Of a stretch of DNA of 64,000 bases, positions 1 through 64,000 are shown in pieces. The notes beneath the pieces were generated by a model. It saw nothing but the letters and a program-made list of their open reading frames with translations. It had not been told where the DNA came from and did no database searches. Numbering within the stretch: position 1 is the stretch's first letter; each line of letters begins with the position of its first letter. Source of the stretch: Akkermansia muciniphila (GTDB lineage: Bacteria; Verrucomicrobiota; Verrucomicrobiia; Verrucomicrobiales; Akkermansiaceae); contig NZ_JABDHQ010000006.1 in the NCBI RefSeq assembly GCF_018709685.1, positions 62,001 to 126,000 on the forward strand. The letters run 5' to 3'. A program made the position numbers and the translations under genes.

Positions 1-1861
1 CGGAAGAACGTTTCAAAAGCGTTTCAGCGGGAAGTTTCTGCAAGTACAGGGCAGCCAGCAGGGGAGGAACCGCACAGGAGAGGGCGACGGCTGCCTCCCA
101 GAAACGGGCGGACTCCGGAAAATGATCCATCCCGAAGAGCCGCCAGGAAAGGTAAAACAGGGGAGCCGCCAGCGCGGAGGCGCTCCACGCCAGCAGGCCG
201 TTGCGGAACCGCCGGACCAGCACAAGGGGAAGCAGGAAGACCGCCAGAAAAACGGCTGCGGAACCCACGGGATGAATTTGCTGGCAGGAGGCCGCCAGCG
301 TGTACCCGGCTGCCGCGACCACCAGGGCCTGCCCCCTCTGGTGCCGGACGGCCATCACGCAGAATGCGGCGGCTGTCAGGAAAACGTATAATGGGGTGGA
401 GGCGGACGGGGGCATGACCAGCAGCCACGCCAGAGCCGCCGTGGCGAAGCAGGAAATCCTGATGCCCGGCTGGAGTTCCGCCAGATAAGCTCCTCCGGAG
501 GGCGTGCGTGCAGACAGCACCGTGTAGGACGCCGGAATCATGAACAGGCAGAACAGCCCCCGCAGCAGGGCGGGGAGCCAGAGGGGGGACTGGGTAAACC
601 CCGCTGCGGAAGACTGGTAAAAAAAGAAGACGGTAAAAAGCCCCATGGGCAGGAAGCATCCCCAGTACGTGGCTCTGGCGCGTGCCAGGGGGAGCAGGGC
701 TATCATGGGGAGCATGCCTGTCAGCAGGAGGAGCGCCTGGGAAGAAAAAGAAAGGAACCGGAAGCTGCACTCCGACTCCAGGCGGAAGGCCGCCAGGCAG
801 GTCACGGCAATGGCGCAGAAGGCCAGGAAGAAGGGCATTCCCTTTTTCTCAGGTTCAGGCTGCCGCTTGCCGGCATACAGGCCGTAGCCGCCGTACAGCA
901 GCAGGGTGCACAGGGAGAGGACGGCTACGGCGGCAACATGGGAGGGACTCCCGTATTCGTCAAACCAGCCCATCAGCAGGATGGTATAAGCCGCTAGGCC
1001 CGTGCCGCCGGCGGCCGTCCACCTGGTGGCGGCAACGACGGCGAGCAATCCGGCATTGAGGATGGTCATGTACAGGAACAGGGAAACCGTATGGTCCTGG
1101 CCGGTGGACAGGATGACCGGGGTGAGGAACCCGCCGATGATGCCCAGAAAGGCAATCACCCGGAACCGCAGCCGCACCGCCAGGACAAACGCGGCCGCCG
1201 TGGTGGCCGCCAGCAGGGCGGAGGCTATGGCAGGGGTGAAGAAGGGAAGCTCGTAAAACATGCGCCCGGCGCAGGTAGCCAGGTACAGCACCAGAATGCC
1301 CGTGGAGGTCAGCGTGCCGGAAAGGATGGGGTACTTCCTCCTCAGCCGTGACAGCCCGGCGCCCAGCAGGACGGCTGCCGCCAGGTACGTAAGGCCCACC
1401 CTCCATTCCGGAGAGATCAGGTCATTGTCAATGCTGTACTTGACGAAGAAGCCGGTCCCCAGGAACAGGACGAATCCCCCTATCCAGGAGAGCAGCTTGG
1501 CGCCGATGAAGTATTCCCAGGAAAAGGAAGCGGGCAGGGCTGCGGCGGGTTTGATGTTCCGGGCCGTCTGCACGCTGTGCCGGGGAGAAAGGGCCTGGAC
1601 GGGTTCCCGGCCCGGAGAGGCAGGGGGAAGCGTGCGGACAGGCTGGGCCGGGCTTTCCGCAGGGGGCGGGAGTCTCTTCCTGGTCTCTGCGGGGACATGC
1701 CGGGGAGAGGAACGGGGATCCAAACGTTCTTTCAGCCGGGCGACTTCCGTCTCCAGGGTGTAGACTTTTTGTTCCAGAGAAGTGACCTGGCAGGCCTTCA
1801 CAAAGGTGAAGACCATTCCGGAAAGCAGGCCGAGGACCAGCAGAAGAATGAAAAATTCCAT
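1..1861 (-). CDS. DUF2339 family polytopic membrane protein (3' end outside window)
   Basis: A continuous minus-strand frame starts with ATG at 1861 and runs off the left edge after 620 codons. The N-terminus is one hydrophobic helix (MEFFILLLVLGLLSGMVF) followed by a short coiled-coil-like stretch (about 27-45, LEQKVYTLETEVARLKERL) and a Pro/Arg-rich linker to about residue 110. After that come many closely packed transmembrane helices, beginning with WEYFIGAKLLSWIGGFVLFLG, the typical entry of the DUF2339 (PF10101) family. The function of that family is unknown; some members have been linked to cell-envelope stress, and nothing here narrows it. A sigma70-like promoter sits 22 bases upstream. 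The gene diverges from the GH84 glycosidase. The family assignment is from recall of the GAKLLSWIG-type signature and the helix-rich layout. Confidence 0.8.
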   Translation of the reverse strand, partial: MEFFILLLVLGLLSGMVFTFVKACQVTSLEQKVYTLETEVARLKERLDPRSSPRHVPAETRKRLPPPAESPAQPVRTLPPASPGREPVQALSPRHSVQTARNIKPAAALPASFSWEYFIGAKLLSWIGGFVLFLGTGFFVKYSIDNDLISPEWRVGLTYLAAAVLLGAGLSRLRRKYPILSGTLTSTGILVLYLATCAGRMFYELPFFTPAIASALLAATTAAAFVLAVRLRFRVIAFLGIIGGFLTPVILSTGQDHTVSLFLYMTILNAGLLAVVAATRWTAAGGTGLAAYTILLMGWFDEYGSPSHVAAVAVLSLCTLLLYGGYGLYAGKRQPEPEKKGMPFFLAFCAIAVTCLAAFRLESECSFRFLSFSSQALLLLTGMLPMIALLPLARARATYWGCFLPMGLFTVFFFYQSSAAGFTQSPLWLPALLRGLFCLFMIPASYTVLSARTPSGGAYLAELQPGIRISCFATAALAWLLVMPPSASTPLYVFLTAAAFCVMAVRHQRGQALVVAAAGYTLAASCQQIHPVGSAAVFLAVFLLPLVLVRRFRNGLLAWSASALAAPLFYLSWRLFGMDHFPESARFWEAAVALSCAVPPLLAALYLQKLPAETLLKRSS

Positions 1862-1889
1862 GGGGAGGGAAGGGGGGTAGGGAAAATGT

Positions 1890-1917
1890 ATTTTACACCT
1901 TAAGAACGGAACTGCAA
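1890..1917 (-). promoter_or_regulatory. sigma70-like promoter of the DUF2339 gene
   Basis: On the minus strand TTGCAG (1917-1912) is followed after 16 bases by TAAAAT (1895-1890), with TG directly before the -10 box. Predicted transcription start is near 1883, about 22 bases before the ATG at 1861. Confidence 0.5.
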
Positions 1918-2247
1918 GATGCAAAAGGGGACATGGGAGGGCCGGACTGAATGCGCGGCCATCCCGTTGGGAGGGAAAACCATGGACGGGAGACGGAAGT
2001 TTAATCCATTCATCTTCCGGATTGTTCCGCCGTGGCGTCCTTAAGCTGCGTTTTCCGTCCATACCGTGCAATGGAATTAAAAACCTCTTAACGTCAGGGA
2101 TGGTTGATTAAAAGGCCGGGGGAGAAAGGATTCATCCCGGGAATCTTTTCCATCCGCCGGCATCTTCCGGGCCTGACTGCGTTTTCCTCCTGTTGACATA
2201 TTGCAGTGTCTGAACAAAACGTTTTTTCTTGAGGTGGAAAGTCTTTT
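1918..2247. other. divergent intergenic region, no gene seen
   Basis: The 386 bases between the DUF2339 ATG (1861) and the GH84 start hold the minus-strand promoter above and presumably the GH84 promoter. A TTGACA lies at 2193-2198, but no convincing -10 box is found 15-18 bases downstream. No open frame with protein-like content was seen. Confidence 0.4.
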
Positions 2248-5133
2248 TTGATTCCATTATCGCGCATAATCATGAATGGCTTTCAACTTCTTCAATGTGG
2301 TTTGAGCGTGGCGGCCCTGCTGGGCGGTTCCGCTCTTGCGGGGGCGCCCGCCGTGTATCCGGCTCCCCAGCAGTCCAAACTCTCCTCCCAGACGGTCGCT
2401 TTTTCCGGAAAGCCTTCCGTGGTCATCCGCTCCGCCAAGACGGCCGGGAGCAAGCTGCTGAACGGGGTTCCGGAAAAATCGGGCGCCTACAAGCTGGTCA
2501 TCTCCCCGCAGGGAAAAGTGGCCATAGGCGCCCATGACGAACGCGGCGCGTTTTACGCCATGCAGACGCTGCGGCAGCTGGGCACGAAAACCGGGGGTGA
2601 GGGCGTGACGCTGCCCGTGGGGGAAATCACGGACTGGCCGGACATTGAATTCCGCGGAACGGTAGAAGGCTTCTACGGCACCCCCTGGAGCCATGAAGCC
2701 CGTTTGAGCCAGCTGCGCTTTTACGGCCGGAACAAGATGAACACATACATCTACGGGCCCAAGGACGATCCCTACCACTCCTCCCCCCACTGGCGGGACC
2801 CCTATCCCGCGGACCAGGCCGCCCAGATCAAGGAACTGGTGAAGGTGGCCAAGGAAAACCACGTGGACTTTGTCTGGGCCATCCACCCCGGCAAGGACAT
2901 CAAGTGGACGGAAGAGGACATGAACAACGTCATTAAAAAGTTTGAGATGATGTACAAGCTGGGCGTCCGCTCCTTCGCCGTATTCTTTGACGACATCTTC
3001 GGCGAAGGCAAGAGGGGGGACATGCAGGCCCTTCTGCTGAACAAGATCAACAACGAATTCGTCAAGGTGAAGAAGGACGTCACCCCCCTGGTCATGTGCC
3101 CCACAGAGTACAACCGCGGCTGGGCTGATCCCAAGCCGGGAACCTACCTGGACATTCTGGGCGACCGTCTGGACCCCTCCATCCATGTCATGTGGACGGG
3201 GGATTCCGTATGCCATGACATCACGCTGGAAGGCCAGCAGTGGGTGAACAAAAGAATCAAGCGCCCTTCCTACGTCTGGTGGAACTTCCCGGTGACGGAC
3301 TACTGCCGCTCCAACCTGTGCATGGGCCGTGTGTACGGCGTCGCCACGGAGCCGGGCGCCAAGGAATCCATGGGCGGTTTCGTCTCCAACCCCATGGACA
3401 AGCCGGAGGCGTCCAAGGTCTCCCTCTTCGGCCTTGCGGACTACACCTGGAACATCAACGGCTTTAAATCGGAGGAATCCTGGAAGGAAGGCGTCAAGCG
3501 CCTGTTCCCGCAGGCGGCGGAAGCCATGCAGGTTTTTGTGAACCACAACTCCGACCAGGGCCCCAACGGCCACGGCTACCGCCGCGAGGAATCCGTGGAA
3601 ATAGAACCCGTGGTCAAGCGCGTGCTGGAAGCGGCCCGTGAAGGCAAGGTAGTGAAGGCGGATGCGGCCCTGCTCAAGAAGGAATTCGCGCGCATGGCCG
3701 CCGCCGCGCCCGTCATCCGGGCCAAGGCGGACAATCCCCGGCTGATGAAGGAAATCGGCGCGTGGGTGGACGCCTTTGAACAACTGGGCCGCGCCGGACA
3801 ATATGCCGTAGCGGCGCTGGAAGAAAACAACACGAAGAACGCTGTAACCCAGCTGGTGCAGGCCACGCAGGCCCTGGCGGCTATGGACGGCATCTCCCGC
3901 CGCCACAACCAGGAAGGCCAATTGTACCGTTCCGTGGTGAAGACCGGTTCCCGTGTGATGACGCCCGCCGTCAATGAACTGGCGGACATCGTCTCCAAAA
4001 AAGCCTTCCCGGCCATTGCGGGCTCCCCGGCGCTTTCCCCCAAGCCCCTGGTCAAGGGCGGCAGCATGGACAAGGCGGAACTCTTCTGTGACGGGGACCG
4101 CGGCTCCTTCTGGCATTCCGGTGCCTATGGCGAGCCGGGAGACTGGTATGGCGTGGACTACGGCATGCAGATTCCCGTGCGGAGCGTGGAAGTGCTCATG
4201 GGGCGCAATGACAAGGACGGCGACTATGTAGCCAGGGGACAGCTTGAAGGCTCCCGGGACATGAAGACGTGGAAACCGCTGGGACCGGAAACCTCCGGCA
4301 TGCAAGTGGTGTGGCAGGCTCCCAAGCCCGTCTCCCTCCGTGCCGTGCGCTACCGCGTCATTGAACCGAAGAAAACGGACAATGGCCGCTCCGTCTGGAC
4401 CGCCGTGCGGGAAATAGCCGTCAACACGCCTCCTGCAGCCATGGCCGCCTCCAATGTGGCGGGGCTGGAAGGGGTTTCCGTACAGAAATCCGACAAAATC
4501 GTGCGCATCAACCGCGTGATGGAAACGCACAAGATGAAGCCCGGCGAATTCATCTCCCTGCAACTGGAAGGCCCCACGGACGCCACCTGGCTGGAAGTCA
4601 ACCTGGAACGGGATGATCTCAACTCCTGGGCTGAGGTTGAGCTGGACGTGGAAGGCTCCGCCAAACCCGTGGTACAGAAGCTGGACAAGCAGGGCAGAAA
4701 CTTCATTGCCAGGGCGAACCAGCTCCCCAAGGGAATCAAGGGCATGAAACTGGTCAACAAAAGCGGCAAGGAACAGGACATCATCCTGAACATGTTCAAA
4801 TTTGACGTTCCCCCCTCGGACCCCGGCACCAGCCTGGTCTCCCTGACTGACAGGAACCTGAAAACGGTCTACCGTGCCGACAAGCCCCTGGATGTGACCA
4901 TTCCCAACCTGGACAACCCCAAGGCCTCCAAGGTAGTAGTCGTAGGGTCCGCCGCCTTTGCCATTCAGGCGCGCCGTGGCGAGGGCGCCTGGGTGCCTGT
5001 GGGCAAGAGGAACGCCGGCCCCGGAGCCTCTGAATTTGCCATTCCCCCCGGGACTTCCGCCGTGCGCCTGACATACAAGGCCCCCCAGCCGGACGCGATC
5101 ATCAATGAGGTGATCTTCTCCTCTAAAAAATAA
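2248..5133 (+). CDS. secreted GH84 beta-N-acetylglucosaminidase with F5/8 C-type domain
   Basis: Glycoside hydrolase of family 84, which removes terminal beta-GlcNAc by substrate-assisted catalysis; in a mucin degrader the likely substrates are O-glycans. The order is signal peptide (about 1-33), small alpha/beta N-domain (about 35-130), catalytic barrel from about 135 with FRGTVEGFYGTPWS and the adjacent catalytic Asp pair at residues 248-249 (AVFFDDIFGEG), a helical linker (about 430-600), a discoidin/F5-8-type-C module (about 611-725) and a C-terminal beta region. Start is uncertain: TTG at 2248 has GAGGTGG 10 bases upstream and gives an Arg in the n-region, while the in-frame ATG at 2272 gives a signal peptide with no positive charge. 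I prefer TTG but only weakly. It is a single-gene unit closed by a terminator. Family call is firm; substrate is inference. Confidence 0.93.
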   Translation: MIPLSRIIMNGFQLLQCGLSVAALLGGSALAGAPAVYPAPQQSKLSSQTVAFSGKPSVVIRSAKTAGSKLLNGVPEKSGAYKLVISPQGKVAIGAHDERGAFYAMQTLRQLGTKTGGEGVTLPVGEITDWPDIEFRGTVEGFYGTPWSHEARLSQLRFYGRNKMNTYIYGPKDDPYHSSPHWRDPYPADQAAQIKELVKVAKENHVDFVWAIHPGKDIKWTEEDMNNVIKKFEMMYKLGVRSFAVFFDDIFGEGKRGDMQALLLNKINNEFVKVKKDVTPLVMCPTEYNRGWADPKPGTYLDILGDRLDPSIHVMWTGDSVCHDITLEGQQWVNKRIKRPSYVWWNFPVTDYCRSNLCMGRVYGVATEPGAKESMGGFVSNPMDKPEASKVSLFGLADYTWNINGFKSEESWKEGVKRLFPQAAEAMQVFVNHNSDQGPNGHGYRREESVEIEPVVKRVLEAAREGKVVKADAALLKKEFARMAAAAPVIRAKADNPRLMKEIGAWVDAFEQLGRAGQYAVAALEENNTKNAVTQLVQATQALAAMDGISRRHNQEGQLYRSVVKTGSRVMTPAVNELADIVSKKAFPAIAGSPALSPKPLVKGGSMDKAELFCDGDRGSFWHSGAYGEPGDWYGVDYGMQIPVRSVEVLMGRNDKDGDYVARGQLEGSRDMKTWKPLGPETSGMQVVWQAPKPVSLRAVRYRVIEPKKTDNGRSVWTAVREIAVNTPPAAMAASNVAGLEGVSVQKSDKIVRINRVMETHKMKPGEFISLQLEGPTDATWLEVNLERDDLNSWAEVELDVEGSAKPVVQKLDKQGRNFIARANQLPKGIKGMKLVNKSGKEQDIILNMFKFDVPPSDPGTSLVSLTDRNLKTVYRADKPLDVTIPNLDNPKASKVVVVGSAAFAIQARRGEGAWVPVGKRNAGPGASEFAIPPGTSAVRLTYKAPQPDAIINEVIFSSKK

Positions 5134-5163
5134 CGGTATCAAGCGCTGGCGCCTGATATGACG

Positions 5164-5196
5164 GCCCCGTCCGGAGAAAATCCGGACGGGGCTTTT
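5164..5196 (+). terminator. rho-independent terminator after the GH84 gene
   Basis: GCCCCGTCCGG (5164-5174) pairs with CCGGACGGGGC (5182-5192), an 11-bp perfect stem with a 7-base loop, followed by TTTT. Confidence 0.85.
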
Positions 5197-5337
5197 CCGT
5201 TCATGGACATCCGGCATGAAGGCCGTTCCTTCCATATGGGAATGCGCATTATTCATTACGGCGTAAAGAACCCCTTTGTCCGGAGCAGGGCGCCCTTCCT
5301 TTTTCTTCTGCTTTGACAGCCTGTTATGGAAACAACC

Positions 5338-5365
5338 TTGACCCTGTTGGGCGGCGGGATAAAAT
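5338..5365 (+). promoter_or_regulatory. candidate recJ promoter touching the start codon
   Basis: TTGACC (5338-5343), 16 bases, TAAAAT (5360-5365). The expected start point falls at about 5372, which is the A of the recJ ATG, so the transcript would be leaderless or nearly so. There is no Shine-Dalgarno sequence in front of this ATG. Confidence 0.4.
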
Positions 5366-5371
5366 ACTTCC

Positions 5372-7111
5372 ATGACACCGGGCTTTCATTGGACTCTCCG
5401 CCCCTCCGTGAGGGAGGATGATCCGGTCTTGAAAGCGTTTCCCGCAGAACTGCCCTTGCTGGTCAAGCAGCTCCTGCTGCAGCGCGGATTTACCGGAGGT
5501 GCGGAAACGGACCTCTTTCTGGAGCCCAGGCTTTCCCACCTGAGCGACCCCTTCCTGATGGGGGAAATGAGAGCCGCCGTGGACCGCATTTTCCAGGCTG
5601 TTGATGAAGGGGAAACCGTGTGCATTTACGGGGACTATGATGTGGACGGGGTCACCTCCGTGGCGCTCCTGCGGGCCATTCTGATGTCCTATGACTTGGA
5701 CCCGCAGTACTTTATCCCCGTCCGCTCCCGGGAAGGCTACGGGCTCAGTGAAGCGGGCATAGAGCGCTGCCTCTGCGAATGCGCGGAAAAACCCAGCCTG
5801 CTCATTACCGTGGACTGCGGCACCTCCTCCGTAAAGGAAGTGGACATGCTCAACGGCCTGGGAATAGACGTCATCATTCTGGACCACCATGAGGCGGGGC
5901 CGCTGGGCCGGCCGGACGCGGTGGCGGTGGTCAATGCCAAAATTGAGGAGGACAGCCCGTACACCTACCTGTGCAGCGCGGGAGTGGTCTTCAAGCTGGC
6001 CCATGCCCTGCTGAAGGAGCGGAAGCTGAAAACCTTTGACCTGAAACTTTATCTGGACCTGGTAGCCGTGGCTACCGTGGCGGACATCGTCCCGCTGGTG
6101 GATGAAAACAGGATTCTGGTGCGCCACGGCCTGGGAAGGCTGGCGCACAGCCGCCATACGGGCCTGAAAACCTTGACGGAAATAGCGGGCATCCGCCCTT
6201 CAGACTCCGCCAACCACGCGGGCTTCCTGAACGCTGCGCATGTGGGCTTCAGGATAGGTCCCCGCATCAATGCTGCCGGGCGCATGGACTCCCCCATGGA
6301 CGCCCTGGAACTTCTCCTGACCATGGACAACAGGCGCGCCGTGCAGCTCGCCCAGATGCTGGACTCCCACAACCGCAAGCGGCAGGAGGAAGAGGAAGCC
6401 ATCCGGACGGATGCGGTGGAAATGCTTCACAACTCCTTTGACCCGGAGCGGGACAACGTCATCGTGCTCGGTTCCCGCGCGTGGCATCCCGGCGTGGTGG
6501 GCATCGTGGCCTCCCAGCTCATGAGGCGGTACCACAAGCCCACCTTCGTCATCGCCTTTGATGAAAGCGGCGTGGGGAAGGGCTCGGGCCGCTCCATCCC
6601 CGGCGTATCCCTGGTGCAGGCCATCCACCACTGTGCGGATACGCTGGTTTCCGGCGGCGGCCATGACATGGCCGCGGGCCTGGTGATTGAGGAATCCCGC
6701 ATGGACGACTTCCGCAAGGCCTTCAACCGTTACGTCTCTGAAACCACCACGGAGGAACAGCGCAGCCCCGTGCTCAACATTGACATGGAAGTCTCCTTCC
6801 AGGCGCTGACGCTGGACCTGCTGGACAGCTATGAAAAGCTGGAGCCCTTCGGCAACTCCAATCCCCAGCCCCTCTTCATGAGTTCCGACGTTTTCCCCAC
6901 GGAACCGCCCAAGCGCGTGGGAACCAACCATTTGAAGCTCTTCATGCGGCAGGGCATGGTGGAGCGTGACGCCATCTTCTTCAACGGAGCGGAGCGGGAA
7001 CTCCCCAATCCCCCCTGGGACATCGCCTTTACGATTGACCGCAATGTGTACCGCGGCCGCGCCTCCCTGTCCATCTCCATTCAGGAAATACGTTCCCACC
7101 GGGAAATGTAG
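5372..7111 (+). CDS. recJ: single-stranded-DNA-specific 5'-3' exonuclease RecJ
   Basis: RecJ degrades single-stranded DNA 5' to 3' in RecFOR recombination, mismatch and base-excision repair; it is cytoplasmic and metal dependent. The 579-residue length is usual. The DHH domain shows DYDVDG (88-93) and DHH (171-173) for metal binding, and the DHHA1 part shows GKGSGRSIPG and the GGGHDMAAG loop; a C-terminal OB-like RecJ domain follows (EKLEPFGNSNPQPLF). The GGGHDMAAG loop has Asp where Ala is common, a mild variant. ATG at 5372 is chosen because it opens the frame at the expected N-terminus and follows a promoter-like sequence directly. It stands alone between the GH84 gene and the leucine leader. 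Confidence 0.95.
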   Translation: MTPGFHWTLRPSVREDDPVLKAFPAELPLLVKQLLLQRGFTGGAETDLFLEPRLSHLSDPFLMGEMRAAVDRIFQAVDEGETVCIYGDYDVDGVTSVALLRAILMSYDLDPQYFIPVRSREGYGLSEAGIERCLCECAEKPSLLITVDCGTSSVKEVDMLNGLGIDVIILDHHEAGPLGRPDAVAVVNAKIEEDSPYTYLCSAGVVFKLAHALLKERKLKTFDLKLYLDLVAVATVADIVPLVDENRILVRHGLGRLAHSRHTGLKTLTEIAGIRPSDSANHAGFLNAAHVGFRIGPRINAAGRMDSPMDALELLLTMDNRRAVQLAQMLDSHNRKRQEEEEAIRTDAVEMLHNSFDPERDNVIVLGSRAWHPGVVGIVASQLMRRYHKPTFVIAFDESGVGKGSGRSIPGVSLVQAIHHCADTLVSGGGHDMAAGLVIEESRMDDFRKAFNRYVSETTTEEQRSPVLNIDMEVSFQALTLDLLDSYEKLEPFGNSNPQPLFMSSDVFPTEPPKRVGTNHLKLFMRQGMVERDAIFFNGAERELPNPPWDIAFTIDRNVYRGRASLSISIQEIRSHREM

Positions 7112-7177
7112 TTTCTCCACAAGGGGAGGTGAGCGTGCACGGTTCTTCTCCGGAAAAGGTCATACATCCCGCCGTCC

Positions 7178-7195
7178 TTGACAAAACCGTGTCAA
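7178..7195 (+). promoter_or_regulatory. TTGACA/TGTCAA inverted repeat upstream of the leuA leader
   Basis: TTGACA (7178-7183) and TGTCAA (7190-7195) form a perfect 6-bp inverted repeat 61 bases before the leader-peptide ATG. The left half doubles as a consensus -35 element but the -10 position (about 7201-7206, CATCGT) is poor. It could be the leu promoter, an operator overlapping it, or chance. Confidence 0.25.
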
Positions 7196-7255
7196 AAATG
7201 CATCGTCTGCCTTGTTCCCCCCATTCAGGGCGGAGTTATGGTAAAAATAAGCAAG

Positions 7256-7306
7256 ATGAACACCCTGTTCCTTCAAGGTCGTCTATTGCTACTTCTCGGA
7301 CGGTAG
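7256..7306 (+). CDS. leucine-rich leader peptide of leuA
   Basis: A 16-codon frame encodes MNTLFLQGRLLLLLGR and stops at TAG 7304-7306. It holds seven Leu, five of them in one run (7283-7297: CTA TTG CTA CTT CTC), including rarely used CTA and TTG codons. An in-frame ATG at 7238 would add six residues (MVKISK) and sits just after CGGAG, so the true start may be there. Leu-codon runs in a short frame upstream of leuA are the hallmark of ribosome-mediated attenuation in leu operons of other bacteria. Here the frame lies about 150 bases before the leuA ATG and is followed by mutually exclusive hairpins. Function is inference from position and composition. Confidence 0.72.
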   Translation: MNTLFLQGRLLLLLGR

Positions 7307-7327
7307 TCCGTGAAGATATCTTGATAT

Positions 7328-7367
7328 GCGCCGGTGAGCCGTTCCGGCGCGAGGGAAGTAAACGGCT
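7328..7367 (+). promoter_or_regulatory. mutually exclusive hairpins of a putative leucine attenuator
   Basis: Hairpin A pairs GCGCCGG (7328-7334) with CCGGCGC (7344-7350); hairpin B pairs AGCCGTT (7337-7343) with AACGGCT (7361-7367). The 5' arm of B is the loop of A, so both cannot form together. A near-exact direct repeat, TCTTGATATGCGCC (7319-7332) and TCTTGATTTGCGCC (7370-7383), brackets them and offers a further pairing of GCGCC 7379-7383 with GGCGC 7346-7350. I see no clean stem with a U-run before the leuA ATG; TTTTT at 7448-7452 is preceded only by a weak TTCC-GAA-GGAA stem (7424-7434). The switch could therefore act on transcription or on translation initiation. Confidence 0.5.
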
Positions 7368-7458
7368 GGTCTTGATTTGCGCCAAAGGAAGGATTCCGGA
7401 ACAGGAACGTTTCCGTGCGCAGTTTCCGAAGGAACGAACCCTTAACATTTTTACTATA

Positions 7459-8619
7459 ATGAAAGAACACATACATATTTTTGATACGACGCTGAGAGAC
7501 GGGGAACAGTGCCCCGGCGCGGCGATGACCGTGGAGCAGAAAATACAGGTTGCCATGCAACTGGAAGCTCTGGGAGTGGACGTAATTGAGGCGGGCTTTC
7601 CCGTCATCTCGGACGGCGACTTCCGCGCTGTCCGCACTGTGGCGGAACGCACGAAAAAAAGCCGCGTCTGCGGGCTGGCCCGCTGCGTGGAGAAAGACAT
7701 CATTGCCGCCCATGAAGCGTTGAAGGTCGCCGGAGACCGGGAGCGCATCCATCTGGTGGTGGCCACCTCCCCCATCCACCGGAAATACAAGCTGGAAAAA
7801 AGCCGCGGGCAAATCAGGGAGATGGCCACTAGGGCTGTCGCCATGGCCTCCGGATTATGCGGGGAAGTGCAGTTTTCCGCGGAGGATGCTTCCCGGACGG
7901 AGCCGGAATTCCTGGCGGAGATTGTGGAAGCTGTGATTGATGCGGGAGCCGCCGTCGTCAACATTCCGGATACGGTGGGGTACACGATGCCGGAGGAATA
8001 CTACCGCCTGATTTCCTACCTGAAATCCAACGTCCCCAACGTGAGCCGCGCCAGGCTTTCCGTCCACTGCCATGACGACATGGGAATGGCCGTAGCCAAT
8101 TCATTGGCAGCCGTCCGTGCCGGGGCGCAACAGGTGGAGGGCACCATCAACGGCATCGGTGAACGGGCGGGCAACACGGCCCTGGAGGAAGTCATCATGG
8201 CGCTGCATTCCCGGTCGGACTTCTTTTCCGGCGTGCAGACCGGAGTGCGGACGAAGGAACTGGTGCGGACCAGCCGCATGGTGGCCGCCATGAGCGGCCT
8301 GTCCGTCTCGCGCTCCAAGGCCGTGGTGGGGGCGAACGCCTTTGCCCACGGTTCCGGCATTCACCAGGACGGCGTTTTGAAAAACCGGAGCACTTATGAA
8401 GTCATGGACCCGGAGGAAATCGGCTGGGGAGCTACGGAACTGCCCCTGACCAAGCATTCCGGCAGGCACGCCGTAAAGATGCGTCTGAATGCACTAGGCT
8501 TTTCCGTTCCGGATACGGACATGCCGCGCCTGTTTGAGTTGTTCAAACAGCGTGGAGACCAGTGCAAGTTCGTGTATGACGACGACTTGTCCGCCATGGT
8601 GCACGCCATTCATGCGTAA
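7459..8619 (+). CDS. leuA: 2-isopropylmalate synthase, short form without regulatory domain
   Basis: Condenses acetyl-CoA with 2-oxoisovalerate, the first committed step of leucine synthesis. From ATG 7459 the protein has 386 residues: a DRE-TIM barrel with TTLRDGEQCPG (10-20), the metal-binding HCHDD (203-207), GERAGNTALEE (234-244) and GSGIHQDG (298-305). It stops shortly after the barrel and accessory helices, so the C-terminal LeuA allosteric dimer domain (PF08502) of the roughly 500-residue enzymes is absent. The frame stays open upstream to 7129, but that part overlaps the leader peptide in another frame and is not protein-like, so ATG 7459 (MKEHIHIFDTTLRDG) is chosen; it has no Shine-Dalgarno. 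A homocitrate or citramalate synthase is possible but less likely given the leucine leader. Confidence 0.9.
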   Translation: MKEHIHIFDTTLRDGEQCPGAAMTVEQKIQVAMQLEALGVDVIEAGFPVISDGDFRAVRTVAERTKKSRVCGLARCVEKDIIAAHEALKVAGDRERIHLVVATSPIHRKYKLEKSRGQIREMATRAVAMASGLCGEVQFSAEDASRTEPEFLAEIVEAVIDAGAAVVNIPDTVGYTMPEEYYRLISYLKSNVPNVSRARLSVHCHDDMGMAVANSLAAVRAGAQQVEGTINGIGERAGNTALEEVIMALHSRSDFFSGVQTGVRTKELVRTSRMVAAMSGLSVSRSKAVVGANAFAHGSGIHQDGVLKNRSTYEVMDPEEIGWGATELPLTKHSGRHAVKMRLNALGFSVPDTDMPRLFELFKQRGDQCKFVYDDDLSAMVHAIHA

Positions 8620-8625
8620 TCTTCC

Positions 8626-8666
8626 CCTCCCGGGAATTCTATGGGAATTCCCGGGAGGTTTGTTTT
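8626..8666 (+). terminator. strong rho-independent terminator after leuA
   Basis: CCTCCCGGGAATTC (8626-8639) pairs perfectly with GAATTCCCGGGAGG (8645-8658) around a 5-base loop and is followed by a T-rich tail. Confidence 0.85.
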
Positions 8667-9032
8667 GTCCACGGCGAAAGTCATTATATCTGTTCTGATG
8701 GAAAATTCCTGTTAAAAGCGGGCTATTCGTATTTGCTCCGGTAAGTTCAGCATTTGTTTCCAGCTTCTTTTTCTGACTGCGGGAAGGAATGGAGGACAAA
8801 TAACTTTTGCATGGTGACGTTCTTCAAGATTTTTATGCCGTCTTCGTTTCCCCTAAAAGACGCATGGCCTGGCCACGCTGCCGCATTTGGGATTCTGTAG
8901 AAGTTGATTAATCCGGGCATATAAAACGCCCTCAGCACCGTTTTGGTTAAATGAAATTCCGCTGATGTGCAAAAAGTGTTTTAAACAAGCCTATTACGGG
9001 AGAAAAATATCCAGGGGCTTATCCTGTGCACA
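8667..9032. other. gene-free stretch before the fucosyltransferase
   Basis: About 370 bases that are less G+C-rich than the leuA side. A 63-codon minus-strand frame (8747-8938) exists but has no recognisable motif, start signal or operon partner, and I do not call it. Confidence 0.35.
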
Positions 9033-9060
9033 TTGACTATCCGCCTTGGACCTGTATAAT
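9033..9060 (+). promoter_or_regulatory. sigma70-like promoter of the GT10 gene
   Basis: TTGACT (9033-9038), 16 bases, perfect TATAAT (9055-9060) preceded by TG. The start point would be about 9067, which places the upstream GTG at 9026 before the promoter and supports ATG 9089 as the real start. Confidence 0.65.
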
Positions 9061-9088
9061 TCCTTACCAGTATTTTAGAAAAGCGGCA

Positions 9089-10132
9089 ATGAAGGTAAAG
9101 ATCGGGTTCATGGAAGGCGCCGAGGAATGGCAGATCAAGGTGTTTTTATACCGTTTCAGGAACATTGATCCCTCCATCCTTGAGTTTGACATTGATAAAG
9201 ACAATGCGGATTTCCTTATCGCCTTTCCGTGGCTGTATAAATCCACCAGGGAGGTATTTCTTCAGTTTTTGCAGGACTCGGCAGGAAGAATTACGATCAT
9301 GGATGTATTGGGAGAAGCCGTTGCCCCCAATTTGAACTTGTTTGACTACCACATCGGGTTCGATCCTTCCGGCCTGGACGGCCGCGTGCTGGAAGCTCCC
9401 TATCTTTTTTCGTACCGCGCTTCGCTGGACTGTATGTCTCCGGATCATTTAGCCGATGCCCTGGACGGGAAAAGCGGATTCTGCAATTATATTTATTCCC
9501 ATGGGGAAGGGCATCCGTACCGCATCCAGTTGTTCTCCCATCTTTCCGCCTACAAGAAAGTCAATGCCATAGGAAAACATTTAAATAATACGCCCTGTGA
9601 CCTTCCCAGGGAAGCCGATGATTGGATGAAAGGAAGCGTGTTGCTGAAAACCCCTTATAAATTTTCCATCGCTTGTGAGAATGCCTGGTACAGGGGCTAC
9701 TCCACGGAAAAAATCATCACGAGTTTCCAGGCCCGCTCCATTCCTCTCTACTGGGGCAATCCATTGATTGAGGAGGAATATAATCCCAAGGCGTTTATTA
9801 ATTGCCACCGTTTTTCCTCCCTGGATGAAGTAGTGGCGGAGATCAGGAGAATTGACGAGGATGACGACCTGTGGCGTTCCATGGTGGAGGAGCCCAAGCG
9901 CCTGCCCTGGCAGATTGAGCGCGCGCAGGAAAAGGAAGATAACCTGACCGCGGCGCTGTTGGAAATCTTTGCTTCCCCCGTGGAGCAGGCGAGGAGAAGG
10001 GGAGACGGGCTGTGGCTGGATCATTACAGGAATTTTTTCATCCATCATTTGAGCAGCCGCAGAAAAACTCCCCGGGAAAAGCTGGAGGCGAAGTTGAAAA
10101 AGTGGAGTAAAAAACTCTTCCGTCATTCTTAA
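9089..10132 (+). CDS. GT10 family alpha-1,3/4-fucosyltransferase
   Basis: Transfers fucose from GDP-fucose to GlcNAc (or glucose) of glycan acceptors. The 347-residue protein shows the GT10 donor-binding signature: KFSIACENA (191-199), GYSTEKI (203-209) and IPLYWGNP (218-225), followed by NPKAFINCHRF. The C-terminus is basic (RRKTPREKLEAKLKKWSKK), which in Helicobacter FucT serves for membrane association. No signal peptide. Start at ATG 9089 rather than GTG 9026 because a TATAAT box lies between them. The gene stands alone, and its composition is less G+C-rich than its neighbours, which hints at transfer. The product may decorate surface glycan with Lewis-like fucosylation; that is inference, and the exact linkage cannot be read from sequence. 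Confidence 0.85.
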   Translation: MKVKIGFMEGAEEWQIKVFLYRFRNIDPSILEFDIDKDNADFLIAFPWLYKSTREVFLQFLQDSAGRITIMDVLGEAVAPNLNLFDYHIGFDPSGLDGRVLEAPYLFSYRASLDCMSPDHLADALDGKSGFCNYIYSHGEGHPYRIQLFSHLSAYKKVNAIGKHLNNTPCDLPREADDWMKGSVLLKTPYKFSIACENAWYRGYSTEKIITSFQARSIPLYWGNPLIEEEYNPKAFINCHRFSSLDEVVAEIRRIDEDDDLWRSMVEEPKRLPWQIERAQEKEDNLTAALLEIFASPVEQARRRGDGLWLDHYRNFFIHHLSSRRKTPREKLEAKLKKWSKKLFRHS

Positions 10133-10305
10133 GAATTCTTCTGCGCGGATGTGCCATTTATTCCCTGCCTGTGGAGGGAAAGCGGAGAAACTATCATTTC
10201 CATGACGGTGCTATACGGCCGGTTCGTCCAGAGTTGTTGCCGGAAAAATATCCTAATTACAGGGTGAGAAAAGAAACGGCTCTGGAAAAACAGTCCGGAC
10301 GGCAA

Positions 10306-10903
10306 CTACTTTTCTCCTGGTGTGCTCCATTGAAGGAATTTCAACACGGAAAAGGATCTGTAGCCGATGATGTCCGTTCCTTCCGTGATGGCTTTAACAT
10401 GGACGAGCTGGTCCTTCTGGAGCATGGCGGAGTTCTTCAGCCCTGCTATTTTACAGGGTTGTTCCTTGATTTCACGGTATCCGCAGGAATAAGGCCCGGC
10501 GGCGTAGGCAAGGGCGGCGTATGGCCGTAGACCCGCACGGTATTTTTCCGGCCGCGCCGGTTCCTGCTCAAATTGTTCCTTTTGCTTTTGCATCCCGGCA
10601 AGCTTTCCCCTGCCGTTTTTTTGCCGCGCTTTTCCCTGGCGGATTCAAGGACAACCATTTCCGGAATGATGCCCAGGGCCGTCCGCTGTTCCGGGGCCAT
10701 TTGGCGGTGGGAATGCTTTTTGTTTATTCATCATGTTTGATTTTAGCCAGGAAGCCGATTTGGCAGGAGATGGCGGCATTGCCATTGACATGGCCGTCCA
10801 GGGTCAGTTTGGGGAAAGCTATTTCCCCGGCAAGAGCGGGAAATGCCGCGCCCAGGCACAGGAAAATGGAAAAATAAGGGATAGTCATGATTTTGTGATT
10901 CAT
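10306..10903 (-). pseudogene. frameshifted remnant of a small secreted protein
   Basis: Three consecutive, overlapping minus-strand frames look like one broken gene. Frame 1 (from 10903 or ATG 10888) encodes a clear signal peptide, MTIPYFSIFLCLGAAFPALA, and stops at 10724. Frame 2 (to 10446) contains QMAPEQRTALGIIPEMVVLE. Frame 3 (to 10306) contains QKQKEQFEQEP and then CKIAGLKNSAMLQKDQLVHV. Each successive frame differs by one register, as expected after two indels. I do not recognise the family. The alternative is that the frames are chance openings in non-coding DNA, but the signal peptide and the protein-like tail argue against that. Confidence 0.45.
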
Positions 10904-11858
10904 GTCGGGATGCAGTTTGGCAAGAAAGGAAGAGCCAGAAGGCCTGAAAAGAGCCTGCACGGGCGTCGGCGGCGCCCAATGCAAGAATGGTGGAAGTGAT
11001 GCCCGGCGAGGCTGTGGAAAAAGCTTCAAGACGCCGGGATTATGGCGCATTCCCGGAGCTTTTCAGGACGGGCCAGCCCGGCTGGCGGAGGATCAGGCTG
11101 TGCCCTGCCGGGCAACATGTTTTCATTTGCAGGATCAAAGCGTTGAAAAACAATAGTTAATGTAATAATGTCATTTCCTGTTTTGGGATTATTGTATTAT
11201 TGAACAGGCAAATTGTAAAAAAGAACAAAGGTGTATTTGTTCCCCATTTGCTGCGCTGATTTATTCCCTGACATAGTTTGTTGAAAGAATGTTTTCAGCT
11301 GAACAAACACAGTCGATTTCGGTCAGCACGAATATGGGAATACCGCCATTCATCTGTGTTTACGGTTCCCGGCAGGCTGTGTCCGTGCCGGGCCGGCGCA
11401 GCATATGTCCGGACCCGGGAGAGCCTTCTCCTTCCTTTGGCGCTCCCGGCGGGAAAAGATGGCTTCCGCCGCTTTTCCGGCGCCCCTGCGGCCGATATTC
11501 CTTTATTTCATTAAAGAAAGTTTTTTTTGTCCTGTGGCCGACTCTCCTCCATCGGCTTTGTTCGGTTGTGCTCCTTCCTCCCGGCACAAGGTTGGTTATG
11601 TCCGGTAAAACAACTTTAACGTGGAGAAAGGCGCCCCGGCTTTTGTAAATGGTAGAGTAGCATTTATTTCTACATTTGCGGATTCTTGAGTCCGGCTGCC
11701 CGTTCCAGGGCCTTTGACGTGAACGCATGCTGTTCTTCGGAACGCCCCGCATGCGCTCAAATCCGCGTACCGGCATTTGCTCCCGGCGAAGGCCGTTTTT
11801 CTCCCCCTGCTTTTAAAAATCCCCTATCCCATTTTTAAACACATACCCCATTCCCCTT
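10904..11858. other. long gene-free stretch before the giant autotransporter
   Basis: Frames here (for example 11289-11648 plus, 11360-11776 minus) are Pro/Arg/Ser-rich and lack motifs, so none is called. There is an AT-rich segment at about 11150-11280 that could hold regulatory sites, and a run of T at 11518-11528. No convincing promoter for the autotransporter was identified. Confidence 0.4.
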
Positions 11859-14800
11859 ATGAAATTGAGATTGCCGCTTTTTCTTGCCTCATTGCTGCTG
11901 GCCGCCATGGCCGCGGCTTCCCGTGCCGATGAATTCACCTGGTCCTCCACTTCCTCCAGCGCTTCCTGGCAGGAGGCTTCCAACTGGAATCCCGCTGAAG
12001 CGCCGGGCCTGAATTACGCCCGGTATGATACCGTTGTTTTCAACAACACGCTTTTGTCCGCCGCTACCACCATCACGTTGAGCGGCAGCGTTTACCTGAA
12101 CCAGCTGGTCAGCACGGCAGACGACCAGAAGACGCTGACGCTGACGGGGAGCGGGGCGAGAATTTACTTCGGCAAGGAAAATCCCGGCATGTCCCTGAAC
12201 GGCAATATGACGCTGAACCTGAACGTTCCCATTTCCACCGACCAGGATTTCACCATCATCTCCAAACGCTCCAACGTCATTTTCAACGGCACGTATTCCA
12301 ACCTTTACCATAATCTGAACGTGGATGCGGACGCCGGCACCCGCGTGGAAATGCGCAAAGAGGCCACGTATATCAATACGCTGACCAAAGACGGCGCAGG
12401 CACTCTCGCGCTGGCTGCGGACAACCGCTATATTGACCAGGTCCATGTCCGGGAAGGCTCCCTTCATCTGGGAAGCGACAAGTCCCTGGGCGGGGCCGTG
12501 TTGATTCTGGGCGACGAAGGTCTCCGCAACCAGGTCGTTTCCCTGCAGGCGCTTACGAAAGACCTGGTCCTGACCAACGATTTTTCCTGGCTGAACACCA
12601 ATTTGAATATCACCGGGCAGCATGCCATTACGCTGGCGCCCCGCAACCAGGTGACCATTGATTTGAACGGCGACAGGAGCATTGATACCGAGCTGAATAC
12701 CAGCCTCATATTCGGCAGCACCGTAGCCACGGCCGGAACGGGCGGATTCACCAAGTCCGGGTTGGGACGTTTTGAAATTCAGGGGACCAGCCATGCGTTC
12801 GGTTCCTTTTCCGTCCGGGACGGCGTCGCGGCCGTTACCGCCAGGGGGGCGGATTATGTGCTGGGCGGTCCTGCGGAGAACGGGGAAGCCCTGCCGCTGG
12901 GAACCGGAACCCTTTCCATCATTGGAGAGAATAGCAGGCTGGAACTTTCACCGGATACCGGGCGTGACGTGTATGTCAGGGGAAGAATCAGCCTGGACCG
13001 CGGCGGCGTTTTTGAGCTGATGAACCGCGCCTCCGTGCACCTGGAAGAAGGCGCGGAACTGGACGGCGGAACTGACGGAACCACTCCCACCCTGTTCATC
13101 CTGCGGGGAGACGTGCATATTGACGAGGGGATTGCCTCCCATCTTCCCAACGTCCAGTTCGGTTCCTCCGCCACCCTGTACGGTTCCGGCCTGCAAGGCT
13201 CGTTTGGCGAGCTGACGTTCGGCTTTCAAGAGCTTTCCGGAGACTCCGTCACGCTGGATTCTTCCCTGGGCGGCCTGTTTGCCGCGAAAGCCTCCGTTTC
13301 CGACCATTCCACATTGATGCTGGGCGCGGATGGACAGCTGGGGGGAGAACCGTCCCTTTCCCTGGGGAAAACCTCCACACTGGACACGCGGGGATTTTCC
13401 GCTTCCTTTTCCGATTTGTCCTGGACTTCCAGCACCGTCTGGGCGGACAGGTCCACCATCGTGCTGAGCAACGGAACGGGTTCGGGCGGCGGCATTCTGC
13501 ACTTTACCGGCAACAGCCTTTCCGGAGGCGCCGGACACCTGGCGCTGGAAGGCTGGCAGGACGGGCACGACCAGCTTCTTTTCAACCATGACGTCAGCGG
13601 GGAATCCTGGTTTTCCCGGGTCCACTTCCTGGGCTACAACGATGAAATGGGGCTTGAGGTTGCCGCGCGGGGAGATGCGTATGAACTGCGCCCCGCCTCC
13701 GTGAATACGGGGGGAGTTTATACGTGGACCGGCCAGGCCTACCTGGGGGAAGGCATCAGCAAGTCCACCAATACGAATGCCCTTTTCGGCGGGAACTGGG
13801 ACGCCAACCGCGCGCCTGCCGGAGCGGGGGCGGAGATGGTGTTTGCCAATCTTGATCCCCATTTGCGGGGCAAGGGAATTAAGCTGAACTCCCCGTCGGG
13901 ACAGTTCGTAGTCGGCAAGATGACCATTGCGGACGACGTGGCCGGGTCCTTTTCCCTCAGCGGGAACGACGTTCTGTTTTTTGACAACAACGGGAGCCAG
14001 GCGGAACTGTACGTGGGAACTCAAAACAATACTTACAGCATTTCCAACAACATCCTGATCGGGGAAAACGGCCTGAAGTTCATTGGCAAGAACGGCAAAA
14101 TGCAGCTATTCGGCGCCCTGCAGGGGGACGGAGACCTGGTGATCACAGGGGAATCCGGCATTTTGGAAATCCGGAAGAAGGGTAACACGGAATACCGCGG
14201 GAACGTCATTCTGGAGTCCGGAACCCTGATGCTGACGGATAACGGCGTGCTGGGCACCGGTTCCCTGATCATCAAGGGCGGAGCGCTGGGCCGCAACGGC
14301 AATTCCGCGGAACTCCGCAACCAGCTTGTCATCCAGAATGATTTTCGTCTTGCCCAGGGGATGGTAGCGTTCACCGCTTCCGGTAACTCCGTCAAGGATG
14401 TGATCCATCTCGACCGCGTGTTTACCATTTCAGGCGCCGGCAGCCTGTATTTCCGGGAAGGCCGCGACCTTCAGGGCGCAGGGGGACTGGTGCTGGGGCC
14501 GCCCACGGGAGGAGTGGTGAGCATTTACAATTTTTCCGGTAACAACAGTTTCAGCGGCGGCCTGACCCTGAACGGCAATACGCTGTACGCGGCGGACGCC
14601 ACTGGCACGGACGGCGAGGGATTGAATTACATGGTGTTCGGGGAACGTGAGCAGAATGCCAATTACGCCGGCACGGGCGACATCACCTTTGCGGGCAGCG
14701 GCAATTTTTACATCCGGGGCGGTGAACAGACAATCGTGGATTTCCGGAACGGCGTCAACATTTCCGGAAACGGCGGCACCCTGTGGCTGCAAGGGAAGTC

Positions 14801-17800
14801 GCAGGAAGTCCGGCTGACCGACGTCAATTTCGGAGGCTCCGTGACCATCAATTCCTACGGCAGGCAGGTCTTGAAGATAGGGCAGGTTGACTTTCTCAAC
14901 AGCGGGTCCTCCTCCCTGATCCTGAGCATGGACCGCCATGATTCGGGTTCCGTGGAAGGGGACGTCTCCGTCCGTTCCCTGAACGGAGGCGAAGCCAGTT
15001 TGGACGGTCTTTTAAGGTTGATGATCAACGGTACAGGGTACACCTCCACGTTGGAGGAAACGATCAGCCATGTCAGTGCCTCCAATGTAAGGCTTTCCAG
15101 CGGACGGCTCGCCCTGACGCGGGACAACCAGATTCAGGGCCTCCGTGCTGGGGAATACGCCACTCTGGATTTGTACGGGGGCTCCATCATCAGCTCCCAG
15201 GGAGTCAGCAATACGTTCGGCACGCTGACCATCAACGGCGCCGCGACCATGGAGCTGGGTTCAGGCGGGGAATTGACCTTCAGCAAAGTCAGCAACTGGG
15301 GAACCAACGGCGGACTGCCCTACCTGGTCAATATAGAAAACGCTTCCGGCACCTGGAATACGCCGGGCAGTCCGGACGTTTCATCGGAACATGTCTGGTT
15401 TTTGACGGCAAACGCCCTGACGGCGGACCAGCTCAACCAGGTGGCTTTTACCGGGTACACCCGCGGGGCGGAGCTTTATTACCATGAAGACTTGAAGAAA
15501 TGGGAATTGCTTCCGAACGGGGACGCCGCTTTTGAATGGACCGGAGGCGGGGGGGCGGACAGCCGGTCCTGGTCGCTCACCGCCAACTGGTTCGGCGGCA
15601 AGGTGCCGGCCACCCGCGGCAACATCGCCATTTTCCGTGACCAGGATGCGGGCCTGGACCAGAAGACGATTTTGCTGACGGAGGATATCACTCTTTCCCA
15701 GATTAATTTTGAAGGCGCCAAATCCACCAGTTTTTGCATTGATTCCTCTTCCGACGGTCAACGGGGGGTGCTGACGTGGGAAGGCCAGGGGGACGCTCCC
15801 GCCAAGATTTTCATGGCCGGAGCCATGTCTCCCGACATCCGGGCTGACATGGTCATCTCCCTCGGCGGCCTGCTGGTCAGCCACAGCGCCTACAACCAGA
15901 CGCTTGTGTTGAGCGGCCGCATCGGCAACGCGGCCGACGGCTCTTCCGGCGCCTTGATTTTGGAGGGAAGCGCTTCCAAGGGAACCTTGAACACCATCAG
16001 CCTCCAGGGGGACAATACGTTTACCGGAGGCGTCATCCAGAGGGGCGGAAGGCTGGAGATCACGCATGACCATGCGCTGGGGGCGGGGGCCTATACCGTG
16101 GACGGAGAAGGCCGCTTCGGAGGCAAGGACCTCACCGGCTATACCATCCGGACGGTAGGAAACGACCTCCATCTGAAAGCCACGAACGGCGATGACGGCA
16201 AGTCCTGGATTCTCATCGGCAACATCACGTTCAACGATGCCGACGCTTCCGATGTGGACGGCTTTCTGTACGGCCCGCTCCAGACGGTTTCCACCGATTC
16301 CGGCGCCACGCTGACCTTCGGGGAGAATTACACGGTTGCGGACGCGGACGGGGATGTCCCCTCCATGCTGGAGTTCAAAACCACGTCCACTACCTCCCTT
16401 ACGGGTGTTTTCCTGGGGCAGAACACTTTTTCCGGCGGCATTACTGCGACGGGAGGCGGGACAGTCACGCTCAAGGTAGGCTCCAGCAGCATCCTGAATG
16501 ATCCGGCGCATCCGGAAGCGGGCATCAAGTCCGGCCCCCTGGGGACGGGAACCATCTTTTTGGGCAACGGGCGGTACCACAGCCTGGGCGTTTATTCGCC
16601 TGAAACCAATACCGCCGTCCATTACGTCCTTCACAACAATATTGAACTGGGGACCTCGGAAGAGTTGAGATTCATGGGCGGAAAGGGTTCCCTGACGCTG
16701 GATTCCGCCAACTCCCTGGATTTCGGTTCCACGGACAGGCTCCTGTACACGGGGCAGTATTACGCCGGAGGCCAGTACCCCACCATGCTGGTCGTCAATT
16801 CCCGCGTGGACGCTTCCCAGGCGGCCGTCGCGGTGCGGGGAACCGAATTCGTCCGCTTCTCCAATCCGGACAACGTGTTCAAGGAATTTAACATCGGAGT
16901 AAAGGACTACGATTACAACAACCTGGAGGGGCGCGTGTCCGTCGGCGCCGACAACGTGCTCGGGGACCAGGCCATAGGAGTTTACGCGTGGACCAGCGCC
17001 ACGGCGGCTTCACAGTCCTACCTTCAGGCTTACTCGGGGGAAGCGGGCCGGTCGGTGCGTACGCTCGGCAACCTGTTCCGTTTCCATGCAGGGCTGATCT
17101 TCTCCTCCCTGGTAGAGGAAGGAGGCGTTGCCGGAGCAGAACAGCCGGGAGGAGTAATCACTCTGAACCTGAACGGCGCGGGAGCCTCCGACCTGAACGC
17201 CGGGCTTTCCTACAACCAGCGGAAATTCACGGTCAACAGTGCGGAGACCGCCTGGAACAGCAAGATTTACAACAGCGTGATCGTTTCCTTCGCGGAGACG
17301 CACGACCTGACCAACGGCGGCATTCTGGCGGACGGCAATTCCACCAATTACAAGGCATGGCTGGCCGGCCAGGGAGGAGAGCTGGAGCTGCTGGGCACCA
17401 AGACTTTTTCCGGTGATACGGATGACGGCCATGGCAGCCGCTTCCTCGGCACGGGCTATGATCCGGACAGCAGCCATTACGCGCTGGTCATCGGCAATTA
17501 CGGCCTGGTCACTACCACGCTGGGTGACAAGGATATGGTCATCGGCGCCATGGCGGACGGCAGCCGCGTCACCCCCTTCGGCCAGGGGGAAATCCTGCTG
17601 GACGGCCTCAACGGGCTTCTGCTGGTGCGCACGGGCGCCCAGAAGAAGAACGTCTATCTGGAAGACGGCCTTTTTGAAATGGCGCGCGGCACGTTTGAAG
17701 TCACCGGCGGCGGCAGCCTCCTGCTGGGCCGCAAGGGGGACGGAACGGCTTTTGACCAGACCCTGGCAGGCAGGAACGGACAAGCCGGGCAGGGCATGAT

Positions 17801-20800
17801 TTCCGCAAGCGGCGGCAGCCGGATCGTCGTCGACGCCGGAGACAGGAGCGTTACACTCAGGGCCTACATGGGCGGAGACGTCACCCTGCTTTCAGGCACG
17901 CTGAACCTGGCTCTGGAAAAGGCGCTGGGTTCCGTAACGGACATGACGTTCAACGGCGGGACGCTGGCCTTGAACAGGATGAGCCAGTCCCTGGGAACGG
18001 GGAGCACCCTGTCTCTGGGCAGTTCCTCCATGTCCACGCTGGACTTCGGCGGCACGGCCGCCTCCGGCAACGTGGTGATGGAGGCGGGGCGCCTGGGCGC
18101 CTGGGATGAAAACGGCACCCTTGTCATCAAAGGCTGGAAGGGCAACATCGCCGGCGGCGGGAGAAGCCAGCTGCTGCTGGCCGGCTACGGCGCGGACAGC
18201 CCCAAGTACATCGGCAACATTTCCTTTGAAGGGTACAGCACCGGGGCCCGGATTGTCTGGGTGGACGGGCATTACGAGATTCTGCCGTACGCCGCCACGT
18301 ACGTTTGGACGGGCGCGCGGGGCAGTTCCTGGGACGACCAGGGGGACTGGAAGGACGGCCAGGTGCCGAACATCATCAACGCTTCCGTCACGTTCGGCAA
18401 TGAAGCGCTTGATTCCAGCACCGTCGCCGTGCTGACGGCGGACCGGACCGTGGGCGACCTGAAATTCAGCGGCACGCGGAACCAGCAGTTTGAAATCAGG
18501 GGCGCCGCAGGCGGCATCACTCTGGTGCTGGCCCAGACGCCGGAATCCGGATTTGACGCCGGGATTGAAATGACGGGCAATTCAGACGCCCTTATTTCCA
18601 CGAATGTCCGCCTGGACAGCCATTTGAAGATTTCCAACGAAGAGGGGGCGGACCTGGAGATCAACGGGACCGTTTTCCACGACAGTGATTCCACCTACAG
18701 GATCAGCAAGAACGGAGCCGGCGTCCTGACACTGAGCGGCAACAGCACCTTCAGCGGGGGATTCCTCCTGAATGAGGGTACGCTGCGGATCAACCAGGAC
18801 GAACGCCTGACCAACCAGAGCGTTTCTTCCGGAGCCGTAGGCACGGGCGTTCTGACGCTCCGCGGCGGCGCGCTGGAAGCTTGGCGGCAGGACCGGACGC
18901 TCAGCAATGAAATCGCCATGAGCGGAAACGTCGCCATCGAGGGCTCCCATTCGCTTTTGCTGGACCACCGCGGCGGCCATTCCAGCCGCATTGACGGAGA
19001 CGTGGTGATCACGGTAGCTTCTTCAGCCTCGCTCATCATCGGCGACGGCCATCATTTCTCCTGTGACGGCAATATAACTAAGGGAGGGTTGGGACTCCTG
19101 GAATGGCGTAGCACACTGGACAATACGCTGTCCCGGGGAGTCCGCCTGAACAGCGGGACCTTGGTGCTGTCGGCAGACAACAACTACTCCGGGGGAACGG
19201 AAATGGCAGGAGGAATACTGGCCATTTCCCGGAATTCCTCCCTGGGTAATGCCGACAGCGCCATTGAGGTCCTGGGGGATTCCACCCTACGGATTGACCG
19301 CAGCCTGACCGGAGTGCTGAACAATTTTTCCCTGTCCGCCGGAACGGCATTGACCGTCCAGACGGCGGACGGCGGTTCTTCCGCCACGGATGCCGTGCTG
19401 GCCGGCGTCATGTCCGGAGAGGGCAGGCTGGTCAAGACCGGAGGAGGCTCCCTGATCCTGACCGGACGGAACAGCTTTACCGGAGGGGCGGAAGTGAGGG
19501 AAGGCGTTCTGCAGCTGGGCAACGGCGGAACAGGGGCCGGTTTCGCGGCAGGCGCCAGCCTGGCGGAAGGAACGCAGTTCGTGTTCAATCACAGCGACCG
19601 CATGGATTATGCCGGAAGCGTCAGCGGGCAGGGAACCCTCGTCAAGCGGGGAACGGGCCGGCTTGTCCTGTCCGGGAGCAGCGCTTTTACGGGAGGGAGC
19701 ATCCTGGAAGAAGGAACGCTCACCGTGGCCCACGGCCAGGCCCTGGGAGACGGAGCCCTGGCGATGAATGACGGCACTGTTCTGGACTACGGCCAGGGCA
19801 TTGAGCTGGGGAATGACGTCTCCATCAACGGCAGCGGCCTGCTGAACGTGGATGAAGGAAAGGCGGCTGTCCAGCAGGGAATCATCAGCGGCGGAACTAT
19901 GGAAAAAACGGGAGAAGGCACGCTGGTTCTTACCGGAGAGAATACCTACCGCGGCGGCACTTCCGTCCGGGAAGGGACGCTTCAGGTGGGGAACGGAGGC
20001 CGGACCGGTTCCATCCTGTCCATGGCTGATCCCTCCCTTTCCCTCACCGTGGCTTCGGGAGCGGCCCTGGCCTTCAACCGCAGCGACGACATCCATTACC
20101 AGGGAACGGCGGCAGGGGAAGGCAGCCTTGTCCAGCGGGGAACCGGAACATTGCTGGTGACTGTCGCGCAGGAATATACCGGCGGCAGCGTCGTGGAAAA
20201 CGGCACCCTTAAAATCACCGGAGAAGGGGCGCTGAACGGTTCCGTCCGCATCCACGGAGGCGCCATGTTCTACATCGGCAGCCAGGACGCCCCCTATACT
20301 CTGGCGAACGACATCCTGGGAGAAGGCACGCTGGTCATCGACCTTTCGGAAGACCGCCTCCCGGAAGATGGCAGTCCGCTGCAATTCTCCTTCGGCAGTC
20401 GTGCCGCAGACCTGGGAAAAGGATTCACCGGAACCGTGGAAATGCGGAGTACGGCCTATGTGGTTGACGAACAAATGGAATGGTTCATGAATGGGGACAG
20501 CGTCTCCCATCTGAAGACGGCTGCCGGGAGCGTGGGGTCCCTTCAGGCCGTAGCCCAGGCAGACCCGGCCCTGCGCGCCAGAACGCTGGAGGGAACCGTG
20601 AATTTTGCCGGAGGGGAAATGAACTGGACCCTGGATGCGGACAACGAAGCGTCCGCCTGGCTGCAGGCCGGCTCCATCACCCTGACGGGGAATACGGATT
20701 TTAACCTGAATCTCAGCGAACATGCCGTTTACGACGGAGGGAGGCTGTCCTTCTTTGACGGACCGGGCACCGTACTGCTTGCCGAAAGCGGAACTGCCGT

Positions 20801-23800
20801 CAGCGGAGCCGGGTTGTGGTCCCTGTCCGGCGTGCGCCTGGGCGGGAAAACCCAGGCGGATCTCCAGGCGGTACGGCAGGGAATCGTGCAGGGCGGCGCG
20901 GAAGTCGCCCGCGGCGTCACTGCATGGTCGGCGGGAACGGAGGACGGAACGCGCCTGGTGGCCTACCGGGAACTTTCCCGGGTGGAAATTTATGATGGAC
21001 GCACCCTGTCGGTTGTGCTGGATGCGGACGACTCTTCGCGTGAACTGAGCGTTGCGTTGACGGATTATACCCTGGAATCCCTGCTGGCGGACGGGAATGA
21101 CCCCGCCGGGGCGGACAGGGCGGGGTCCGGCCATGTCAGTTTCAAGGATGCCGCCGGAGGCCGCGGCATCCTGCTGAGCGGGACCAACAGCTATACGGGA
21201 ACGACGACGATCGAGGCCGGAACCAGGCTGGTTCTGGGCGGCGATTCCGCCCTGGGCGGCGCCGGACGCCACACTTCCCTGCTCATCGCGGATTCCGCGA
21301 ATGCCGTGCTTGACCTGAACGGCCATGCGGCTTACACGGGAGGCGTCAGCATCGGCCACGGGGGCGGCATTTTCCTGGGAACTGCAAACGGCGGGGAAGG
21401 CGCTCTGACCATCGGCACGAATGCAGATGACGGCACGCCGTCCGTTGCCGGGGGCGGCAGCATCGCCGGGAACGGCGCGCTTGCCGGAGCCGGGACGCTT
21501 CACCTGAACCTGGGCACGCTGACCATTTCCGGGGTCAATGACTCCGTGCAGGCGGAGACGGCGGTAGGCCGGGATGCCACCCTCCTGCTGACCCATGCAA
21601 ATGCCCTGGGCAAGGGAGATTCCGCCGGCGCCATTGCCGTGGAAGGGCTGCTGCAAGTCAATGCGGCCGGAACCCTGGACAACGTGGTGGCCGGGTCCGC
21701 TGCCGGAACGTGGGAAAAGCTGGGAACGGGAAGGCTCGTCTCGGAACGTGACCACACGTTCGCGGGAACCGTTTCCGTTGCGGACGGAACGCTGGCGCTG
21801 CTGGGCGGCAACTATTTCTTCCGGCAGGTCAACCTGCATGACGGGGCCGTTCTGGAGCTGGGGCAGGACGCCTCCGCCGGGAACGCCCTGATCAACATGG
21901 AAGGTCGTTCCGGGACCATCCGCGCGTTGAACGACCTCCAGTGGTCCAACGCCATTTCCCTGGGACGGGAGCGGGGCGTTCTGGACACGAACGGCCGCAC
22001 CGTTACGGCGGGCGGAACCATCAGCGGCCAGGGACTTCTGGCCGTCACCGGAGGAGGCACGCTGAACATCCGCCGGGAAAATACGTATGCGGGCGGTACC
22101 GTGATCACGGGTAGCGGGGCATTGCGCCGCGCTTCCGGCACCAGAGTGGTGCTTGGGGAGGGCGGGGAGCGAGGCCTGGGCGCCGGACTAGTGACCCTGG
22201 CGGGCGGAAGCCTGCTGGAACTGGCCTTCTCCGACAAGACCTTTTTCAACCGCCTGGCCGGAACCGCTGCGGAAACGGTCCTGGTCAGCGGCCGCGGGGT
22301 AACGCTGGACGCGGACAACAGCGCGTTTGCGGGCACTTGGGAAATTACGGGCGGGGCCCTCGCCGCCGGCACGCTCCGGGACGCGGCTTCTCCGGACCAT
22401 GTTCTCAACAATCTCGGCACGGGCAGTTCCATTTTCCTGAACGGAGGGGAGCTGACCCTTTCCGGAACGAATGCGGAAGACGCGGACCTGCTGTTTGCCA
22501 ACAAGCTGTCCGGCAACGGCATTCTTCATGCCGTGCTGGGCACGCAGGAGAGCCGGTTCTTCTTTGATGCGGACCGTGCGCCGGCGGCGGGGAATTCCTT
22601 TACGGGAACACTGGACATGAAGAACGGGACATACGTCTTTTCCACGGCGGACGCTTCCGGCCGGGGAGTCCTTCAGCACGGAACGCTGGAACTTTCCGCC
22701 TCCGGTTCGGGCCGGGGCTCCACCGTCATCGACGGTGATTACAGGATAGGCGGGTTGACCATGAACGGAGGCGTTCTGAAGGTGGGCACGGACGCCAAGG
22801 GCGCCCCCGCAGGCATGCTGACCGTGGACGACCTGAATGTGGACGGCGGCGGAATGGTCGCCATGCGCATTCCCCAGTCCATCCATATCACGGACGCCAA
22901 AGGCACCCTCTTTGACGACAACCACGACGCAGAGGCCTACCAGCATCAGGTGGTGCGGGCCGAAGGCACGGCCTTGCCCGTCCACGGCGCCCAGCTTTCC
23001 TTCACCAATGAGGACGGCACCGTCACCGGGAATCCGGGCATCAGGCAATACGTGCAGCTGACCGACTCCGGCAGCCGGGAAGTGGCCGAAGCCGTGTATG
23101 ACTACATCATGACGGTGAAGACGGACGCCGCCCCGAATTCCGGAGAAAACGGCATCTATCTGGGCTACGGCCTGAGCCGCATCAATTCCTACACGGCCGG
23201 CACGCTCTACCAGCTTGCCAACACCGCGGAAAGCAACAACGTGATGGGCGCCCAGCTCACCAGCACCGCCAAGGGAGAGGAAGCCGGAGCCCCCTCCGTG
23301 GGGGGAGGCTTTGAATTCCACGCCTTTGACGATGGGGAGCACGGCATCATCATCGCCAACGCCGCCAACAACTACACGGGCAAAACCCTGGTGAGCAGCG
23401 GAAAAGTCACCTACGGCGCCGACAACGCCTTCGGCAACACCAGTGAGCTGGAACTGGCCGCCGGAACGAAGGTGGACATGAACGGCAAGACCCAGACCGG
23501 GGACAGCCACTTCATCGGCGGCCTGACCATGACCGGAGCCGGGGCGGAACTCCTGATGAACGGGGGGCAGCTGGAAGTGCGCGGCTCCGCCGCCCTCTCC
23601 GGCAGTACGGTGGACCTGGGAAATGCTTCCGGCAGGCTCGTTCTCACGGGAGCCGCCGCGCTGGACAATGACGCCCTGATGAATCTTCAAGGCGGTCAGG
23701 CCGCGCTGGGCGGAACGGCGGCCATGGACCACGGCAGCAGCATTCTGCTGGAAGGAGGCGCTCTGACCGTCTCTGGAAAAATGACTGTCGCCAACGGAAG

Positions 23801-26800
23801 TTTCCTGCACCTGGGCGGAACGGCCGGAGGCTCCCTCACCCTGCTGGGCGGAGGTTCCCTGGAAGGGGAGAATGCGCTGGCGGGCCGGGGAAGCATCACC
23901 CTGGGCGGCGACGGAACGACGACGGTTGTCCGCGGAGCCAACGGCCAGTTGAATGCCGCCGTGGACATTCAGGCGGGAAACGCCGCCCGGCTGACGGACT
24001 TCAAGGGACTGGGAACAGGCGCGATCCGGCTGGACGGGGAACTGTCCATCACGGGTGCCGCCTCCGGCGACCTGTCCAATACGGTCACCTTCGGTTCCGA
24101 GCCCGGCGGCGTCCTGGACCTGGTCAACAGCCGTGGCGCGCAGAGCGGAACGCTGCAAGGGGAAAGCGCGGCCATTCGTCTGACGAATTCGGAATGGACG
24201 CTGGCCGGAAACAACTCCCGGCTGGGGGCCGGTTCTTCTTTCACGATTGACGCGTCCTCCCGCCTCACGGCTGCCGGCTCCGGTACGCTGGGACAGGCCG
24301 CCGTAAGCATCGGCGGCGTTCTGGAACTGGACGCCTCGGAAGGCACGGAATGGAACCTTTCCAACCGGTTGTCAGACGATGGAACGGACGCCGGGGAACT
24401 CGTCAAGAAGGGAGAAGGAACGGTGGTCCTGAATGCGGAAAACAGCCGCACGGGCTCTACTTCCATCGAAGCCGGAGAAATCAGGCTGGAACACGTGCTG
24501 GGGCTGGGAACCGGGCACATTGCCGTGGAAACGGCCTCCGGCGTCCTGACGCTGGGGGAAAAGGCCACGGGAGAATTCGTCAACCGGATTGCCAACGGCG
24601 GAACGGTAAACGTGTCGGGTTCTTCCCTCATTCTTTCCGGCGATATCAGCGGAACCGGCAGGGTGAATGTGCTCTCCGGAGCGGACGTGCTCCTTTCCGG
24701 GGACAATTCCGGATTTGACGGGGAAAACGGAGCCTTGTGGAACGTGGAGGCGGGAGCCGCCGTTTCCATCACCCGGGCGGCCAATCTGGGCGAGAGAGCG
24801 GACGTTCTGTTGAACGGAGCCCTGACCCTTCGCAGCGCCGTTCCGGCGGAAGGAAACGTTTATGTCTGGCGCAATGCGCTGGCGGGCTCCGGGAATTTGG
24901 TGGTCAACCTTTTCTCTGAAACAGAGGAATTCGCCTTCGGGGAATCCCATGCCGCCGATACGGGCCGGAACTTCACGGGCACCGTCACGCTGGGGACGGC
25001 CACGTTCAGGCTGGACGGACCGGGCAGCGGCAACGTGCAGGCCCTTGCCCAAGCCACGCTGGAACTGGCGGACGGCAGCCACACCGTCGTGGGGCGGGGG
25101 AGCGGGCAAAACGCCCTGGGTGGGCTGACCCTCCGCGGGGGCGAGCTTGACTTCTCCTGCGTTCAGCACACGGGGGCCCATCCGGGACTATCCGCGGACC
25201 ACGTTTCCCTGGTGGCTTCCAACGGCACGCTGACGGTGGCGGGCGGAACGGTAAAGGTGAATGCGGGCCTGCTGACCGGCATTGACACGACGGTGGACAC
25301 GACGGCCAACCTGCTGACGCATGAAGACCCCTCCATGGCCTTTGACCCGGACGGCAGGGAGCTGGCTCCCGTCAAGCTGGTGGAAACCGCTGCGGGACAG
25401 GCGCAGGGGGGCACCGCTTCCCTGGAAGTGGTGGACAGCGATTCCGGCGCCGTGATGCCGATGGACGCCACCGAACAGACGGTTTCCCTGCGGCATGGCG
25501 ACGAAGTCGTCGCGACGGGGCATTACAACTACGGCGTCAGCCTGGGCGCGGAGAGGGACGGCCTTTATGTGGGGTACATCCTGACGCAGGTGGACATCCG
25601 GGACGGCAAAACCCTGGTGCTGGACAATGAAGACGCCACCGGCGCGGCGGCGGACCTCTCCGCGCACCTTGCCGGAACCGGCCATTTGACCATTCACGCG
25701 TCCGGAAACATTAACAAGGTGATCTCCCTTTCCCACAGCGGCAATACCTTCACCGGCATCACCACCGTCACGGACGGAACCACGCTGCGGGCGGAGACCG
25801 CCACGGACCACATCATCGGGGAAAGCAGGCAGCTTGTCCTGGGCAGCGGATCGACGTTCGACATGAACGGCACCAACCAGAACGTCAACAGCCTGACGGG
25901 AGCGGGGCAGGTGCTCTTCAACGGAGAAGGCACCCTCCGTCTCCGCAATGCGGCGGATGCGGACAGCACCTACCGCGGGGATATGCTGGGGACCGGAACC
26001 ATGGTGAAAACGGGCGCCGGGGAACTGACCCTCCAGGGCGGCCGCATCCTGCACGAGCAGGGGACTACGGTGGAAGAAGGCGTGCTGACCATGAACGGCG
26101 CTTCCGCCCATGCCAACAAGCCGCTCGTCACGATCAAGGGGGATTCCCGCGTCAACATGGACGGCGGCAACATCGGCAGCAGCGGAGACACCCTTTTTGC
26201 TGCGGAGGATGCCACTGGAGAACTCCATGTCCGGAACATGGCCGGCTACACGGTGGGCCGTGACGGCCAGCGCCTGCTGGACGCCAGGGGCAGCGGCTCC
26301 TTGAACGCCGTGTTCAGCAACGTGAAGGACGTGCGGGGCGACGTGCATGCCGCCCCGGAATCCGCGGTGAGCATGCGCCTGGCGGACGGCACCACCCTGA
26401 CGGGCATGATTGACCCGGCCTCCCTGGCCGTGGACGGCACCAGCACCTGGAACATGACGGCTGATTCCACCCTGACGAACCTGCGGAACAGCGGCGTCAT
26501 CGACTTCATGGACAGCGGCGCGGACGGCTTCAAGACGCTGACCGTTACCGGAAACATGGACAACGACGGCGACATTCCCGGCTCCTTCCGGATGAACGTC
26601 AGCCTGGCCGCCATGAAAACGGACATGATCAAGGTGGGCGGTTCCGTTTCCGGCTCCTACCACATCATCATCAAGCGCAATGCGCTGACCGACCTGACGG
26701 ACGCCCGGACCTTCTCCCTGAAGCTGGTGGACGTGGACGGAACGAACGCCGGGAACGCTGACGGAGAAACCTCCTTCCACGGGAGCACGGACGTGCGCAT

Positions 26801-27833
26801 GAGAAAGGCGGTGGTCCAGGCCGGGGACGCGGAAGGCAACCACAAGGAAGACTGGTTCCTGGTCTACGACTCTTCCAAGGACCCGTCCGGCGATGTCAAC
26901 GACACCGGCAAGAGCATCCTGGGCATCTCGGACATCAGCCTGCTCTGGTTCACCCAGACGGATACGCTGACCCGGAGAATGGGTGAACTGCGCATGAACG
27001 GCCCCCTGAGCGGCAACTGGGTGGACAACTTCTGGATCCGCAGCTACGGCAGCCGGTACAACGTCGGTTCCGGAGCCACCGGCTCCAGCTACCGCGACTA
27101 CATTTACGGTTCCGACATCGGGGTGGACCGGGGCTGGCAGCTGGACCCGGCCAACCGCCTGTACACGGGGCTCTTTGCCGGGTACGGCGGCGCGCGCAAG
27201 GACTTCCGGGCGCCGGGAGCCAAGGGGGACACGGACAGCTTCTACTTCGGCGGCTACGGCACCTGGATCAACCGGCACGGCTACTACGTGGACCTGGTCA
27301 TCAAGGCGCAGCACTTTTACCATGACTTCAGGGCCTACGATGAAAGCTTCAACCGCACCAGCGGGGACTACACCCAGTGGGCGGTAGGCTCCTCCATAGA
27401 AGCGGGCAAAATGTTCAGGTTCAGGAATGACTGGTTCATTGAACCGCAGCTTCAGCTCAATTACTTCCACGGGGAAGGAGCCGGCTACTGCACCACGGGA
27501 GCCAATCCCTTCCAGACGCAACTGGGCGGCACGGATGTCCTGAACTTCCGCTACGGAGTCAACCTGGGCCGCACCTTCAGCGTTGGGGAACATGGCGCGC
27601 TGCAGCCCTACGTGACGGCGGAGGGCATCCATCAGGCCAGCAGCGGGGGCCGAGTCAACACCGGGGACGGCCAATGGCGGCCCAACATGGACGGCTCCGT
27701 CTTCCGGTGCGGCGCCGGCGTCATCTGGCAGATGGATGCGCGCAACCAGCTGCACTTCAGCTATGACGCCGCCTTCGGCAAAAAATACACCATGCCCTGG
27801 GGAATCAATCTGGGTTACCGTTACCAGTTCTGA
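11859..27833 (+). CDS. giant autotransporter adhesin (5324 aa) with AT-associated beta-strand repeats
   Basis: A single uninterrupted frame of 5324 codons. It begins with a signal peptide (MKLRLPLFLASLLLAAMAAA, cleavage near SRA-DE). The passenger is a very long parallel beta-helix built of repeats of the type G-x-L-x-K-x-G-x-G-x-L-x-L-x-G-x-N-x-(Y/F)-x-G-G-T (PF12951-like); clear runs are at about 2520-2800, for example LVKTGGGSLILTGRNSFTGG and MEKTGEGTLVLTGENTYRGG. Four W-x-G/NW modules start new segments at about 25, 616, 1224 and 2146. The last 290 or so residues (from about 5035) form an autotransporter beta-barrel (PF03797-like) ending in GYRYQF with C-terminal Phe. The product should be exported by Sec, insert its barrel in the outer membrane and display or release the passenger. 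No protease motif was seen in the passenger, so adhesin is the most likely role. Confidence 0.92.
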   Translation: MKLRLPLFLASLLLAAMAAASRADEFTWSSTSSSASWQEASNWNPAEAPGLNYARYDTVVFNNTLLSAATTITLSGSVYLNQLVSTADDQKTLTLTGSGARIYFGKENPGMSLNGNMTLNLNVPISTDQDFTIISKRSNVIFNGTYSNLYHNLNVDADAGTRVEMRKEATYINTLTKDGAGTLALAADNRYIDQVHVREGSLHLGSDKSLGGAVLILGDEGLRNQVVSLQALTKDLVLTNDFSWLNTNLNITGQHAITLAPRNQVTIDLNGDRSIDTELNTSLIFGSTVATAGTGGFTKSGLGRFEIQGTSHAFGSFSVRDGVAAVTARGADYVLGGPAENGEALPLGTGTLSIIGENSRLELSPDTGRDVYVRGRISLDRGGVFELMNRASVHLEEGAELDGGTDGTTPTLFILRGDVHIDEGIASHLPNVQFGSSATLYGSGLQGSFGELTFGFQELSGDSVTLDSSLGGLFAAKASVSDHSTLMLGADGQLGGEPSLSLGKTSTLDTRGFSASFSDLSWTSSTVWADRSTIVLSNGTGSGGGILHFTGNSLSGGAGHLALEGWQDGHDQLLFNHDVSGESWFSRVHFLGYNDEMGLEVAARGDAYELRPASVNTGGVYTWTGQAYLGEGISKSTNTNALFGGNWDANRAPAGAGAEMVFANLDPHLRGKGIKLNSPSGQFVVGKMTIADDVAGSFSLSGNDVLFFDNNGSQAELYVGTQNNTYSISNNILIGENGLKFIGKNGKMQLFGALQGDGDLVITGESGILEIRKKGNTEYRGNVILESGTLMLTDNGVLGTGSLIIKGGALGRNGNSAELRNQLVIQNDFRLAQGMVAFTASGNSVKDVIHLDRVFTISGAGSLYFREGRDLQGAGGLVLGPPTGGVVSIYNFSGNNSFSGGLTLNGNTLYAADATGTDGEGLNYMVFGEREQNANYAGTGDITFAGSGNFYIRGGEQTIVDFRNGVNISGNGGTLWLQGKSQEVRLTDVNFGGSVTINSYGRQVLKIGQVDFLNSGSSSLILSMDRHDSGSVEGDVSVRSLNGGEASLDGLLRLMINGTGYTSTLEETISHVSASNVRLSSGRLALTRDNQIQGLRAGEYATLDLYGGSIISSQGVSNTFGTLTINGAATMELGSGGELTFSKVSNWGTNGGLPYLVNIENASGTWNTPGSPDVSSEHVWFLTANALTADQLNQVAFTGYTRGAELYYHEDLKKWELLPNGDAAFEWTGGGGADSRSWSLTANWFGGKVPATRGNIAIFRDQDAGLDQKTILLTEDITLSQINFEGAKSTSFCIDSSSDGQRGVLTWEGQGDAPAKIFMAGAMSPDIRADMVISLGGLLVSHSAYNQTLVLSGRIGNAADGSSGALILEGSASKGTLNTISLQGDNTFTGGVIQRGGRLEITHDHALGAGAYTVDGEGRFGGKDLTGYTIRTVGNDLHLKATNGDDGKSWILIGNITFNDADASDVDGFLYGPLQTVSTDSGATLTFGENYTVADADGDVPSMLEFKTTSTTSLTGVFLGQNTFSGGITATGGGTVTLKVGSSSILNDPAHPEAGIKSGPLGTGTIFLGNGRYHSLGVYSPETNTAVHYVLHNNIELGTSEELRFMGGKGSLTLDSANSLDFGSTDRLLYTGQYYAGGQYPTMLVVNSRVDASQAAVAVRGTEFVRFSNPDNVFKEFNIGVKDYDYNNLEGRVSVGADNVLGDQAIGVYAWTSATAASQSYLQAYSGEAGRSVRTLGNLFRFHAGLIFSSLVEEGGVAGAEQPGGVITLNLNGAGASDLNAGLSYNQRKFTVNSAETAWNSKIYNSVIVSFAETHDLTNGGILADGNSTNYKAWLAGQGGELELLGTKTFSGDTDDGHGSRFLGTGYDPDSSHYALVIGNYGLVTTTLGDKDMVIGAMADGSRVTPFGQGEILLDGLNGLLLVRTGAQKKNVYLEDGLFEMARGTFEVTGGGSLLLGRKGDGTAFDQTLAGRNGQAGQGMISASGGSRIVVDAGDRSVTLRAYMGGDVTLLSGTLNLALEKALGSVTDMTFNGGTLALNRMSQSLGTGSTLSLGSSSMSTLDFGGTAASGNVVMEAGRLGAWDENGTLVIKGWKGNIAGGGRSQLLLAGYGADSPKYIGNISFEGYSTGARIVWVDGHYEILPYAATYVWTGARGSSWDDQGDWKDGQVPNIINASVTFGNEALDSSTVAVLTADRTVGDLKFSGTRNQQFEIRGAAGGITLVLAQTPESGFDAGIEMTGNSDALISTNVRLDSHLKISNEEGADLEINGTVFHDSDSTYRISKNGAGVLTLSGNSTFSGGFLLNEGTLRINQDERLTNQSVSSGAVGTGVLTLRGGALEAWRQDRTLSNEIAMSGNVAIEGSHSLLLDHRGGHSSRIDGDVVITVASSASLIIGDGHHFSCDGNITKGGLGLLEWRSTLDNTLSRGVRLNSGTLVLSADNNYSGGTEMAGGILAISRNSSLGNADSAIEVLGDSTLRIDRSLTGVLNNFSLSAGTALTVQTADGGSSATDAVLAGVMSGEGRLVKTGGGSLILTGRNSFTGGAEVREGVLQLGNGGTGAGFAAGASLAEGTQFVFNHSDRMDYAGSVSGQGTLVKRGTGRLVLSGSSAFTGGSILEEGTLTVAHGQALGDGALAMNDGTVLDYGQGIELGNDVSINGSGLLNVDEGKAAVQQGIISGGTMEKTGEGTLVLTGENTYRGGTSVREGTLQVGNGGRTGSILSMADPSLSLTVASGAALAFNRSDDIHYQGTAAGEGSLVQRGTGTLLVTVAQEYTGGSVVENGTLKITGEGALNGSVRIHGGAMFYIGSQDAPYTLANDILGEGTLVIDLSEDRLPEDGSPLQFSFGSRAADLGKGFTGTVEMRSTAYVVDEQMEWFMNGDSVSHLKTAAGSVGSLQAVAQADPALRARTLEGTVNFAGGEMNWTLDADNEASAWLQAGSITLTGNTDFNLNLSEHAVYDGGRLSFFDGPGTVLLAESGTAVSGAGLWSLSGVRLGGKTQADLQAVRQGIVQGGAEVARGVTAWSAGTEDGTRLVAYRELSRVEIYDGRTLSVVLDADDSSRELSVALTDYTLESLLADGNDPAGADRAGSGHVSFKDAAGGRGILLSGTNSYTGTTTIEAGTRLVLGGDSALGGAGRHTSLLIADSANAVLDLNGHAAYTGGVSIGHGGGIFLGTANGGEGALTIGTNADDGTPSVAGGGSIAGNGALAGAGTLHLNLGTLTISGVNDSVQAETAVGRDATLLLTHANALGKGDSAGAIAVEGLLQVNAAGTLDNVVAGSAAGTWEKLGTGRLVSERDHTFAGTVSVADGTLALLGGNYFFRQVNLHDGAVLELGQDASAGNALINMEGRSGTIRALNDLQWSNAISLGRERGVLDTNGRTVTAGGTISGQGLLAVTGGGTLNIRRENTYAGGTVITGSGALRRASGTRVVLGEGGERGLGAGLVTLAGGSLLELAFSDKTFFNRLAGTAAETVLVSGRGVTLDADNSAFAGTWEITGGALAAGTLRDAASPDHVLNNLGTGSSIFLNGGELTLSGTNAEDADLLFANKLSGNGILHAVLGTQESRFFFDADRAPAAGNSFTGTLDMKNGTYVFSTADASGRGVLQHGTLELSASGSGRGSTVIDGDYRIGGLTMNGGVLKVGTDAKGAPAGMLTVDDLNVDGGGMVAMRIPQSIHITDAKGTLFDDNHDAEAYQHQVVRAEGTALPVHGAQLSFTNEDGTVTGNPGIRQYVQLTDSGSREVAEAVYDYIMTVKTDAAPNSGENGIYLGYGLSRINSYTAGTLYQLANTAESNNVMGAQLTSTAKGEEAGAPSVGGGFEFHAFDDGEHGIIIANAANNYTGKTLVSSGKVTYGADNAFGNTSELELAAGTKVDMNGKTQTGDSHFIGGLTMTGAGAELLMNGGQLEVRGSAALSGSTVDLGNASGRLVLTGAAALDNDALMNLQGGQAALGGTAAMDHGSSILLEGGALTVSGKMTVANGSFLHLGGTAGGSLTLLGGGSLEGENALAGRGSITLGGDGTTTVVRGANGQLNAAVDIQAGNAARLTDFKGLGTGAIRLDGELSITGAASGDLSNTVTFGSEPGGVLDLVNSRGAQSGTLQGESAAIRLTNSEWTLAGNNSRLGAGSSFTIDASSRLTAAGSGTLGQAAVSIGGVLELDASEGTEWNLSNRLSDDGTDAGELVKKGEGTVVLNAENSRTGSTSIEAGEIRLEHVLGLGTGHIAVETASGVLTLGEKATGEFVNRIANGGTVNVSGSSLILSGDISGTGRVNVLSGADVLLSGDNSGFDGENGALWNVEAGAAVSITRAANLGERADVLLNGALTLRSAVPAEGNVYVWRNALAGSGNLVVNLFSETEEFAFGESHAADTGRNFTGTVTLGTATFRLDGPGSGNVQALAQATLELADGSHTVVGRGSGQNALGGLTLRGGELDFSCVQHTGAHPGLSADHVSLVASNGTLTVAGGTVKVNAGLLTGIDTTVDTTANLLTHEDPSMAFDPDGRELAPVKLVETAAGQAQGGTASLEVVDSDSGAVMPMDATEQTVSLRHGDEVVATGHYNYGVSLGAERDGLYVGYILTQVDIRDGKTLVLDNEDATGAAADLSAHLAGTGHLTIHASGNINKVISLSHSGNTFTGITTVTDGTTLRAETATDHIIGESRQLVLGSGSTFDMNGTNQNVNSLTGAGQVLFNGEGTLRLRNAADADSTYRGDMLGTGTMVKTGAGELTLQGGRILHEQGTTVEEGVLTMNGASAHANKPLVTIKGDSRVNMDGGNIGSSGDTLFAAEDATGELHVRNMAGYTVGRDGQRLLDARGSGSLNAVFSNVKDVRGDVHAAPESAVSMRLADGTTLTGMIDPASLAVDGTSTWNMTADSTLTNLRNSGVIDFMDSGADGFKTLTVTGNMDNDGDIPGSFRMNVSLAAMKTDMIKVGGSVSGSYHIIIKRNALTDLTDARTFSLKLVDVDGTNAGNADGETSFHGSTDVRMRKAVVQAGDAEGNHKEDWFLVYDSSKDPSGDVNDTGKSILGISDISLLWFTQTDTLTRRMGELRMNGPLSGNWVDNFWIRSYGSRYNVGSGATGSSYRDYIYGSDIGVDRGWQLDPANRLYTGLFAGYGGARKDFRAPGAKGDTDSFYFGGYGTWINRHGYYVDLVIKAQHFYHDFRAYDESFNRTSGDYTQWAVGSSIEAGKMFRFRNDWFIEPQLQLNYFHGEGAGYCTTGANPFQTQLGGTDVLNFRYGVNLGRTFSVGEHGALQPYVTAEGIHQASSGGRVNTGDGQWRPNMDGSVFRCGAGVIWQMDARNQLHFSYDAAFGKKYTMPWGINLGYRYQF

Positions 27834-27876
27834 CGGGAGCGGCCCGCGGTTTTTTCCGCTTGAGCATACCAATGGA

Positions 27877-27913
27877 AAACCCCTGCAAGCGTTTAACTTG
27901 CAGGGGTTTGTTT

Positions 27914-27914
<1 letters not shown>
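27877..27914. terminator. bidirectional terminator between autotransporter and tRNA-Ile
   Basis: AAACCCCTGCAAG (27877-27889) pairs perfectly with CTTGCAGGGGTTT (27897-27909). T-runs follow on the plus side (TTTGTTTTGG), and TTTTCC follows on the minus side, so it can serve both convergent genes. Confidence 0.8.
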
Positions 27915-27989
<75 letters not shown>

Positions 27990-28010
27990 GTTGAAGAACA
28001 ACGTGGACGA

Positions 28011-28039
28011 ATGCTAGCAGAATTGGAAGGGAAAAGCAA
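28011..28039 (-). promoter_or_regulatory. promoter of tRNA-Ile
   Basis: Minus strand TTGCTT (28039-28034), 17 bases, TAGCAT (28016-28011), about 21 bases before the mature 5' end. Confidence 0.5.
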
Positions 28040-28109
28040 AGTTTTTATCCTGCGGTAAACGTTTTGGATTTGCAAACGGAAGGGAGGACGGCGCAGGACG
28101 GAAAAAGGC

Positions 28110-29615
28110 TCAGACCTGCAGTTTCGTCCAGCTCCGGCCCTTGACGATTTTGTAGAGAATGACGGACTGGACGGCCATTTCAAAGGCGAAGAGCAGCCAG
28201 ATGCCCCAGAGGGTCATGGTTTCCGGGGCAAGCTTGAACCACACCCAGGTGCAGACGACGCGGAAGAAGCCCATGATGCCGTAGGAAATGAACATGACTC
28301 TCCGGGTGTCCCCTGCGCCGCGCAGGGACATTTTCATCACGATGCAGGCGGCGAAGAAAGGCTCCACCAGCAGCATGGTGCGCAGCACGGGTATGCCGGT
28401 GTCAATGAGGGTCATGTTCCCGTTGGAGAATATCTCCATGAAGAGGGCGGGGAAAACGCAGAAGAGCACCCCTAGCCCGGTCATGAAGATGATGGCGTAC
28501 CGCATGCATTTCCAGATGGTGATGCGGGCCATGAGCGCGTTCCGGGCGCCCAGGTACTGCCCCACCAGCGTGGAGGCCGCCATGCCGATGGCGAAGCCGG
28601 GAAGGAAGCTGAGCGATTCAATGCGGACGGCGATGTTGTGGACGCCCAGCACGCCCTTGATAGGCAGCTCGCTGATGATGGAGAGGCAGAACATCTGGAT
28701 GCCCCACATACCGAAGACTTCCACGGCCTGCGGCAGTCCGATTTTCAGGATGCGCTTTTGCATGCCCATGTCCGGCCACAAGTTGGAGAAGTTAAGATAC
28801 AGGGGCGGTGCGTAGTGCTCTCCGTTTTCCCTGACGAGTTCTTCCAGGGAGTCGTTTTGGCGTCCCGCAAATATTTTCTTCTTGCGCCTCAGCATGATGA
28901 GGATGAGCGCGCACATGCTGATGGCGTAGCCGCAAACCGTTCCCGCCGCAATGCCTCCGATGCGCCAGCCGCCCAGCGGAGCGTCCGCAAAGACGAAGGT
29001 GACGCTGAAGATGACGTTGAGAATGCCCACGCACATCATGATCCAGAAGGGCAGGCGGGTGTCTCCAGAGCCGCGCAGGGCGGCATTAATGGCGAAAACC
29101 ACGCCGCTGAAGGGGGCGGCGAACGCGGCCACGTACACGTATTGCAGGGCGTAGGCCCGTGCGGCTTCATTCATGGTCAGCACATGGGTGACCAGGAAGC
29201 CGCTGCACGCGAAGAGCAGGCCGCAGGAGATGACGCCGGCAAGAAGCCCCAGCATGGCGGCCTGGTGCAGGCCGTGCTGCGCCTGGGGATAGTCCCTGGC
29301 TCCCGTCATGCGGGAGACGATGGCCGTGGCCCCCATCATGATGGACCCCTGGATGACGAAGCCGAACCACATGAGGAAGACGACGGCGCCCATGCCGTCG
29401 GAAATGTTGATGGTGTCCTGGGCGTCCACGCCTATTTTGGTAGCGATGAACAGGTCGGACGAGGTGACGAAGAAGCTCAGCAGTTGTTCCAGGAAAGGCC
29501 AGAAGGCAATGACGGCAATCTGGCGGGGCAGGGACAGTCCGGCAAGTTTGCCGCCCAGGCGGGCCCGCGATGCCTTGCCGCGTATGATGCCTTCTCTCGC
29601 GTCTCCCGCACTCAT
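28110..29615 (-). CDS. MATE family multidrug/metabolite exporter
   Basis: A 501-residue polytopic membrane protein with about 12 helices in two related halves, the layout of MATE (NorM/DinF-like) cation-coupled exporters. Signature stretches are FFVTSSDLFIATKIGVDAQD near the N-terminus, GATAIVSRMTGARDY (first-half loop) and GMAASTLVGQYLGARN (second-half counterpart), plus ALRGSGDTRLPF and SLRGAGDTRRV, the repeated R-G-(S/A)-G-D-T-R loops typical of this family. It overlaps the end of ubiE by 4 bases (ATGA), so the two are co-translated. Substrate cannot be read; pairing with a quinone methyltransferase gives no clear hint. Confidence 0.9.
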   Translation of the reverse strand: MSAGDAREGIIRGKASRARLGGKLAGLSLPRQIAVIAFWPFLEQLLSFFVTSSDLFIATKIGVDAQDTINISDGMGAVVFLMWFGFVIQGSIMMGATAIVSRMTGARDYPQAQHGLHQAAMLGLLAGVISCGLLFACSGFLVTHVLTMNEAARAYALQYVYVAAFAAPFSGVVFAINAALRGSGDTRLPFWIMMCVGILNVIFSVTFVFADAPLGGWRIGGIAAGTVCGYAISMCALILIMLRRKKKIFAGRQNDSLEELVRENGEHYAPPLYLNFSNLWPDMGMQKRILKIGLPQAVEVFGMWGIQMFCLSIISELPIKGVLGVHNIAVRIESLSFLPGFAIGMAASTLVGQYLGARNALMARITIWKCMRYAIIFMTGLGVLFCVFPALFMEIFSNGNMTLIDTGIPVLRTMLLVEPFFAACIVMKMSLRGAGDTRRVMFISYGIMGFFRVVCTWVWFKLAPETMTLWGIWLLFAFEMAVQSVILYKIVKGRSWTKLQV

Positions 29616-30283
29616 TTCTGGGCCGTGTAAATGCTGGCTATCCCTCCGTTCAGAGGTTCCGCCGTGATGTTGCGGTAGCCGCAGTCCCGGAGCAGGTCCT
29701 TCATGGCCTGTCCGCTGGGGAAGGCTTCAATGCTGTCCGCCAGGTAATCGTAAGCCTCCCGGTGGCCGGTCATCCACCCGGCGATGACTGGAAGAACACG
29801 GTGAAGGTAGAACCGGTAAGGGCTTTTCAACAGGTTTTCAGGCAGGGAGAAGTCCAGAATAAGCAGGTGGCCTCCCGGCCGCAGCATGCGGGCCATTTCC
29901 CGCAGGGCGTCCGGATAGCTGGCCATGTTCCGCAGGCCGAAGGCGACGGTGACCACATCATAGGAGGCGGAGGGGAAGGGCAAGTTCATGGCGTCTGCGC
30001 AGACCAGGTTGTCCAGCCCGCGTTTGGCCGCCACGTCCAGCATGGGCTGGCAGAAGTCGGAGCCGGTCAGGTGAATTTCCGGCATCGCGTTCAGGAGGGC
30101 CAGGGCCAGGTCTCCGGTTCCCGTCGCCAGGTCCAGCAGGCGTTCCGGCTTCCATTCGGAGACGAGCTGGACGACGCGCCGGCGCCACAGCAGGTCCACG
30201 CCCATGCTCAGCACATGGTTGGTGGCCACATAGCGCGGTGCAATGGCGGAAAAAGCGGCTTTGACGAATTCTGGATTGCGCAT
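29612..30283 (-). CDS. ubiE: demethylmenaquinone/ubiquinone C-methyltransferase
   Basis: SAM-dependent methyltransferase of the UbiE/MenG family, last step of menaquinone synthesis. Motif I is LLDLATGTGDLALALL, with FGLRNM and the MLRPGGHLLILDFS region further on, and a C-terminal GGIASIYTAQK as in UbiE. From ATG 30283 (MRNPEFVKAAFSAIAPRYV) the length is 223 residues, which is normal. The frame stays open to an ATG at 30316, but that codon lies inside a rho-independent terminator, so 30283 is chosen. The start is only 21 bases after that terminator and no room is left for a separate promoter, so transcription may depend on readthrough from tRNA-His. Downstream, it overlaps the MATE gene. Confidence 0.9.
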   Translation of the reverse strand: MRNPEFVKAAFSAIAPRYVATNHVLSMGVDLLWRRRVVQLVSEWKPERLLDLATGTGDLALALLNAMPEIHLTGSDFCQPMLDVAAKRGLDNLVCADAMNLPFPSASYDVVTVAFGLRNMASYPDALREMARMLRPGGHLLILDFSLPENLLKSPYRFYLHRVLPVIAGWMTGHREAYDYLADSIEAFPSGQAMKDLLRDCGYRNITAEPLNGGIASIYTAQK

Positions 30284-30304
30284 GCGTGACGGGGGCTGGA
30301 TAGT

Positions 30305-30332
30305 AAAAAAGAGCACCTAGGTGCTCTTTTTT
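30305..30332. terminator. terminator downstream of tRNA-His, directly in front of ubiE
   Basis: A perfect palindrome, AAAAAAGAGCAC (30305-30316) and GTGCTCTTTTTT (30321-30332), giving a stem of up to 12 bp with T-runs on both strands. Confidence 0.85.
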
Positions 30333-30347
30333 AGAAAGGAAAGGGGA

Positions 30348-30423
30348 TGGGGTGTCGGACGGGGCTCGAACCCGCAACAACCAGAATCACAATCTGGGGC
30401 TCTACCATTGAACTACCGACACC
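30348..30423 (-). tRNA. tRNA-His (GTG)
   Basis: A 76-nt tRNA on the minus strand with anticodon loop TTGTGAT (GTG), the extra 5' G opposite C73 that marks tRNA-His, T-loop GGTTCGAGCC and encoded CCA. Confidence 0.93.
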
Positions 30424-30445
30424 ATTTGATGTTGTGGTGCGGCAG

Positions 30446-30474
30446 ACATTAGCCGCCCTCTTCCGTTTTGGCAA
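30446..30474 (-). promoter_or_regulatory. promoter of tRNA-His
   Basis: Minus strand TTGCCA (30474-30469), exactly 17 bases, TAATGT (30451-30446), about 22 bases before the tRNA. Confidence 0.6.
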
Positions 30475-30593
30475 GAAGAAAATAAGCCTGGAGAGTTTTT
30501 TAGGAGGAATATTTTCTCAAAAGTAAGATATGGGCGCGTCCGGGTAATTATTTGTTTCCCATTTGGAAAGTAATGCGGGGCTGGACAGTTCTT

Positions 30594-30839
30594 CTATTGA
30601 GTTCGCCTGGATTTGATGTAAACTTTTTTATTGTGGGAATTGATGTAATATATGCCGCCTTTAGGTCCCACCCGGTAGATTCTCTTTTCTCCTGGCTGCA
30701 GGAGGCGGGAGGACTGCTCCCCGGGGACCGCTCCGGAGCACAGGGGAGTGTAATCCGGCAGAAGCGGTTTGCGGGTGCAGTGGGACAGGCAGCAGAGAAC
30801 CGGAATGACGGCTGCCGGGATGAGAAAAGATTGCTTCAT
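30594..30839 (-). CDS. small exported protein with GPKGG-YYIN-KKVY motif
   Basis: An 81-residue protein from ATG 30839. It starts with MKQSFLIPAAVIPVLCCLSHC, a signal-peptide-like stretch with a possible but imperfect lipobox (L-S-H-C). The C-terminus KRIYRVGPKGGIYYINSHNK is followed by KVYIKSRRTQ. This GP(K/R)GG-x-YYI(N/S)-(G/N)-KKVY pattern recurs at the ends of many unrelated small or phage-linked proteins (PBCV-type basic adaptor), where its role is unknown. Further upstream Met at 30878 is in frame but would bury the signal peptide. It stands alone between tRNA-His and a divergent membrane protein gene. I cannot name a function. Confidence 0.6.
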   Translation of the reverse strand: MKQSFLIPAAVIPVLCCLSHCTRKPLLPDYTPLCSGAVPGEQSSRLLQPGEKRIYRVGPKGGIYYINSHNKKVYIKSRRTQ

Positions 30840-31002
30840 GAAGGCGTTATTATCTTTTTCAGGAGTCTGTTTTGTCAAGTTTCGTAATCCTCCGGGACGG
30901 TTTTTTATGAGAAGAATATGATTTTTTCTTCATTATTTGAAAACGAATGTTTGAATTTGTCTTATTTCCAATTATCATGATTACCGTCAACGCATTCATT
31001 TG

Positions 31003-31824
31003 ATGCTTCAACCGGGTATTATCCAATTACAAGCCATGCATTTCTTCCCGCACATTCCCATGTTGTCCACCGTGTTCAGCAGTATCGGCTGTTATTTGCT
31101 TCCTTTTGGTGTGGTTTTACTGTGGCTTCTTTATGAATCCAGAAAATTAAAGGCTATTCTTCTGGCCGGACTGGTGCTTCTGAGCATTGTATGCATGTTT
31201 CTTCATGAAGCCTGCTGCCCCAGCAGGGAATATCCGTGGGACTGCATGGTGGAGCACATGTTCACAGGAGTGCTTCTGCCTTTTCTTTGCCTGCTGGGCT
31301 ATATCCTGTACGTCATTCTTTGCGTATGCATTCCGGTTTACAGGAAGGTATGGAAAGGCATCGGCTTTATCGCCCTTGGCGGAATGAGCCTGGCCTTTGA
31401 ATTCGTGAACGTTTCCTTTCCGGTGATGCTGCTGGCGGGTTACCTGGTCCGTTTCACCATCCGCCGTCAGTTGCCCCGGCATGTCCACTTGGCCAGGAAA
31501 TGCCATGGGGCGCTTGCCCTGGGAGTAGTGCCGGGAATTTGCCTGATTGCCATCGTCGGCGCCATTTTGTTTCCTCCACCGGAGAGTTTCATCTGTGAAA
31601 CGATCAAGGAGGAGATGGAGCATGACATGGCCTTGTGGAACTACCAGGCGAACCTGGTGCTGCTGTCCTCCCGTTTTCTGAATGTGGAACGCGGGAAGGA
31701 TTTTATTACCGTGAAGTATTATTGCGAGACCAACATGGGGCCTGCCGTCTATAAGGCCTTCTGCAATAATTACGGCGGGTATGTGAAGGCGGAGTGTTTC
31801 CTGCTGAACAAGCAGGTTCCCTGA
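31003..31824 (+). CDS. hypothetical membrane protein with about five helices
   Basis: A 273-residue protein from ATG 31003 (a TTG precedes it in frame; Met 12 is another option). Hydrophobic segments lie at about 21-43, 49-66, 87-110, 119-145 and 168-190, followed by a hydrophilic C-terminal domain of about 80 residues (from PPPESFICETIKEEMEHDM) with several Cys. I do not recognise the family and see no catalytic motif. It is a single gene with no Shine-Dalgarno and is convergent with dapF, with 38 bases and a short hairpin (TGCCCG 31843-31848 with CGGGCA 31852-31857) between them. Confidence 0.75.
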   Translation: MLQPGIIQLQAMHFFPHIPMLSTVFSSIGCYLLPFGVVLLWLLYESRKLKAILLAGLVLLSIVCMFLHEACCPSREYPWDCMVEHMFTGVLLPFLCLLGYILYVILCVCIPVYRKVWKGIGFIALGGMSLAFEFVNVSFPVMLLAGYLVRFTIRRQLPRHVHLARKCHGALALGVVPGICLIAIVGAILFPPPESFICETIKEEMEHDMALWNYQANLVLLSSRFLNVERGKDFITVKYYCETNMGPAVYKAFCNNYGGYVKAECFLLNKQVP

Positions 31825-31862
31825 GGCGGGAGAATGGGCGCTTGCCCGGCACGGGCACTGGT

Positions 31863-32687
31863 TCAGAGCTCAATGTCTCCGGTAAAGACAAGGTCCGCGG
31901 GACCGGTCAGGGTGACATGGGTAAAGTGGTCCCCCATGCGCTGGAAGCCGACTTTAAGTGTGTCGCCTCCAGCCACGTCCACCTGGATGGGGGAGGGGGC
32001 GTCCGTCAATACGGCGTGCAGCAGCGCACTGGCGGTCATTCCCGTTCCGCAGGCCAGCGTTTCATCTTCTACGCCCCGTTCATAGGTGCGTATGGCGATG
32101 TGCCCCGGAGACAGGATGGTGGCAAAATTGGCGTTGGTTCCTTTTGGAGCAAAGGCATCATGATAACGCAGGTAGGCGCCCAGCCGCGGAATGTCAAGAC
32201 CGTCCAGCTTGTCCAGGAACGCTACGGCGTGCGGAACGCCGGTATTCAGGAAATGGACGTCTGCGCCCACGGTGGGATCAGCATTCAGGGCGAAAAGCTG
32301 CAGGGAGTGAGGGTCCGTCAGGTTGACGGTGACGTTTCCGTCTTTTTCAAAGGAGGCGGTCACGATACCGGCCATCGTTTCAAAGGGCAGGGGGGCGGAT
32401 TTGTCATGCCGGAGCAGAGCTGCCGCAAAGTTGCCGAAGCAGCGTGCTCCGTTGCCGCACATCTCCGCTTCTCCACCGTCGGCATTGTAATAGCGCATGC
32501 GCACGGTCCCTCCTTTTCCCTGGGAAGGCTCCACGGCAATCAGGCCGTCAGCGCCAATGCCGAAGCGGCGGTCGCAAAGGGCTTCAATGGTTTCCCTGTC
32601 CAGCACGGAGGAAAGACCCAGGTCACGGTTGTCCACCATGATGAAGTCGTTGCCGGCCCCCGTCATTTTATAAAAATGAAGCAGCAT
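31863..32687 (-). CDS. dapF: diaminopimelate epimerase
   Basis: Interconverts LL- and meso-diaminopimelate for peptidoglycan and lysine. The 274-residue length is normal. Both catalytic cysteines are present: Cys77 in GGEAEMCGNGARC and Cys213 in ETLACGTGMTA; the N-terminal FYKMTGAGNDFIMVDN signature is intact. It is the last gene of the minus-strand unit prfA-prmC-priA-dapF, 59 bases after priA. The start at 32687 gives MLLHFYKMTG; the third codon region matches the usual N-terminus. Confidence 0.96.
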   Translation of the reverse strand: MLLHFYKMTGAGNDFIMVDNRDLGLSSVLDRETIEALCDRRFGIGADGLIAVEPSQGKGGTVRMRYYNADGGEAEMCGNGARCFGNFAAALLRHDKSAPLPFETMAGIVTASFEKDGNVTVNLTDPHSLQLFALNADPTVGADVHFLNTGVPHAVAFLDKLDGLDIPRLGAYLRYHDAFAPKGTNANFATILSPGHIAIRTYERGVEDETLACGTGMTASALLHAVLTDAPSPIQVDVAGGDTLKVGFQRMGDHFTHVTLTGPADLVFTGDIEL

Positions 32688-32746
32688 GATCGTAAATTGT
32701 GTTGTGCCGGAATTTTAATATCCCCGTCCGGCTTTGGCAAGGCGGC

Positions 32747-34963
32747 TTACATGAATGACATGGCGTCCACGTCAATCACGGCCGTCAGGTCATCCCCCAG
32801 TCCGGCTTCCTGAACCAGCTTCCGGAGCGTGCGTGAGAGAATGCGTGCGGAGGGGCCCTTTACTGTGATCTGGAATCTGAACTGGCCGTGCGCGCGCGGG
32901 ATGGGAGCCGGCATGGGGTCCGTCATCGTGGCGGGAGGGGGCAGCATCCCGCGGAGCCGTCCGGCGAGCGTGCGCGTGGCGAATTCCGCCATGTTTTCAT
33001 GCTGGGAGCGTATGGTCAGCACGGCGATGTGGGTGAAGGGGGGGAGGTCAAAGGCGCGGCGCATTTCCAGCTCCTGGGCCGCGAAGCCGTCCGTATCATG
33101 ATGCCGCGCATATTGCAGGGAGGGGGACTGGGGCGTGAAGGTCTGGATGATGACTTCTCCGGAGAGGTCGCCGCGTCCCGCGCGTCCCGCCACCTGGGTC
33201 AGGAGCTGGAAAGTGCGTTCTCCGGCCCGTGGGTCCGGAATGTAAAGCCCCAGGTCCGCGTTCAGCACGCCCACCAGCGTTACGTTGGGGAAATCCAGGC
33301 CCTTGGCGATCATCTGGGTGCCCAGGAGAATGTCTATCTTGTGGGAGCGGAACTGGTTCAGGATGGTCCTGACGGCGTTCTTCTTCCGCGCCACGTCCGC
33401 ATCCACGCGCGTGATGCGCGCCGCGGGAAAAGTGCGGCGCAGGATTTCCTCCACCTTCTGGGTGCCGTACCCCTGGAGCAGGATATTGGCGGACCGGCAC
33501 TCCGGGCAGGCGCGGGGGGGCAGGGCCTTGAACCCGCACAGGTGGCAGATGAGGCGGTCCTCCGTGCGGTGGTACGTCAGGGGGAGGGAACAATGCAGGC
33601 ATGTGACCACATGGCCGCAGTCCGGACACTGGATGGAGCGCGCAAATCCGCGCCTGTTGAGCAGCAGGATAACCTGCTCCCCCTTTTCCAGCCTCCGGTC
33701 AATGGACATCCGGAGCCGTTCGGAAAGGACATTGGGGCCGGACTTGTTCTTTCCCTCCGTTTTCATGTCCAGAATGCGGATGAGGGGGAGCTGCTGGCCG
33801 TCCGCCCGTTCCGTCAGCTTCACCAGGGCGTATTTCCCGGTCAGGGCGTTGTGGGTGCTTTCTAGGGATGGAGTGGCGGAGCCCAGGACTACGGCGCAGT
33901 TTTCCAGGTGCGCGCGCAGCACGGCCAGGTCCCGCCCGTGGTAGCGGGGGGAGCTTTCCTGCTTGTAGGACGCGTCATGCTCTTCATCCACAATCACCAG
34001 CCCCAGATTCTGCAAGGGGGCGAAGACGGCGGAGCGGGGACCGATGACGATGCGGGCTTTTCCGGAGCGGATGGCGTGCCATTCGTCAAAGCGCTCTCCG
34101 TCAGACAGAAGGCTGTGCAGGACCGCCACGGAGGAGGGCAGTTCCGCAAAGCGGGATTTGAAACGCTGGACGGTCTGGGGCGTCAGGGAAATTTCCGGCA
34201 CCATGATCAGGGCGGATTTCCCGGATTTCACCACGTTGGAAACGGCCTGAAGGTAAACCTCCGTCTTTCCGGAACCCGTGACCCCCTGCAGCAGCACCGG
34301 TTTTTTCTGTTCCGCCGCGCACATGGCCGTGATTTCTTCCAGCGCCTTTTCCTGCTGGGGGTTCAGCGTCATCGGCTGGCTGGGGACGAATTGTTCTCCC
34401 GTGCTGGGATCGCGGTGCACGGACTCTTCCCTCAGGGAAATAAAGCCCTTGGCTTCCAGGCTGCGTGCAATATTCAGGGCTCCGGGGCCGAATCCCGCCA
34501 GCGGGGCTTCCAATTGTTCCGTAGATGAAAAATAATCCAGTATATGGGCCTGCCGCGGCGCCTTGCGGTACAGGGCGTCCAGTTCCTCACGGGACGGGCG
34601 TTTTTCCAGATGCACCACTTTGCGCATTTTCTCCGCCGTATTTTCCTGCCGGACGGTTTCCGGCAGAAGGCAGCGGATCATCTGGTCCAGCGCTACGGAA
34701 TAATAATCCGCCGCCCAGGAGGCCAGACTCATCATGGCCGGGGAAATCAGGGGCTCCGGGTCAATCAGTTTCAGAATGGGCTTGAGCTTGTCCCTCCAGG
34801 CCGGGTCCGGTTCGGACAGCGTAAGGACGGTGCCGGTGGCCGTCCTGTTGCGCAGGGGCACCCGGACGCGGCAGCCCGGTTTTACGTCTCCCGCTTCCGG
34901 CGGAATGCCGTAATCCAGCACCAGATCGCTCTGTCCGTCAACCAGGATACGCGCCGCCTGCAT
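32747..34963 (-). CDS. priA: primosomal replication restart helicase PriA
   Basis: 3'-5' DNA helicase that reloads the replisome at stalled forks. The 738-residue protein has the PriA N-terminal 3'BD (1-100), a winged-helix part, helicase domain with Walker A GVTGSGKT (227-234), DEEH (326-329), the zinc-binding domain with eight Cys (446, 449, 455, 458, 473, 476, 486, 489) and the C-terminal domain with GRAGRGDLSGEV. All key residues are in place. It follows prmC by 24 bases and precedes dapF by 59, so it is probably co-transcribed with both. Confidence 0.97.
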   Translation of the reverse strand: MQAARILVDGQSDLVLDYGIPPEAGDVKPGCRVRVPLRNRTATGTVLTLSEPDPAWRDKLKPILKLIDPEPLISPAMMSLASWAADYYSVALDQMIRCLLPETVRQENTAEKMRKVVHLEKRPSREELDALYRKAPRQAHILDYFSSTEQLEAPLAGFGPGALNIARSLEAKGFISLREESVHRDPSTGEQFVPSQPMTLNPQQEKALEEITAMCAAEQKKPVLLQGVTGSGKTEVYLQAVSNVVKSGKSALIMVPEISLTPQTVQRFKSRFAELPSSVAVLHSLLSDGERFDEWHAIRSGKARIVIGPRSAVFAPLQNLGLVIVDEEHDASYKQESSPRYHGRDLAVLRAHLENCAVVLGSATPSLESTHNALTGKYALVKLTERADGQQLPLIRILDMKTEGKNKSGPNVLSERLRMSIDRRLEKGEQVILLLNRRGFARSIQCPDCGHVVTCLHCSLPLTYHRTEDRLICHLCGFKALPPRACPECRSANILLQGYGTQKVEEILRRTFPAARITRVDADVARKKNAVRTILNQFRSHKIDILLGTQMIAKGLDFPNVTLVGVLNADLGLYIPDPRAGERTFQLLTQVAGRAGRGDLSGEVIIQTFTPQSPSLQYARHHDTDGFAAQELEMRRAFDLPPFTHIAVLTIRSQHENMAEFATRTLAGRLRGMLPPPATMTDPMPAPIPRAHGQFRFQITVKGPSARILSRTLRKLVQEAGLGDDLTAVIDVDAMSFM

Positions 34964-34987
34964 GGAGTGAGAGGGGAAAGTTAAAGT

Positions 34988-35902
34988 TTAACGATAGCCG
35001 AACGGAAAGCGGGCGATGCCGCTCATGTCTTTCAGCACTTCAATGTAATTGTAGCCGTAGCCGTCCATGATCTGCGTCACGGCTGGCGCCTGGTCATACC
35101 CTATTTCCAGCGCTACAAAACCGTTATCATTCAGGTAATCCCGTGCGCGGGCCAGGAAGCGTTCAATGATTTCCCAGCCTTTCGGGCCGCCGAACAGGGC
35201 CGTGTGCGGGTCTTTCATGACCTCCGGGGCAAGCTCCTCTCCGTCCGCAATGTAGGGAAGATTGGCCACGATGACGTCAAAGCGCGTTTCCTGTTCCGGA
35301 CTGTTTTCTTCCTCTCCCGGGGCGGCCACGGTGGAATCCGTTTCCGCCGGGAGCGGGGCGGCTTTTTCCAGGGGGATGTTTTCAAACAGGTCCGTCTGGA
35401 TGGTGGAGACCCTGGCTCCCAGGCGCATGGCGTTTTCCAGCGCCAGATCCAGCGCCTGCGGGGAAATGTCCGCCAGGACGACTTCCTTCGCGCGTTCCTT
35501 GAGTTCCAGGGCCAGCGTGACGCCGATGATGCCGGACCCGGTGCCCATATCCAGCACGCGTACCGGACGGGGGGGAATCTTCTTCAGCACCATTTCCACC
35601 AGTTCCTCCGTTTCCGGGCGCGGAATCAGCGCGCGCGCATCCGTCAGGAATTCCCGGCGGAAAAATTCCGTGGAGCCCAGCAGGTGCTGCAGCGGTTCTC
35701 CCGCCGCCCTGCGCTTCAGCAGCTCCCGCAGGGGCGCCAGCTCCGTTTCCTCAACAGGCCTGTCAAACTGGGAGTAAAGAGCCGTGCGGTTGCAGTGCAG
35801 GACATGGGCCATCAGGTGCTGCATGGTGGCGCGGGCTTCTTCGCACCCCTGGCGCGCCAGGTAGTCCGTGCCGGACTGAAGAACTTCCAGTAAGGTTTTC
35901 AT
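34988..35902 (-). CDS. prmC: release factor N5-glutamine methyltransferase PrmC, variant NLPY motif
   Basis: Methylates the Gln of the GGQ motif in release factors. The N-terminal helical domain (1-85) and SAM-binding fold (DMGTGSGIIG, 118-127) are clear. The substrate-binding motif, normally NPPY, reads NLPY here (214-217, IVANLPYIAD). Before it lies an acidic, Pro-rich insertion (about 180-206, LPAETDSTVAAPGEEEN). The Pro-to-Leu change may be tolerated, as I recall NLPY from some other lineages, but it is a departure from the classical catalytic loop. The gene is 17 bases after prfA, the classic pairing of enzyme with substrate; 304 residues. Confidence 0.93.
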   Translation of the reverse strand: MKTLLEVLQSGTDYLARQGCEEARATMQHLMAHVLHCNRTALYSQFDRPVEETELAPLRELLKRRAAGEPLQHLLGSTEFFRREFLTDARALIPRPETEELVEMVLKKIPPRPVRVLDMGTGSGIIGVTLALELKERAKEVVLADISPQALDLALENAMRLGARVSTIQTDLFENIPLEKAAPLPAETDSTVAAPGEEENSPEQETRFDVIVANLPYIADGEELAPEVMKDPHTALFGGPKGWEIIERFLARARDYLNDNGFVALEIGYDQAPAVTQIMDGYGYNYIEVLKDMSGIARFPFGYR

Positions 35903-35919
35903 AAAAAGAGCGGGGAAGG

Positions 35920-36996
35920 TTAGGACATGCCGGCTTCCGCCAGGCGTTCCTGCATTTCCGCATGCTGGAGAGCCATGATCAGGTCTTCCATCTGCCCCAT
36001 CAGGATGCCGTCCAGATTGTGGGAGGTGTAGCCGATGCGGTGGTCCGTCAGGCGGTTTTGCGGGAAATTGTACGTCCGGATTTTTTCTTCACGTCCGCCG
36101 GACCCGATGAGGCTACGGCGCGCTGCGGAATATTTTTCCGCCTCTTCCCGCTTCTTGGCCTCAAAAAGCTTGGCGCGCAGAATCTTCATGCCTTTCTCAC
36201 GGTTTTTCATCTGGCTGCGTTCTTCCTCACACCGGACGTAGACGCCCGTGGGAATGTGCCAGATCTGCACGGCGGATTCCGTCTTGTTCACGTGCTGGCC
36301 CCCGGCTCCGCCGGAACGGCATACTTCAATGCGGAGGTCCTCCGGGCGGATTTCAATGTCCACTTCTTCCGCTTCCGGCATGACGGCTACGGTGGCGGTG
36401 GACGTGTGAATGCGCCCCTGCGTTTCCGTAGCGGGCACGCGTTGCACACGGTGCACGCCGCCCTCATATTTCAGGAAGCGGAAGACTTCATCCCCGGCAA
36501 TGCGGCAGACGACTTCCTTGAAGCCGCCTACGTCGGAAGGGCTGCTTTCCAGGTGTTCGAAGCGCCAGCCGCGTTCTTCCGCAAAGCGCTGGTACATCCG
36601 GAGAAGGTCCCCGGCGAACAGGGAGGCTTCATCCCCGCCCGTACCGGCGCGGATTTCAATAATGGCGTCCCGGTCTTCCGTCGTGTCGCGGGGAAGAAGG
36701 CTGTACTGAACGTCGCTGCGCAGTTTTTCCAGCGCCGTTTCCAGTTCCGGAATCTCCAGAGCGGCCAGCTCCGCCAGTTCCGGATCATCCGTCTTCGCCA
36801 GTTCCTGGTTGTCCGCCAATTGCTGTTCCGTGGCATTCAGGGCATCCCACGTTTCCATCAGTTCCTTCAGGCGGCGGTGCTCCCTCATGGTTTCCGAGGC
36901 CCTCTTCTGGTCATTGAAAAAATCCGGTTCGGCAATGACCGTTTCCAATTCTTCCAGGCGCTGGCGGCGTTTTTCAATGAGAGGTGTGTAATCCAT
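35920..36996 (-). CDS. prfA: peptide chain release factor 1
   Basis: RF1 terminates translation at UAA/UAG. From ATG 36996 (MDYTPLIEKRRQRLEE) it has 358 residues, the usual length. PAT codon-recognition motif at 188-190 (RVQRVPATETQGRIHT) and GGQ at 232-234 (SGGAGGQHVNKTE) are intact, and the PAT motif separates it from RF2. The frame is open to 37047, but those codons overlap a promoter-like sequence, so the internal ATG is chosen. First gene of the prfA-prmC-priA-dapF unit. Confidence 0.97.
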   Translation of the reverse strand: MDYTPLIEKRRQRLEELETVIAEPDFFNDQKRASETMREHRRLKELMETWDALNATEQQLADNQELAKTDDPELAELAALEIPELETALEKLRSDVQYSLLPRDTTEDRDAIIEIRAGTGGDEASLFAGDLLRMYQRFAEERGWRFEHLESSPSDVGGFKEVVCRIAGDEVFRFLKYEGGVHRVQRVPATETQGRIHTSTATVAVMPEAEEVDIEIRPEDLRIEVCRSGGAGGQHVNKTESAVQIWHIPTGVYVRCEEERSQMKNREKGMKILRAKLFEAKKREEAEKYSAARRSLIGSGGREEKIRTYNFPQNRLTDHRIGYTSHNLDGILMGQMEDLIMALQHAEMQERLAEAGMS

Positions 36997-37020
36997 GGCG
37001 TTTGCGTGTGAAAATTCTAA

Positions 37021-37047
37021 AAGATAACAGGGCTTTCTGGAAGTCAA
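37021..37047 (-). promoter_or_regulatory. candidate promoter of the prfA operon
   Basis: Minus strand TTGACT (37047-37042), 15 bases, TATCTT (37026-37021). Predicted start near 37014, giving an 18-base leader to the prfA ATG. Confidence 0.4.
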
Positions 37048-37181
37048 ATCCGGGGGATGTAAGACATGAACTGAAAATTTATGAAGAGTAACGACTGTGA
37101 TCGATAAAATCTCCGAGAAAGATTGTAACTAATTAGGGATTATTTTCTAAAATATTTTAATATTTTTATTGACGTGTATTG

Positions 37182-37187
37182 TATAAT
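37182..37187 (+). promoter_or_regulatory. -10 element of the island operon
   Basis: Perfect TATAAT preceded by TG (TTGTATAAT). No good -35 lies 16-18 bases upstream (AATATT region), so this may be a TG-assisted promoter. It is the only strong candidate before the seven-gene operon and would start transcripts near 37194. Confidence 0.45.
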
Positions 37188-37206
37188 ATGATAAGAGGAG
37201 TTAGTT

Positions 37207-37260
37207 TTGTGGGAGAAAAAGAGTTTTCCGCAGATAAATAAAAATAGTGAAGATTTATGA
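37207..37260 (+). CDS. 17-codon micro-ORF coupled to the first island gene
   Basis: TTG at 37207 lies 6 bases after GAGGAG (37195-37200), the clearest Shine-Dalgarno of this operon, and encodes MWEKKSFPQINKNSEDL. Its TGA (37258-37260) overlaps the ATG at 37257 of the next gene (ATGA), so ribosomes could hand over directly. A GTG at 37209 in another frame is an alternative (MGEKEFSADK). Either the micro-ORF couples translation of a gene that lacks its own binding site, or GAGGAG is used at a distance. It may also be chance. Confidence 0.3.
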   Translation: MWEKKSFPQINKNSEDL

Positions 37261-38549
37261 ATATTTCATCAAAAACAGTATTTTTGGTTAGTTTAGTATG
37301 TTTCTCAGTTTTTTCTTCGGCTTTCGCTTCTGGCTTTTCTACCTCGAAAAGTTTTCTTTGGAGTGGGAGTCAAAATCATTTTGAGGGAGTAGGAGTCAAA
37401 GGGAATGTAGAGATTTTTGAAAGAATTGGAAATCTTTTTTTGGGGAAAGATTTAAGCCTTCCTTTATATGTAGTTTTTAATTCTCAAAACAAATTTGTAT
37501 CACCTCATTTAGGAAGAGGATGGCGGTTGCCTTTATTTGAATCAACAATTGTTCCTAATAATGAAAATAGTTATAAAGTAAACATGCCAGACGGTAGAGT
37601 ACTTTTTTTCCGCCAAAGTAATCAAAATAAAGATAAATTCATCGCTTCATCTGTTTGGAGTATTATTAGGAAAAAAGATTCTTTTCTTGTAAAGTCCATT
37701 GACGGTATTAAATTAACTTATAGAAAAGGAAGATTGGAAAAAATGGAAAAGGATGGAAAAAGAATCTTTTTTACTTATGAGGAGGGGAGACTTCTTCAAC
37801 TTGCCGATGATTCTTCTGTTCTCTTAAAAGGAAAAATTAATAATAATAAATTAATTTTTAAAGGAAAACATCCTAATATGGATTATACTTTTACTCAAGA
37901 AGAGGTTAAGGAAAAAATTAGATTGGTGCAAAAAAAATCTAAAAAGGAGGAGGAAGAGAAAATAAAATATATGGAGAGAAAATTCAATTTTCTTGCTAAT
38001 GTAAAAATCGGAAAACAAGATGTGTTAAAGTACACTTATAAACAGGAAAATCCTTTAATTTCTACTTTAAAGATCCATAATATTCTCAGAAATAAGGAAC
38101 GGAAGATTACCTGGGATTTTCAAACAGGAATTATTAGGGAAGACGATGATTATAAATATACTGTTAAATTTCCTGCTAAAGGCCTCTATGCTGCTATAAG
38201 TCGTATAGGAAATTTTTACCACCAGAAAGAATATTGGTATAAGGATACCGAAAAAGGAAAAGAAATAACCCTTCGAGCGGATGGTGTTACCGTGGAACGT
38301 ACTTGGTTCACTTCAGGAAAATTGAGAGGATTAACCAGATCTATAACGTTGTCATTAGGAAAAAAGAAACATTGTGAAGAATATTCCTACGGAGATAATG
38401 GACGTTTAATGAGAATACTTGTTGATGGAAAAGAAACCTTTTTTATTTATGATGCGGCCGGTTCATTAGTAGCTCTAGTCACAGATGGAAAATTAGTGAA
38501 GGAATATTCTAAAAATGCTTTAGAATTTGCGAAAGAATATTTAAAATAG
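37257..38549 (+). CDS. secreted YD/RHS-like repeat protein of the RiPP island
   Basis: A 430-residue protein with signal peptide (NISSKTVFLVSLVCFSVFSSAFA). The rest has beta-rich repeats of the RHS/YD kind: LGRGWRLPLFESTI near the N-terminus (as in the DUF6531/RHS entry strand), KLTYRKGRLEKMEKDGKRIFF, then YSYGDNGRLMRILVDG and FFIYDAAGSLVALVTDGKLV near the C-terminus. There is a Lys/Glu-rich charged insert at about 220-245 (QKKSKKEEEEKIKYMERK). It is the first gene of the operon and lies 21 bases before the radical SAM gene. It is short for an RHS protein and has no toxin-like tail. Role unknown; a surface scaffold or shell for the modified product is possible. Confidence 0.75.
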   Translation: MNISSKTVFLVSLVCFSVFSSAFASGFSTSKSFLWSGSQNHFEGVGVKGNVEIFERIGNLFLGKDLSLPLYVVFNSQNKFVSPHLGRGWRLPLFESTIVPNNENSYKVNMPDGRVLFFRQSNQNKDKFIASSVWSIIRKKDSFLVKSIDGIKLTYRKGRLEKMEKDGKRIFFTYEEGRLLQLADDSSVLLKGKINNNKLIFKGKHPNMDYTFTQEEVKEKIRLVQKKSKKEEEEKIKYMERKFNFLANVKIGKQDVLKYTYKQENPLISTLKIHNILRNKERKITWDFQTGIIREDDDYKYTVKFPAKGLYAAISRIGNFYHQKEYWYKDTEKGKEITLRADGVTVERTWFTSGKLRGLTRSITLSLGKKKHCEEYSYGDNGRLMRILVDGKETFFIYDAAGSLVALVTDGKLVKEYSKNALEFAKEYLK

Positions 38550-38570
38550 ATCTTAATAATACAAATAATT

Positions 38571-40013
38571 ATGAATACTCAACTCAAGGAAAAGCAGTTT
38601 TTTCCGAGTACGAAAGTGCTCCCTCCTCCTTATCACACATTGGAACATAATGGTGTTTATTTTGTTTATGATACTTCCAATTGTGTACTTTTTCGAGTGG
38701 ACCGTCTCACAAAAGAATTTTTAGATTTTTGTCTTAAGTACCCTTTCGAAGAAGCCAAGAAAAGATTTCTTAGAAAAAATGGTAGTGATTTAGAGATATG
38801 TGAAAATATTTTTAATGAGGTGGGAATCATGGCGCAGAAGGGTTTATTTACGCAACCAGATTATACATTAACTCCAGAAAAATTTCAGCACCTTCTCGAT
38901 GAAAGATATACCAGAGCTTGGAACAAGTTGGAATTGGCCCTTTCTGAAAGTTGTAATCTTGCTTGTAAGTACTGTTATTGTGCAACTTCCCGAGATATGC
39001 CGAGTAAAGGATTAATGACGGAACAGGTGGCACGTATGGCTATTACTTGGTTGTTTGCTTTCAGTGGAAAGAGTGAACAAGTATCCATTACTTTTTTTGG
39101 TGGAGAGCCTCTTTTGAATAAACCTGTCATCCGGTTTTCCTTAGAGTACAGTCAGCATCTGGCAAAGCTTCATAGTAAAAAGGTATTTTATTCCATGACT
39201 ACAAATGGAACTTTATTAGATGATGAAATTATTGGTTATATTAAAAAATACAATTTTGGATTAATGGTAAGTTTAGATGGTCCACAAAAACTTCACGATA
39301 AGCAGTGTCCCACTCAAGGGGGAAAAGGATCTTATGAGATGGCTGTGAAAGGAATTAAACGATTAATGGCAAGACGCAGAGCGGTTACTGTCAGAGGAAC
39401 CATGGTCCATCCTTTACCGGATATGATGGAACTCATCAAATTTTATGAAGATTTTGGTTTTACCCGTATTGTTTTAGGAAAAGCTATTAATGCTGTTAAT
39501 GCAAGCCCTGTTGATTGTGATAATTCCGATTTTGAAGAATACTTCAAGCAAGAAGATAAAGTATTGATTCCTTGGATTTTGAATAAACTAGAAAATGGAG
39601 AAAATCCAAAGTACTACCCATACAATAATATAGTAAGAGATTTAGAAAATGGAGGATTTTCTCCAAAAGTTAGTCCTTTTCATTGTGGTGCTTGTCGTGG
39701 TACATCAACAGTTGGAGCAGACGGTAAGCTTTATCCTTGTCACCGTTTTGGTGGAATGAAGGAATGGCAGATTGGTGATATTTTTGATGGGCCAGATTAT
39801 AATAAATGTAAGGAATTCTGGAAAAAATATTATAAGATTATTTCCCAAAAATGTGCATCCTGCTGGTTATGGTCTATTTGTAAAGGACCATGTCCATGGG
39901 AGATTGCCAATGCTGATGGGACATTCCGTGAACCCGTTTTTTGCGATCGCATGGAACAATTCGTAAAAAAATCATTTTATGTTTATTATAAAAAATCTCT
40001 ATTTAATAAATGA
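38571..40013 (+). CDS. radical SAM/SPASM peptide maturase
   Basis: A radical SAM enzyme expected to make carbon-centred crosslinks on a ribosomal peptide. Residues 20-100 resemble the RRE/PqqD-like front of Cys-rich-peptide maturases (VYFVYDTSNCVLFRVDRLTKEF). The SAM-binding cluster is CNLACKYC (Cys128, 132, 135) and GGEP is at 177-180. The C-terminal SPASM domain supplies cysteines for two auxiliary clusters: 372, 375, 390, 413, 428, 431, 437, 441 and 458 (HCGACRGT, LYPCHRF, KCASCWLW, CKGPC, FCDR). The 480-residue length fits HxsB/QhpD/ranthipeptide-type maturases. It lies 37 bases before the Asp-X-Cys protein, its evident substrate. Which bond it makes cannot be read; thioether from Cys sulfur to a neighbouring carbon is the precedent. 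Confidence 0.88.
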   Translation: MNTQLKEKQFFPSTKVLPPPYHTLEHNGVYFVYDTSNCVLFRVDRLTKEFLDFCLKYPFEEAKKRFLRKNGSDLEICENIFNEVGIMAQKGLFTQPDYTLTPEKFQHLLDERYTRAWNKLELALSESCNLACKYCYCATSRDMPSKGLMTEQVARMAITWLFAFSGKSEQVSITFFGGEPLLNKPVIRFSLEYSQHLAKLHSKKVFYSMTTNGTLLDDEIIGYIKKYNFGLMVSLDGPQKLHDKQCPTQGGKGSYEMAVKGIKRLMARRRAVTVRGTMVHPLPDMMELIKFYEDFGFTRIVLGKAINAVNASPVDCDNSDFEEYFKQEDKVLIPWILNKLENGENPKYYPYNNIVRDLENGGFSPKVSPFHCGACRGTSTVGADGKLYPCHRFGGMKEWQIGDIFDGPDYNKCKEFWKKYYKIISQKCASCWLWSICKGPCPWEIANADGTFREPVFCDRMEQFVKKSFYVYYKKSLFNK

Positions 40014-40050
40014 GAATTATTAAAATTAATCTATTTCTAATTATAAATTT

Positions 40051-41097
40051 ATGAAGCACTCCCAATATTTGAAATTTTTGACGAGTACATCTCGCATGGG
40101 TAGAGGTGAATTTATTAAGAGTTGTACAAAATTAATCACAGCAGGGATAGTTACTCGTTTTACGCTACTGGAAGGAAGAGTTTTTGCCTCACCTGAGGAT
40201 CATGATCCATGTAACACTTTTTTCGGTGAGCAGGACAGTTGTAATAGACAGAAGCAGGATGAGTGCTCAGGGGGGGGTATTCCTGAATTAGATGTCTGTG
40301 ATGATTCTGATGCAGATTATTGTCCTGGAGGAGCTCAATCAGGCGATGCTTGTCCTCCATCTGGTAGTAAAGCAGAAGATGATTGTGCTTCTGGAACAGT
40401 AAGTAATGATATTTGCAATGAACAAGTTGATCCAAACTCAGATAATTGTGAGGCCATGGCAGAACCAGATGATGTGTGCGCCGATATGAAGCCGGAACAT
40501 GATGATTGTGGAACAGGGAAAGAACCGGAAGATAAGTGCCCTCCCAATGGAGGAGAGGCCGCCGGAGATCAGTGTCCTGGAGGAGATCCTAGTGTTGATG
40601 TGTGTGGTGAAGGTGGAGAAGGAGATGAATGTGGCTCAGGAAGTTTCGGAGGTGAAGATGATTGTAATTCCAAGGAACCGGATGAATGTACGTTGATTGA
40701 TGATGATTCTTGTCCGGATGGCACGAATACTTCAGATGGGGCTGGGGGTACAGATAAATGCGTAGGAATGCTGGGATCTGATCAATGTACTGATGGAACG
40801 GATGCTACTGATGTATGCACTGGAACAAGTTATGGCTTATATGATACATGTCCAGGTGGTGGTCATGATGTCGATAAATGTGACAGTACTAGTGATGATT
40901 ATTGTGATGGAGGAACGGCTACTACTGATGTATGCGATGGTACTGATCGTGATGATTGTCCCGGTTGTTTATCTAGTACGGACGTTTGTTCCAAAGAAGT
41001 AGATCCTGTAGAATGTGCGATGATTGATATATGTGCTGATAAAGGGTATGACACATGCACTTCAGAAACCCCAGATTTTCCTTCTAATCCGGAATAA
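40051..41097 (+). CDS. Asp-X-Cys repeat protein, putative substrate of the radical SAM maturase
   Basis: A 348-residue, very acidic, Gly/Ser/Thr-rich protein. The first 47 or so residues are a leader of different character (RMGRGEFIKSCTKLITAG then VTRFTLLEGRVFAS), with a Tat-like single-Arg pattern and a probable cut after VFAS. From residue 54 on there are 31 Cys, 29 of them in the motif Asp-X-Cys (DPC, DSC, DEC, DVC, DYC, DAC, DDC and so on), spaced roughly 7-15 residues. The exceptions are CPGC and VEC. No CX3C, zinc finger or EF-hand order is evident. With a SPASM radical SAM enzyme immediately upstream, this is best read as a giant RiPP precursor. Such size and repeat number are far beyond usual precursors, so the product is probably a structural or surface protein rather than a small toxin. 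No homologue is recalled. Confidence 0.8.
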   Translation: MKHSQYLKFLTSTSRMGRGEFIKSCTKLITAGIVTRFTLLEGRVFASPEDHDPCNTFFGEQDSCNRQKQDECSGGGIPELDVCDDSDADYCPGGAQSGDACPPSGSKAEDDCASGTVSNDICNEQVDPNSDNCEAMAEPDDVCADMKPEHDDCGTGKEPEDKCPPNGGEAAGDQCPGGDPSVDVCGEGGEGDECGSGSFGGEDDCNSKEPDECTLIDDDSCPDGTNTSDGAGGTDKCVGMLGSDQCTDGTDATDVCTGTSYGLYDTCPGGGHDVDKCDSTSDDYCDGGTATTDVCDGTDRDDCPGCLSSTDVCSKEVDPVECAMIDICADKGYDTCTSETPDFPSNPE

Positions 41098-41176
41098 TTT
41101 ATGATACGAAAATAATTAGTGCTTAAACATATTTTTTGCCTTAGGGTACTTATTACTAAATCTAAATATTGAGGAG

Positions 41177-41857
41177 ATGAAAACTACATTAACTTTATAT
41201 ATACTCTCTGGAATGTTGTTATTGAGCGTATCGCATTCCATTGCGGCTGATGTATCGCTTTCTGCATTAGCTAAAAAAGAAATTCAACGGTCACTTTCAC
41301 AGGAAATGAAAGATGTTTTTTCTACCATGCGATCTGCTGAGAATATTCAGAAAGTGGAAAAATTACTAAATGATCGTCTATTTCCTTTACTTAAAAATGA
41401 TACTATTACCATCAAAGGTCAGGTGACAACGGAATCGGGAGATCCTGTTTCTAATGCAGAAATCCTTATTTCTGAAATTAGGAATCCTGCCTCGGAAGAA
41501 TTACATCGGGAGTACATTCCTCGAAAATTCAGGGTAAAAACGAATGAAGAGGGATATTATGTAATTAATAATCTACCTATATATGACTTTTATAAATTGG
41601 GTATTTTTATGATTAATAATATTTCGCCAAAACCTAATTTTAAGTTGTCTGTAAGTAGTGGGAAATATCAACCTGTCGAAAAAGAATTTCTTTCTGTGAA
41701 TCGTCAAGTTTTAGCCTTAACTATGGAGATGCTGGATATACTTTATTATTTCGCTGATAAAGAAGGAAAAAATATTCCAACTGTCAATAAAGATTATAAA
41801 ATCCCTTTTGAAAATACATTAGACACAATTACCATGGATGTTATTCTAAAAAAGTAA
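41177..41857 (+). CDS. exported protein with CarboxypepD-regulatory-like domain
   Basis: A 226-residue protein with signal peptide (KTTLTLYILSGMLLLSVSHSIAA). A helical region (about 26-75) is followed by a beta-sandwich that begins ITIKGQVTTESGDPVSNAEI and continues with FRVKTNEEGYYVINNLPIYD, the pattern of carboxypeptidase-regulatory-like/Cna-B-type folds often found at periplasmic sides of export and receptor systems. GAGGAG ends directly at the ATG, too close for normal Shine-Dalgarno use. Fourth gene of the island operon, 79 bases after the Asp-X-Cys protein. It may bind the modified product in the periplasm; this is inference. Confidence 0.7.
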   Translation: MKTTLTLYILSGMLLLSVSHSIAADVSLSALAKKEIQRSLSQEMKDVFSTMRSAENIQKVEKLLNDRLFPLLKNDTITIKGQVTTESGDPVSNAEILISEIRNPASEELHREYIPRKFRVKTNEEGYYVINNLPIYDFYKLGIFMINNISPKPNFKLSVSSGKYQPVEKEFLSVNRQVLALTMEMLDILYYFADKEGKNIPTVNKDYKIPFENTLDTITMDVILKK

Positions 41858-41875
41858 GTAATTAAAAGAAATAGT

Positions 41876-42733
41876 TTGTCCGTTAGATTGAATATTGTAA
41901 GGATTTTTTTTATTCTTCTCTATTTTTTCCTTACCGAGGAAGGAGTAAGCCGAGAGGGGACATTATCGTATTTTTCTTTGCCTACCGTCCCAGGCATGAC
42001 GCGAGCCGATTTTTATTGTTATCAAGGCGCTACTTCTCCTCAAGCAATTTTGATTTTAGTGCCTGGTTTCAATGGTAATGGAAAAACATTGGTTGCTGAA
42101 GCAAAATGGCAGAATTATGCTGTTAAGAATAAATTGCTTTTAATCGGTATCTCTTTCGCTTCAAAAATTGAAGATATTCAAAATGGAAAGGGGTATTATT
42201 ATGTAGAAAAAGGATCGGGAGAAATATTGCTTGCATTTCTTCGCAGATTGTTATCGAAAAAACGACCACTTTATATGTATGGCTTTTCTGGGGGAGCACA
42301 TTTTGTATCTAGATTTGTAGAATGGGCTCCCTCGGAAGTAAATGGATGGTGTGCTTATGCTGCTGGATGGTGGACTTCTCCCTGTAAAAGGGGAAATACT
42401 CCACCTGGAATTGTTGCGTGTGGTGATAATGATTATAGATTGGGGTCTTCTTTCTGTTATTTTAAGGAAGGAAGAAAGATAGGACGACGATGGTTATGGA
42501 TTAATATCACTGATGTAGGACATTCACCTTGTTTAGAACTGGATGATTTTGTGAGAGATTATTTTGAAGTTCTCATAAAAGAATATTCTATTCCGCATAT
42601 TTCTGTGTGGATTGATATAGAAACAGGAGAAAAAGTATGTAAAAAGTTTTTAAAAAAAGTTCCGTCCTTAACTGGATTTCTACCTAGTGAAACCCTTATA
42701 CCAAAATGGAAAAATTTAAATAAATCAAAATGA
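41876..42733 (+). CDS. exported alpha/beta-hydrolase (esterase-like)
   Basis: A 285-residue protein with a signal peptide (RLNIVRIFFILLYFFLTEEG). No ATG is available before the mature part, so TTG 41876 is taken as start; TTG 41888 is an alternative. The fold is that of PHB-depolymerase/LpqC-like esterases: LILVPGFNGNGKTL, the nucleophile elbow MYGFSGGAHF (G-F-S-G-G), acid region VACGDNDYR and the His in TDVGHSPC. It is 18 bases after the preceding gene and overlaps the next by 4 (ATGA). In this operon it may hydrolyse an ester or amide made on, or carried by, the Asp-rich protein; that link is inference. Confidence 0.75.
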   Translation: MSVRLNIVRIFFILLYFFLTEEGVSREGTLSYFSLPTVPGMTRADFYCYQGATSPQAILILVPGFNGNGKTLVAEAKWQNYAVKNKLLLIGISFASKIEDIQNGKGYYYVEKGSGEILLAFLRRLLSKKRPLYMYGFSGGAHFVSRFVEWAPSEVNGWCAYAAGWWTSPCKRGNTPPGIVACGDNDYRLGSSFCYFKEGRKIGRRWLWINITDVGHSPCLELDDFVRDYFEVLIKEYSIPHISVWIDIETGEKVCKKFLKKVPSLTGFLPSETLIPKWKNLNKSK

Positions 42734-44187
42734 GAATTATTTTTAATATAGTTTTTTATTTTTTTTGGTTAATGGTTTTATGTCAACCAATACTCGGTGA
42801 CGATTTTTATTCTATTGGTTCTGTTCAGCACTATACTGTGAAAAACAAAGGAGGGGTTTCTTTTGTCCGGCTCGTTAATATTGCAAAGAATAAACAAAGC
42901 AGATTACCTTTGCCATTTATTGAAATGAAAGTTAAAACTGCTAAACGTACTCTTTGCTCCACTGTTATAGCGAAAGCATATTTTTATGATTCTTCTAAAA
43001 AATTTACTGGTTTATTTTCCATTCCTTCTAGTGTAAAACGATCAAATTTTGGTAGCTACGCAATTCCAACTTTTTTTGAAGCAAATATTGAGGAGAGTCT
43101 TTTTTTTGTTTTCCCTGAAAAATTGAGGAAAACTAAGAATTTGTATATCGTTCTGGTTTTTGGTGATAAAGAAGGTGTTAGCGCTATGGTTTATCCACAG
43201 GGAAATCCTCAGCAATTTTCATTTCCGGAAAAAATATATCTCAATAGACAACCTAAAAAAGAACGAGAAGAGGCTTCTAAACCATTTGTAGAGCGCATTT
43301 TTACTATTAGGAAGGGAAGCCAAAATCAATTGACTCTTTTTTTATTACCTAAATTGAACCAAAAAAAAATAGCTGGAGTATTTGCTGCTTGTCTTCTTGC
43401 TAATAATGTAGAAGAAATAAGAAAAAGAATTATGTTTACAAAAAAAAGTGACGAACTTTTTGCCATTATGGAATATTGCAAAAAAAATAATCTCGCTTTG
43501 TTATGTTGGGGGGCTCAGACAATGTGGGACAAGAGAAGAAGTTGGGACGAGATTAATAAAGATATTTATAGAGATTATGATCATGGTTTTGATCATGTGG
43601 CTCAGGCATGGGAAAGGGGAGTAAACCAGCTTTGCGGTGAATATCAAGTGCCTAAAGAAGGAGGATTTTTACTTTGGGGAACTTCTAAAGCAGCGCAGTA
43701 CGCTATGCGTTTAGCTATGAGATGTCCCAAATACTTTCATGCTGTATATGTTCATATTCCTAGCAGTTTTGATAAACCTGTTCTAGAAGGGAATAATATA
43801 CTATGGTGTCTTACTACAGGGGAACAAGAATATGGATATGAACGGAGTTTACGTTTTTTCCAGCAATGTAGAGCTTTGGCTTATCCTATTGTTTATAAAG
43901 CTATTCCTGGATTAGGACATAGAGACCATCAAGGATGTAGAAAATTTGGATTCATATTTTTCGATTATGCTTTGACTCTTTGTACTACTAAACAGAAAAG
44001 GATAAAAGATGGCGGATTTGATAAAAATTTGGGGTTATGGAATAAAGAATTCGTCCATCCTCCTTATTGGGGAGATGCCATTAATCAAAATATATTTTCT
44101 GCGGAAAAATTTTATAGTATGTCTTCTTCATATAGAATTCCACTACCCAATGAAAAGCTTGCAAAAGAATGGAAACGTCTCAAATAG
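42730..44187 (+). CDS. exported alpha/beta-hydrolase-like protein with extra N-terminal domain
   Basis: A 485-residue protein with signal peptide (RIIFNIVFYFFWLMVLCQPILG). Residues 25-180 form a beta-rich domain. The C-terminal part is a second alpha/beta hydrolase: ALLCWGAQTMW strand, elbow LLWGTSKAAQYAM (G-T-S-K-A instead of classical GXSXG), acid region CLTTGEQEYGYER and IPGLGHRDHQG with the likely catalytic His. The elbow variant means activity should not be assumed. It starts inside the stop of the previous gene (ATGA) and its end overlaps the next gene by 19 bases, so translation of the three genes is tightly coupled. Confidence 0.7.
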   Translation: MRIIFNIVFYFFWLMVLCQPILGDDFYSIGSVQHYTVKNKGGVSFVRLVNIAKNKQSRLPLPFIEMKVKTAKRTLCSTVIAKAYFYDSSKKFTGLFSIPSSVKRSNFGSYAIPTFFEANIEESLFFVFPEKLRKTKNLYIVLVFGDKEGVSAMVYPQGNPQQFSFPEKIYLNRQPKKEREEASKPFVERIFTIRKGSQNQLTLFLLPKLNQKKIAGVFAACLLANNVEEIRKRIMFTKKSDELFAIMEYCKKNNLALLCWGAQTMWDKRRSWDEINKDIYRDYDHGFDHVAQAWERGVNQLCGEYQVPKEGGFLLWGTSKAAQYAMRLAMRCPKYFHAVYVHIPSSFDKPVLEGNNILWCLTTGEQEYGYERSLRFFQQCRALAYPIVYKAIPGLGHRDHQGCRKFGFIFFDYALTLCTTKQKRIKDGGFDKNLGLWNKEFVHPPYWGDAINQNIFSAEKFYSMSSSYRIPLPNEKLAKEWKRLK

Positions 44188-45536
44188 CAGAATATTTCTA
44201 CAATGGATTGTGGAGACTGGATTTGGGATTAGGAAATCCTAATAAGACTGCAGCTTTATTAGTTCAATGCGCTTTATTATCAATTGCTTTAATAAAATTT
44301 GGGAAATGGGGAAAGTGGGTATCAGTGATTTGTTTTTTGGGGAGTGTTATTTGTATCTTTCATACGTTTTCAAGAGGAGGAATATGTGCACTTTTAGTAG
44401 GATTAACTATTTTTGGTGCATTTACATATCATAAGTTCAGTTGGAAGGAATGGAGATTTAAATTTATAATAATAATTAGTCTATTTACTTACTGTATAGT
44501 ACTTGGAGCTCAAAAAAGATATGTACATGGTTTTTTTTCCGAAGACAGATCTATTACGAATAGATTATCTATTTGGAGAAAAGTACCTGAAATGATAGCA
44601 GATTCACCTTGGGGGTGGGGAGTAGGTGAAGCTGGAAATGCTTTTATGAAATGGTATCAGCCCGCAGAATCCAGTGAACAATATAGAACTCTTGTCAATT
44701 CTCATTTTACTTGGCTTGTAGAAATAAATTGGATTGGTAGATTTGCTTATATTTTATTATGGATACTAGCAGTAGGAGTATGTTTACCATTTGGAAGCTC
44801 TCGAATTAATCCTATACCTTTAACTGTTATTGTTTCTTTTGCTGTTTCATCTTTTTTTAGCTCAGTAGGAGAATCGTTTGTGTTATGGATTATTCCGTGT
44901 ATTTGTTTAGGAAGAATGATTTTATTTAGAATCACAAACAAATTTCCCTTAAATAAATTTTTTATATTGGGCACGAGTTCTGCTTGTTTTTTGCTTATTA
45001 TTTTTATTGCTATATTAAATTCTGACTCTTATGTAAAAAAAGAAAAAAATTATGTCAAAATAGGATGTGAAGAGACTGGTGTTCCTAGGATTTGGATTGT
45101 CTCTGATTCTCTTATTTTCGGAAATAAGTTATATATGTCTTCATTAAAGGATATATTTAAAGATGACTTTATTAAAAAATATGTTTCTATTGGTATTTGT
45201 GAATCTGTATCTAATATTCCTGAGAATCATAGATGTCAGTGTCTCCTTTTAAGTGGTAATTCGTTATTGAAAGAAGAACAAAAGATCAATAAAATAAATC
45301 CTGAAACACTTATTGTGTTTTCTCCGCAATTTAACCCTTTAGAAATTCCACTATGTCATTCCCATAATAACAAATTAAAGATTTTCATTGGAGAGTTTTC
45401 AGAGTCCGAATATCTTTCTCTGTGGCAGGAATTACCTAATTGCTATAGGCTTGAGGGAGTCGGGGATTATATTCCTGATTTAGGAAATTTTTTAATAAAT
45501 ATTATCCACTGGAAGAAGAGTGACATCCTTCCGTAA
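44169..45536 (+). CDS. Wzy/O-antigen-ligase-like membrane protein with extra C-terminal domain
   Basis: A 455-residue protein from ATG 44169. The first 285 or so residues hold about eight hydrophobic helices and the O-antigen-ligase/Wzy (PF04932) style loop FSEDRSITNRLSIWRKVPEMIADSPWGWGVGEAGNAFM, in which the R-x-x-x-W and GxGxG-like turns match the family. The N-terminal GNPNKTAALLV is also typical. After the last helix (about 265-290) comes a soluble domain of some 165 residues (IWIVSDSLIFGNKLYMSSLK to the end), possibly periplasmic, with no motif I recognise. The family joins glycan to lipid or protein; attaching sugar to the island product is a possible role. Last gene of the operon, followed by a terminator. 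Confidence 0.75.
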   Translation: METSQIAEYFYNGLWRLDLGLGNPNKTAALLVQCALLSIALIKFGKWGKWVSVICFLGSVICIFHTFSRGGICALLVGLTIFGAFTYHKFSWKEWRFKFIIIISLFTYCIVLGAQKRYVHGFFSEDRSITNRLSIWRKVPEMIADSPWGWGVGEAGNAFMKWYQPAESSEQYRTLVNSHFTWLVEINWIGRFAYILLWILAVGVCLPFGSSRINPIPLTVIVSFAVSSFFSSVGESFVLWIIPCICLGRMILFRITNKFPLNKFFILGTSSACFLLIIFIAILNSDSYVKKEKNYVKIGCEETGVPRIWIVSDSLIFGNKLYMSSLKDIFKDDFIKKYVSIGICESVSNIPENHRCQCLLLSGNSLLKEEQKINKINPETLIVFSPQFNPLEIPLCHSHNNKLKIFIGEFSESEYLSLWQELPNCYRLEGVGDYIPDLGNFLINIIHWKKSDILP

Positions 45537-45546
45537 ACTAAAATAG

Positions 45547-45574
45547 AAAAAGCCTGATAAAATCAGGCTTTTTT
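45547..45574. terminator. terminator at the right end of the island operon
   Basis: AAAAAGCCTGAT (45547-45558) pairs with ATCAGGCTTTTT (45562-45573) around AAA, followed by T; A/T-runs on both sides make it usable for the operon (+) and for tRNA-Glu (-). Confidence 0.85.
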
Positions 45575-45595
45575 CTTTCCACTTCTTCTTGGGAG

Positions 45596-45671
45596 TGGCA
45601 TCGCGTACGGGACTCGAACCCGTGTTGCCCGCGTGAAAGGCGGGAGTCCTAGACCGCTAGACGAACGCGAC
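45596..45671 (-). tRNA. tRNA-Glu (TTC)
   Basis: A 76-nt minus-strand tRNA with the Glu-type TTCGTCTAGCGGTCTAGGAC D-arm, anticodon loop CTTTCAC (TTC), T-loop GGTTCGAGTCC and encoded CCA. Its 3' end faces the AT-rich island. Confidence 0.92.
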
Positions 45672-45699
45672 TTTTAGGTTTGCAGGGACTGCGCGGCAA

Positions 45700-45728
45700 A
45701 GTAAATACCACCGGAGGCCGAAAGGCAA
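45700..45728 (-). promoter_or_regulatory. candidate promoter of tRNA-Glu
   Basis: Minus strand TTGCCT (45728-45723), 17 bases, TTTACT (45705-45700). The -10 is weak, but the -35 matches the TTGCC type used by the other tRNA genes here. Confidence 0.4.
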
Positions 45729-45759
45729 GAATTATTTGAATCTGAATTGAAAAAAATCG

Positions 45760-47169
45760 TTATTTGCCTTCCGGAATGTGGGATTCGTCATAATCGTCCA
45801 GCCTGTGCTGCCAGAGGTAGTACCGCGTTTGCTGGACAAGCACTCCGGAAAGGGCCAGCAGTGAGATGAGGTTGGGAAGGGCCATCAGGCCGTTAGCGCA
45901 GTCTGCAAAGACCCATACCAGGTCTATCTTGGAAACGCAGCCGGTGAAGACCGCCGCCACCCAGATGACGCGGTAAGGCGTGATCAGCCGGATGCCCCCC
46001 AGGTATTCCAGGGCTTTTTCACCAAAGTAGGACCAGCCCAGAATGGTGGAAACCACAAAGGTGACCAGGCTGACCGTCAGGAGAGGGGAGCCCACATAAG
46101 GGATTTTACTGAATGCCAGGGTAGTGAGCCGGGGGCCGTCACCGGACGAGATGTCCGGATGGGCCAGGATGCTGGTAGTCAGCACAATGCCTGTGAGGGC
46201 ACAGATGACCACGGTATCCCAGAACGGGCCGCTGGAAGAGATGAGCGCCTGCCGTACGGGGTTGCGGTTCTGGGCGGCGGCGGAGGCAATGGCGGCGGAA
46301 CCCAGCCCGGCTTCATTGGAAAAGAGGCCGCGGGCCACGCCGGTCCGCATGGCCGTCATGACGGCGGCGCCCACTACGCCCCCGGCAGCGGCTTCCCCGG
46401 TAAAGGCGCAGTCCAGAATGTAACGGATGGCCGGAAGAATGTAGTGGGACTGCACGGCCAGGATGTAGACGCAGCCTATGATGTAAATGACTGCCATGAA
46501 CGGGACGAAGAAGGCGCATACCTTGGCAATGCTCCGGATGCCGCCCAGCATCACCAGGGCCGTCAGGATGGTCAGCACCACAGCCGTTCCCCAGGAGGGA
46601 ATGGCAAAAGCGTGGTGGAGCTGTTCCGCTGCCGCGTTCCCCTGCGTCAGGTTGCCGATGCCGAAGGCGGCAACGGCCGTGAATACGGCAAAGGCTACCC
46701 CGAGCCATTTGCATTTCATGCCGCGTTCCAGCACAAACATGGGGCCTCCGCTCATGTTGCCGTCCGGGTTTTCCACGCGGTACTTGATGGCGAGCAGCCC
46801 TTCCGAATACCGTGTAGCCATGCCAAGAACGCCCGTCAGCCAGCACCAGAAAATGGCCCCCGGCCCCCCGGCGGCAATCGCCACCCCCACGCCGATGATA
46901 TTGCCCGCGCCAATATTGGCGGCCAGGGCCACCATCAGGGAACTGAACGGGGAAATGTCTCCCTTATCCGTATGGTCTTTCACAAAATACAGTTTCAGGG
47001 CCTTGAGCAGGTAGCGCTGCGGAAAACGCAGAATGATGGTCAGGTACAGGTGTGTGCCCAGCAGCATGATGAGCAGAGGCCATCCCCACAGGAAACTGCT
47101 GAAGGCGGACAGCCAGGACGTGAGCGTGTCCCCGGTCTGGAAAAAGGCGTTTTGCAGGGCTTCAAGCAT
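45760..47169 (-). CDS. sodium:alanine symporter family (AGCS) amino-acid carrier
   Basis: A 469-residue polytopic protein of the AGCS family, which imports alanine, glycine or glutamine with sodium. Signatures are SSLMVALAANIGAGNIIGVG (about 77-96), PGAIFWCWLTGVLGMATRYSE, NMSGGPMFVLERG, and ARGLFSNEAGLGSAAIASAAA in the second half. Length and helix count (about 10-11) are normal. It stands alone, with a promoter placed only a few bases upstream of the ATG. Substrate is not determinable by eye. Confidence 0.94.
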   Translation of the reverse strand: MLEALQNAFFQTGDTLTSWLSAFSSFLWGWPLLIMLLGTHLYLTIILRFPQRYLLKALKLYFVKDHTDKGDISPFSSLMVALAANIGAGNIIGVGVAIAAGGPGAIFWCWLTGVLGMATRYSEGLLAIKYRVENPDGNMSGGPMFVLERGMKCKWLGVAFAVFTAVAAFGIGNLTQGNAAAEQLHHAFAIPSWGTAVVLTILTALVMLGGIRSIAKVCAFFVPFMAVIYIIGCVYILAVQSHYILPAIRYILDCAFTGEAAAGGVVGAAVMTAMRTGVARGLFSNEAGLGSAAIASAAAQNRNPVRQALISSSGPFWDTVVICALTGIVLTTSILAHPDISSGDGPRLTTLAFSKIPYVGSPLLTVSLVTFVVSTILGWSYFGEKALEYLGGIRLITPYRVIWVAAVFTGCVSKIDLVWVFADCANGLMALPNLISLLALSGVLVQQTRYYLWQHRLDDYDESHIPEGK

Positions 47170-47178
47170 ACCGGAAAG

Positions 47179-47206
47179 ACTCTAGGGAAAAATGTTGTGG
47201 TGGCAA
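47179..47206 (-). promoter_or_regulatory. promoter of the AGCS symporter gene
   Basis: Minus strand TTGCCA (47206-47201), 16 bases, TAGAGT (47184-47179). The start point would lie near 47172, only about 3 bases before the ATG at 47169. Confidence 0.45.
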
Positions 47207-47261
47207 GTCCTTAAAACACGGGAAGAGCGCGGGAAAACAACTCTGCGGCTACGGAAGAGGG

Positions 47262-47458
47262 GAGAAGGAAAGCTTTTTACCAGGGCGCGTGGTTAAGCTT
47301 CCATGAAGAAAAGTCCGGACTTGTCCGGGACCAACTGCCATTTGGCCGGCATGGAAGAGCGCCACAGGCGCCTCTGCCACTCCTTGTGCTGTTAATGAAG
47401 CACAAGGAGCGGCACATAGTTGCTTGTCTCCGGGGCCTGTGGACTTTATCATGAGTCC
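47262..47458. ncRNA. strongly folded intergenic segment, possible structured RNA
   Basis: The roughly 330 bases between the symporter promoter and the GNAT gene contain a chain of inverted repeats: GGAAAGCTT/AAGCTTCC (47267-47302, with inner ACCA/TGGT), CTTCCATG/CATGGAAG (47298-47357), GCGCC-ACA-GGCGC (47359-47371), an 11-bp perfect stem CTCCTTGTGCT/AGCACAAGGAG (47380-47409) and GGACT/AGTCC (47441-47458). The first two share bases, so they are alternatives. None has a T-run like a terminator. Two 77-codon minus-strand frames cross it but show no protein motif. I do not recognise a known RNA class; strand and function are unknown. Confidence 0.35.
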
Positions 47459-47533
47459 CATGAGGAGAGCTGTAAATGGCATTGTCTATTGCCTGGACTG
47501 TGCTGGCCACTCACCCTGCAACCAAGCGGAAAG

Positions 47534-47944
47534 ATGATTGTTTTTACGGAAGAAAAGAAGTTTACCCGGGAAAAAGTGCAGGAGCTGTTCCTGTCCGTGG
47601 GATGGATTTCCGGCCAGTATCCGGCACGGCTCTACAAGGCCCTGATGAATTCGTCCACCGTGTTTACCGCGTGGGACGGCGACCGCCTGGTCGGTCTTGT
47701 GCGACTGCTGGACGACAGTGAGATGGTGGCCTACATGCACTATGTCCTGGTGCACCCCGACTATCACGGCAGGCGAATTGCAGGAAAAATGATGGAAATG
47801 GTCAAGGAGAAGTACAAGGACTACCTCTATATTGAAATCATGCCTGAAGAGAGCAGGAACGCCGCTTTTTATGAAAGGCACGGTTTCCACGTTATGGAAG
47901 ACGGCGTACCCATGCAGCTGTGCAACTTCTCAAACAGGATTTAA
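47534..47944 (+). CDS. GNAT family N-acetyltransferase
   Basis: A 136-residue acetyl-CoA-dependent acetyltransferase. ATG 47534 (MIVFTEEKKFTREKVQELF) follows GCGGAAAG and matches the family N-terminus; the open frame extends further upstream through the folded region, but that part is not protein-like. The motif A strand-loop reads YVLVHPDYHGRRIAGKMMEMV, close to the pyrophosphate-binding Q/R-x-x-G-x-G/A pattern, and motif B is AAFYERHGFHVMEDGVPM. The substrate is unknown. Single gene, convergent with glsA. Confidence 0.85.
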   Translation: MIVFTEEKKFTREKVQELFLSVGWISGQYPARLYKALMNSSTVFTAWDGDRLVGLVRLLDDSEMVAYMHYVLVHPDYHGRRIAGKMMEMVKEKYKDYLYIEIMPEESRNAAFYERHGFHVMEDGVPMQLCNFSNRI

Positions 47945-48023
47945 TGTCTATGGCCCGGCAACCGAGTTCCGCCAGGCGCAGAAGGCACCGCCTTGCGTTA
48001 TTTTCACATGGCCGGGATACAGT

Positions 48024-48064
48024 AAACCCGCGGGAATCCTTTCGGATCTTGGCTCCGCGGGTTT
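48024..48064. terminator. hairpin between convergent GNAT and glsA genes
   Basis: AAACCCGCGG (48024-48033) pairs with CCGCGGGTTT (48055-48064); the loop holds a smaller GATCC-like stem. The T-tract is short, so terminator strength is uncertain. Confidence 0.55.
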
Positions 48065-48080
48065 ACCTTCTCATCCCGGA

Positions 48081-49022
48081 TCAGCTCCGGAAAAGGTTCA
48101 AATTCAATTCTTTAATAATGGATTGAAGAGCCGCCTGGCCCTTGACGGTGTTGCCGGCGGGGTCCAGGGGCGGGGAGAAGGCCGCCATGGCCAGCTTGCC
48201 GGGAGCTACGGCCACCAGGCCGCCGCCTACGCCGGACTTGGCCGGAAGGCCGGCCTTGTACATCCAGTCCCCTGTGGAATCATAGAGGCCGGACATGCAC
48301 ATTTCCGCCAGAATGGGAGGAACGTTGACATCCTGAACCACCCGCTTCTTGCTGACGGGGTTGACGCCTCCGTTGGCATAGCAGGCGCCCATCAGCGCCA
48401 GCTGGGAGGTGGTGATGTTCAGGGAGCACATGCGGGTGTACAGGTCCACGATCATGGGCGGCGTATTGTAAAAATAGCCGTAGCTGTCAAGCAGCCATGC
48501 AATGCCGCGGTTGTGCTGGTTGGTGGCGCTTTCCGACTTGTAGATCTCCTGGTTCACGGTCAGGGCCGTGTTGGCGAAGTTGTTGAAATTATGAATCATG
48601 TTGGACCATATTTCATCGGAGTCTGAGCCGTTGACCAGGCTGACCGTCGCCATGGCCCCTGCGTTGACCAGGGGATTGAGGGGCTTGCCGCCGTGCAGTT
48701 CAATCGCCATGACGGAGTTGAAGGGCTCCCCGGTGGGGTCTGCCCCGATCTTCGTGCGGAGCTCCTTCATTCCGATCAGGTCCATGACATAGGCCAGGTT
48801 GAAGGCCTTGGAGATGGATTCAATGGCAAAGGGCGTGTCTGCGGAACCTGCGGTCAGCAGGTCCCCGTTGACAGTGACCACGGCAATCGCCAGCAGGTCG
48901 GAAGGAACTTGGGCCAGAGCGGGAATGTAGGAGGCGTTTTTGCCTCCCTGGACGGTTTTGGCGTAGGCATACGCATTGTCCAGAGCCGTCTGTATTTGTT
49001 CATTGGAAGGGACGTTACTCAT
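48081..49022 (-). CDS. glsA: glutaminase A
   Basis: Hydrolyses glutamine to glutamate and ammonia. The 313-residue protein has the serine-dependent glutaminase fold: [15 protein letters not shown] with the catalytic Ser69-X-X-Lys72, [17 protein letters not shown], and [20 protein letters not shown] near the end. The ATG at 49022 lies 5 bases inside the end of the antiporter gene, whose stop is at 49015-49017, so the two are translationally linked. Together with the GadC-type antiporter it forms a glutamine-dependent acid-resistance pair: ammonia release consumes protons and glutamate is exchanged. Confidence 0.95.
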
Positions 49023-50583
49023 GGGATATGGGATGGATTGGGGTTACTGTAGGATGGGTTCCATTGGTTTTTTCCCATCCGAAGGGTTCGAAGGCGTCTT
49101 CAGAATCCACAGGCCGCTTCCAGGAGGGCTTGGCCATGGCATGGATGATGAAAGGAATGCCGGCGAAGATGAAGGTGCCTACCACCAGAAGCATAATATA
49201 CATCGTATTGCTGCCCACGGTAATCTGGTTCGGCGGGATGAAGCTTACCAGGAAGGCCGCCAGGCTGGCCAGGAAGCCGAGGCCGCCGACAATCCACATG
49301 CCGAGGGTCTTGCCTCCGGGAATGCGGAAGGTGCGGGGCGTATTCGGTTCCCGGTAGCGCAGATAAATGCCGGAGGCGAACATCAGCATGTACATGATGA
49401 GGTACAGGATGATGGTAAGCTGGGAAATAATCTGGTAGGCGGACTGCACGGAAGGCATGATCACGAACATGATGGAAAGCAGGGTGACGATGCAGCCCTG
49501 AATGAGCAGGATGCCCATCTGGACGTTGTTCTTGTTCCGCTTCTGCATGACGGGCGGCAGGTTGCCGGCCAGGCCTACCTGGTACAAGCCTTTGGAAGGA
49601 CCTCCTACCCACGCCGTTACCTGGGCCAGAACGCCTACGGCCAGGGCAAGGGCCAGAATCCAGTTCATCCAGCCAAGGCCGAAGAAGCTAAAGTAACTGT
49701 CATAAGAAATCAGCAGGCTCTGCACCAGGTTGATCTGGGAGTTGGGAATGATGAAGCCGATGGCCAGCGTGCCCAGAACGAAAATGAGTACCGTGATGAT
49801 GGCGGAAATCAGAATGGCCAGCGGATAGTTGCGGCCGGGGTCATTCACGTCCTTCACGTGCACGGCGGACATTTCCATCCCTGCATAGAACAGGAAGATG
49901 CTGGCGGCCAGAACGAGGTTGTTGAAATTGCTCATGTCCGGTATCAGCTTGTCCCAGCTCATGTCCAGCAGAATCGGGTTACCTCCGGCCCAATAGCTCA
50001 GGCCCAGCAGAATCAGGATGGCGCCCGGAATGATGGTGCCGATGATGGTGCCCCACTTGGTGACGCCTGCGGAAGTCTTCATGCCGCGCAGGTTGAGCAG
50101 GGTAGCCGCCCAGTACACGCACAGCACCACGATGAGCACATACCACTTGTTGGCGGCAAGCGCTTCATCCCATCGCTGTCCGGGTCCCATGAAAGCCAGG
50201 GAGACGGCGGCGAAGGTCAGGACGGTCGGGAACCAGATGGTACTCTCAATCCATTGCAGCCAGATGGCCAGGAACCCCCATTTCTTGCCGAAGGCTTCAC
50301 CTACCCAACGGTAAACGCCGCCTTTCTGCGGCCATCCGGTGGTGAGTTCCGCGGCCACCAGGGAGACGGGCACCAGGAAAAAGACCGCTGCAAAAATATA
50401 GTAAAAGACGGAACTGAGTCCGTACGTGCTTTCCGCAGGCATGCCGCGCAAGCTGACAATGGCGGAAACGTTAATCATGGCGAGCGTAAATACCCCCATG
50501 CGAAGGACGGATTTTACCGCCGGAGCGTTATTGGTTGTAGCGGGACCTGTTGGAGAGGTCCCTGATTGAGTCGTATTGTTCAT
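49015..50583 (-). CDS. GadC-type glutamate/glutamine (GABA) antiporter, APC superfamily
   Basis: A 522-residue, 12-helix amino-acid antiporter. The GadC-subfamily traits are [21 protein letters not shown] and [17 protein letters not shown] near the front, [23 protein letters not shown] in the middle, GGPSKGL in helix 8 region and a hydrophilic C-terminal tail (about 480-522, [19 protein letters not shown]) that could act as the pH-sensitive C-plug. It overlaps glsA by 8 bases. GadC of E. coli exchanges Glu/GABA or Gln/Glu; no glutamate decarboxylase gene is present in this window, so Gln/Glu exchange with GlsA is the likely mode. Confidence 0.9.
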
Positions 50584-51061
50584 TGGTTTATTCCGGGTTG
50601 AGAATTGGGACGGCGTATCGAAATGCCGACACCGGCCTTATCTGAACGACCATCAGGAAGGCTCTTTCGTTGAAGGGATGGTGCAGATAGGGCTGCCGGA
50701 GTCTGTCTTAACGGCGGCTACCGCTTTCCGGACGGGATGGGAAAGCCGTCCGCTTTCATGCCGGCGCTTTTTGAGCAGCAAAGCAGGAGAATATGGCAGA
50801 GCGCCCGGAATGGGTAAAGGAGGTGGTTTTTCCGCCTTTCCGGAGGGAGTTTAGTCGATACCCCATGCTACTATAAAGTAGCAAGCCGTTTCCTCTTGGT
50901 GGGAAACGGCCTGCGGATGGTAGGGCCATGGTGCTTGCAGCAGGTAATTTCCGGTGTTCCGGAGAGTTGCTGGAGTGCAGGCCCGTCAAAGGCTGGAATA
51001 AATGTCAATGGGGATACCTTTTAACAATAGGTGGAACAAGGCTGCATCCCTTCCTGTGTTC
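50584..51061. other. gene-free stretch with two adjoining hairpins
   Basis: No gene is called. TGCTACT-ATAA-AGTAGCA (50866-50883) abuts and shares three bases with a second stem, GCAAGCCGTTTCC (50881-50893) with GGAAACGGCCTGC (50902-50914, one G-U). On the minus strand the larger stem is followed by TACTTTATAG and could end transcription from the gene at 51062; alternatively both belong to the upstream region of the antiporter. Confidence 0.4.
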
Positions 51062-52132
51062 CTATGATTCCGGTTGTAATTTAAGAAGGGTGTTCAAATT
51101 GATGGCGGCATTCAGGGATACTGATTTGCCTGAGATGGCTTTTCCCAGATTCTTATTTCCAAAATATTGGGATGATTTTATTCTGGTCCATTCCTGATGA
51201 AACTGCTGCATCAATTTTTGGTAAGCGGGCGCCCAGGTTTGAAGCATGTATTCGGAGTCTTCTTCAGACAGGGAACTTCTGTTGAGCAGGGAGATTTGAA
51301 ACCCAAGGGAATCAAATAAGGTGGCAAGGCCCTCTTCTTCTGCTTCCGCCGTGTTCCGGTCCGTGATCCCGGCGGCGGCTTTATTCAAACGCGTAAGAAT
51401 TTCTAGGATGCCATCCATGATCTTGCGCGGACCGGGATGTGCGCTAAGCGCTTCCATGAGCTGCGCCTCCTTGCTCCCTTTCTGCGCGCCCTCCCGGAAC
51501 AGGCGCCTGGCCGCATCCATGTCTTTTTCACGGTACATCGCAAAAAAGCCCTGGAGCAAACATGGGTATCCCTTATTTTTCTCAAAGGCGCTGATGATGT
51601 ACTGGTCGGAAAGATAGGCCTTGTGCTTGTCCAGATGGCCCTCAAGGATGGAGCGCTTTGTTTCAAGCATGAGTTCGAATTCATTTTCCAGCAGGTTTCT
51701 TCCCTGCAGGCCACGCAACTGGTTCAAAGTATCCTTGAGCTGCTGATTAACTGCTGCCAGGGCGCCGGACAATTCTTTTGCTTCATCTTTCGTTGCCTCG
51801 TACTTTGCGGGATTGTTCCGGATACTGTCCGCCAGAATAACATTGTTTAGCACGGCGCGTTCCCAGAGAAAGGAAATTTCCTCTTCCTTGCTTTTCCCGG
51901 TTTCCGGTGTTGCGATGGAATCAAGAACGGCTTTCAATTGTTGGCAATCCTGCAAGATATTACTGGCCAGCAAGATACCGTATTTGAATGAGGAAATGTC
52001 CGTTCCAGAGGCGTTTTGTCCGGGAGCGGGCGATTTTTCCCGTACAGGTTCCGCAGTCTCCCGGATGAGGGAGCCATGGGCTCCGCTCATCCATAAGATG
52101 CATGTCAATACAAACAATTTTGATAAATACAT
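51062..52132 (-). CDS. secreted helical protein with Sel1-like segment, downstream of RHS gene
   Basis: A 356-residue protein with signal peptide (MYLSKLFVLTCILWMSGAHG). The mature part is mostly helical; around residues 190-230 GFFAMYREKDMDAARRLFRE resembles a Sel1/TPR unit. No catalytic motif is seen. It starts 30 bases after the RHS stop on the same strand, so it is probably co-transcribed. An immunity or chaperone role for the RHS tail is possible but an exported immunity protein would imply a periplasmic or surface target. Family not recognised. Confidence 0.65.
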   Translation of the reverse strand: MYLSKLFVLTCILWMSGAHGSLIRETAEPVREKSPAPGQNASGTDISSFKYGILLASNILQDCQQLKAVLDSIATPETGKSKEEEISFLWERAVLNNVILADSIRNNPAKYEATKDEAKELSGALAAVNQQLKDTLNQLRGLQGRNLLENEFELMLETKRSILEGHLDKHKAYLSDQYIISAFEKNKGYPCLLQGFFAMYREKDMDAARRLFREGAQKGSKEAQLMEALSAHPGPRKIMDGILEILTRLNKAAAGITDRNTAEAEEEGLATLFDSLGFQISLLNRSSLSEEDSEYMLQTWAPAYQKLMQQFHQEWTRIKSSQYFGNKNLGKAISGKSVSLNAAINLNTLLKLQPES

Positions 52133-52162
52133 ATAATAGATGTTATAAAATAATCAATGTGG

Positions 52163-55100
52163 TTAGAATGAGTACGTAACCTGGACGGATCCTGATACGG
52201 GAAATTCAAATTTCCTCCATTGCGTAGTGGTGATCCCGGCAGATAAATCACAAGTTATATTAACACGGCCTATTTTCAAGTCCATTAATGTCAATCCGGC
52301 TCTGACAGAGAAATCCTGCTGGCTCACGAAGCCAAGCCTGCTGCGGAATCTATCCTGCGGGGAGAGCAGAGCATTCCCTTTGGACCAGGTAAGGGTTTCC
52401 GCCAGTTTTCCTCCTACTTGCTTTCCTCCCAGACTGCATAAGGGAACATTCATTTCAGCACTGATGGAAAATGACATGGTAGATGAAATACGTGAATCTT
52501 TAAATATTCCGGCCATTTCCTGAACGGTGTGGGAGATGCCATCCTGGTAATCGCCCACTTTCATGCGTATTTCAGCCAGATTGTTATCCATGAAATTGCT
52601 TTCCCTCATTATTTTCTCAACTTTCTTAGTGATTGCTTCACTGGTCAATTCACAGAACTTTTGACTGCCGTAACTGGCAGTTATCCTATTGGCCCCTCTG
52701 GTAATGGCTTTTTGTAAAAGACGGCCCATTTTGTCGTTACTCAGGGCCAGGTCTATTGTTACAGGCAGCCCGAGCCATTCATCCACTTCCGGGGGGCTGA
52801 AATAAGGGGGGCCGTCCGGCGGGAAGATATCGGTAAATCCGGTATTCCCCCGGTAATCCGTGGTGTATGGCACCCGTCCTTCTACAAATCCGTATAAATT
52901 GATCCCTCCCTTTTCCATGAGGGAATCCCTGCTGGTCCACCTGCCGTCCAGGGGATTGTAATGGCGGTAATTGTAATAAACCATGCCGATTTCAGAGTCA
53001 TAAAACTCGCTGCTCCACTGAATGGGCTGGGCGGTTCCGGTCGCGGTGACGGCTCCGTAGGGGGCATAGGAATACGCCGTGGCAATGGTGCCCTGCGTGT
53101 TGAATACCTCCATGACATTCTTGGCCAGGTCATATCCGTACGTATACCAGGTTCCGTTCTTCTGGATGGCCAGAGGGCGCGTGGCGATTTTTTCCCGGGG
53201 ATCCCAGGTAATATGCCACAGGGCCGGATGGCCGCTCCGGGTCACGTCTACACAGGAAATCTGTAAATAGCCGCGGTAGACATACCGCTGGTGCAGGGTT
53301 ACAGAGCCGTTAACCGTCACTTTTTTCATGTTTCTGCGGCCCATGTAGTCGTAGGCGCATTCCATCACGGTCTGCCCATCCTGGCTCGTGAAGCTTACAG
53401 GGCGGTTTTCCGCATTGTAAGTGACTGACCAGATTCCCGTTCCCGTTTTCACCAGAGTCTGGTTCCCGTTTGCATCATAAACAGGAGAGAAGGGGTGTTC
53501 CAGTGTTGAAGGTGGAGAGTTGAGAGTGGAGTGGGTGATTCCGGTGTATTGGTTGAGGCTGTTGGCCTCGTAGCTGATTTCCCCGGCGATTTCCTGAGCT
53601 ATTTTGCGGTTGCCTATGTTGTCATAGGTATAACCGTAGTTTTCCGTTCCAAGATTGGCGGCCATGAGTTCCCCACGTCCGTTATAGCTGAAGCCGTCAG
53701 CCTGAGCGGTTCCCTTTCTGGCGCAGTTCCCGGTTACGGGGCGCCCCGCCGCATCATAGCCGTATCTCCTCAGGACGACGTCGGTCGTACCTCTCGTGGC
53801 GTTCATGGAGACGGGAAGGTTGCGGTGCTCTTCATAGGTCCGCGTGACCAGGATATTGTTGGGATGGGACAGGGTATGCAGCAGATTGCTCCCTTCCAGA
53901 TAGCCGTAGGAGAAGGTTTGTTCCGCGCCTCCGTGCGTGAAGGAGGCTGTGGCGATGCGGCCGTCCGCGCCGTAGCCGATGCCCGTTGTCTGCTGGAGAA
54001 TTCCTCCCTTGGAATAGGTATGGCCGGAGCTGCGTCCCAGGGCATCTCTCTGCTCGGAGACCAGATGGATGACTCCTTCCTCCGTCCAGGTGCTGCTTTC
54101 CTGTTCACCGTACTGGTTGTAGGAGATGTTCCAGGCGCCGGAGGAGTCCACGGCTTCAATGAGTTTGCCAACCGTATTCCAGGCATACCTTCTGGCGGGC
54201 GTTTCGTCGCTGTAGCTTTCCGAGAGAAGCAGCCCACGTGCGGATTCCCAGGCATAGGTGGTCACGACTCCGCGTCCGTCCGTCCGCGTTGCGGGCTGGT
54301 TGAATGCATCGTAAGTGCGCATGATGGTGTTCCCGTCCGCATAAGTTTTTTTCACTTCCAGCCCGGTTGCATCATGATATTCCCAGCGGGTGGCATCTCC
54401 GTCCGTTCGTCCGGCAGGGTCCGTGGTGATTTCCTGGTCATCCGCGCGGAACGTCGTCATTTCCGTCAGCCTGCCAGCTTCATCATAAGTGAAGAGAACG
54501 GGTTGGACCCCCGTGCCCCACTGTGCTGCCTTGCGCCCCCGGATGTCGTAACGGTAGCAGGTGGTATGGCCCAGATGGTCAACGATCGCGCACGGTTCGT
54601 CAAAATGGGCGTCGTAGGCGGTGGCGGTTGTGCTGCCCGCTGCATCCGTAACGGAGACCTGGCGTCCCGCCATGTCGGAGATGGCGGTTACGGTATTTCC
54701 GCGGCCGTCAGTCTGCGTGTAGGTAATTCCATCAGCGGTGTAGGTCCGGCTGACGGTCGTCGTGATCCCGGAATGGTCCGTGTCCGATACTGTGAAGCCG
54801 TCCGTGACGGCGGCCACGGCCGTAATGGCTGAGACGGGAACGGTTTTCTTCTGAAAGCGCTCCGTTCCTTCGCCGTATTCCGTCCATGAAATACTGACGT
54901 CTCCGCGAGCATTGGCAGAGGCGACCTTGCTTTCCAGAGACGCGCTTTCCGAGATAAGTTCAGCCTGGCTTTTTGCATACACTCCTCCGTTTCCATTGCA
55001 GCGGGAAGTGACGGTCACCCGGTAAATGCCGTCCTCCCTCTTTTCCACCGTATGGGAGTATTCCGTAATATCGGAATTTTCCACCGTGGGGGAAGCCGCC

Positions 55101-58039
55101 AGTTTCAGGGTTTCCTTTACCAGATTGCCAAAGCCGTCGTAGGAATAAAGGACGGGGGCTTTCCCGTCGGTTCCCTTTTGCGTGATCAGCCCTCTGGAAT
55201 CATAGACCGTACGTTCATAAAGGTAGGTGTTATTCAACGTAGTAGGGCTTGTGGCAACGACGATTTCTCCGAATCCGTTTTCCAGCCTTTGGGAAAGGAT
55301 GGTCGCCTGGTCGGCCAGCTTAACGGTTTCCCGGACGCGGCCTCCATTATAGTCATAAATATGATAGAGCTCCCTCTGGCCTGTTCCGGCTTCGTGAGCC
55401 ACGCTGCCGTCCGTGTAATTGGTCGTAATGAATGTTGCTCCGGCCGGGGTAGTCATGGTGGTCGTCAAGCCGTCCGCGCTGTAGGCATAGGTGGTGGCGC
55501 GTCCAAGGATGTCTGTAGACAAGGTTGGCCTCCCCAGCAGGTCGCAGGCCATCCGGCGCGTGGCGGACATGGCGCCGGTATCCGTTCTTTCCTCAAGAAT
55601 TCTTCCCAGAGCGTCTCTCTTGTAGCTGGTGATGGTTTCCGGAGTAGCAGGCGTTGCAGAACGGATGGTTTCAATGAGCTGCCTGGCAGTGTCGTAGGAA
55701 TAGCTGGTCAGCACGCCGTCCTCATTCCTTTCCCACAAGGGGCGGCCGTCACACATTAATGCACGTTCCGTTACGCGTCCGTTGCTGCGCGTGCGCTTGA
55801 TCCAGCGGTTCTGTTCGTCGAATTCGTAATCAGCGGAGGAAAGCAGCCGCCATGTCCCTTCGCTGTCCAGGATATATTCTTCCTCCCGGACCGTATTGCC
55901 TTCCGGGCTGATATACTGGAGGCTTTTCCTACTTTGTCCGGCTACAGGCTCCCCATTGAGGCGCGTTTCCCTGGTGATGCAATAAAGCGCTCCGTGGGCT
56001 GTCGCTGCCGTGTAATCGTACCAGGTTTGCACCCCATTGGCCGCTTGCGTCATCCGGCTCCGTCCCCGGGCGTAGGTATTACTCGCGTCTCCCTGCCATG
56101 TTTCCGTTACTTCCAGCCTGGTGAGGCCGTTGGCGGTACTGCGTTTTTCCACTCTCTTGATGTGGTCAGCTACACGATAGGAATATTGATCCCGGCGGTG
56201 AAGGTGCGGAATGCCTGAGGCGTCCACCATGTTAAGATCCACTTGGCTGGGTTCATTGCTATAGGCGCTTCCATCATCCAGGTACGTGAATTGCTCCAGT
56301 TGCGCCTGCCCCCCGGCCCAGGGGGTGGTGATGACGGTAATACGCCCCTTCCGGTCATGGAGGTACGTAGTTGCTCCGCCATCCGGAGCGGTGACGGAAA
56401 TCATGCGTCCCGCATCATCGTATTTATAGGAAGTCGTTTGGGCCTCCGGGCTGCCGTACCCTTCCGTGCGAGTGAGCAAAAGTTCTCCCGTGGGGTGGGA
56501 CAAGTATTCTTCCGCCACCCTGGAAGCAACGGATTCCCCTTTGCTGACCGTGGTGACAATCCGGTAGGTTCCTTGAGGTTCAAGCTCTGTTTTAACGCAG
56601 CTGGTCGTGATGGCGTCTTCTCCGTCGCCAAGGGCAATCTGCCAGGCGCCCTCCACTTGCGTCCATGTGGTGGTGAAAGGAGGCACGCTGGACGGAAGGG
56701 CCAGGCTCCGTTCGGTTACCGTAAGGCTTTTGTCCTCTGTATTTCCGCTGACTGTGAAAGTTTTGAACGGTTCTCCCGTCACGGTATAGAGCCCCGTTGC
56801 CTGATCCAGGCCCGTGATGCGGGAGGGAAGATAAAGGGAAATGCAATAGCCGTTCTCCGTAGTGACAATATCGGCCAGGCCGTCCCACAGGTTCCATATC
56901 TGGCGGAGGTTTCCGTTTTCTTCTCTCAGCAGAACCAGGTAATTCTCCGCGTCTTCCGCTGTCAGCAGGGAATTCTGCGGAGAAATATATCCGGCAAAGA
57001 GCCCCGTGGCCAGGTGGTAGAATGTTGCGGAGCCGTTCACCTTGGATATCCGGAGGTAGCTGGCTTCCCGCAATGCTGTCACGGCGGCGTCCTCCCGGCT
57101 CAGGGTCCTGACGAATTGTGCCCGGTTTGTTCCTGACGAGGTGGAACCGATACCGAATGCCGACTGGCCGTCGGCATCGCACACATAGTTGGTGAAGCTG
57201 CCCCCTTCATAAACCCTGAAGGATTGGTTGGGAGCAATTCCGCCTTCCGGAACGAGGACGGCGGACGCTGCCGGATGGCGGTAGGCCAGCCCTTCAGGTG
57301 TCAGCAGAGAGCTGGAATACTGATACCCCGTGATCTCCAGGCGCCCTGAAGGAATGCCGCCCATCCCCCGGAAGACGCCAAAGGAGGCGGACCAGCGCAT
57401 GTACTGCAAGGTTGCCAGCCGGGAAACCCGTCCTCCGGCTGAGGTGCTGTTCAGGGCAAGAGCCGGTACCCCGGCCATGGTGCGGGCGGGTGAATCCGAG
57501 GGAGGGCCGCTTGGATCCCCCTCCCCATCTTCGCAGGAGCATTCGCATTCATCTTTTTCATTTTCATCCGGAATGATGCTGATGGGGGGACACGGGCCTA
57601 CCGTGCCGTTGATGAGAGAAATGTTGCCCGTAGGGTCCGGATAATAATTGATGTTGTGGTGTTCTGCGAAAAGGCAATGAAAGCCGCCGGAAAGGTTGCC
57701 GAACTCCAGTGAAAAGTTGTGGACCGAACCGGAGGAAGAACTTTGTGTATTGCTGTCCACCGTGACTGTGACTGAATCGTCTACCTGGCCGGAGGCCGTG
57801 ACCGTATGCCTGGCTTCCTCCGCGGCTCCCTCCGCGGTTTCCGGAAGCTGAAAGACGCGGCAGACGGGCGTCATGACGTCCGCGGAAGTGGAGGGCTTGC
57901 CATGTGAGTAGGATAATTCCACCGTGTCGCTCTCTTGGCGTGCCGTTCTGGAAAGATTATTCCGGACAGGCTGGAAGGGAACGATGGAGAGGTTGAGCGG
58001 GCGCTGCCGCACGAAACTGTTTTGATGATGAATGTTCAT
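52163..58039 (-). CDS. large RHS/YD-repeat protein with variable C-terminal tail
   Basis: A 1958-residue protein. Residues 1-480 form an N-terminal region with no signal peptide, a Cys-rich acidic patch (KDECECSCEDGEGD, about 160) and beta-rich segments. From about 510 to 1675 there are many YD repeats (YKYDDAGRMISVTAPDGGAT, YDTARQLIETI, YAYSADGLTTT and so on). The RHS core signature YDSEIGMVYYNYRHYNPLDG, then WTSRDSLMEKGGINLYGFVE, lies at about 1678-1725. The remaining 228 residues (FTDIFPPDGPPYFSPPEVDEW to FPVSGSVQVTYSF) are the variable tail, which in polymorphic toxins carries the effector. This tail ends in alternating, aromatic-terminated beta strands, more like a barrel than a nuclease. 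Export route is unclear. Confidence 0.85.
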   Translation of the reverse strand: MNIHHQNSFVRQRPLNLSIVPFQPVRNNLSRTARQESDTVELSYSHGKPSTSADVMTPVCRVFQLPETAEGAAEEARHTVTASGQVDDSVTVTVDSNTQSSSSGSVHNFSLEFGNLSGGFHCLFAEHHNINYYPDPTGNISLINGTVGPCPPISIIPDENEKDECECSCEDGEGDPSGPPSDSPARTMAGVPALALNSTSAGGRVSRLATLQYMRWSASFGVFRGMGGIPSGRLEITGYQYSSSLLTPEGLAYRHPAASAVLVPEGGIAPNQSFRVYEGGSFTNYVCDADGQSAFGIGSTSSGTNRAQFVRTLSREDAAVTALREASYLRISKVNGSATFYHLATGLFAGYISPQNSLLTAEDAENYLVLLREENGNLRQIWNLWDGLADIVTTENGYCISLYLPSRITGLDQATGLYTVTGEPFKTFTVSGNTEDKSLTVTERSLALPSSVPPFTTTWTQVEGAWQIALGDGEDAITTSCVKTELEPQGTYRIVTTVSKGESVASRVAEEYLSHPTGELLLTRTEGYGSPEAQTTSYKYDDAGRMISVTAPDGGATTYLHDRKGRITVITTPWAGGQAQLEQFTYLDDGSAYSNEPSQVDLNMVDASGIPHLHRRDQYSYRVADHIKRVEKRSTANGLTRLEVTETWQGDASNTYARGRSRMTQAANGVQTWYDYTAATAHGALYCITRETRLNGEPVAGQSRKSLQYISPEGNTVREEEYILDSEGTWRLLSSADYEFDEQNRWIKRTRSNGRVTERALMCDGRPLWERNEDGVLTSYSYDTARQLIETIRSATPATPETITSYKRDALGRILEERTDTGAMSATRRMACDLLGRPTLSTDILGRATTYAYSADGLTTTMTTPAGATFITTNYTDGSVAHEAGTGQRELYHIYDYNGGRVRETVKLADQATILSQRLENGFGEIVVATSPTTLNNTYLYERTVYDSRGLITQKGTDGKAPVLYSYDGFGNLVKETLKLAASPTVENSDITEYSHTVEKREDGIYRVTVTSRCNGNGGVYAKSQAELISESASLESKVASANARGDVSISWTEYGEGTERFQKKTVPVSAITAVAAVTDGFTVSDTDHSGITTTVSRTYTADGITYTQTDGRGNTVTAISDMAGRQVSVTDAAGSTTATAYDAHFDEPCAIVDHLGHTTCYRYDIRGRKAAQWGTGVQPVLFTYDEAGRLTEMTTFRADDQEITTDPAGRTDGDATRWEYHDATGLEVKKTYADGNTIMRTYDAFNQPATRTDGRGVVTTYAWESARGLLLSESYSDETPARRYAWNTVGKLIEAVDSSGAWNISYNQYGEQESSTWTEEGVIHLVSEQRDALGRSSGHTYSKGGILQQTTGIGYGADGRIATASFTHGGAEQTFSYGYLEGSNLLHTLSHPNNILVTRTYEEHRNLPVSMNATRGTTDVVLRRYGYDAAGRPVTGNCARKGTAQADGFSYNGRGELMAANLGTENYGYTYDNIGNRKIAQEIAGEISYEANSLNQYTGITHSTLNSPPSTLEHPFSPVYDANGNQTLVKTGTGIWSVTYNAENRPVSFTSQDGQTVMECAYDYMGRRNMKKVTVNGSVTLHQRYVYRGYLQISCVDVTRSGHPALWHITWDPREKIATRPLAIQKNGTWYTYGYDLAKNVMEVFNTQGTIATAYSYAPYGAVTATGTAQPIQWSSEFYDSEIGMVYYNYRHYNPLDGRWTSRDSLMEKGGINLYGFVEGRVPYTTDYRGNTGFTDIFPPDGPPYFSPPEVDEWLGLPVTIDLALSNDKMGRLLQKAITRGANRITASYGSQKFCELTSEAITKKVEKIMRESNFMDNNLAEIRMKVGDYQDGISHTVQEMAGIFKDSRISSTMSFSISAEMNVPLCSLGGKQVGGKLAETLTWSKGNALLSPQDRFRSRLGFVSQQDFSVRAGLTLMDLKIGRVNITCDLSAGITTTQWRKFEFPVSGSVQVTYSF

Positions 58040-58450
58040 GTTTTTTTAATGGTTGGAAAGAGAAATTTGGAATGTATAAAACTTCTCAATTGGTATATTC
58101 TGTGTATTATTAATGCCATTGTGGTGTCAACAGGCCTATTTTGTTGCAAAGCAGGTTTCTGTATGGAGAAATGGAGGCATATCATTTTTTGAAACTTCAT
58201 AATATGTTCAATATTTGTTGAATATGAAATGATGGAAAAATATCTGGAATAGATTTGAAATCAAAAAAATAAAAAGTGGCGCCATTAATGCCACTTGAGC
58301 GGTGCCGTTGTCCCCACTCAATTTTCTGTTTCCTGGGGCGGTTCCGTGTAGAAATACGGGTAAGAACAAAAAATGGACGCGTCTGCTCCGACTTTTCCTT
58401 CCGGCGGAATTCCGGAGGGAGCTCCCGCACTTGGCTTGTTGTCCGGGGTA
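58040..58450. other. gene-free, AT-rich stretch upstream of the RHS gene
   Basis: Presumably contains the RHS promoter; several TATA-like minus-strand boxes exist, but none stands out. A hairpin AAGTGGC-GCCATTAAT-GCCACTT (58274-58295) is followed on the minus strand by TTTATTTTTTT, like a terminator, but no complete gene ends there. It may be a second stop for tRNA-Gly readthrough. Confidence 0.35.
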
Positions 58451-58480
58451 ATAAAAAAGCCTGCTTTTAATGAAGCAGGC
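58451..58480 (-). terminator. terminator of tRNA-Gly
   Basis: Minus strand GCCTGCTT-CATTAA-AAGCAGGC (58480-58459) followed by TTTTTTAT. Confidence 0.8.
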
Positions 58481-58495
58481 CCCGGATAAAAAAGA

Positions 58496-58570
58496 TGGAG
58501 CGGATGATGGGATTCGAACCCACGACATCAACCTTGGCAAGGTTGCGCTCTACCCCTGAGCTACATCCGC
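58496..58570 (-). tRNA. tRNA-Gly (GCC)
   Basis: A 75-nt minus-strand tRNA, GCGGATG acceptor, anticodon loop TTGCCAA (GCC), T-loop GGTTCGAATCC and encoded CCA. Confidence 0.93.
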
Positions 58571-58609
58571 TTTGGATGACCGGAGCCTTGCGGCGTCCGT
58601 GTGGCAGAG

Positions 58610-58637
58610 AATATATAGGGTTATCCGGATTTGGCAA
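58610..58637 (-). promoter_or_regulatory. promoter of tRNA-Gly
   Basis: Minus strand TTGCCA (58637-58632), 16 bases, TATATT (58615-58610). Confidence 0.6.
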
Positions 58638-58694
58638 GATTTTTTTAGAGAAAAATTCATGTTTCACCGGAATAGGTACACGCTGCCATACCTC

Positions 58695-59091
58695 TTAAAG
58701 AGAACTGACGCTTCTGGGAAGGAGGGGGATGGAAAAGAGTCGGGCTGCTTTTGCCGGGCATTCCGATTCGCCCTTGGGAGGGGCGGCAGGCTGCTGCTCT
58801 TTCAGCTCCGCGGCTGTTTTGGCCCCGTGTTCCAGCAGCAGTTTTTCCTGGGCGGTGTTATGGCGGTTCCTGGCGTGGTCCAGCATGGAAACCGTTCCCC
58901 TGCATATGGCGTGGACGTGGGCGTCGTGTTGAATGAGCAGGCAGGTAATTTGAGGTTTTCCCTTGATGCCGGTAGCGTGGTACCGGGGGGACGAGGCCGT
59001 TCCGGTCCGCTTCGTTGGCGTCGGCTCCCTGTTCCAGATACGAATTGGATTTGTTTCGTATCGCCAGGGACAGGTTGGCAGCACCCGCCAA
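58695..59091 (-). pseudogene. decayed ankyrin-repeat protein remnant
   Basis: Two overlapping minus-strand frames join into one ankyrin-like sequence if one base is shifted near 59000. Frame 1 gives ANLSLAIRNKSNSYLEQGAD and ANEADRNGL; frame 2 continues YHATGIKGKPQITCLLIQH with LLLEHGAKTAAELKEQQPA, where the helix-loop pattern, the terminal LLLEHGA and the preceding D-x-NEADRNG match ankyrin units. The shift falls in a C-rich run (CCCCCCGG). No intact start or signal peptide remains. It could instead be two chance frames, but the ankyrin match on both sides of the shift makes decay more likely. Confidence 0.5.
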
Positions 59092-59453
59092 CTAACCGCG
59101 GAGCCTTCGCGGACGCCTCACCGCTCCACGCGGATGGGCGGCCTAGAGAGAGTGGGAAGGGTGTCCACATGGGACAAATGACACTTTCAGAATTTCAGGT
59201 TTCACCCTTTCTCAGGGAATTATGTGTGTAAATGCTCCCGTGACCCTTTCGTCTTCTCTCAACAGCTTGGTAATTTCAAGGCTTTCAACCTTCTTCAACC
59301 TATTTCCAACCTTTTCAACTATTTATGCTTGGTCACACTGAACCGGAAGAGCATGTATTTATCCCTTATAACGGCGGGGCGGGGGCGGCGTCCGAAATGA
59401 AGAGGTTTTTACAGAAAGAATGCGGAAAATCATGAAGGGCTCCCTGTTTCCAT
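59092..59453. other. gene-free stretch with pyrimidine-rich short repeats
   Basis: No gene seen. Between 59275 and 59320 the motif TTTCAACC is repeated about four times at 10-11 base spacing (TTTCAACC, TTCTTCAACC, TATTTCCAACC, TTTTCAAC). No known element recognised. Confidence 0.35.
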
Positions 59454-59506
59454 AAAAAACGGGACTGTTCCGGAAGGCACGTTTTCCTTGCCTTGGAACA
59501 GTCCCG
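59454..59506 (-). terminator. terminator of proS
   Basis: Minus strand CGGGACTGTTCC (59506-59495) pairs with GGAACAGTCCCG (59471-59460) around a self-complementary AAGGCAAGG...CCTT loop, followed by TTTTTTATGG. Confidence 0.85.
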
Positions 59507-59531
59507 TGAAGAAAGGGAGTCAATGGGAGGA

Positions 59532-61052
59532 TCAGTAGCTTCTGGCCCAGAGGACGCGGCGTTCCGTCATGCGGCCGGTGAGGATGCAGGGGGCGGGCTC
59601 CCCGCGGCCCAGTTCGCCGAGCGGGATGCAGCGGATGGAGATGCGCAGCCGTTTGGCGAGCTCCTCTTCCTCTTCCGGCGAACCGTCCCACGGCACCTGG
59701 AGCCAGTCGGCGTCGCCTTCTCCGGAGAAGTTTTCCTCCAGCTCTTGCAGGGTGGAGGCGGGGCGGATGTGGGCGTCCCGGAAGGCGATGGCCCGCTGGA
59801 GCAGGGTGTCCTGGATGTCCTGGAGAATGTCCGTAACGGTATCTACCAGTTCCGTTTCCGGGACGAAGGATTTTTCATTCACGGGCTGGTCGCGCCGCTG
59901 GACGCAGACGGAGCCTTTTTCCAGGTCCCGGGGGCCTATTTCCAAACGCACGGGCACGCCCTTCTTCACCCATTCCCATTTCTTGGCTCCGCCGCCCAGG
60001 TCGCGCCTGTCCACCAGCACGCGGAGCGGCTGGCCGTGGAAGGTCTTGGAGCGGAGGGTGCGCGCCAGTTCCTCGCAGTGGTCCAGAATGGCCTGGCGGC
60101 TTTCTTCCTTGGGCGTAACGGGGATGATGACGACCTGCTGGGGAGCGACGCGGGGCGGGCAGACCAGGCCGTCGTCGTCGGAGTGCATCATGATGAGCGC
60201 CCCGATCATGCGGGTAGAGACGCCCCAGGAGCTCGTCCAGGCGAACTGCTGGGTGTTGTCACGCCCGGCAAAGCAGATATTCTGGGATTTGGAGAAGTTC
60301 TGTCCCAGGAAATGGGAGGTTCCGGCCTGGATGGCCTTGCGGTCCTGGACCATGGCTTCCACGGTGTAGGTCTGTTCCGCGCCGGGGAAGCGTTCCGCTT
60401 CCGTCTTTTCTCCGGGAATGGTCGGGATGGCGAGCACGTCCCTCTGGAAGTCCTCGTAAACCTTGTGCATGGTGAGGGTTTCTTCAATGGCTTCCTCGCG
60501 GGTTTCATGGGCCGTGTGGCCTTCCTGCCACAGGAATTCCGCCGTGCGCAGAAAGATGCGGGGCCTCATTTCCCAGCGCATCACGTTGCACCACTGGTTC
60601 ACCTTCAGGGGCAGGTCGCGGTAGCTGGACGTCCAGCGGGCGAAGGCCGCGCCGATGACGGTTTCCGAGGTGGGACGGATGACGAAGGGCTCCGTGAGCT
60701 GCCCGGTGGGAATCATGCGGGTCTTGCCGGTGGCTTCATCCTTCTGAGCTTTCAGCCTGTGGTGGGTGACCACGGCGCATTCCGTGGCGAAGCCTTCGGC
60801 GTGTTCCGCTTCCTTTTCCAGATAGGAAATCGGAATCAGCAGGGGAAAATAGGCATTCGTATGGCCGGTGTCCTTGAAGCGCTGGTCCAGGTCCTTCTGA
60901 ATGAGTTCCCAGATGGCGTAGCCCCACGGCTTGATGACCATGCAGCCGCGCACCTCGGAATTCTCCGCCATGTCGGCGGCCTTGATGACTTGCTGGTACC
61001 ACTCGGGGAAGTCCTGGGCGCGGGTGGGCGTGATTGCAGTTTGTTGAGACAT
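59532..61052 (-). CDS. proS: prolyl-tRNA synthetase, eukaryote/archaeal-like type
   Basis: Charges tRNA-Pro with proline. The 506-residue length, the lack of the bacterial editing insertion (INS) between motifs 2 and 3, and the C-terminal ...LWARSY ending in Tyr mark it as the shorter archaeal/eukaryote-like ProRS type also found in some bacteria. Class II motif 2 reads FLRTAEFLWQEGHTAHETRE, and PTSETVIGAAFARW and SWGVSTRMIGALIM are clear. Start ATG 61052 gives MSQQTAITPTRAQDFPEWYQ. It stands 54 bases after the M50 protease gene on the same strand direction reversed in order (protease ATG at 61799, stop 61107), so protease-proS co-transcription is possible. Confidence 0.95.
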   Translation of the reverse strand: MSQQTAITPTRAQDFPEWYQQVIKAADMAENSEVRGCMVIKPWGYAIWELIQKDLDQRFKDTGHTNAYFPLLIPISYLEKEAEHAEGFATECAVVTHHRLKAQKDEATGKTRMIPTGQLTEPFVIRPTSETVIGAAFARWTSSYRDLPLKVNQWCNVMRWEMRPRIFLRTAEFLWQEGHTAHETREEAIEETLTMHKVYEDFQRDVLAIPTIPGEKTEAERFPGAEQTYTVEAMVQDRKAIQAGTSHFLGQNFSKSQNICFAGRDNTQQFAWTSSWGVSTRMIGALIMMHSDDDGLVCPPRVAPQQVVIIPVTPKEESRQAILDHCEELARTLRSKTFHGQPLRVLVDRRDLGGGAKKWEWVKKGVPVRLEIGPRDLEKGSVCVQRRDQPVNEKSFVPETELVDTVTDILQDIQDTLLQRAIAFRDAHIRPASTLQELEENFSGEGDADWLQVPWDGSPEEEEELAKRLRISIRCIPLGELGRGEPAPCILTGRMTERRVLWARSY

Positions 61053-61106
61053 ATTGGATGGTATGTTGAATGGAACGGGCGTAACCCGCGGAGAAAGCTT
61101 GGAATA

Positions 61107-61799
61107 TTAAAAAGGGGCGTTCTTATATTCCCGGTAGTTGCTGAAGGCGAAGAGGGCCATGAAGATGGGAATGAAGTAGCCGTGGAAGAGCTGGAAGCTG
61201 AGCAGCCCGATAATGATGGCCGTGATGAACCCGGTCATGAACACCTTTTTGGGAGAGCGGATGAACTGGGCGATCAGCTGCCCGCCGTCCAGGGGATAGA
61301 TGGGCAGCAGGTTCAGGATGGTCCACCATTCCCCGATCATGATGAGGCAGGAGAGGATGTAAAGCTGGGGGGAGATGGCCGCCGCCGTGAAGGGGCTGAT
61401 GGCCAGGTCCCAGAAGGTCAGGTTGTGCGCGGTCATGACCGGGGCGACGATGTTCCAGGTAATCCACAGGCTAATGACGCCCAGCAGCAGGGTCATCATG
61501 GGGCCTGCCAGAATCATGAGGGCCCTTCCTCCGCGGGTCAGTTGCATGCCGTGGCTGCTCGTCAGGCCGCCGAAGAGTTCCAGAACGATCGTCTGCTGGC
61601 CGCCGCCCAGCCTGCGGCCCACCAGCGCGTGCCCCATTTCATGGGACAGGATGGCGACGAAGCCGGCAATGACGAACAGGGCCGGGTAAATGAGGCCTTC
61701 CACACTGTTGATGCTGAGAGCGCCGCCAAAGATGGCCAGCACCACCCAGAAGCTGGGGCGGATGTAAACAGGTATCCCGAACAGGGTGAAATGAATCAT
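61107..61799 (-). CDS. M50 family intramembrane metalloprotease (site-2-protease-like)
   Basis: A 230-residue membrane protein from ATG 61799 (MIHFTLFGIPVYIRPSFWVV). Zinc ligands are in HEMGH (His53, Glu54, His57) and in LLPIYPLDGG (Asp171), the two signatures of M50 site-2 proteases. Six or so helices surround them. There is no PDZ or CBS domain, so it is of the short SpoIVFB/rhomboid-neighbour type (M50B). An in-frame ATG at 61856 would add a charged, non-conserved 19-residue extension and is not preferred. Such enzymes cut anti-sigma factors or membrane-protein remnants; the partner is unknown. Divergent from the outer-membrane protein gene with about 100 bases between. Confidence 0.88.
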   Translation of the reverse strand: MIHFTLFGIPVYIRPSFWVVLAIFGGALSINSVEGLIYPALFVIAGFVAILSHEMGHALVGRRLGGGQQTIVLELFGGLTSSHGMQLTRGGRALMILAGPMMTLLLGVISLWITWNIVAPVMTAHNLTFWDLAISPFTAAAISPQLYILSCLIMIGEWWTILNLLPIYPLDGGQLIAQFIRSPKKVFMTGFITAIIIGLLSFQLFHGYFIPIFMALFAFSNYREYKNAPF

Positions 61800-61902
61800 G
61801 CGCGAGAGGGTAAGGGCAGATTCCCCTTTTGCCAAGTCCGGAGAACGTGCATGCACCGTTTTGGCATTGGTACGGTGCAGGAGATTGTGTTAAAAGGCCT
61901 TC

Positions 61903-62622
61903 ATGAGGCTGTTTCCCATCATCCTGTGCTGCGCCGTGCAGGCCGTACAGGGGTATGACGGACCCCCGCCCCTGACGGAGGTGGACGGCCGTTCCCCCAT
62001 CCGCATGGGGGGTGAATTGCTGGGCGGCTACCGTTCGGACTACATCCACCGCGGGGAGAAGCTGGGCCCCAATTCCGTGGAAGGCCAGATTTCCGGCGGG
62101 GCCTCCCTGTCGGACTCATGGGCGGTGAGCGGGGAACTCTTTGCCATCCGCAACTGGCAGGGGCGCAATTTCAGCCAGACCACCCTGCACGGGGAGCTTC
62201 AGTATTATCTGGCGGACGAATGCACGGCCGGCCTGTTTGTCAACGGGCAGTGGTATGATTCCTGCCCCTTGAAAAGCGGAACGGAGCCCGGCCTGTCCCT
62301 CAAGTGGAATCCCATGCCGTCCTGGTCGTTCAGCGGCTCCTTCCTGTATGACTCCGGGCAGGAGGGGGTGTACTCCCAGTGGGGCGTTACGTGGCAGCCT
62401 CTGCTGTGCGAATCCGTAGCCATGGTAAACACGGTTTCCCTGGGGTTTTCCCATGATTACCTGGGGAGAAACGGCTTGAAGGAGCTGATGGTGCGCACGG
62501 GCGTGCGGTGGGCCGTTTCCGGCAGTCTGCGGGTGGAGCCCTTCCTGGGGTGGTATTGCGGCTACGGGCGGGATGATTTCAAAAAAGTGGTGCTGGGCCT
62601 TTGGTGCTCTTACGTTTTTTAA
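61903..62622 (+). CDS. small outer-membrane beta-barrel protein
   Basis: A 239-residue protein with signal peptide (MRLFPIILCCAVQAVQG). The mature part consists of alternating amphipathic beta strands (GGELLGGYRSDYIHRG, QISGGASLSDSWAVSGELFA, GLSLKWNPMPSWSFSGSF, VNTVSLGFSHDYLG) and ends VLGLWCSYVF, with C-terminal Phe as needed for BAM-dependent insertion. About 10-12 strands can be counted. Function is unknown; the repeated short-turn pattern resembles TorF/MltA-interacting-like barrels, but no firm family can be given. Confidence 0.72.
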   Translation: MRLFPIILCCAVQAVQGYDGPPPLTEVDGRSPIRMGGELLGGYRSDYIHRGEKLGPNSVEGQISGGASLSDSWAVSGELFAIRNWQGRNFSQTTLHGELQYYLADECTAGLFVNGQWYDSCPLKSGTEPGLSLKWNPMPSWSFSGSFLYDSGQEGVYSQWGVTWQPLLCESVAMVNTVSLGFSHDYLGRNGLKELMVRTGVRWAVSGSLRVEPFLGWYCGYGRDDFKKVVLGLWCSYVF

Positions 62623-62657
62623 CGGGCGGATTTCTCCGGTTTTCCGGCATTTTCCAG

Positions 62658-62685
62658 TTGCCAAACGGGGAGGCTTGGTCATAAT
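62658..62685 (+). promoter_or_regulatory. promoter of the sugar nucleotidyltransferase gene
   Basis: TTGCCA (62658-62663), 16 bases, CATAAT (62680-62685). The start point would be near 62692, about 6 bases before the ATG at 62698. Confidence 0.5.
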
Positions 62686-62697
62686 GGCCCGCGTATT

Positions 62698-63606
62698 ATG
62701 AAGCCTACACTTCTTGTTTTAGCAGCTGGTATGGGTAGCCGTTACGGCGGTCTCAAGCAACTTGACCCGATGGGTCCCAACGGTGAAGTCGTTCTTGACT
62801 ACTCTGTTTATGATGCCATCCGGGCCGGTTTCGGAAAGGTGGTATTCATTATCCGCCGTGACTTTGAAGACATTTTCAAGGAAAAGGTCGGCAGCCGCTT
62901 TGCCGGCAAGATTGAGGTGGATTACGCCTTCCAGTCCCTGGACGACCTGCCAGAAGGCTTTTCCGTGCCGGAAGGCCGCGAAAAACCCTGGGGCACCGCC
63001 CACGCCCTGCGCGCCGCCCGCAATGTGGTGAAAGAACCCTTTGCCGTGGTGAATGCGGATGACTTTTACGGCGCGGACGCCTTTGTGCAGGCCGCCAAGT
63101 TCCTGACCACCACCACGGATGAACCCGGAAAGGCCCATTACGGCATGATCGGCTATCCGCTGAAGAACACCCTCTCCGACAACGGGGACGTGAACCGCGG
63201 CATCTGTTCCATCAAGGAAGGCCTGCTGGACGGCGTGGAGGAATTCGTGAAAATCCAGGCTGATGAAGACGGCGTGGTGCGCGGCAACAACCTGAAGGGC
63301 GAACGCCTGCCCGTGGACCCCGGCGAACTGGTTTCCATGAACTTCTGGCTCTTCTCCCCCTCCTTCATTGAGCTGACGGAAGACCGCTTCATCGACTTCC
63401 TGAAGGAACATGGCCAGGAACCCAAGAGCGAATGCTTCATTCCCACCGTGGTGGACGCCCTGATTCATGAAGACCGCGCGGACTGCGCCGTTCTTCCCAC
63501 CTCCTCCACCTGGTTCGGGATGACCTATCCCGGGGACAAGCCCATGGTCGTGGAAGGCATCAACAAACTCATCAAGCAGGGCGTGTACCCTGAAAAGCTC
63601 AACTAA
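62698..63606 (+). CDS. sugar-1-phosphate nucleotidyltransferase
   Basis: A 302-residue NTP-transferase of the GlmU/GalU superfamily. The nucleotide-binding loop LAAGMGSRYGGLKQL (8-22) and the metal-binding NADDFYGADAF region (around 118-128) are clear; EKPWGTAHAL precedes the latter. The substrate pocket cannot be read, but the gene lies 12 bases before a NahK-like sugar kinase. That pairing matches hexosamine or galactose salvage, in which the kinase makes the sugar-1-phosphate and this enzyme makes the UDP-sugar. It has a promoter almost at the ATG and no Shine-Dalgarno. UTP as the donor is inference. Confidence 0.85.
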   Translation: MKPTLLVLAAGMGSRYGGLKQLDPMGPNGEVVLDYSVYDAIRAGFGKVVFIIRRDFEDIFKEKVGSRFAGKIEVDYAFQSLDDLPEGFSVPEGREKPWGTAHALRAARNVVKEPFAVVNADDFYGADAFVQAAKFLTTTTDEPGKAHYGMIGYPLKNTLSDNGDVNRGICSIKEGLLDGVEEFVKIQADEDGVVRGNNLKGERLPVDPGELVSMNFWLFSPSFIELTEDRFIDFLKEHGQEPKSECFIPTVVDALIHEDRADCAVLPTSSTWFGMTYPGDKPMVVEGINKLIKQGVYPEKLN

Positions 63607-63618
63607 GCCCCTTTTCCC

Positions 63619-64000
63619 ATGCACGATCTCAAGGCTGTATCATCCCTGTTCGATCTCCGCGGCGACTTCGTCCACGGTTACTCCTACGGCAGCGGCCATA
63701 TCAACGACACCTACTGCATCTGGGTGGACCAGGCGGGGCAGCGCATCCGCTACATCCTCCAGCGCGTGAACCACAACGTGTTCAAGCAGCCCATCCCCCT
63801 GATGGAAAACGTGAAGCGCGTGACGGACCACGCCCTGAAGCGCCTGAAGGAGGAGCAGTGCCCGGAAGCCTACCGCCGCACCCTCACGCTGGTTCCCTCC
63901 GTGGACGGCAAGCCATACGCCCTGGACGCGGACGGCAACTGCTGGCGCGTGTACCCGTTCATTGAACGTGCACGCACTTACGACCAGATTGAAACCACCA
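63619..64000 (+). CDS. phosphotransferase-family (NahK-like) sugar kinase, 3' end outside window
   Basis: ATG at 63619 opens a frame that runs off the right edge after 127 codons. The N-terminus reads MHDLKAVSSLFDLRGDFVHG, then SYGSGHINDTYCIW, a nucleotide-positioning loop, and YILQRVNHNVFKQPIPLMEN, as in N-acetylhexosamine 1-kinase (NahK) and other APH-fold kinases. The catalytic loop lies beyond the window. It starts 12 bases after the nucleotidyltransferase stop and is surely co-transcribed. In a mucin degrader the pair would salvage GlcNAc/GalNAc; the substrate is inference. Confidence 0.78.
   Translation, partial: MHDLKAVSSLFDLRGDFVHGYSYGSGHINDTYCIWVDQAGQRIRYILQRVNHNVFKQPIPLMENVKRVTDHALKRLKEEQCPEAYRRTLTLVPSVDGKPYALDADGNCWRVYPFIERARTYDQIETT

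Follow-up and report, generated by a model that had tools for sequence, protein, structure and literature searches.

Classical ribosome-mediated leu attenuators occur in Proteobacteria, and an attenuator of this kind requires an intrinsic terminator. According to the available part of a 2010 survey, leader-peptide systems were unknown outside Proteobacteria and Actinobacteria before the survey itself added Firmicutes (PMC2965389); the available part of its main text makes no mention of Verrucomicrobi-, Akkermansia, or leuA. An attenuator peptide of Staphylococcus aureus, a member of a different phylum, is likewise leucine-rich and represses branched-chain amino acid synthesis, as given in the accessible portion of its description (PMC5794164). 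The actinobacterial LEU element, the nearest analogue so far described, is again from another phylum; compared here by description rather than by a LEU element sequence, it resembles the Akkermansia leader in having a short ORF with a leucine run and a conserved pseudoknot before leuA, and no ordinary attenuator (PMC1262725). Seliverstov et al. (2005) regarded classical attenuation of that element as improbable and considered binding of a protein the probable mechanism; further, a Streptomyces leuA leader with mutated leucine codons is cited there as not acting like a classical attenuator (PMC1262725), which by analogy counts against simple attenuation in the case described below.

Here, we studied a leader in a 64-kb window (the whole stretch of Akkermansia muciniphila DNA that was analysed, 64,000 nucleotides), which the initial annotation had taken for a leucine attenuator. 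Like a classical leu attenuator, it has a Leu-rich leader peptide within the range of roughly 150–300 nt before leuA, and this part of the proposal stands. Unlike one, it lacks a strict intrinsic terminator and instead carries a conserved pseudoknot that begins 21 nt past the stop codon of the leader.

A leucine-run leader ORF upstream of leuA2

The features of the locus are as follows.

7178–7206, + strand: candidate promoter, TTGACA (7178–7183), 17 nt, CATCGT (7201–7206), the second hexamer being inferred
7236–7248, + strand: 5' strand UUAUGGUAAAAAU of a possible long-range helix with 7447–7459 at the leuA2 start, from the minimum-energy fold
7256–7306, + strand: leader peptide ORF MNTLFLQGRLLLLLGR, 16 aa, stop codon TAG at 7304–7306
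7283–7297, + strand: five consecutive Leu codons, CTA TTG CTA CTT CTC (codons 10–14), candidate control codons
7292–7315, + strand: hairpin P1, CUUCUCGGAC / GUCCGUGAAG, with Leu codons 13–14 plus GGAC in the 5' arm and the stop codon in and next to the loop
7328–7367, + strand: H-type pseudoknot, S1 7328–7334 with 7344–7350, S2 7337–7343 with 7361–7367, loops of 2 and 10 nt
7378–7421, + strand: hairpin P3 (UGCGC 7378–7382 / GCGCA 7417–7421), variable in sequence, pairing mostly retained
7459–8619, + strand: leuA2, a 386-aa 2-isopropylmalate synthase paralogue (NF002086; PF00682 and PF22617, no PF08502)
8626–8658, + strand: terminator-like hairpin after leuA2, of the ordinary type, 15 pairs with a T-rich tail

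Both the translation of the leader ORF and its codons, which had been placed about 150 bases before leuA, were confirmed, and the leuA2 start codon at 7459 lies 152 bases past the leader stop codon. The run of five leucines is the sole case among 821 short ORFs of the window (8–45 aa, both strands, each read from its first ATG, GTG, or TTG, which for the Leu-run frame is an upstream TTG at 7178), and an ORF with five Leu codons in a row arises in only one of 5000 dinucleotide shuffles of 7112–7458. Rare control codons suit a sensitive attenuator. Among the 744 Leu codons of five long ORFs in the window, CTA accounts for five (0.7%) and CTG for 475; the leader run, as it stands in the window, contains CTA twice and CTG not at all, and its third codon is CTG in L003, L004, L007, L008, and L010. 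Two observations at the start of the ORF count against the leader model: by eye, no Shine-Dalgarno sequence is evident at the leader ATG of the window, and in L003 this ATG is replaced by ATA, with an in-frame ATG 18 nt upstream. The motif CTTGACA of the candidate promoter is present in 11 of the 12 homologues, L012 being the one without it, and a consensus promoter scan called no promoter at 7178–7206.

Conservation of the leader with leuA2

An intact leuA2 was found in 12 of 76 genomes of the genus (protein 69–100% identical), with a broken copy in G005. The covariance model of the leader has a strong match (E 7e-21 or better) in 13 of the same 76 genomes, once in each, and the two distributions correspond one to one: 12 of the matches precede an intact leuA2 and the thirteenth precedes the broken gene. 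Three further genomes of the genus gave weak matches with E values of 0.04–0.66; the best two of these, in L046 and L047 (22 bits), in which most of P1 is missing, were judged to be chance. When the RNA model (R1) was run over an order-level sample of 288 genomes at E up to 0.05, it matched 13, all of them in the genus Akkermansia, and none outside; the leader model gave no match at E up to 1 in 52 loci taken from the surroundings of branched-chain genes and of other leuA genes. An exact-pattern scan of the genome contigs returned nine records, four of the Akkermansia type and five unrelated, and the latter, each within a frame open for at least 342 codons, were also judged to be chance.

A natural check on the initial annotation is whether the Leu run is kept before leuA in relatives, and it is: the broken copy and all 12 intact homologues have five or six consecutive leucines, and they also share the reading frame and the position of the stop. 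The stop codon itself is TAG in eleven sequences, TGA in L012, and TAA in G005, and L012 has one extra base in the loop of P1. Across the 11 close sequences, the leader ORF has seven variable sites, four synonymous and three non-synonymous, one of which is in the start codon. In ten close homologues, a 113-nt core is 93–100% identical to the window, and the corresponding values are 81–97% for the leuA2 coding sequence, 51–95% for the 110 nt before the leader, and 62–99% for the spacer after the pseudoknot. L012, the most distant homologue, is 71% identical to the window in the core, 66% in the coding sequence, 35% upstream, and 34% in the spacer; L010 has a single difference in the 113 positions of the core and a gene that is 82% identical. 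The leader before the broken leuA2 (L031, G005:C1:65800-68300) has a mismatch in pseudoknot stem S1, as if leader and gene were decaying jointly. This within-genus conservation is that of 12 intact sequences, 11 of them close to one another.

Short ORFs are common, as the 821 of the window illustrate, and the Leu-run frame might in principle be one of them, present by chance and without function. We consider this very improbable, since the leader is conserved beyond the level of the leuA2 gene itself and a leucine-specific pattern precedes leuA across the phylum (see below). The proposal of a leu leader peptide upstream of leuA draws strong support from the uniqueness of the Leu run, its conservation, and the covariance-model matches. 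The segment 7256–7306 is very likely a leucine-codon sensor, and it is in this sensing part of the leader model that we place high confidence.

leuA2 is a paralogue without the feedback domain

The gene after the leader had been called leuA. Its product is a 2-isopropylmalate synthase, scoring 583.7 bits against a cut-off of 532 with the NCBIfam equivalog model NF002086 and not reaching the thresholds of the remaining LeuA models shown; it is not the full-length LeuA. The catalytic and post-HMGL domains (PF00682 and PF22617) are present, and the C-terminal allosteric LeuA_dimer domain (PF08502) was absent in a domain search. A second gene of this genome, leuA1, at a distance of about 19 kb, encodes a protein of 518 aa that has PF08502. 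LeuA enzymes are inhibited by leucine through the domain that LeuA2 lacks, and, for want of PF08502, LeuA2 would escape this feedback inhibition, so that control at the RNA level would be useful for leuA2.

A tree of 41 sequences comprised nine of the 12 leuA2, 16 of the 40 leuA1 loci (two of them from one genome), and 16 sequences from outside the genus. In it, the nine leuA2 form one clade (100/99), the 16 Akkermansia leuA1 form a second (99/96), and these two group together (98/97), apart from the outside sequences. The tree is rooted at its midpoint, so it does not prove a leuA1/leuA2 duplication at the base of the genus, although this is the simplest interpretation. The frame of leuA2 is open back to 7129, and an N-terminal extension of the protein was considered and discarded, as it is not conserved (L003 has an open frame of 386 aa and L006 one of 393 aa).

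Upstream of leuA1, ilvB, an ilvB-like gene, and leuC of the same genome there is no leucine run, although a 17-aa frame rich in Leu, Ile, and Val was flagged 374 nt before the ilvB-like gene. Farther downstream of leuA2 in the window are a gene encoding a glycosyltransferase family 10 (fucosyltransferase) domain (9080–10132) and a single ORF of 5324 aa (11859–27833), which by eye has a repeat-rich look and an autotransporter-like end.

Structure of the leader RNA

The last Leu codons of the run pair locally in hairpin P1, nine of whose ten pairs are invariant; the tenth is U.U, and U-A in three of ten distinct sequences. Twelve bases past P1, and 21 nt past the leader stop codon, begins the pseudoknot, with two stems of 7 bp and zero bases between them. 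It is the sole exact 7+7 bp H-type pseudoknot on either strand of the 64-kb window within the limits of the scan (first loop 1–8, junction 0–1, last loop 6–14), and a scan for 6+5 bp pseudoknots outside leuA2 leaders gave isolated matches only, in L017, L019, L089, and L100. Over the ten distinct sequences, pairing holds in 97.1% of cells. Two S2 pairs change on both sides (in L009 and L012), a covariation score equalled in four of 500 column shuffles; S1 never varies, nor do nine of the ten P1 pairs, and there is accordingly no covariation evidence from these pairs. In P3, by the consensus fold, three pairs have substitutions in both partners, each in two sequences, with L012 gapped. A near-direct repeat consists of TCTTGATATGCGCC at 7319–7332, which extends into S1, and TCTTGATTTGCGCC at 7370–7383, close after the pseudoknot; it is kept only in part in L007, L009, and L012.

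Comparison of the window with the Rfam covariance models yielded only tRNAs elsewhere at gathering score and, for 7150–7520, a single match on the other strand with an E value of 9.9; a T-box, a riboswitch, or another known leader was ruled out in the absence of an Rfam match. The structure might also be a protein- or ligand-binding RNA in which the Leu run is incidental, and the near-invariance of linkers as well as helices in the close homologues is what such an RNA would lead one to expect. The linkers are not conserved in L012, which does keep the Leu run, the stop, and the pseudoknot, and the rare Leu codons together with the synonymous differences indicate translation; we therefore regard this explanation as improbable.

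The LEU element differs in a specific respect. There, the Leu run pairs with the Shine-Dalgarno box of leuA to form a base stem; in Akkermansia, the end of the run pairs within P1, and leuA2, unlike the leuA of the LEU element, has no evident Shine-Dalgarno box. A helix scan of the 12 homologues found no base stem joining the Leu run to a leuA2 Shine-Dalgarno box, the nearest candidate being GUUCCU with AGGAAY, which lies outside the Leu run and stops, on its 3' side, 23 nt short of the leuA2 ATG of the window. Because the base stem is not conserved, we file the Akkermansia leader as working like the LEU element and do not class it as a member.

How the leader may act on leuA2

Whether a classical output could follow the leader depends on a terminator, and a terminator scan found no terminator-like site on the + strand of 7100–7520. 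A stricter script flagged one of the 12 homologues (L007, at P1 with a weak tail). A looser one, which allows one mismatch and a loop of up to 18, found an extended S2 hairpin with the tail TTGATTTG in seven (L001–L006 and L011) and none in L007–L010 and L012. We therefore count no intrinsic terminator between the leader ORF and leuA2, with one weak candidate. A helix scan for a mutually exclusive antiterminator in the 12 homologues gave several competing short helices, none of them decisive.

These results bear directly on classical transcription attenuation, by which the extended S2 (GGTGAGCCGTT / AACGGCTGGTC) followed by TTGATTTG would be the terminator, S1 the antiterminator, and the pseudoknot only apparent. 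The S2 hairpin with its T-rich tail in seven of the 12 homologues speaks for such an arrangement, as do the apparent terminators that relatives have between leader and leuA. However, the hairpin has a loop of 17 nt, one mismatch, and a broken U tract; it was missed by the strict scans and, even by the loose rule, was not found in five homologues. Further, the complementarities of S1 and S2 lie on separate strands, and the two stems need not be mutually exclusive. We consider classical attenuation a minority possibility.

A different output would be translational attenuation, in which the leuA2 start region would be paired or free according to where the ribosome stands on the leader, through pairing of 7236–7248 with 7447–7459 or of GUUCCUUC (7267–7274) with GAAGGAAC (7428–7435). 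In the predicted fold, the long-range helix does extend to the leuA2 start codon, and masking of the leader start codon by a ribosome opens up the leuA2 start in several homologues (mean unpaired 0.42 to 0.61 in L001, the window); for the actinobacterial LEU element, too, pairing between the Leu codons and the ribosome-binding site of leuA has been proposed (PMC1262725). With a ribosome on the Leu codons, however, the predicted accessibility of the leuA2 start shifts by no more than 0.06 in 10 of the 12 homologues, in a folding model that does not include pseudoknots (under the same masking, access goes up by as much as 0.15 in L007 and down by as much as 0.11 in L012). So small an effect, with the pseudoknot outside the folding model, argues against simple sequestration by stalling. 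The helix 7236–7248/7447–7459 was itself set aside, as it shows no covariation, is weak in L007, and is not seen in L012. A translational output therefore seems unlikely to us, to about the same degree as classical attenuation. The confidences overlap, since both alternatives share the leucine-codon sensor with our preferred reading and differ from it in the output.

That reading, which we regard as likely, is that a leucine-codon-sensing leader controls leuA2, probably so that production of the leuA2 enzyme rises at low leucine. The 16-aa leader would be translated by a ribosome, which at low levels of charged leucyl-tRNA would stall in CTA TTG CTA CTT CTC, and P1 would stay open; when leucine is plentiful, it would get to the stop codon and depart, and P1 would close. 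The state of P1 would then pass to the adjoining pseudoknot, which would set the level of leuA2 expression, most likely through premature termination of transcription, which would be Rho-dependent or occur at the S2 hairpin, an imperfect helix with a U-rich tail. Taken as a whole, we favor a transcriptional output with some confidence over a translational one, which we hold to be possible at best.

Since LeuA2 is without the domain for leucine inhibition, regulation through the leader RNA would take the place of feedback inhibition of this enzyme; leuA1 of this genome retains the domain and is not preceded by a leader of this kind. One genome thus holds two paralogues, one with the leader and without the feedback domain and the other with the feedback domain and without the leader, and this contrast offers a clean test of how control of the enzyme by feedback and control through RNA can replace one another. 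We tentatively suggest, at somewhat less than even confidence, that a pseudoknot and not a terminator serves as the output of a leucine-codon-sensing leader here, and that this arrangement arose beside a leuA duplicate lacking the feedback domain, RNA control replacing allosteric control, independently of the actinobacterial LEU element. For a widely studied gut genus, the leader provides a compact and testable case of a variant that is poor in terminators and bears a pseudoknot.

leuA leaders elsewhere in the phylum

To place the Akkermansia leader in context, we considered 36 genomes outside the genus with leuA matches at E 1e-134 or better, of which 34 were used; genomes with weaker matches only (E about 1e-41 to 1e-56) were left out, as were G441, whose contig ends 162 nt upstream, and L115, in which the start motif was not found. 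A leucine-rich short ORF followed by an intrinsic terminator occurs in 22 of the 34 leuA upstream regions, in nine of 15 families, with MIRSGLLRRLLLLLLLEG, MIHQILNLRALLLLLLEGRSRVRV, and MNFNSNMLLGLLLLLREG as examples, and the remaining 12 regions fail this rule. The regions with both features are the following.

Upstream of leuA: L087, L089, L092–L096, L098–L100, L103, L104, L107–L114, L118, L119

By comparison, none of 170 randomised regions has both a Leu ORF and a terminator, with eight having the ORF alone and 25 the terminator alone; under the stricter rule, both features occur in four of 860 randomised sequences. Leucine is also, by a wide margin, the commonest enriched residue in the outside regions (23 regions), followed by arginine (seven). 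Within Akkermansia, the same rule holds for one of 34 leuA1 regions (duplicate upstream sequences being counted once, so that 34 of 40 loci were kept) and for seven of 12 leuA2 regions, the latter through the weak S2 hairpin.

The outside leaders are apparent classical leu attenuators, and their occurrence before leuA in other families counts in favor of reading the Akkermansia leader as a sensor. The initial annotation had also been unaware of any description of leu-gene attenuation in Verrucomicrobiota, the phylum to which Akkermansia does belong. Nothing contradicts this among the literature matches listed, which include no report of leader peptides in the phylum; the search was thin on subscription journals and is weak evidence of absence. 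The available part of an Akkermansia transcriptome paper mentions isopropylmalate dehydrogenase and not leuA (PMC8079684). The 22 of 34 regions nevertheless suggest that textbook leu attenuators are common in the phylum, and leader-peptide control of leucine synthesis would be extended to Verrucomicrobiota, with no earlier report among the matches listed. Upstream of leuA in L118 and L119, the leader-like ORF is rich in Ala, Ile, and Leu (AGALLAALILLLIQL) and is accompanied by a terminator; this leader perhaps senses more than one branched-chain amino acid.
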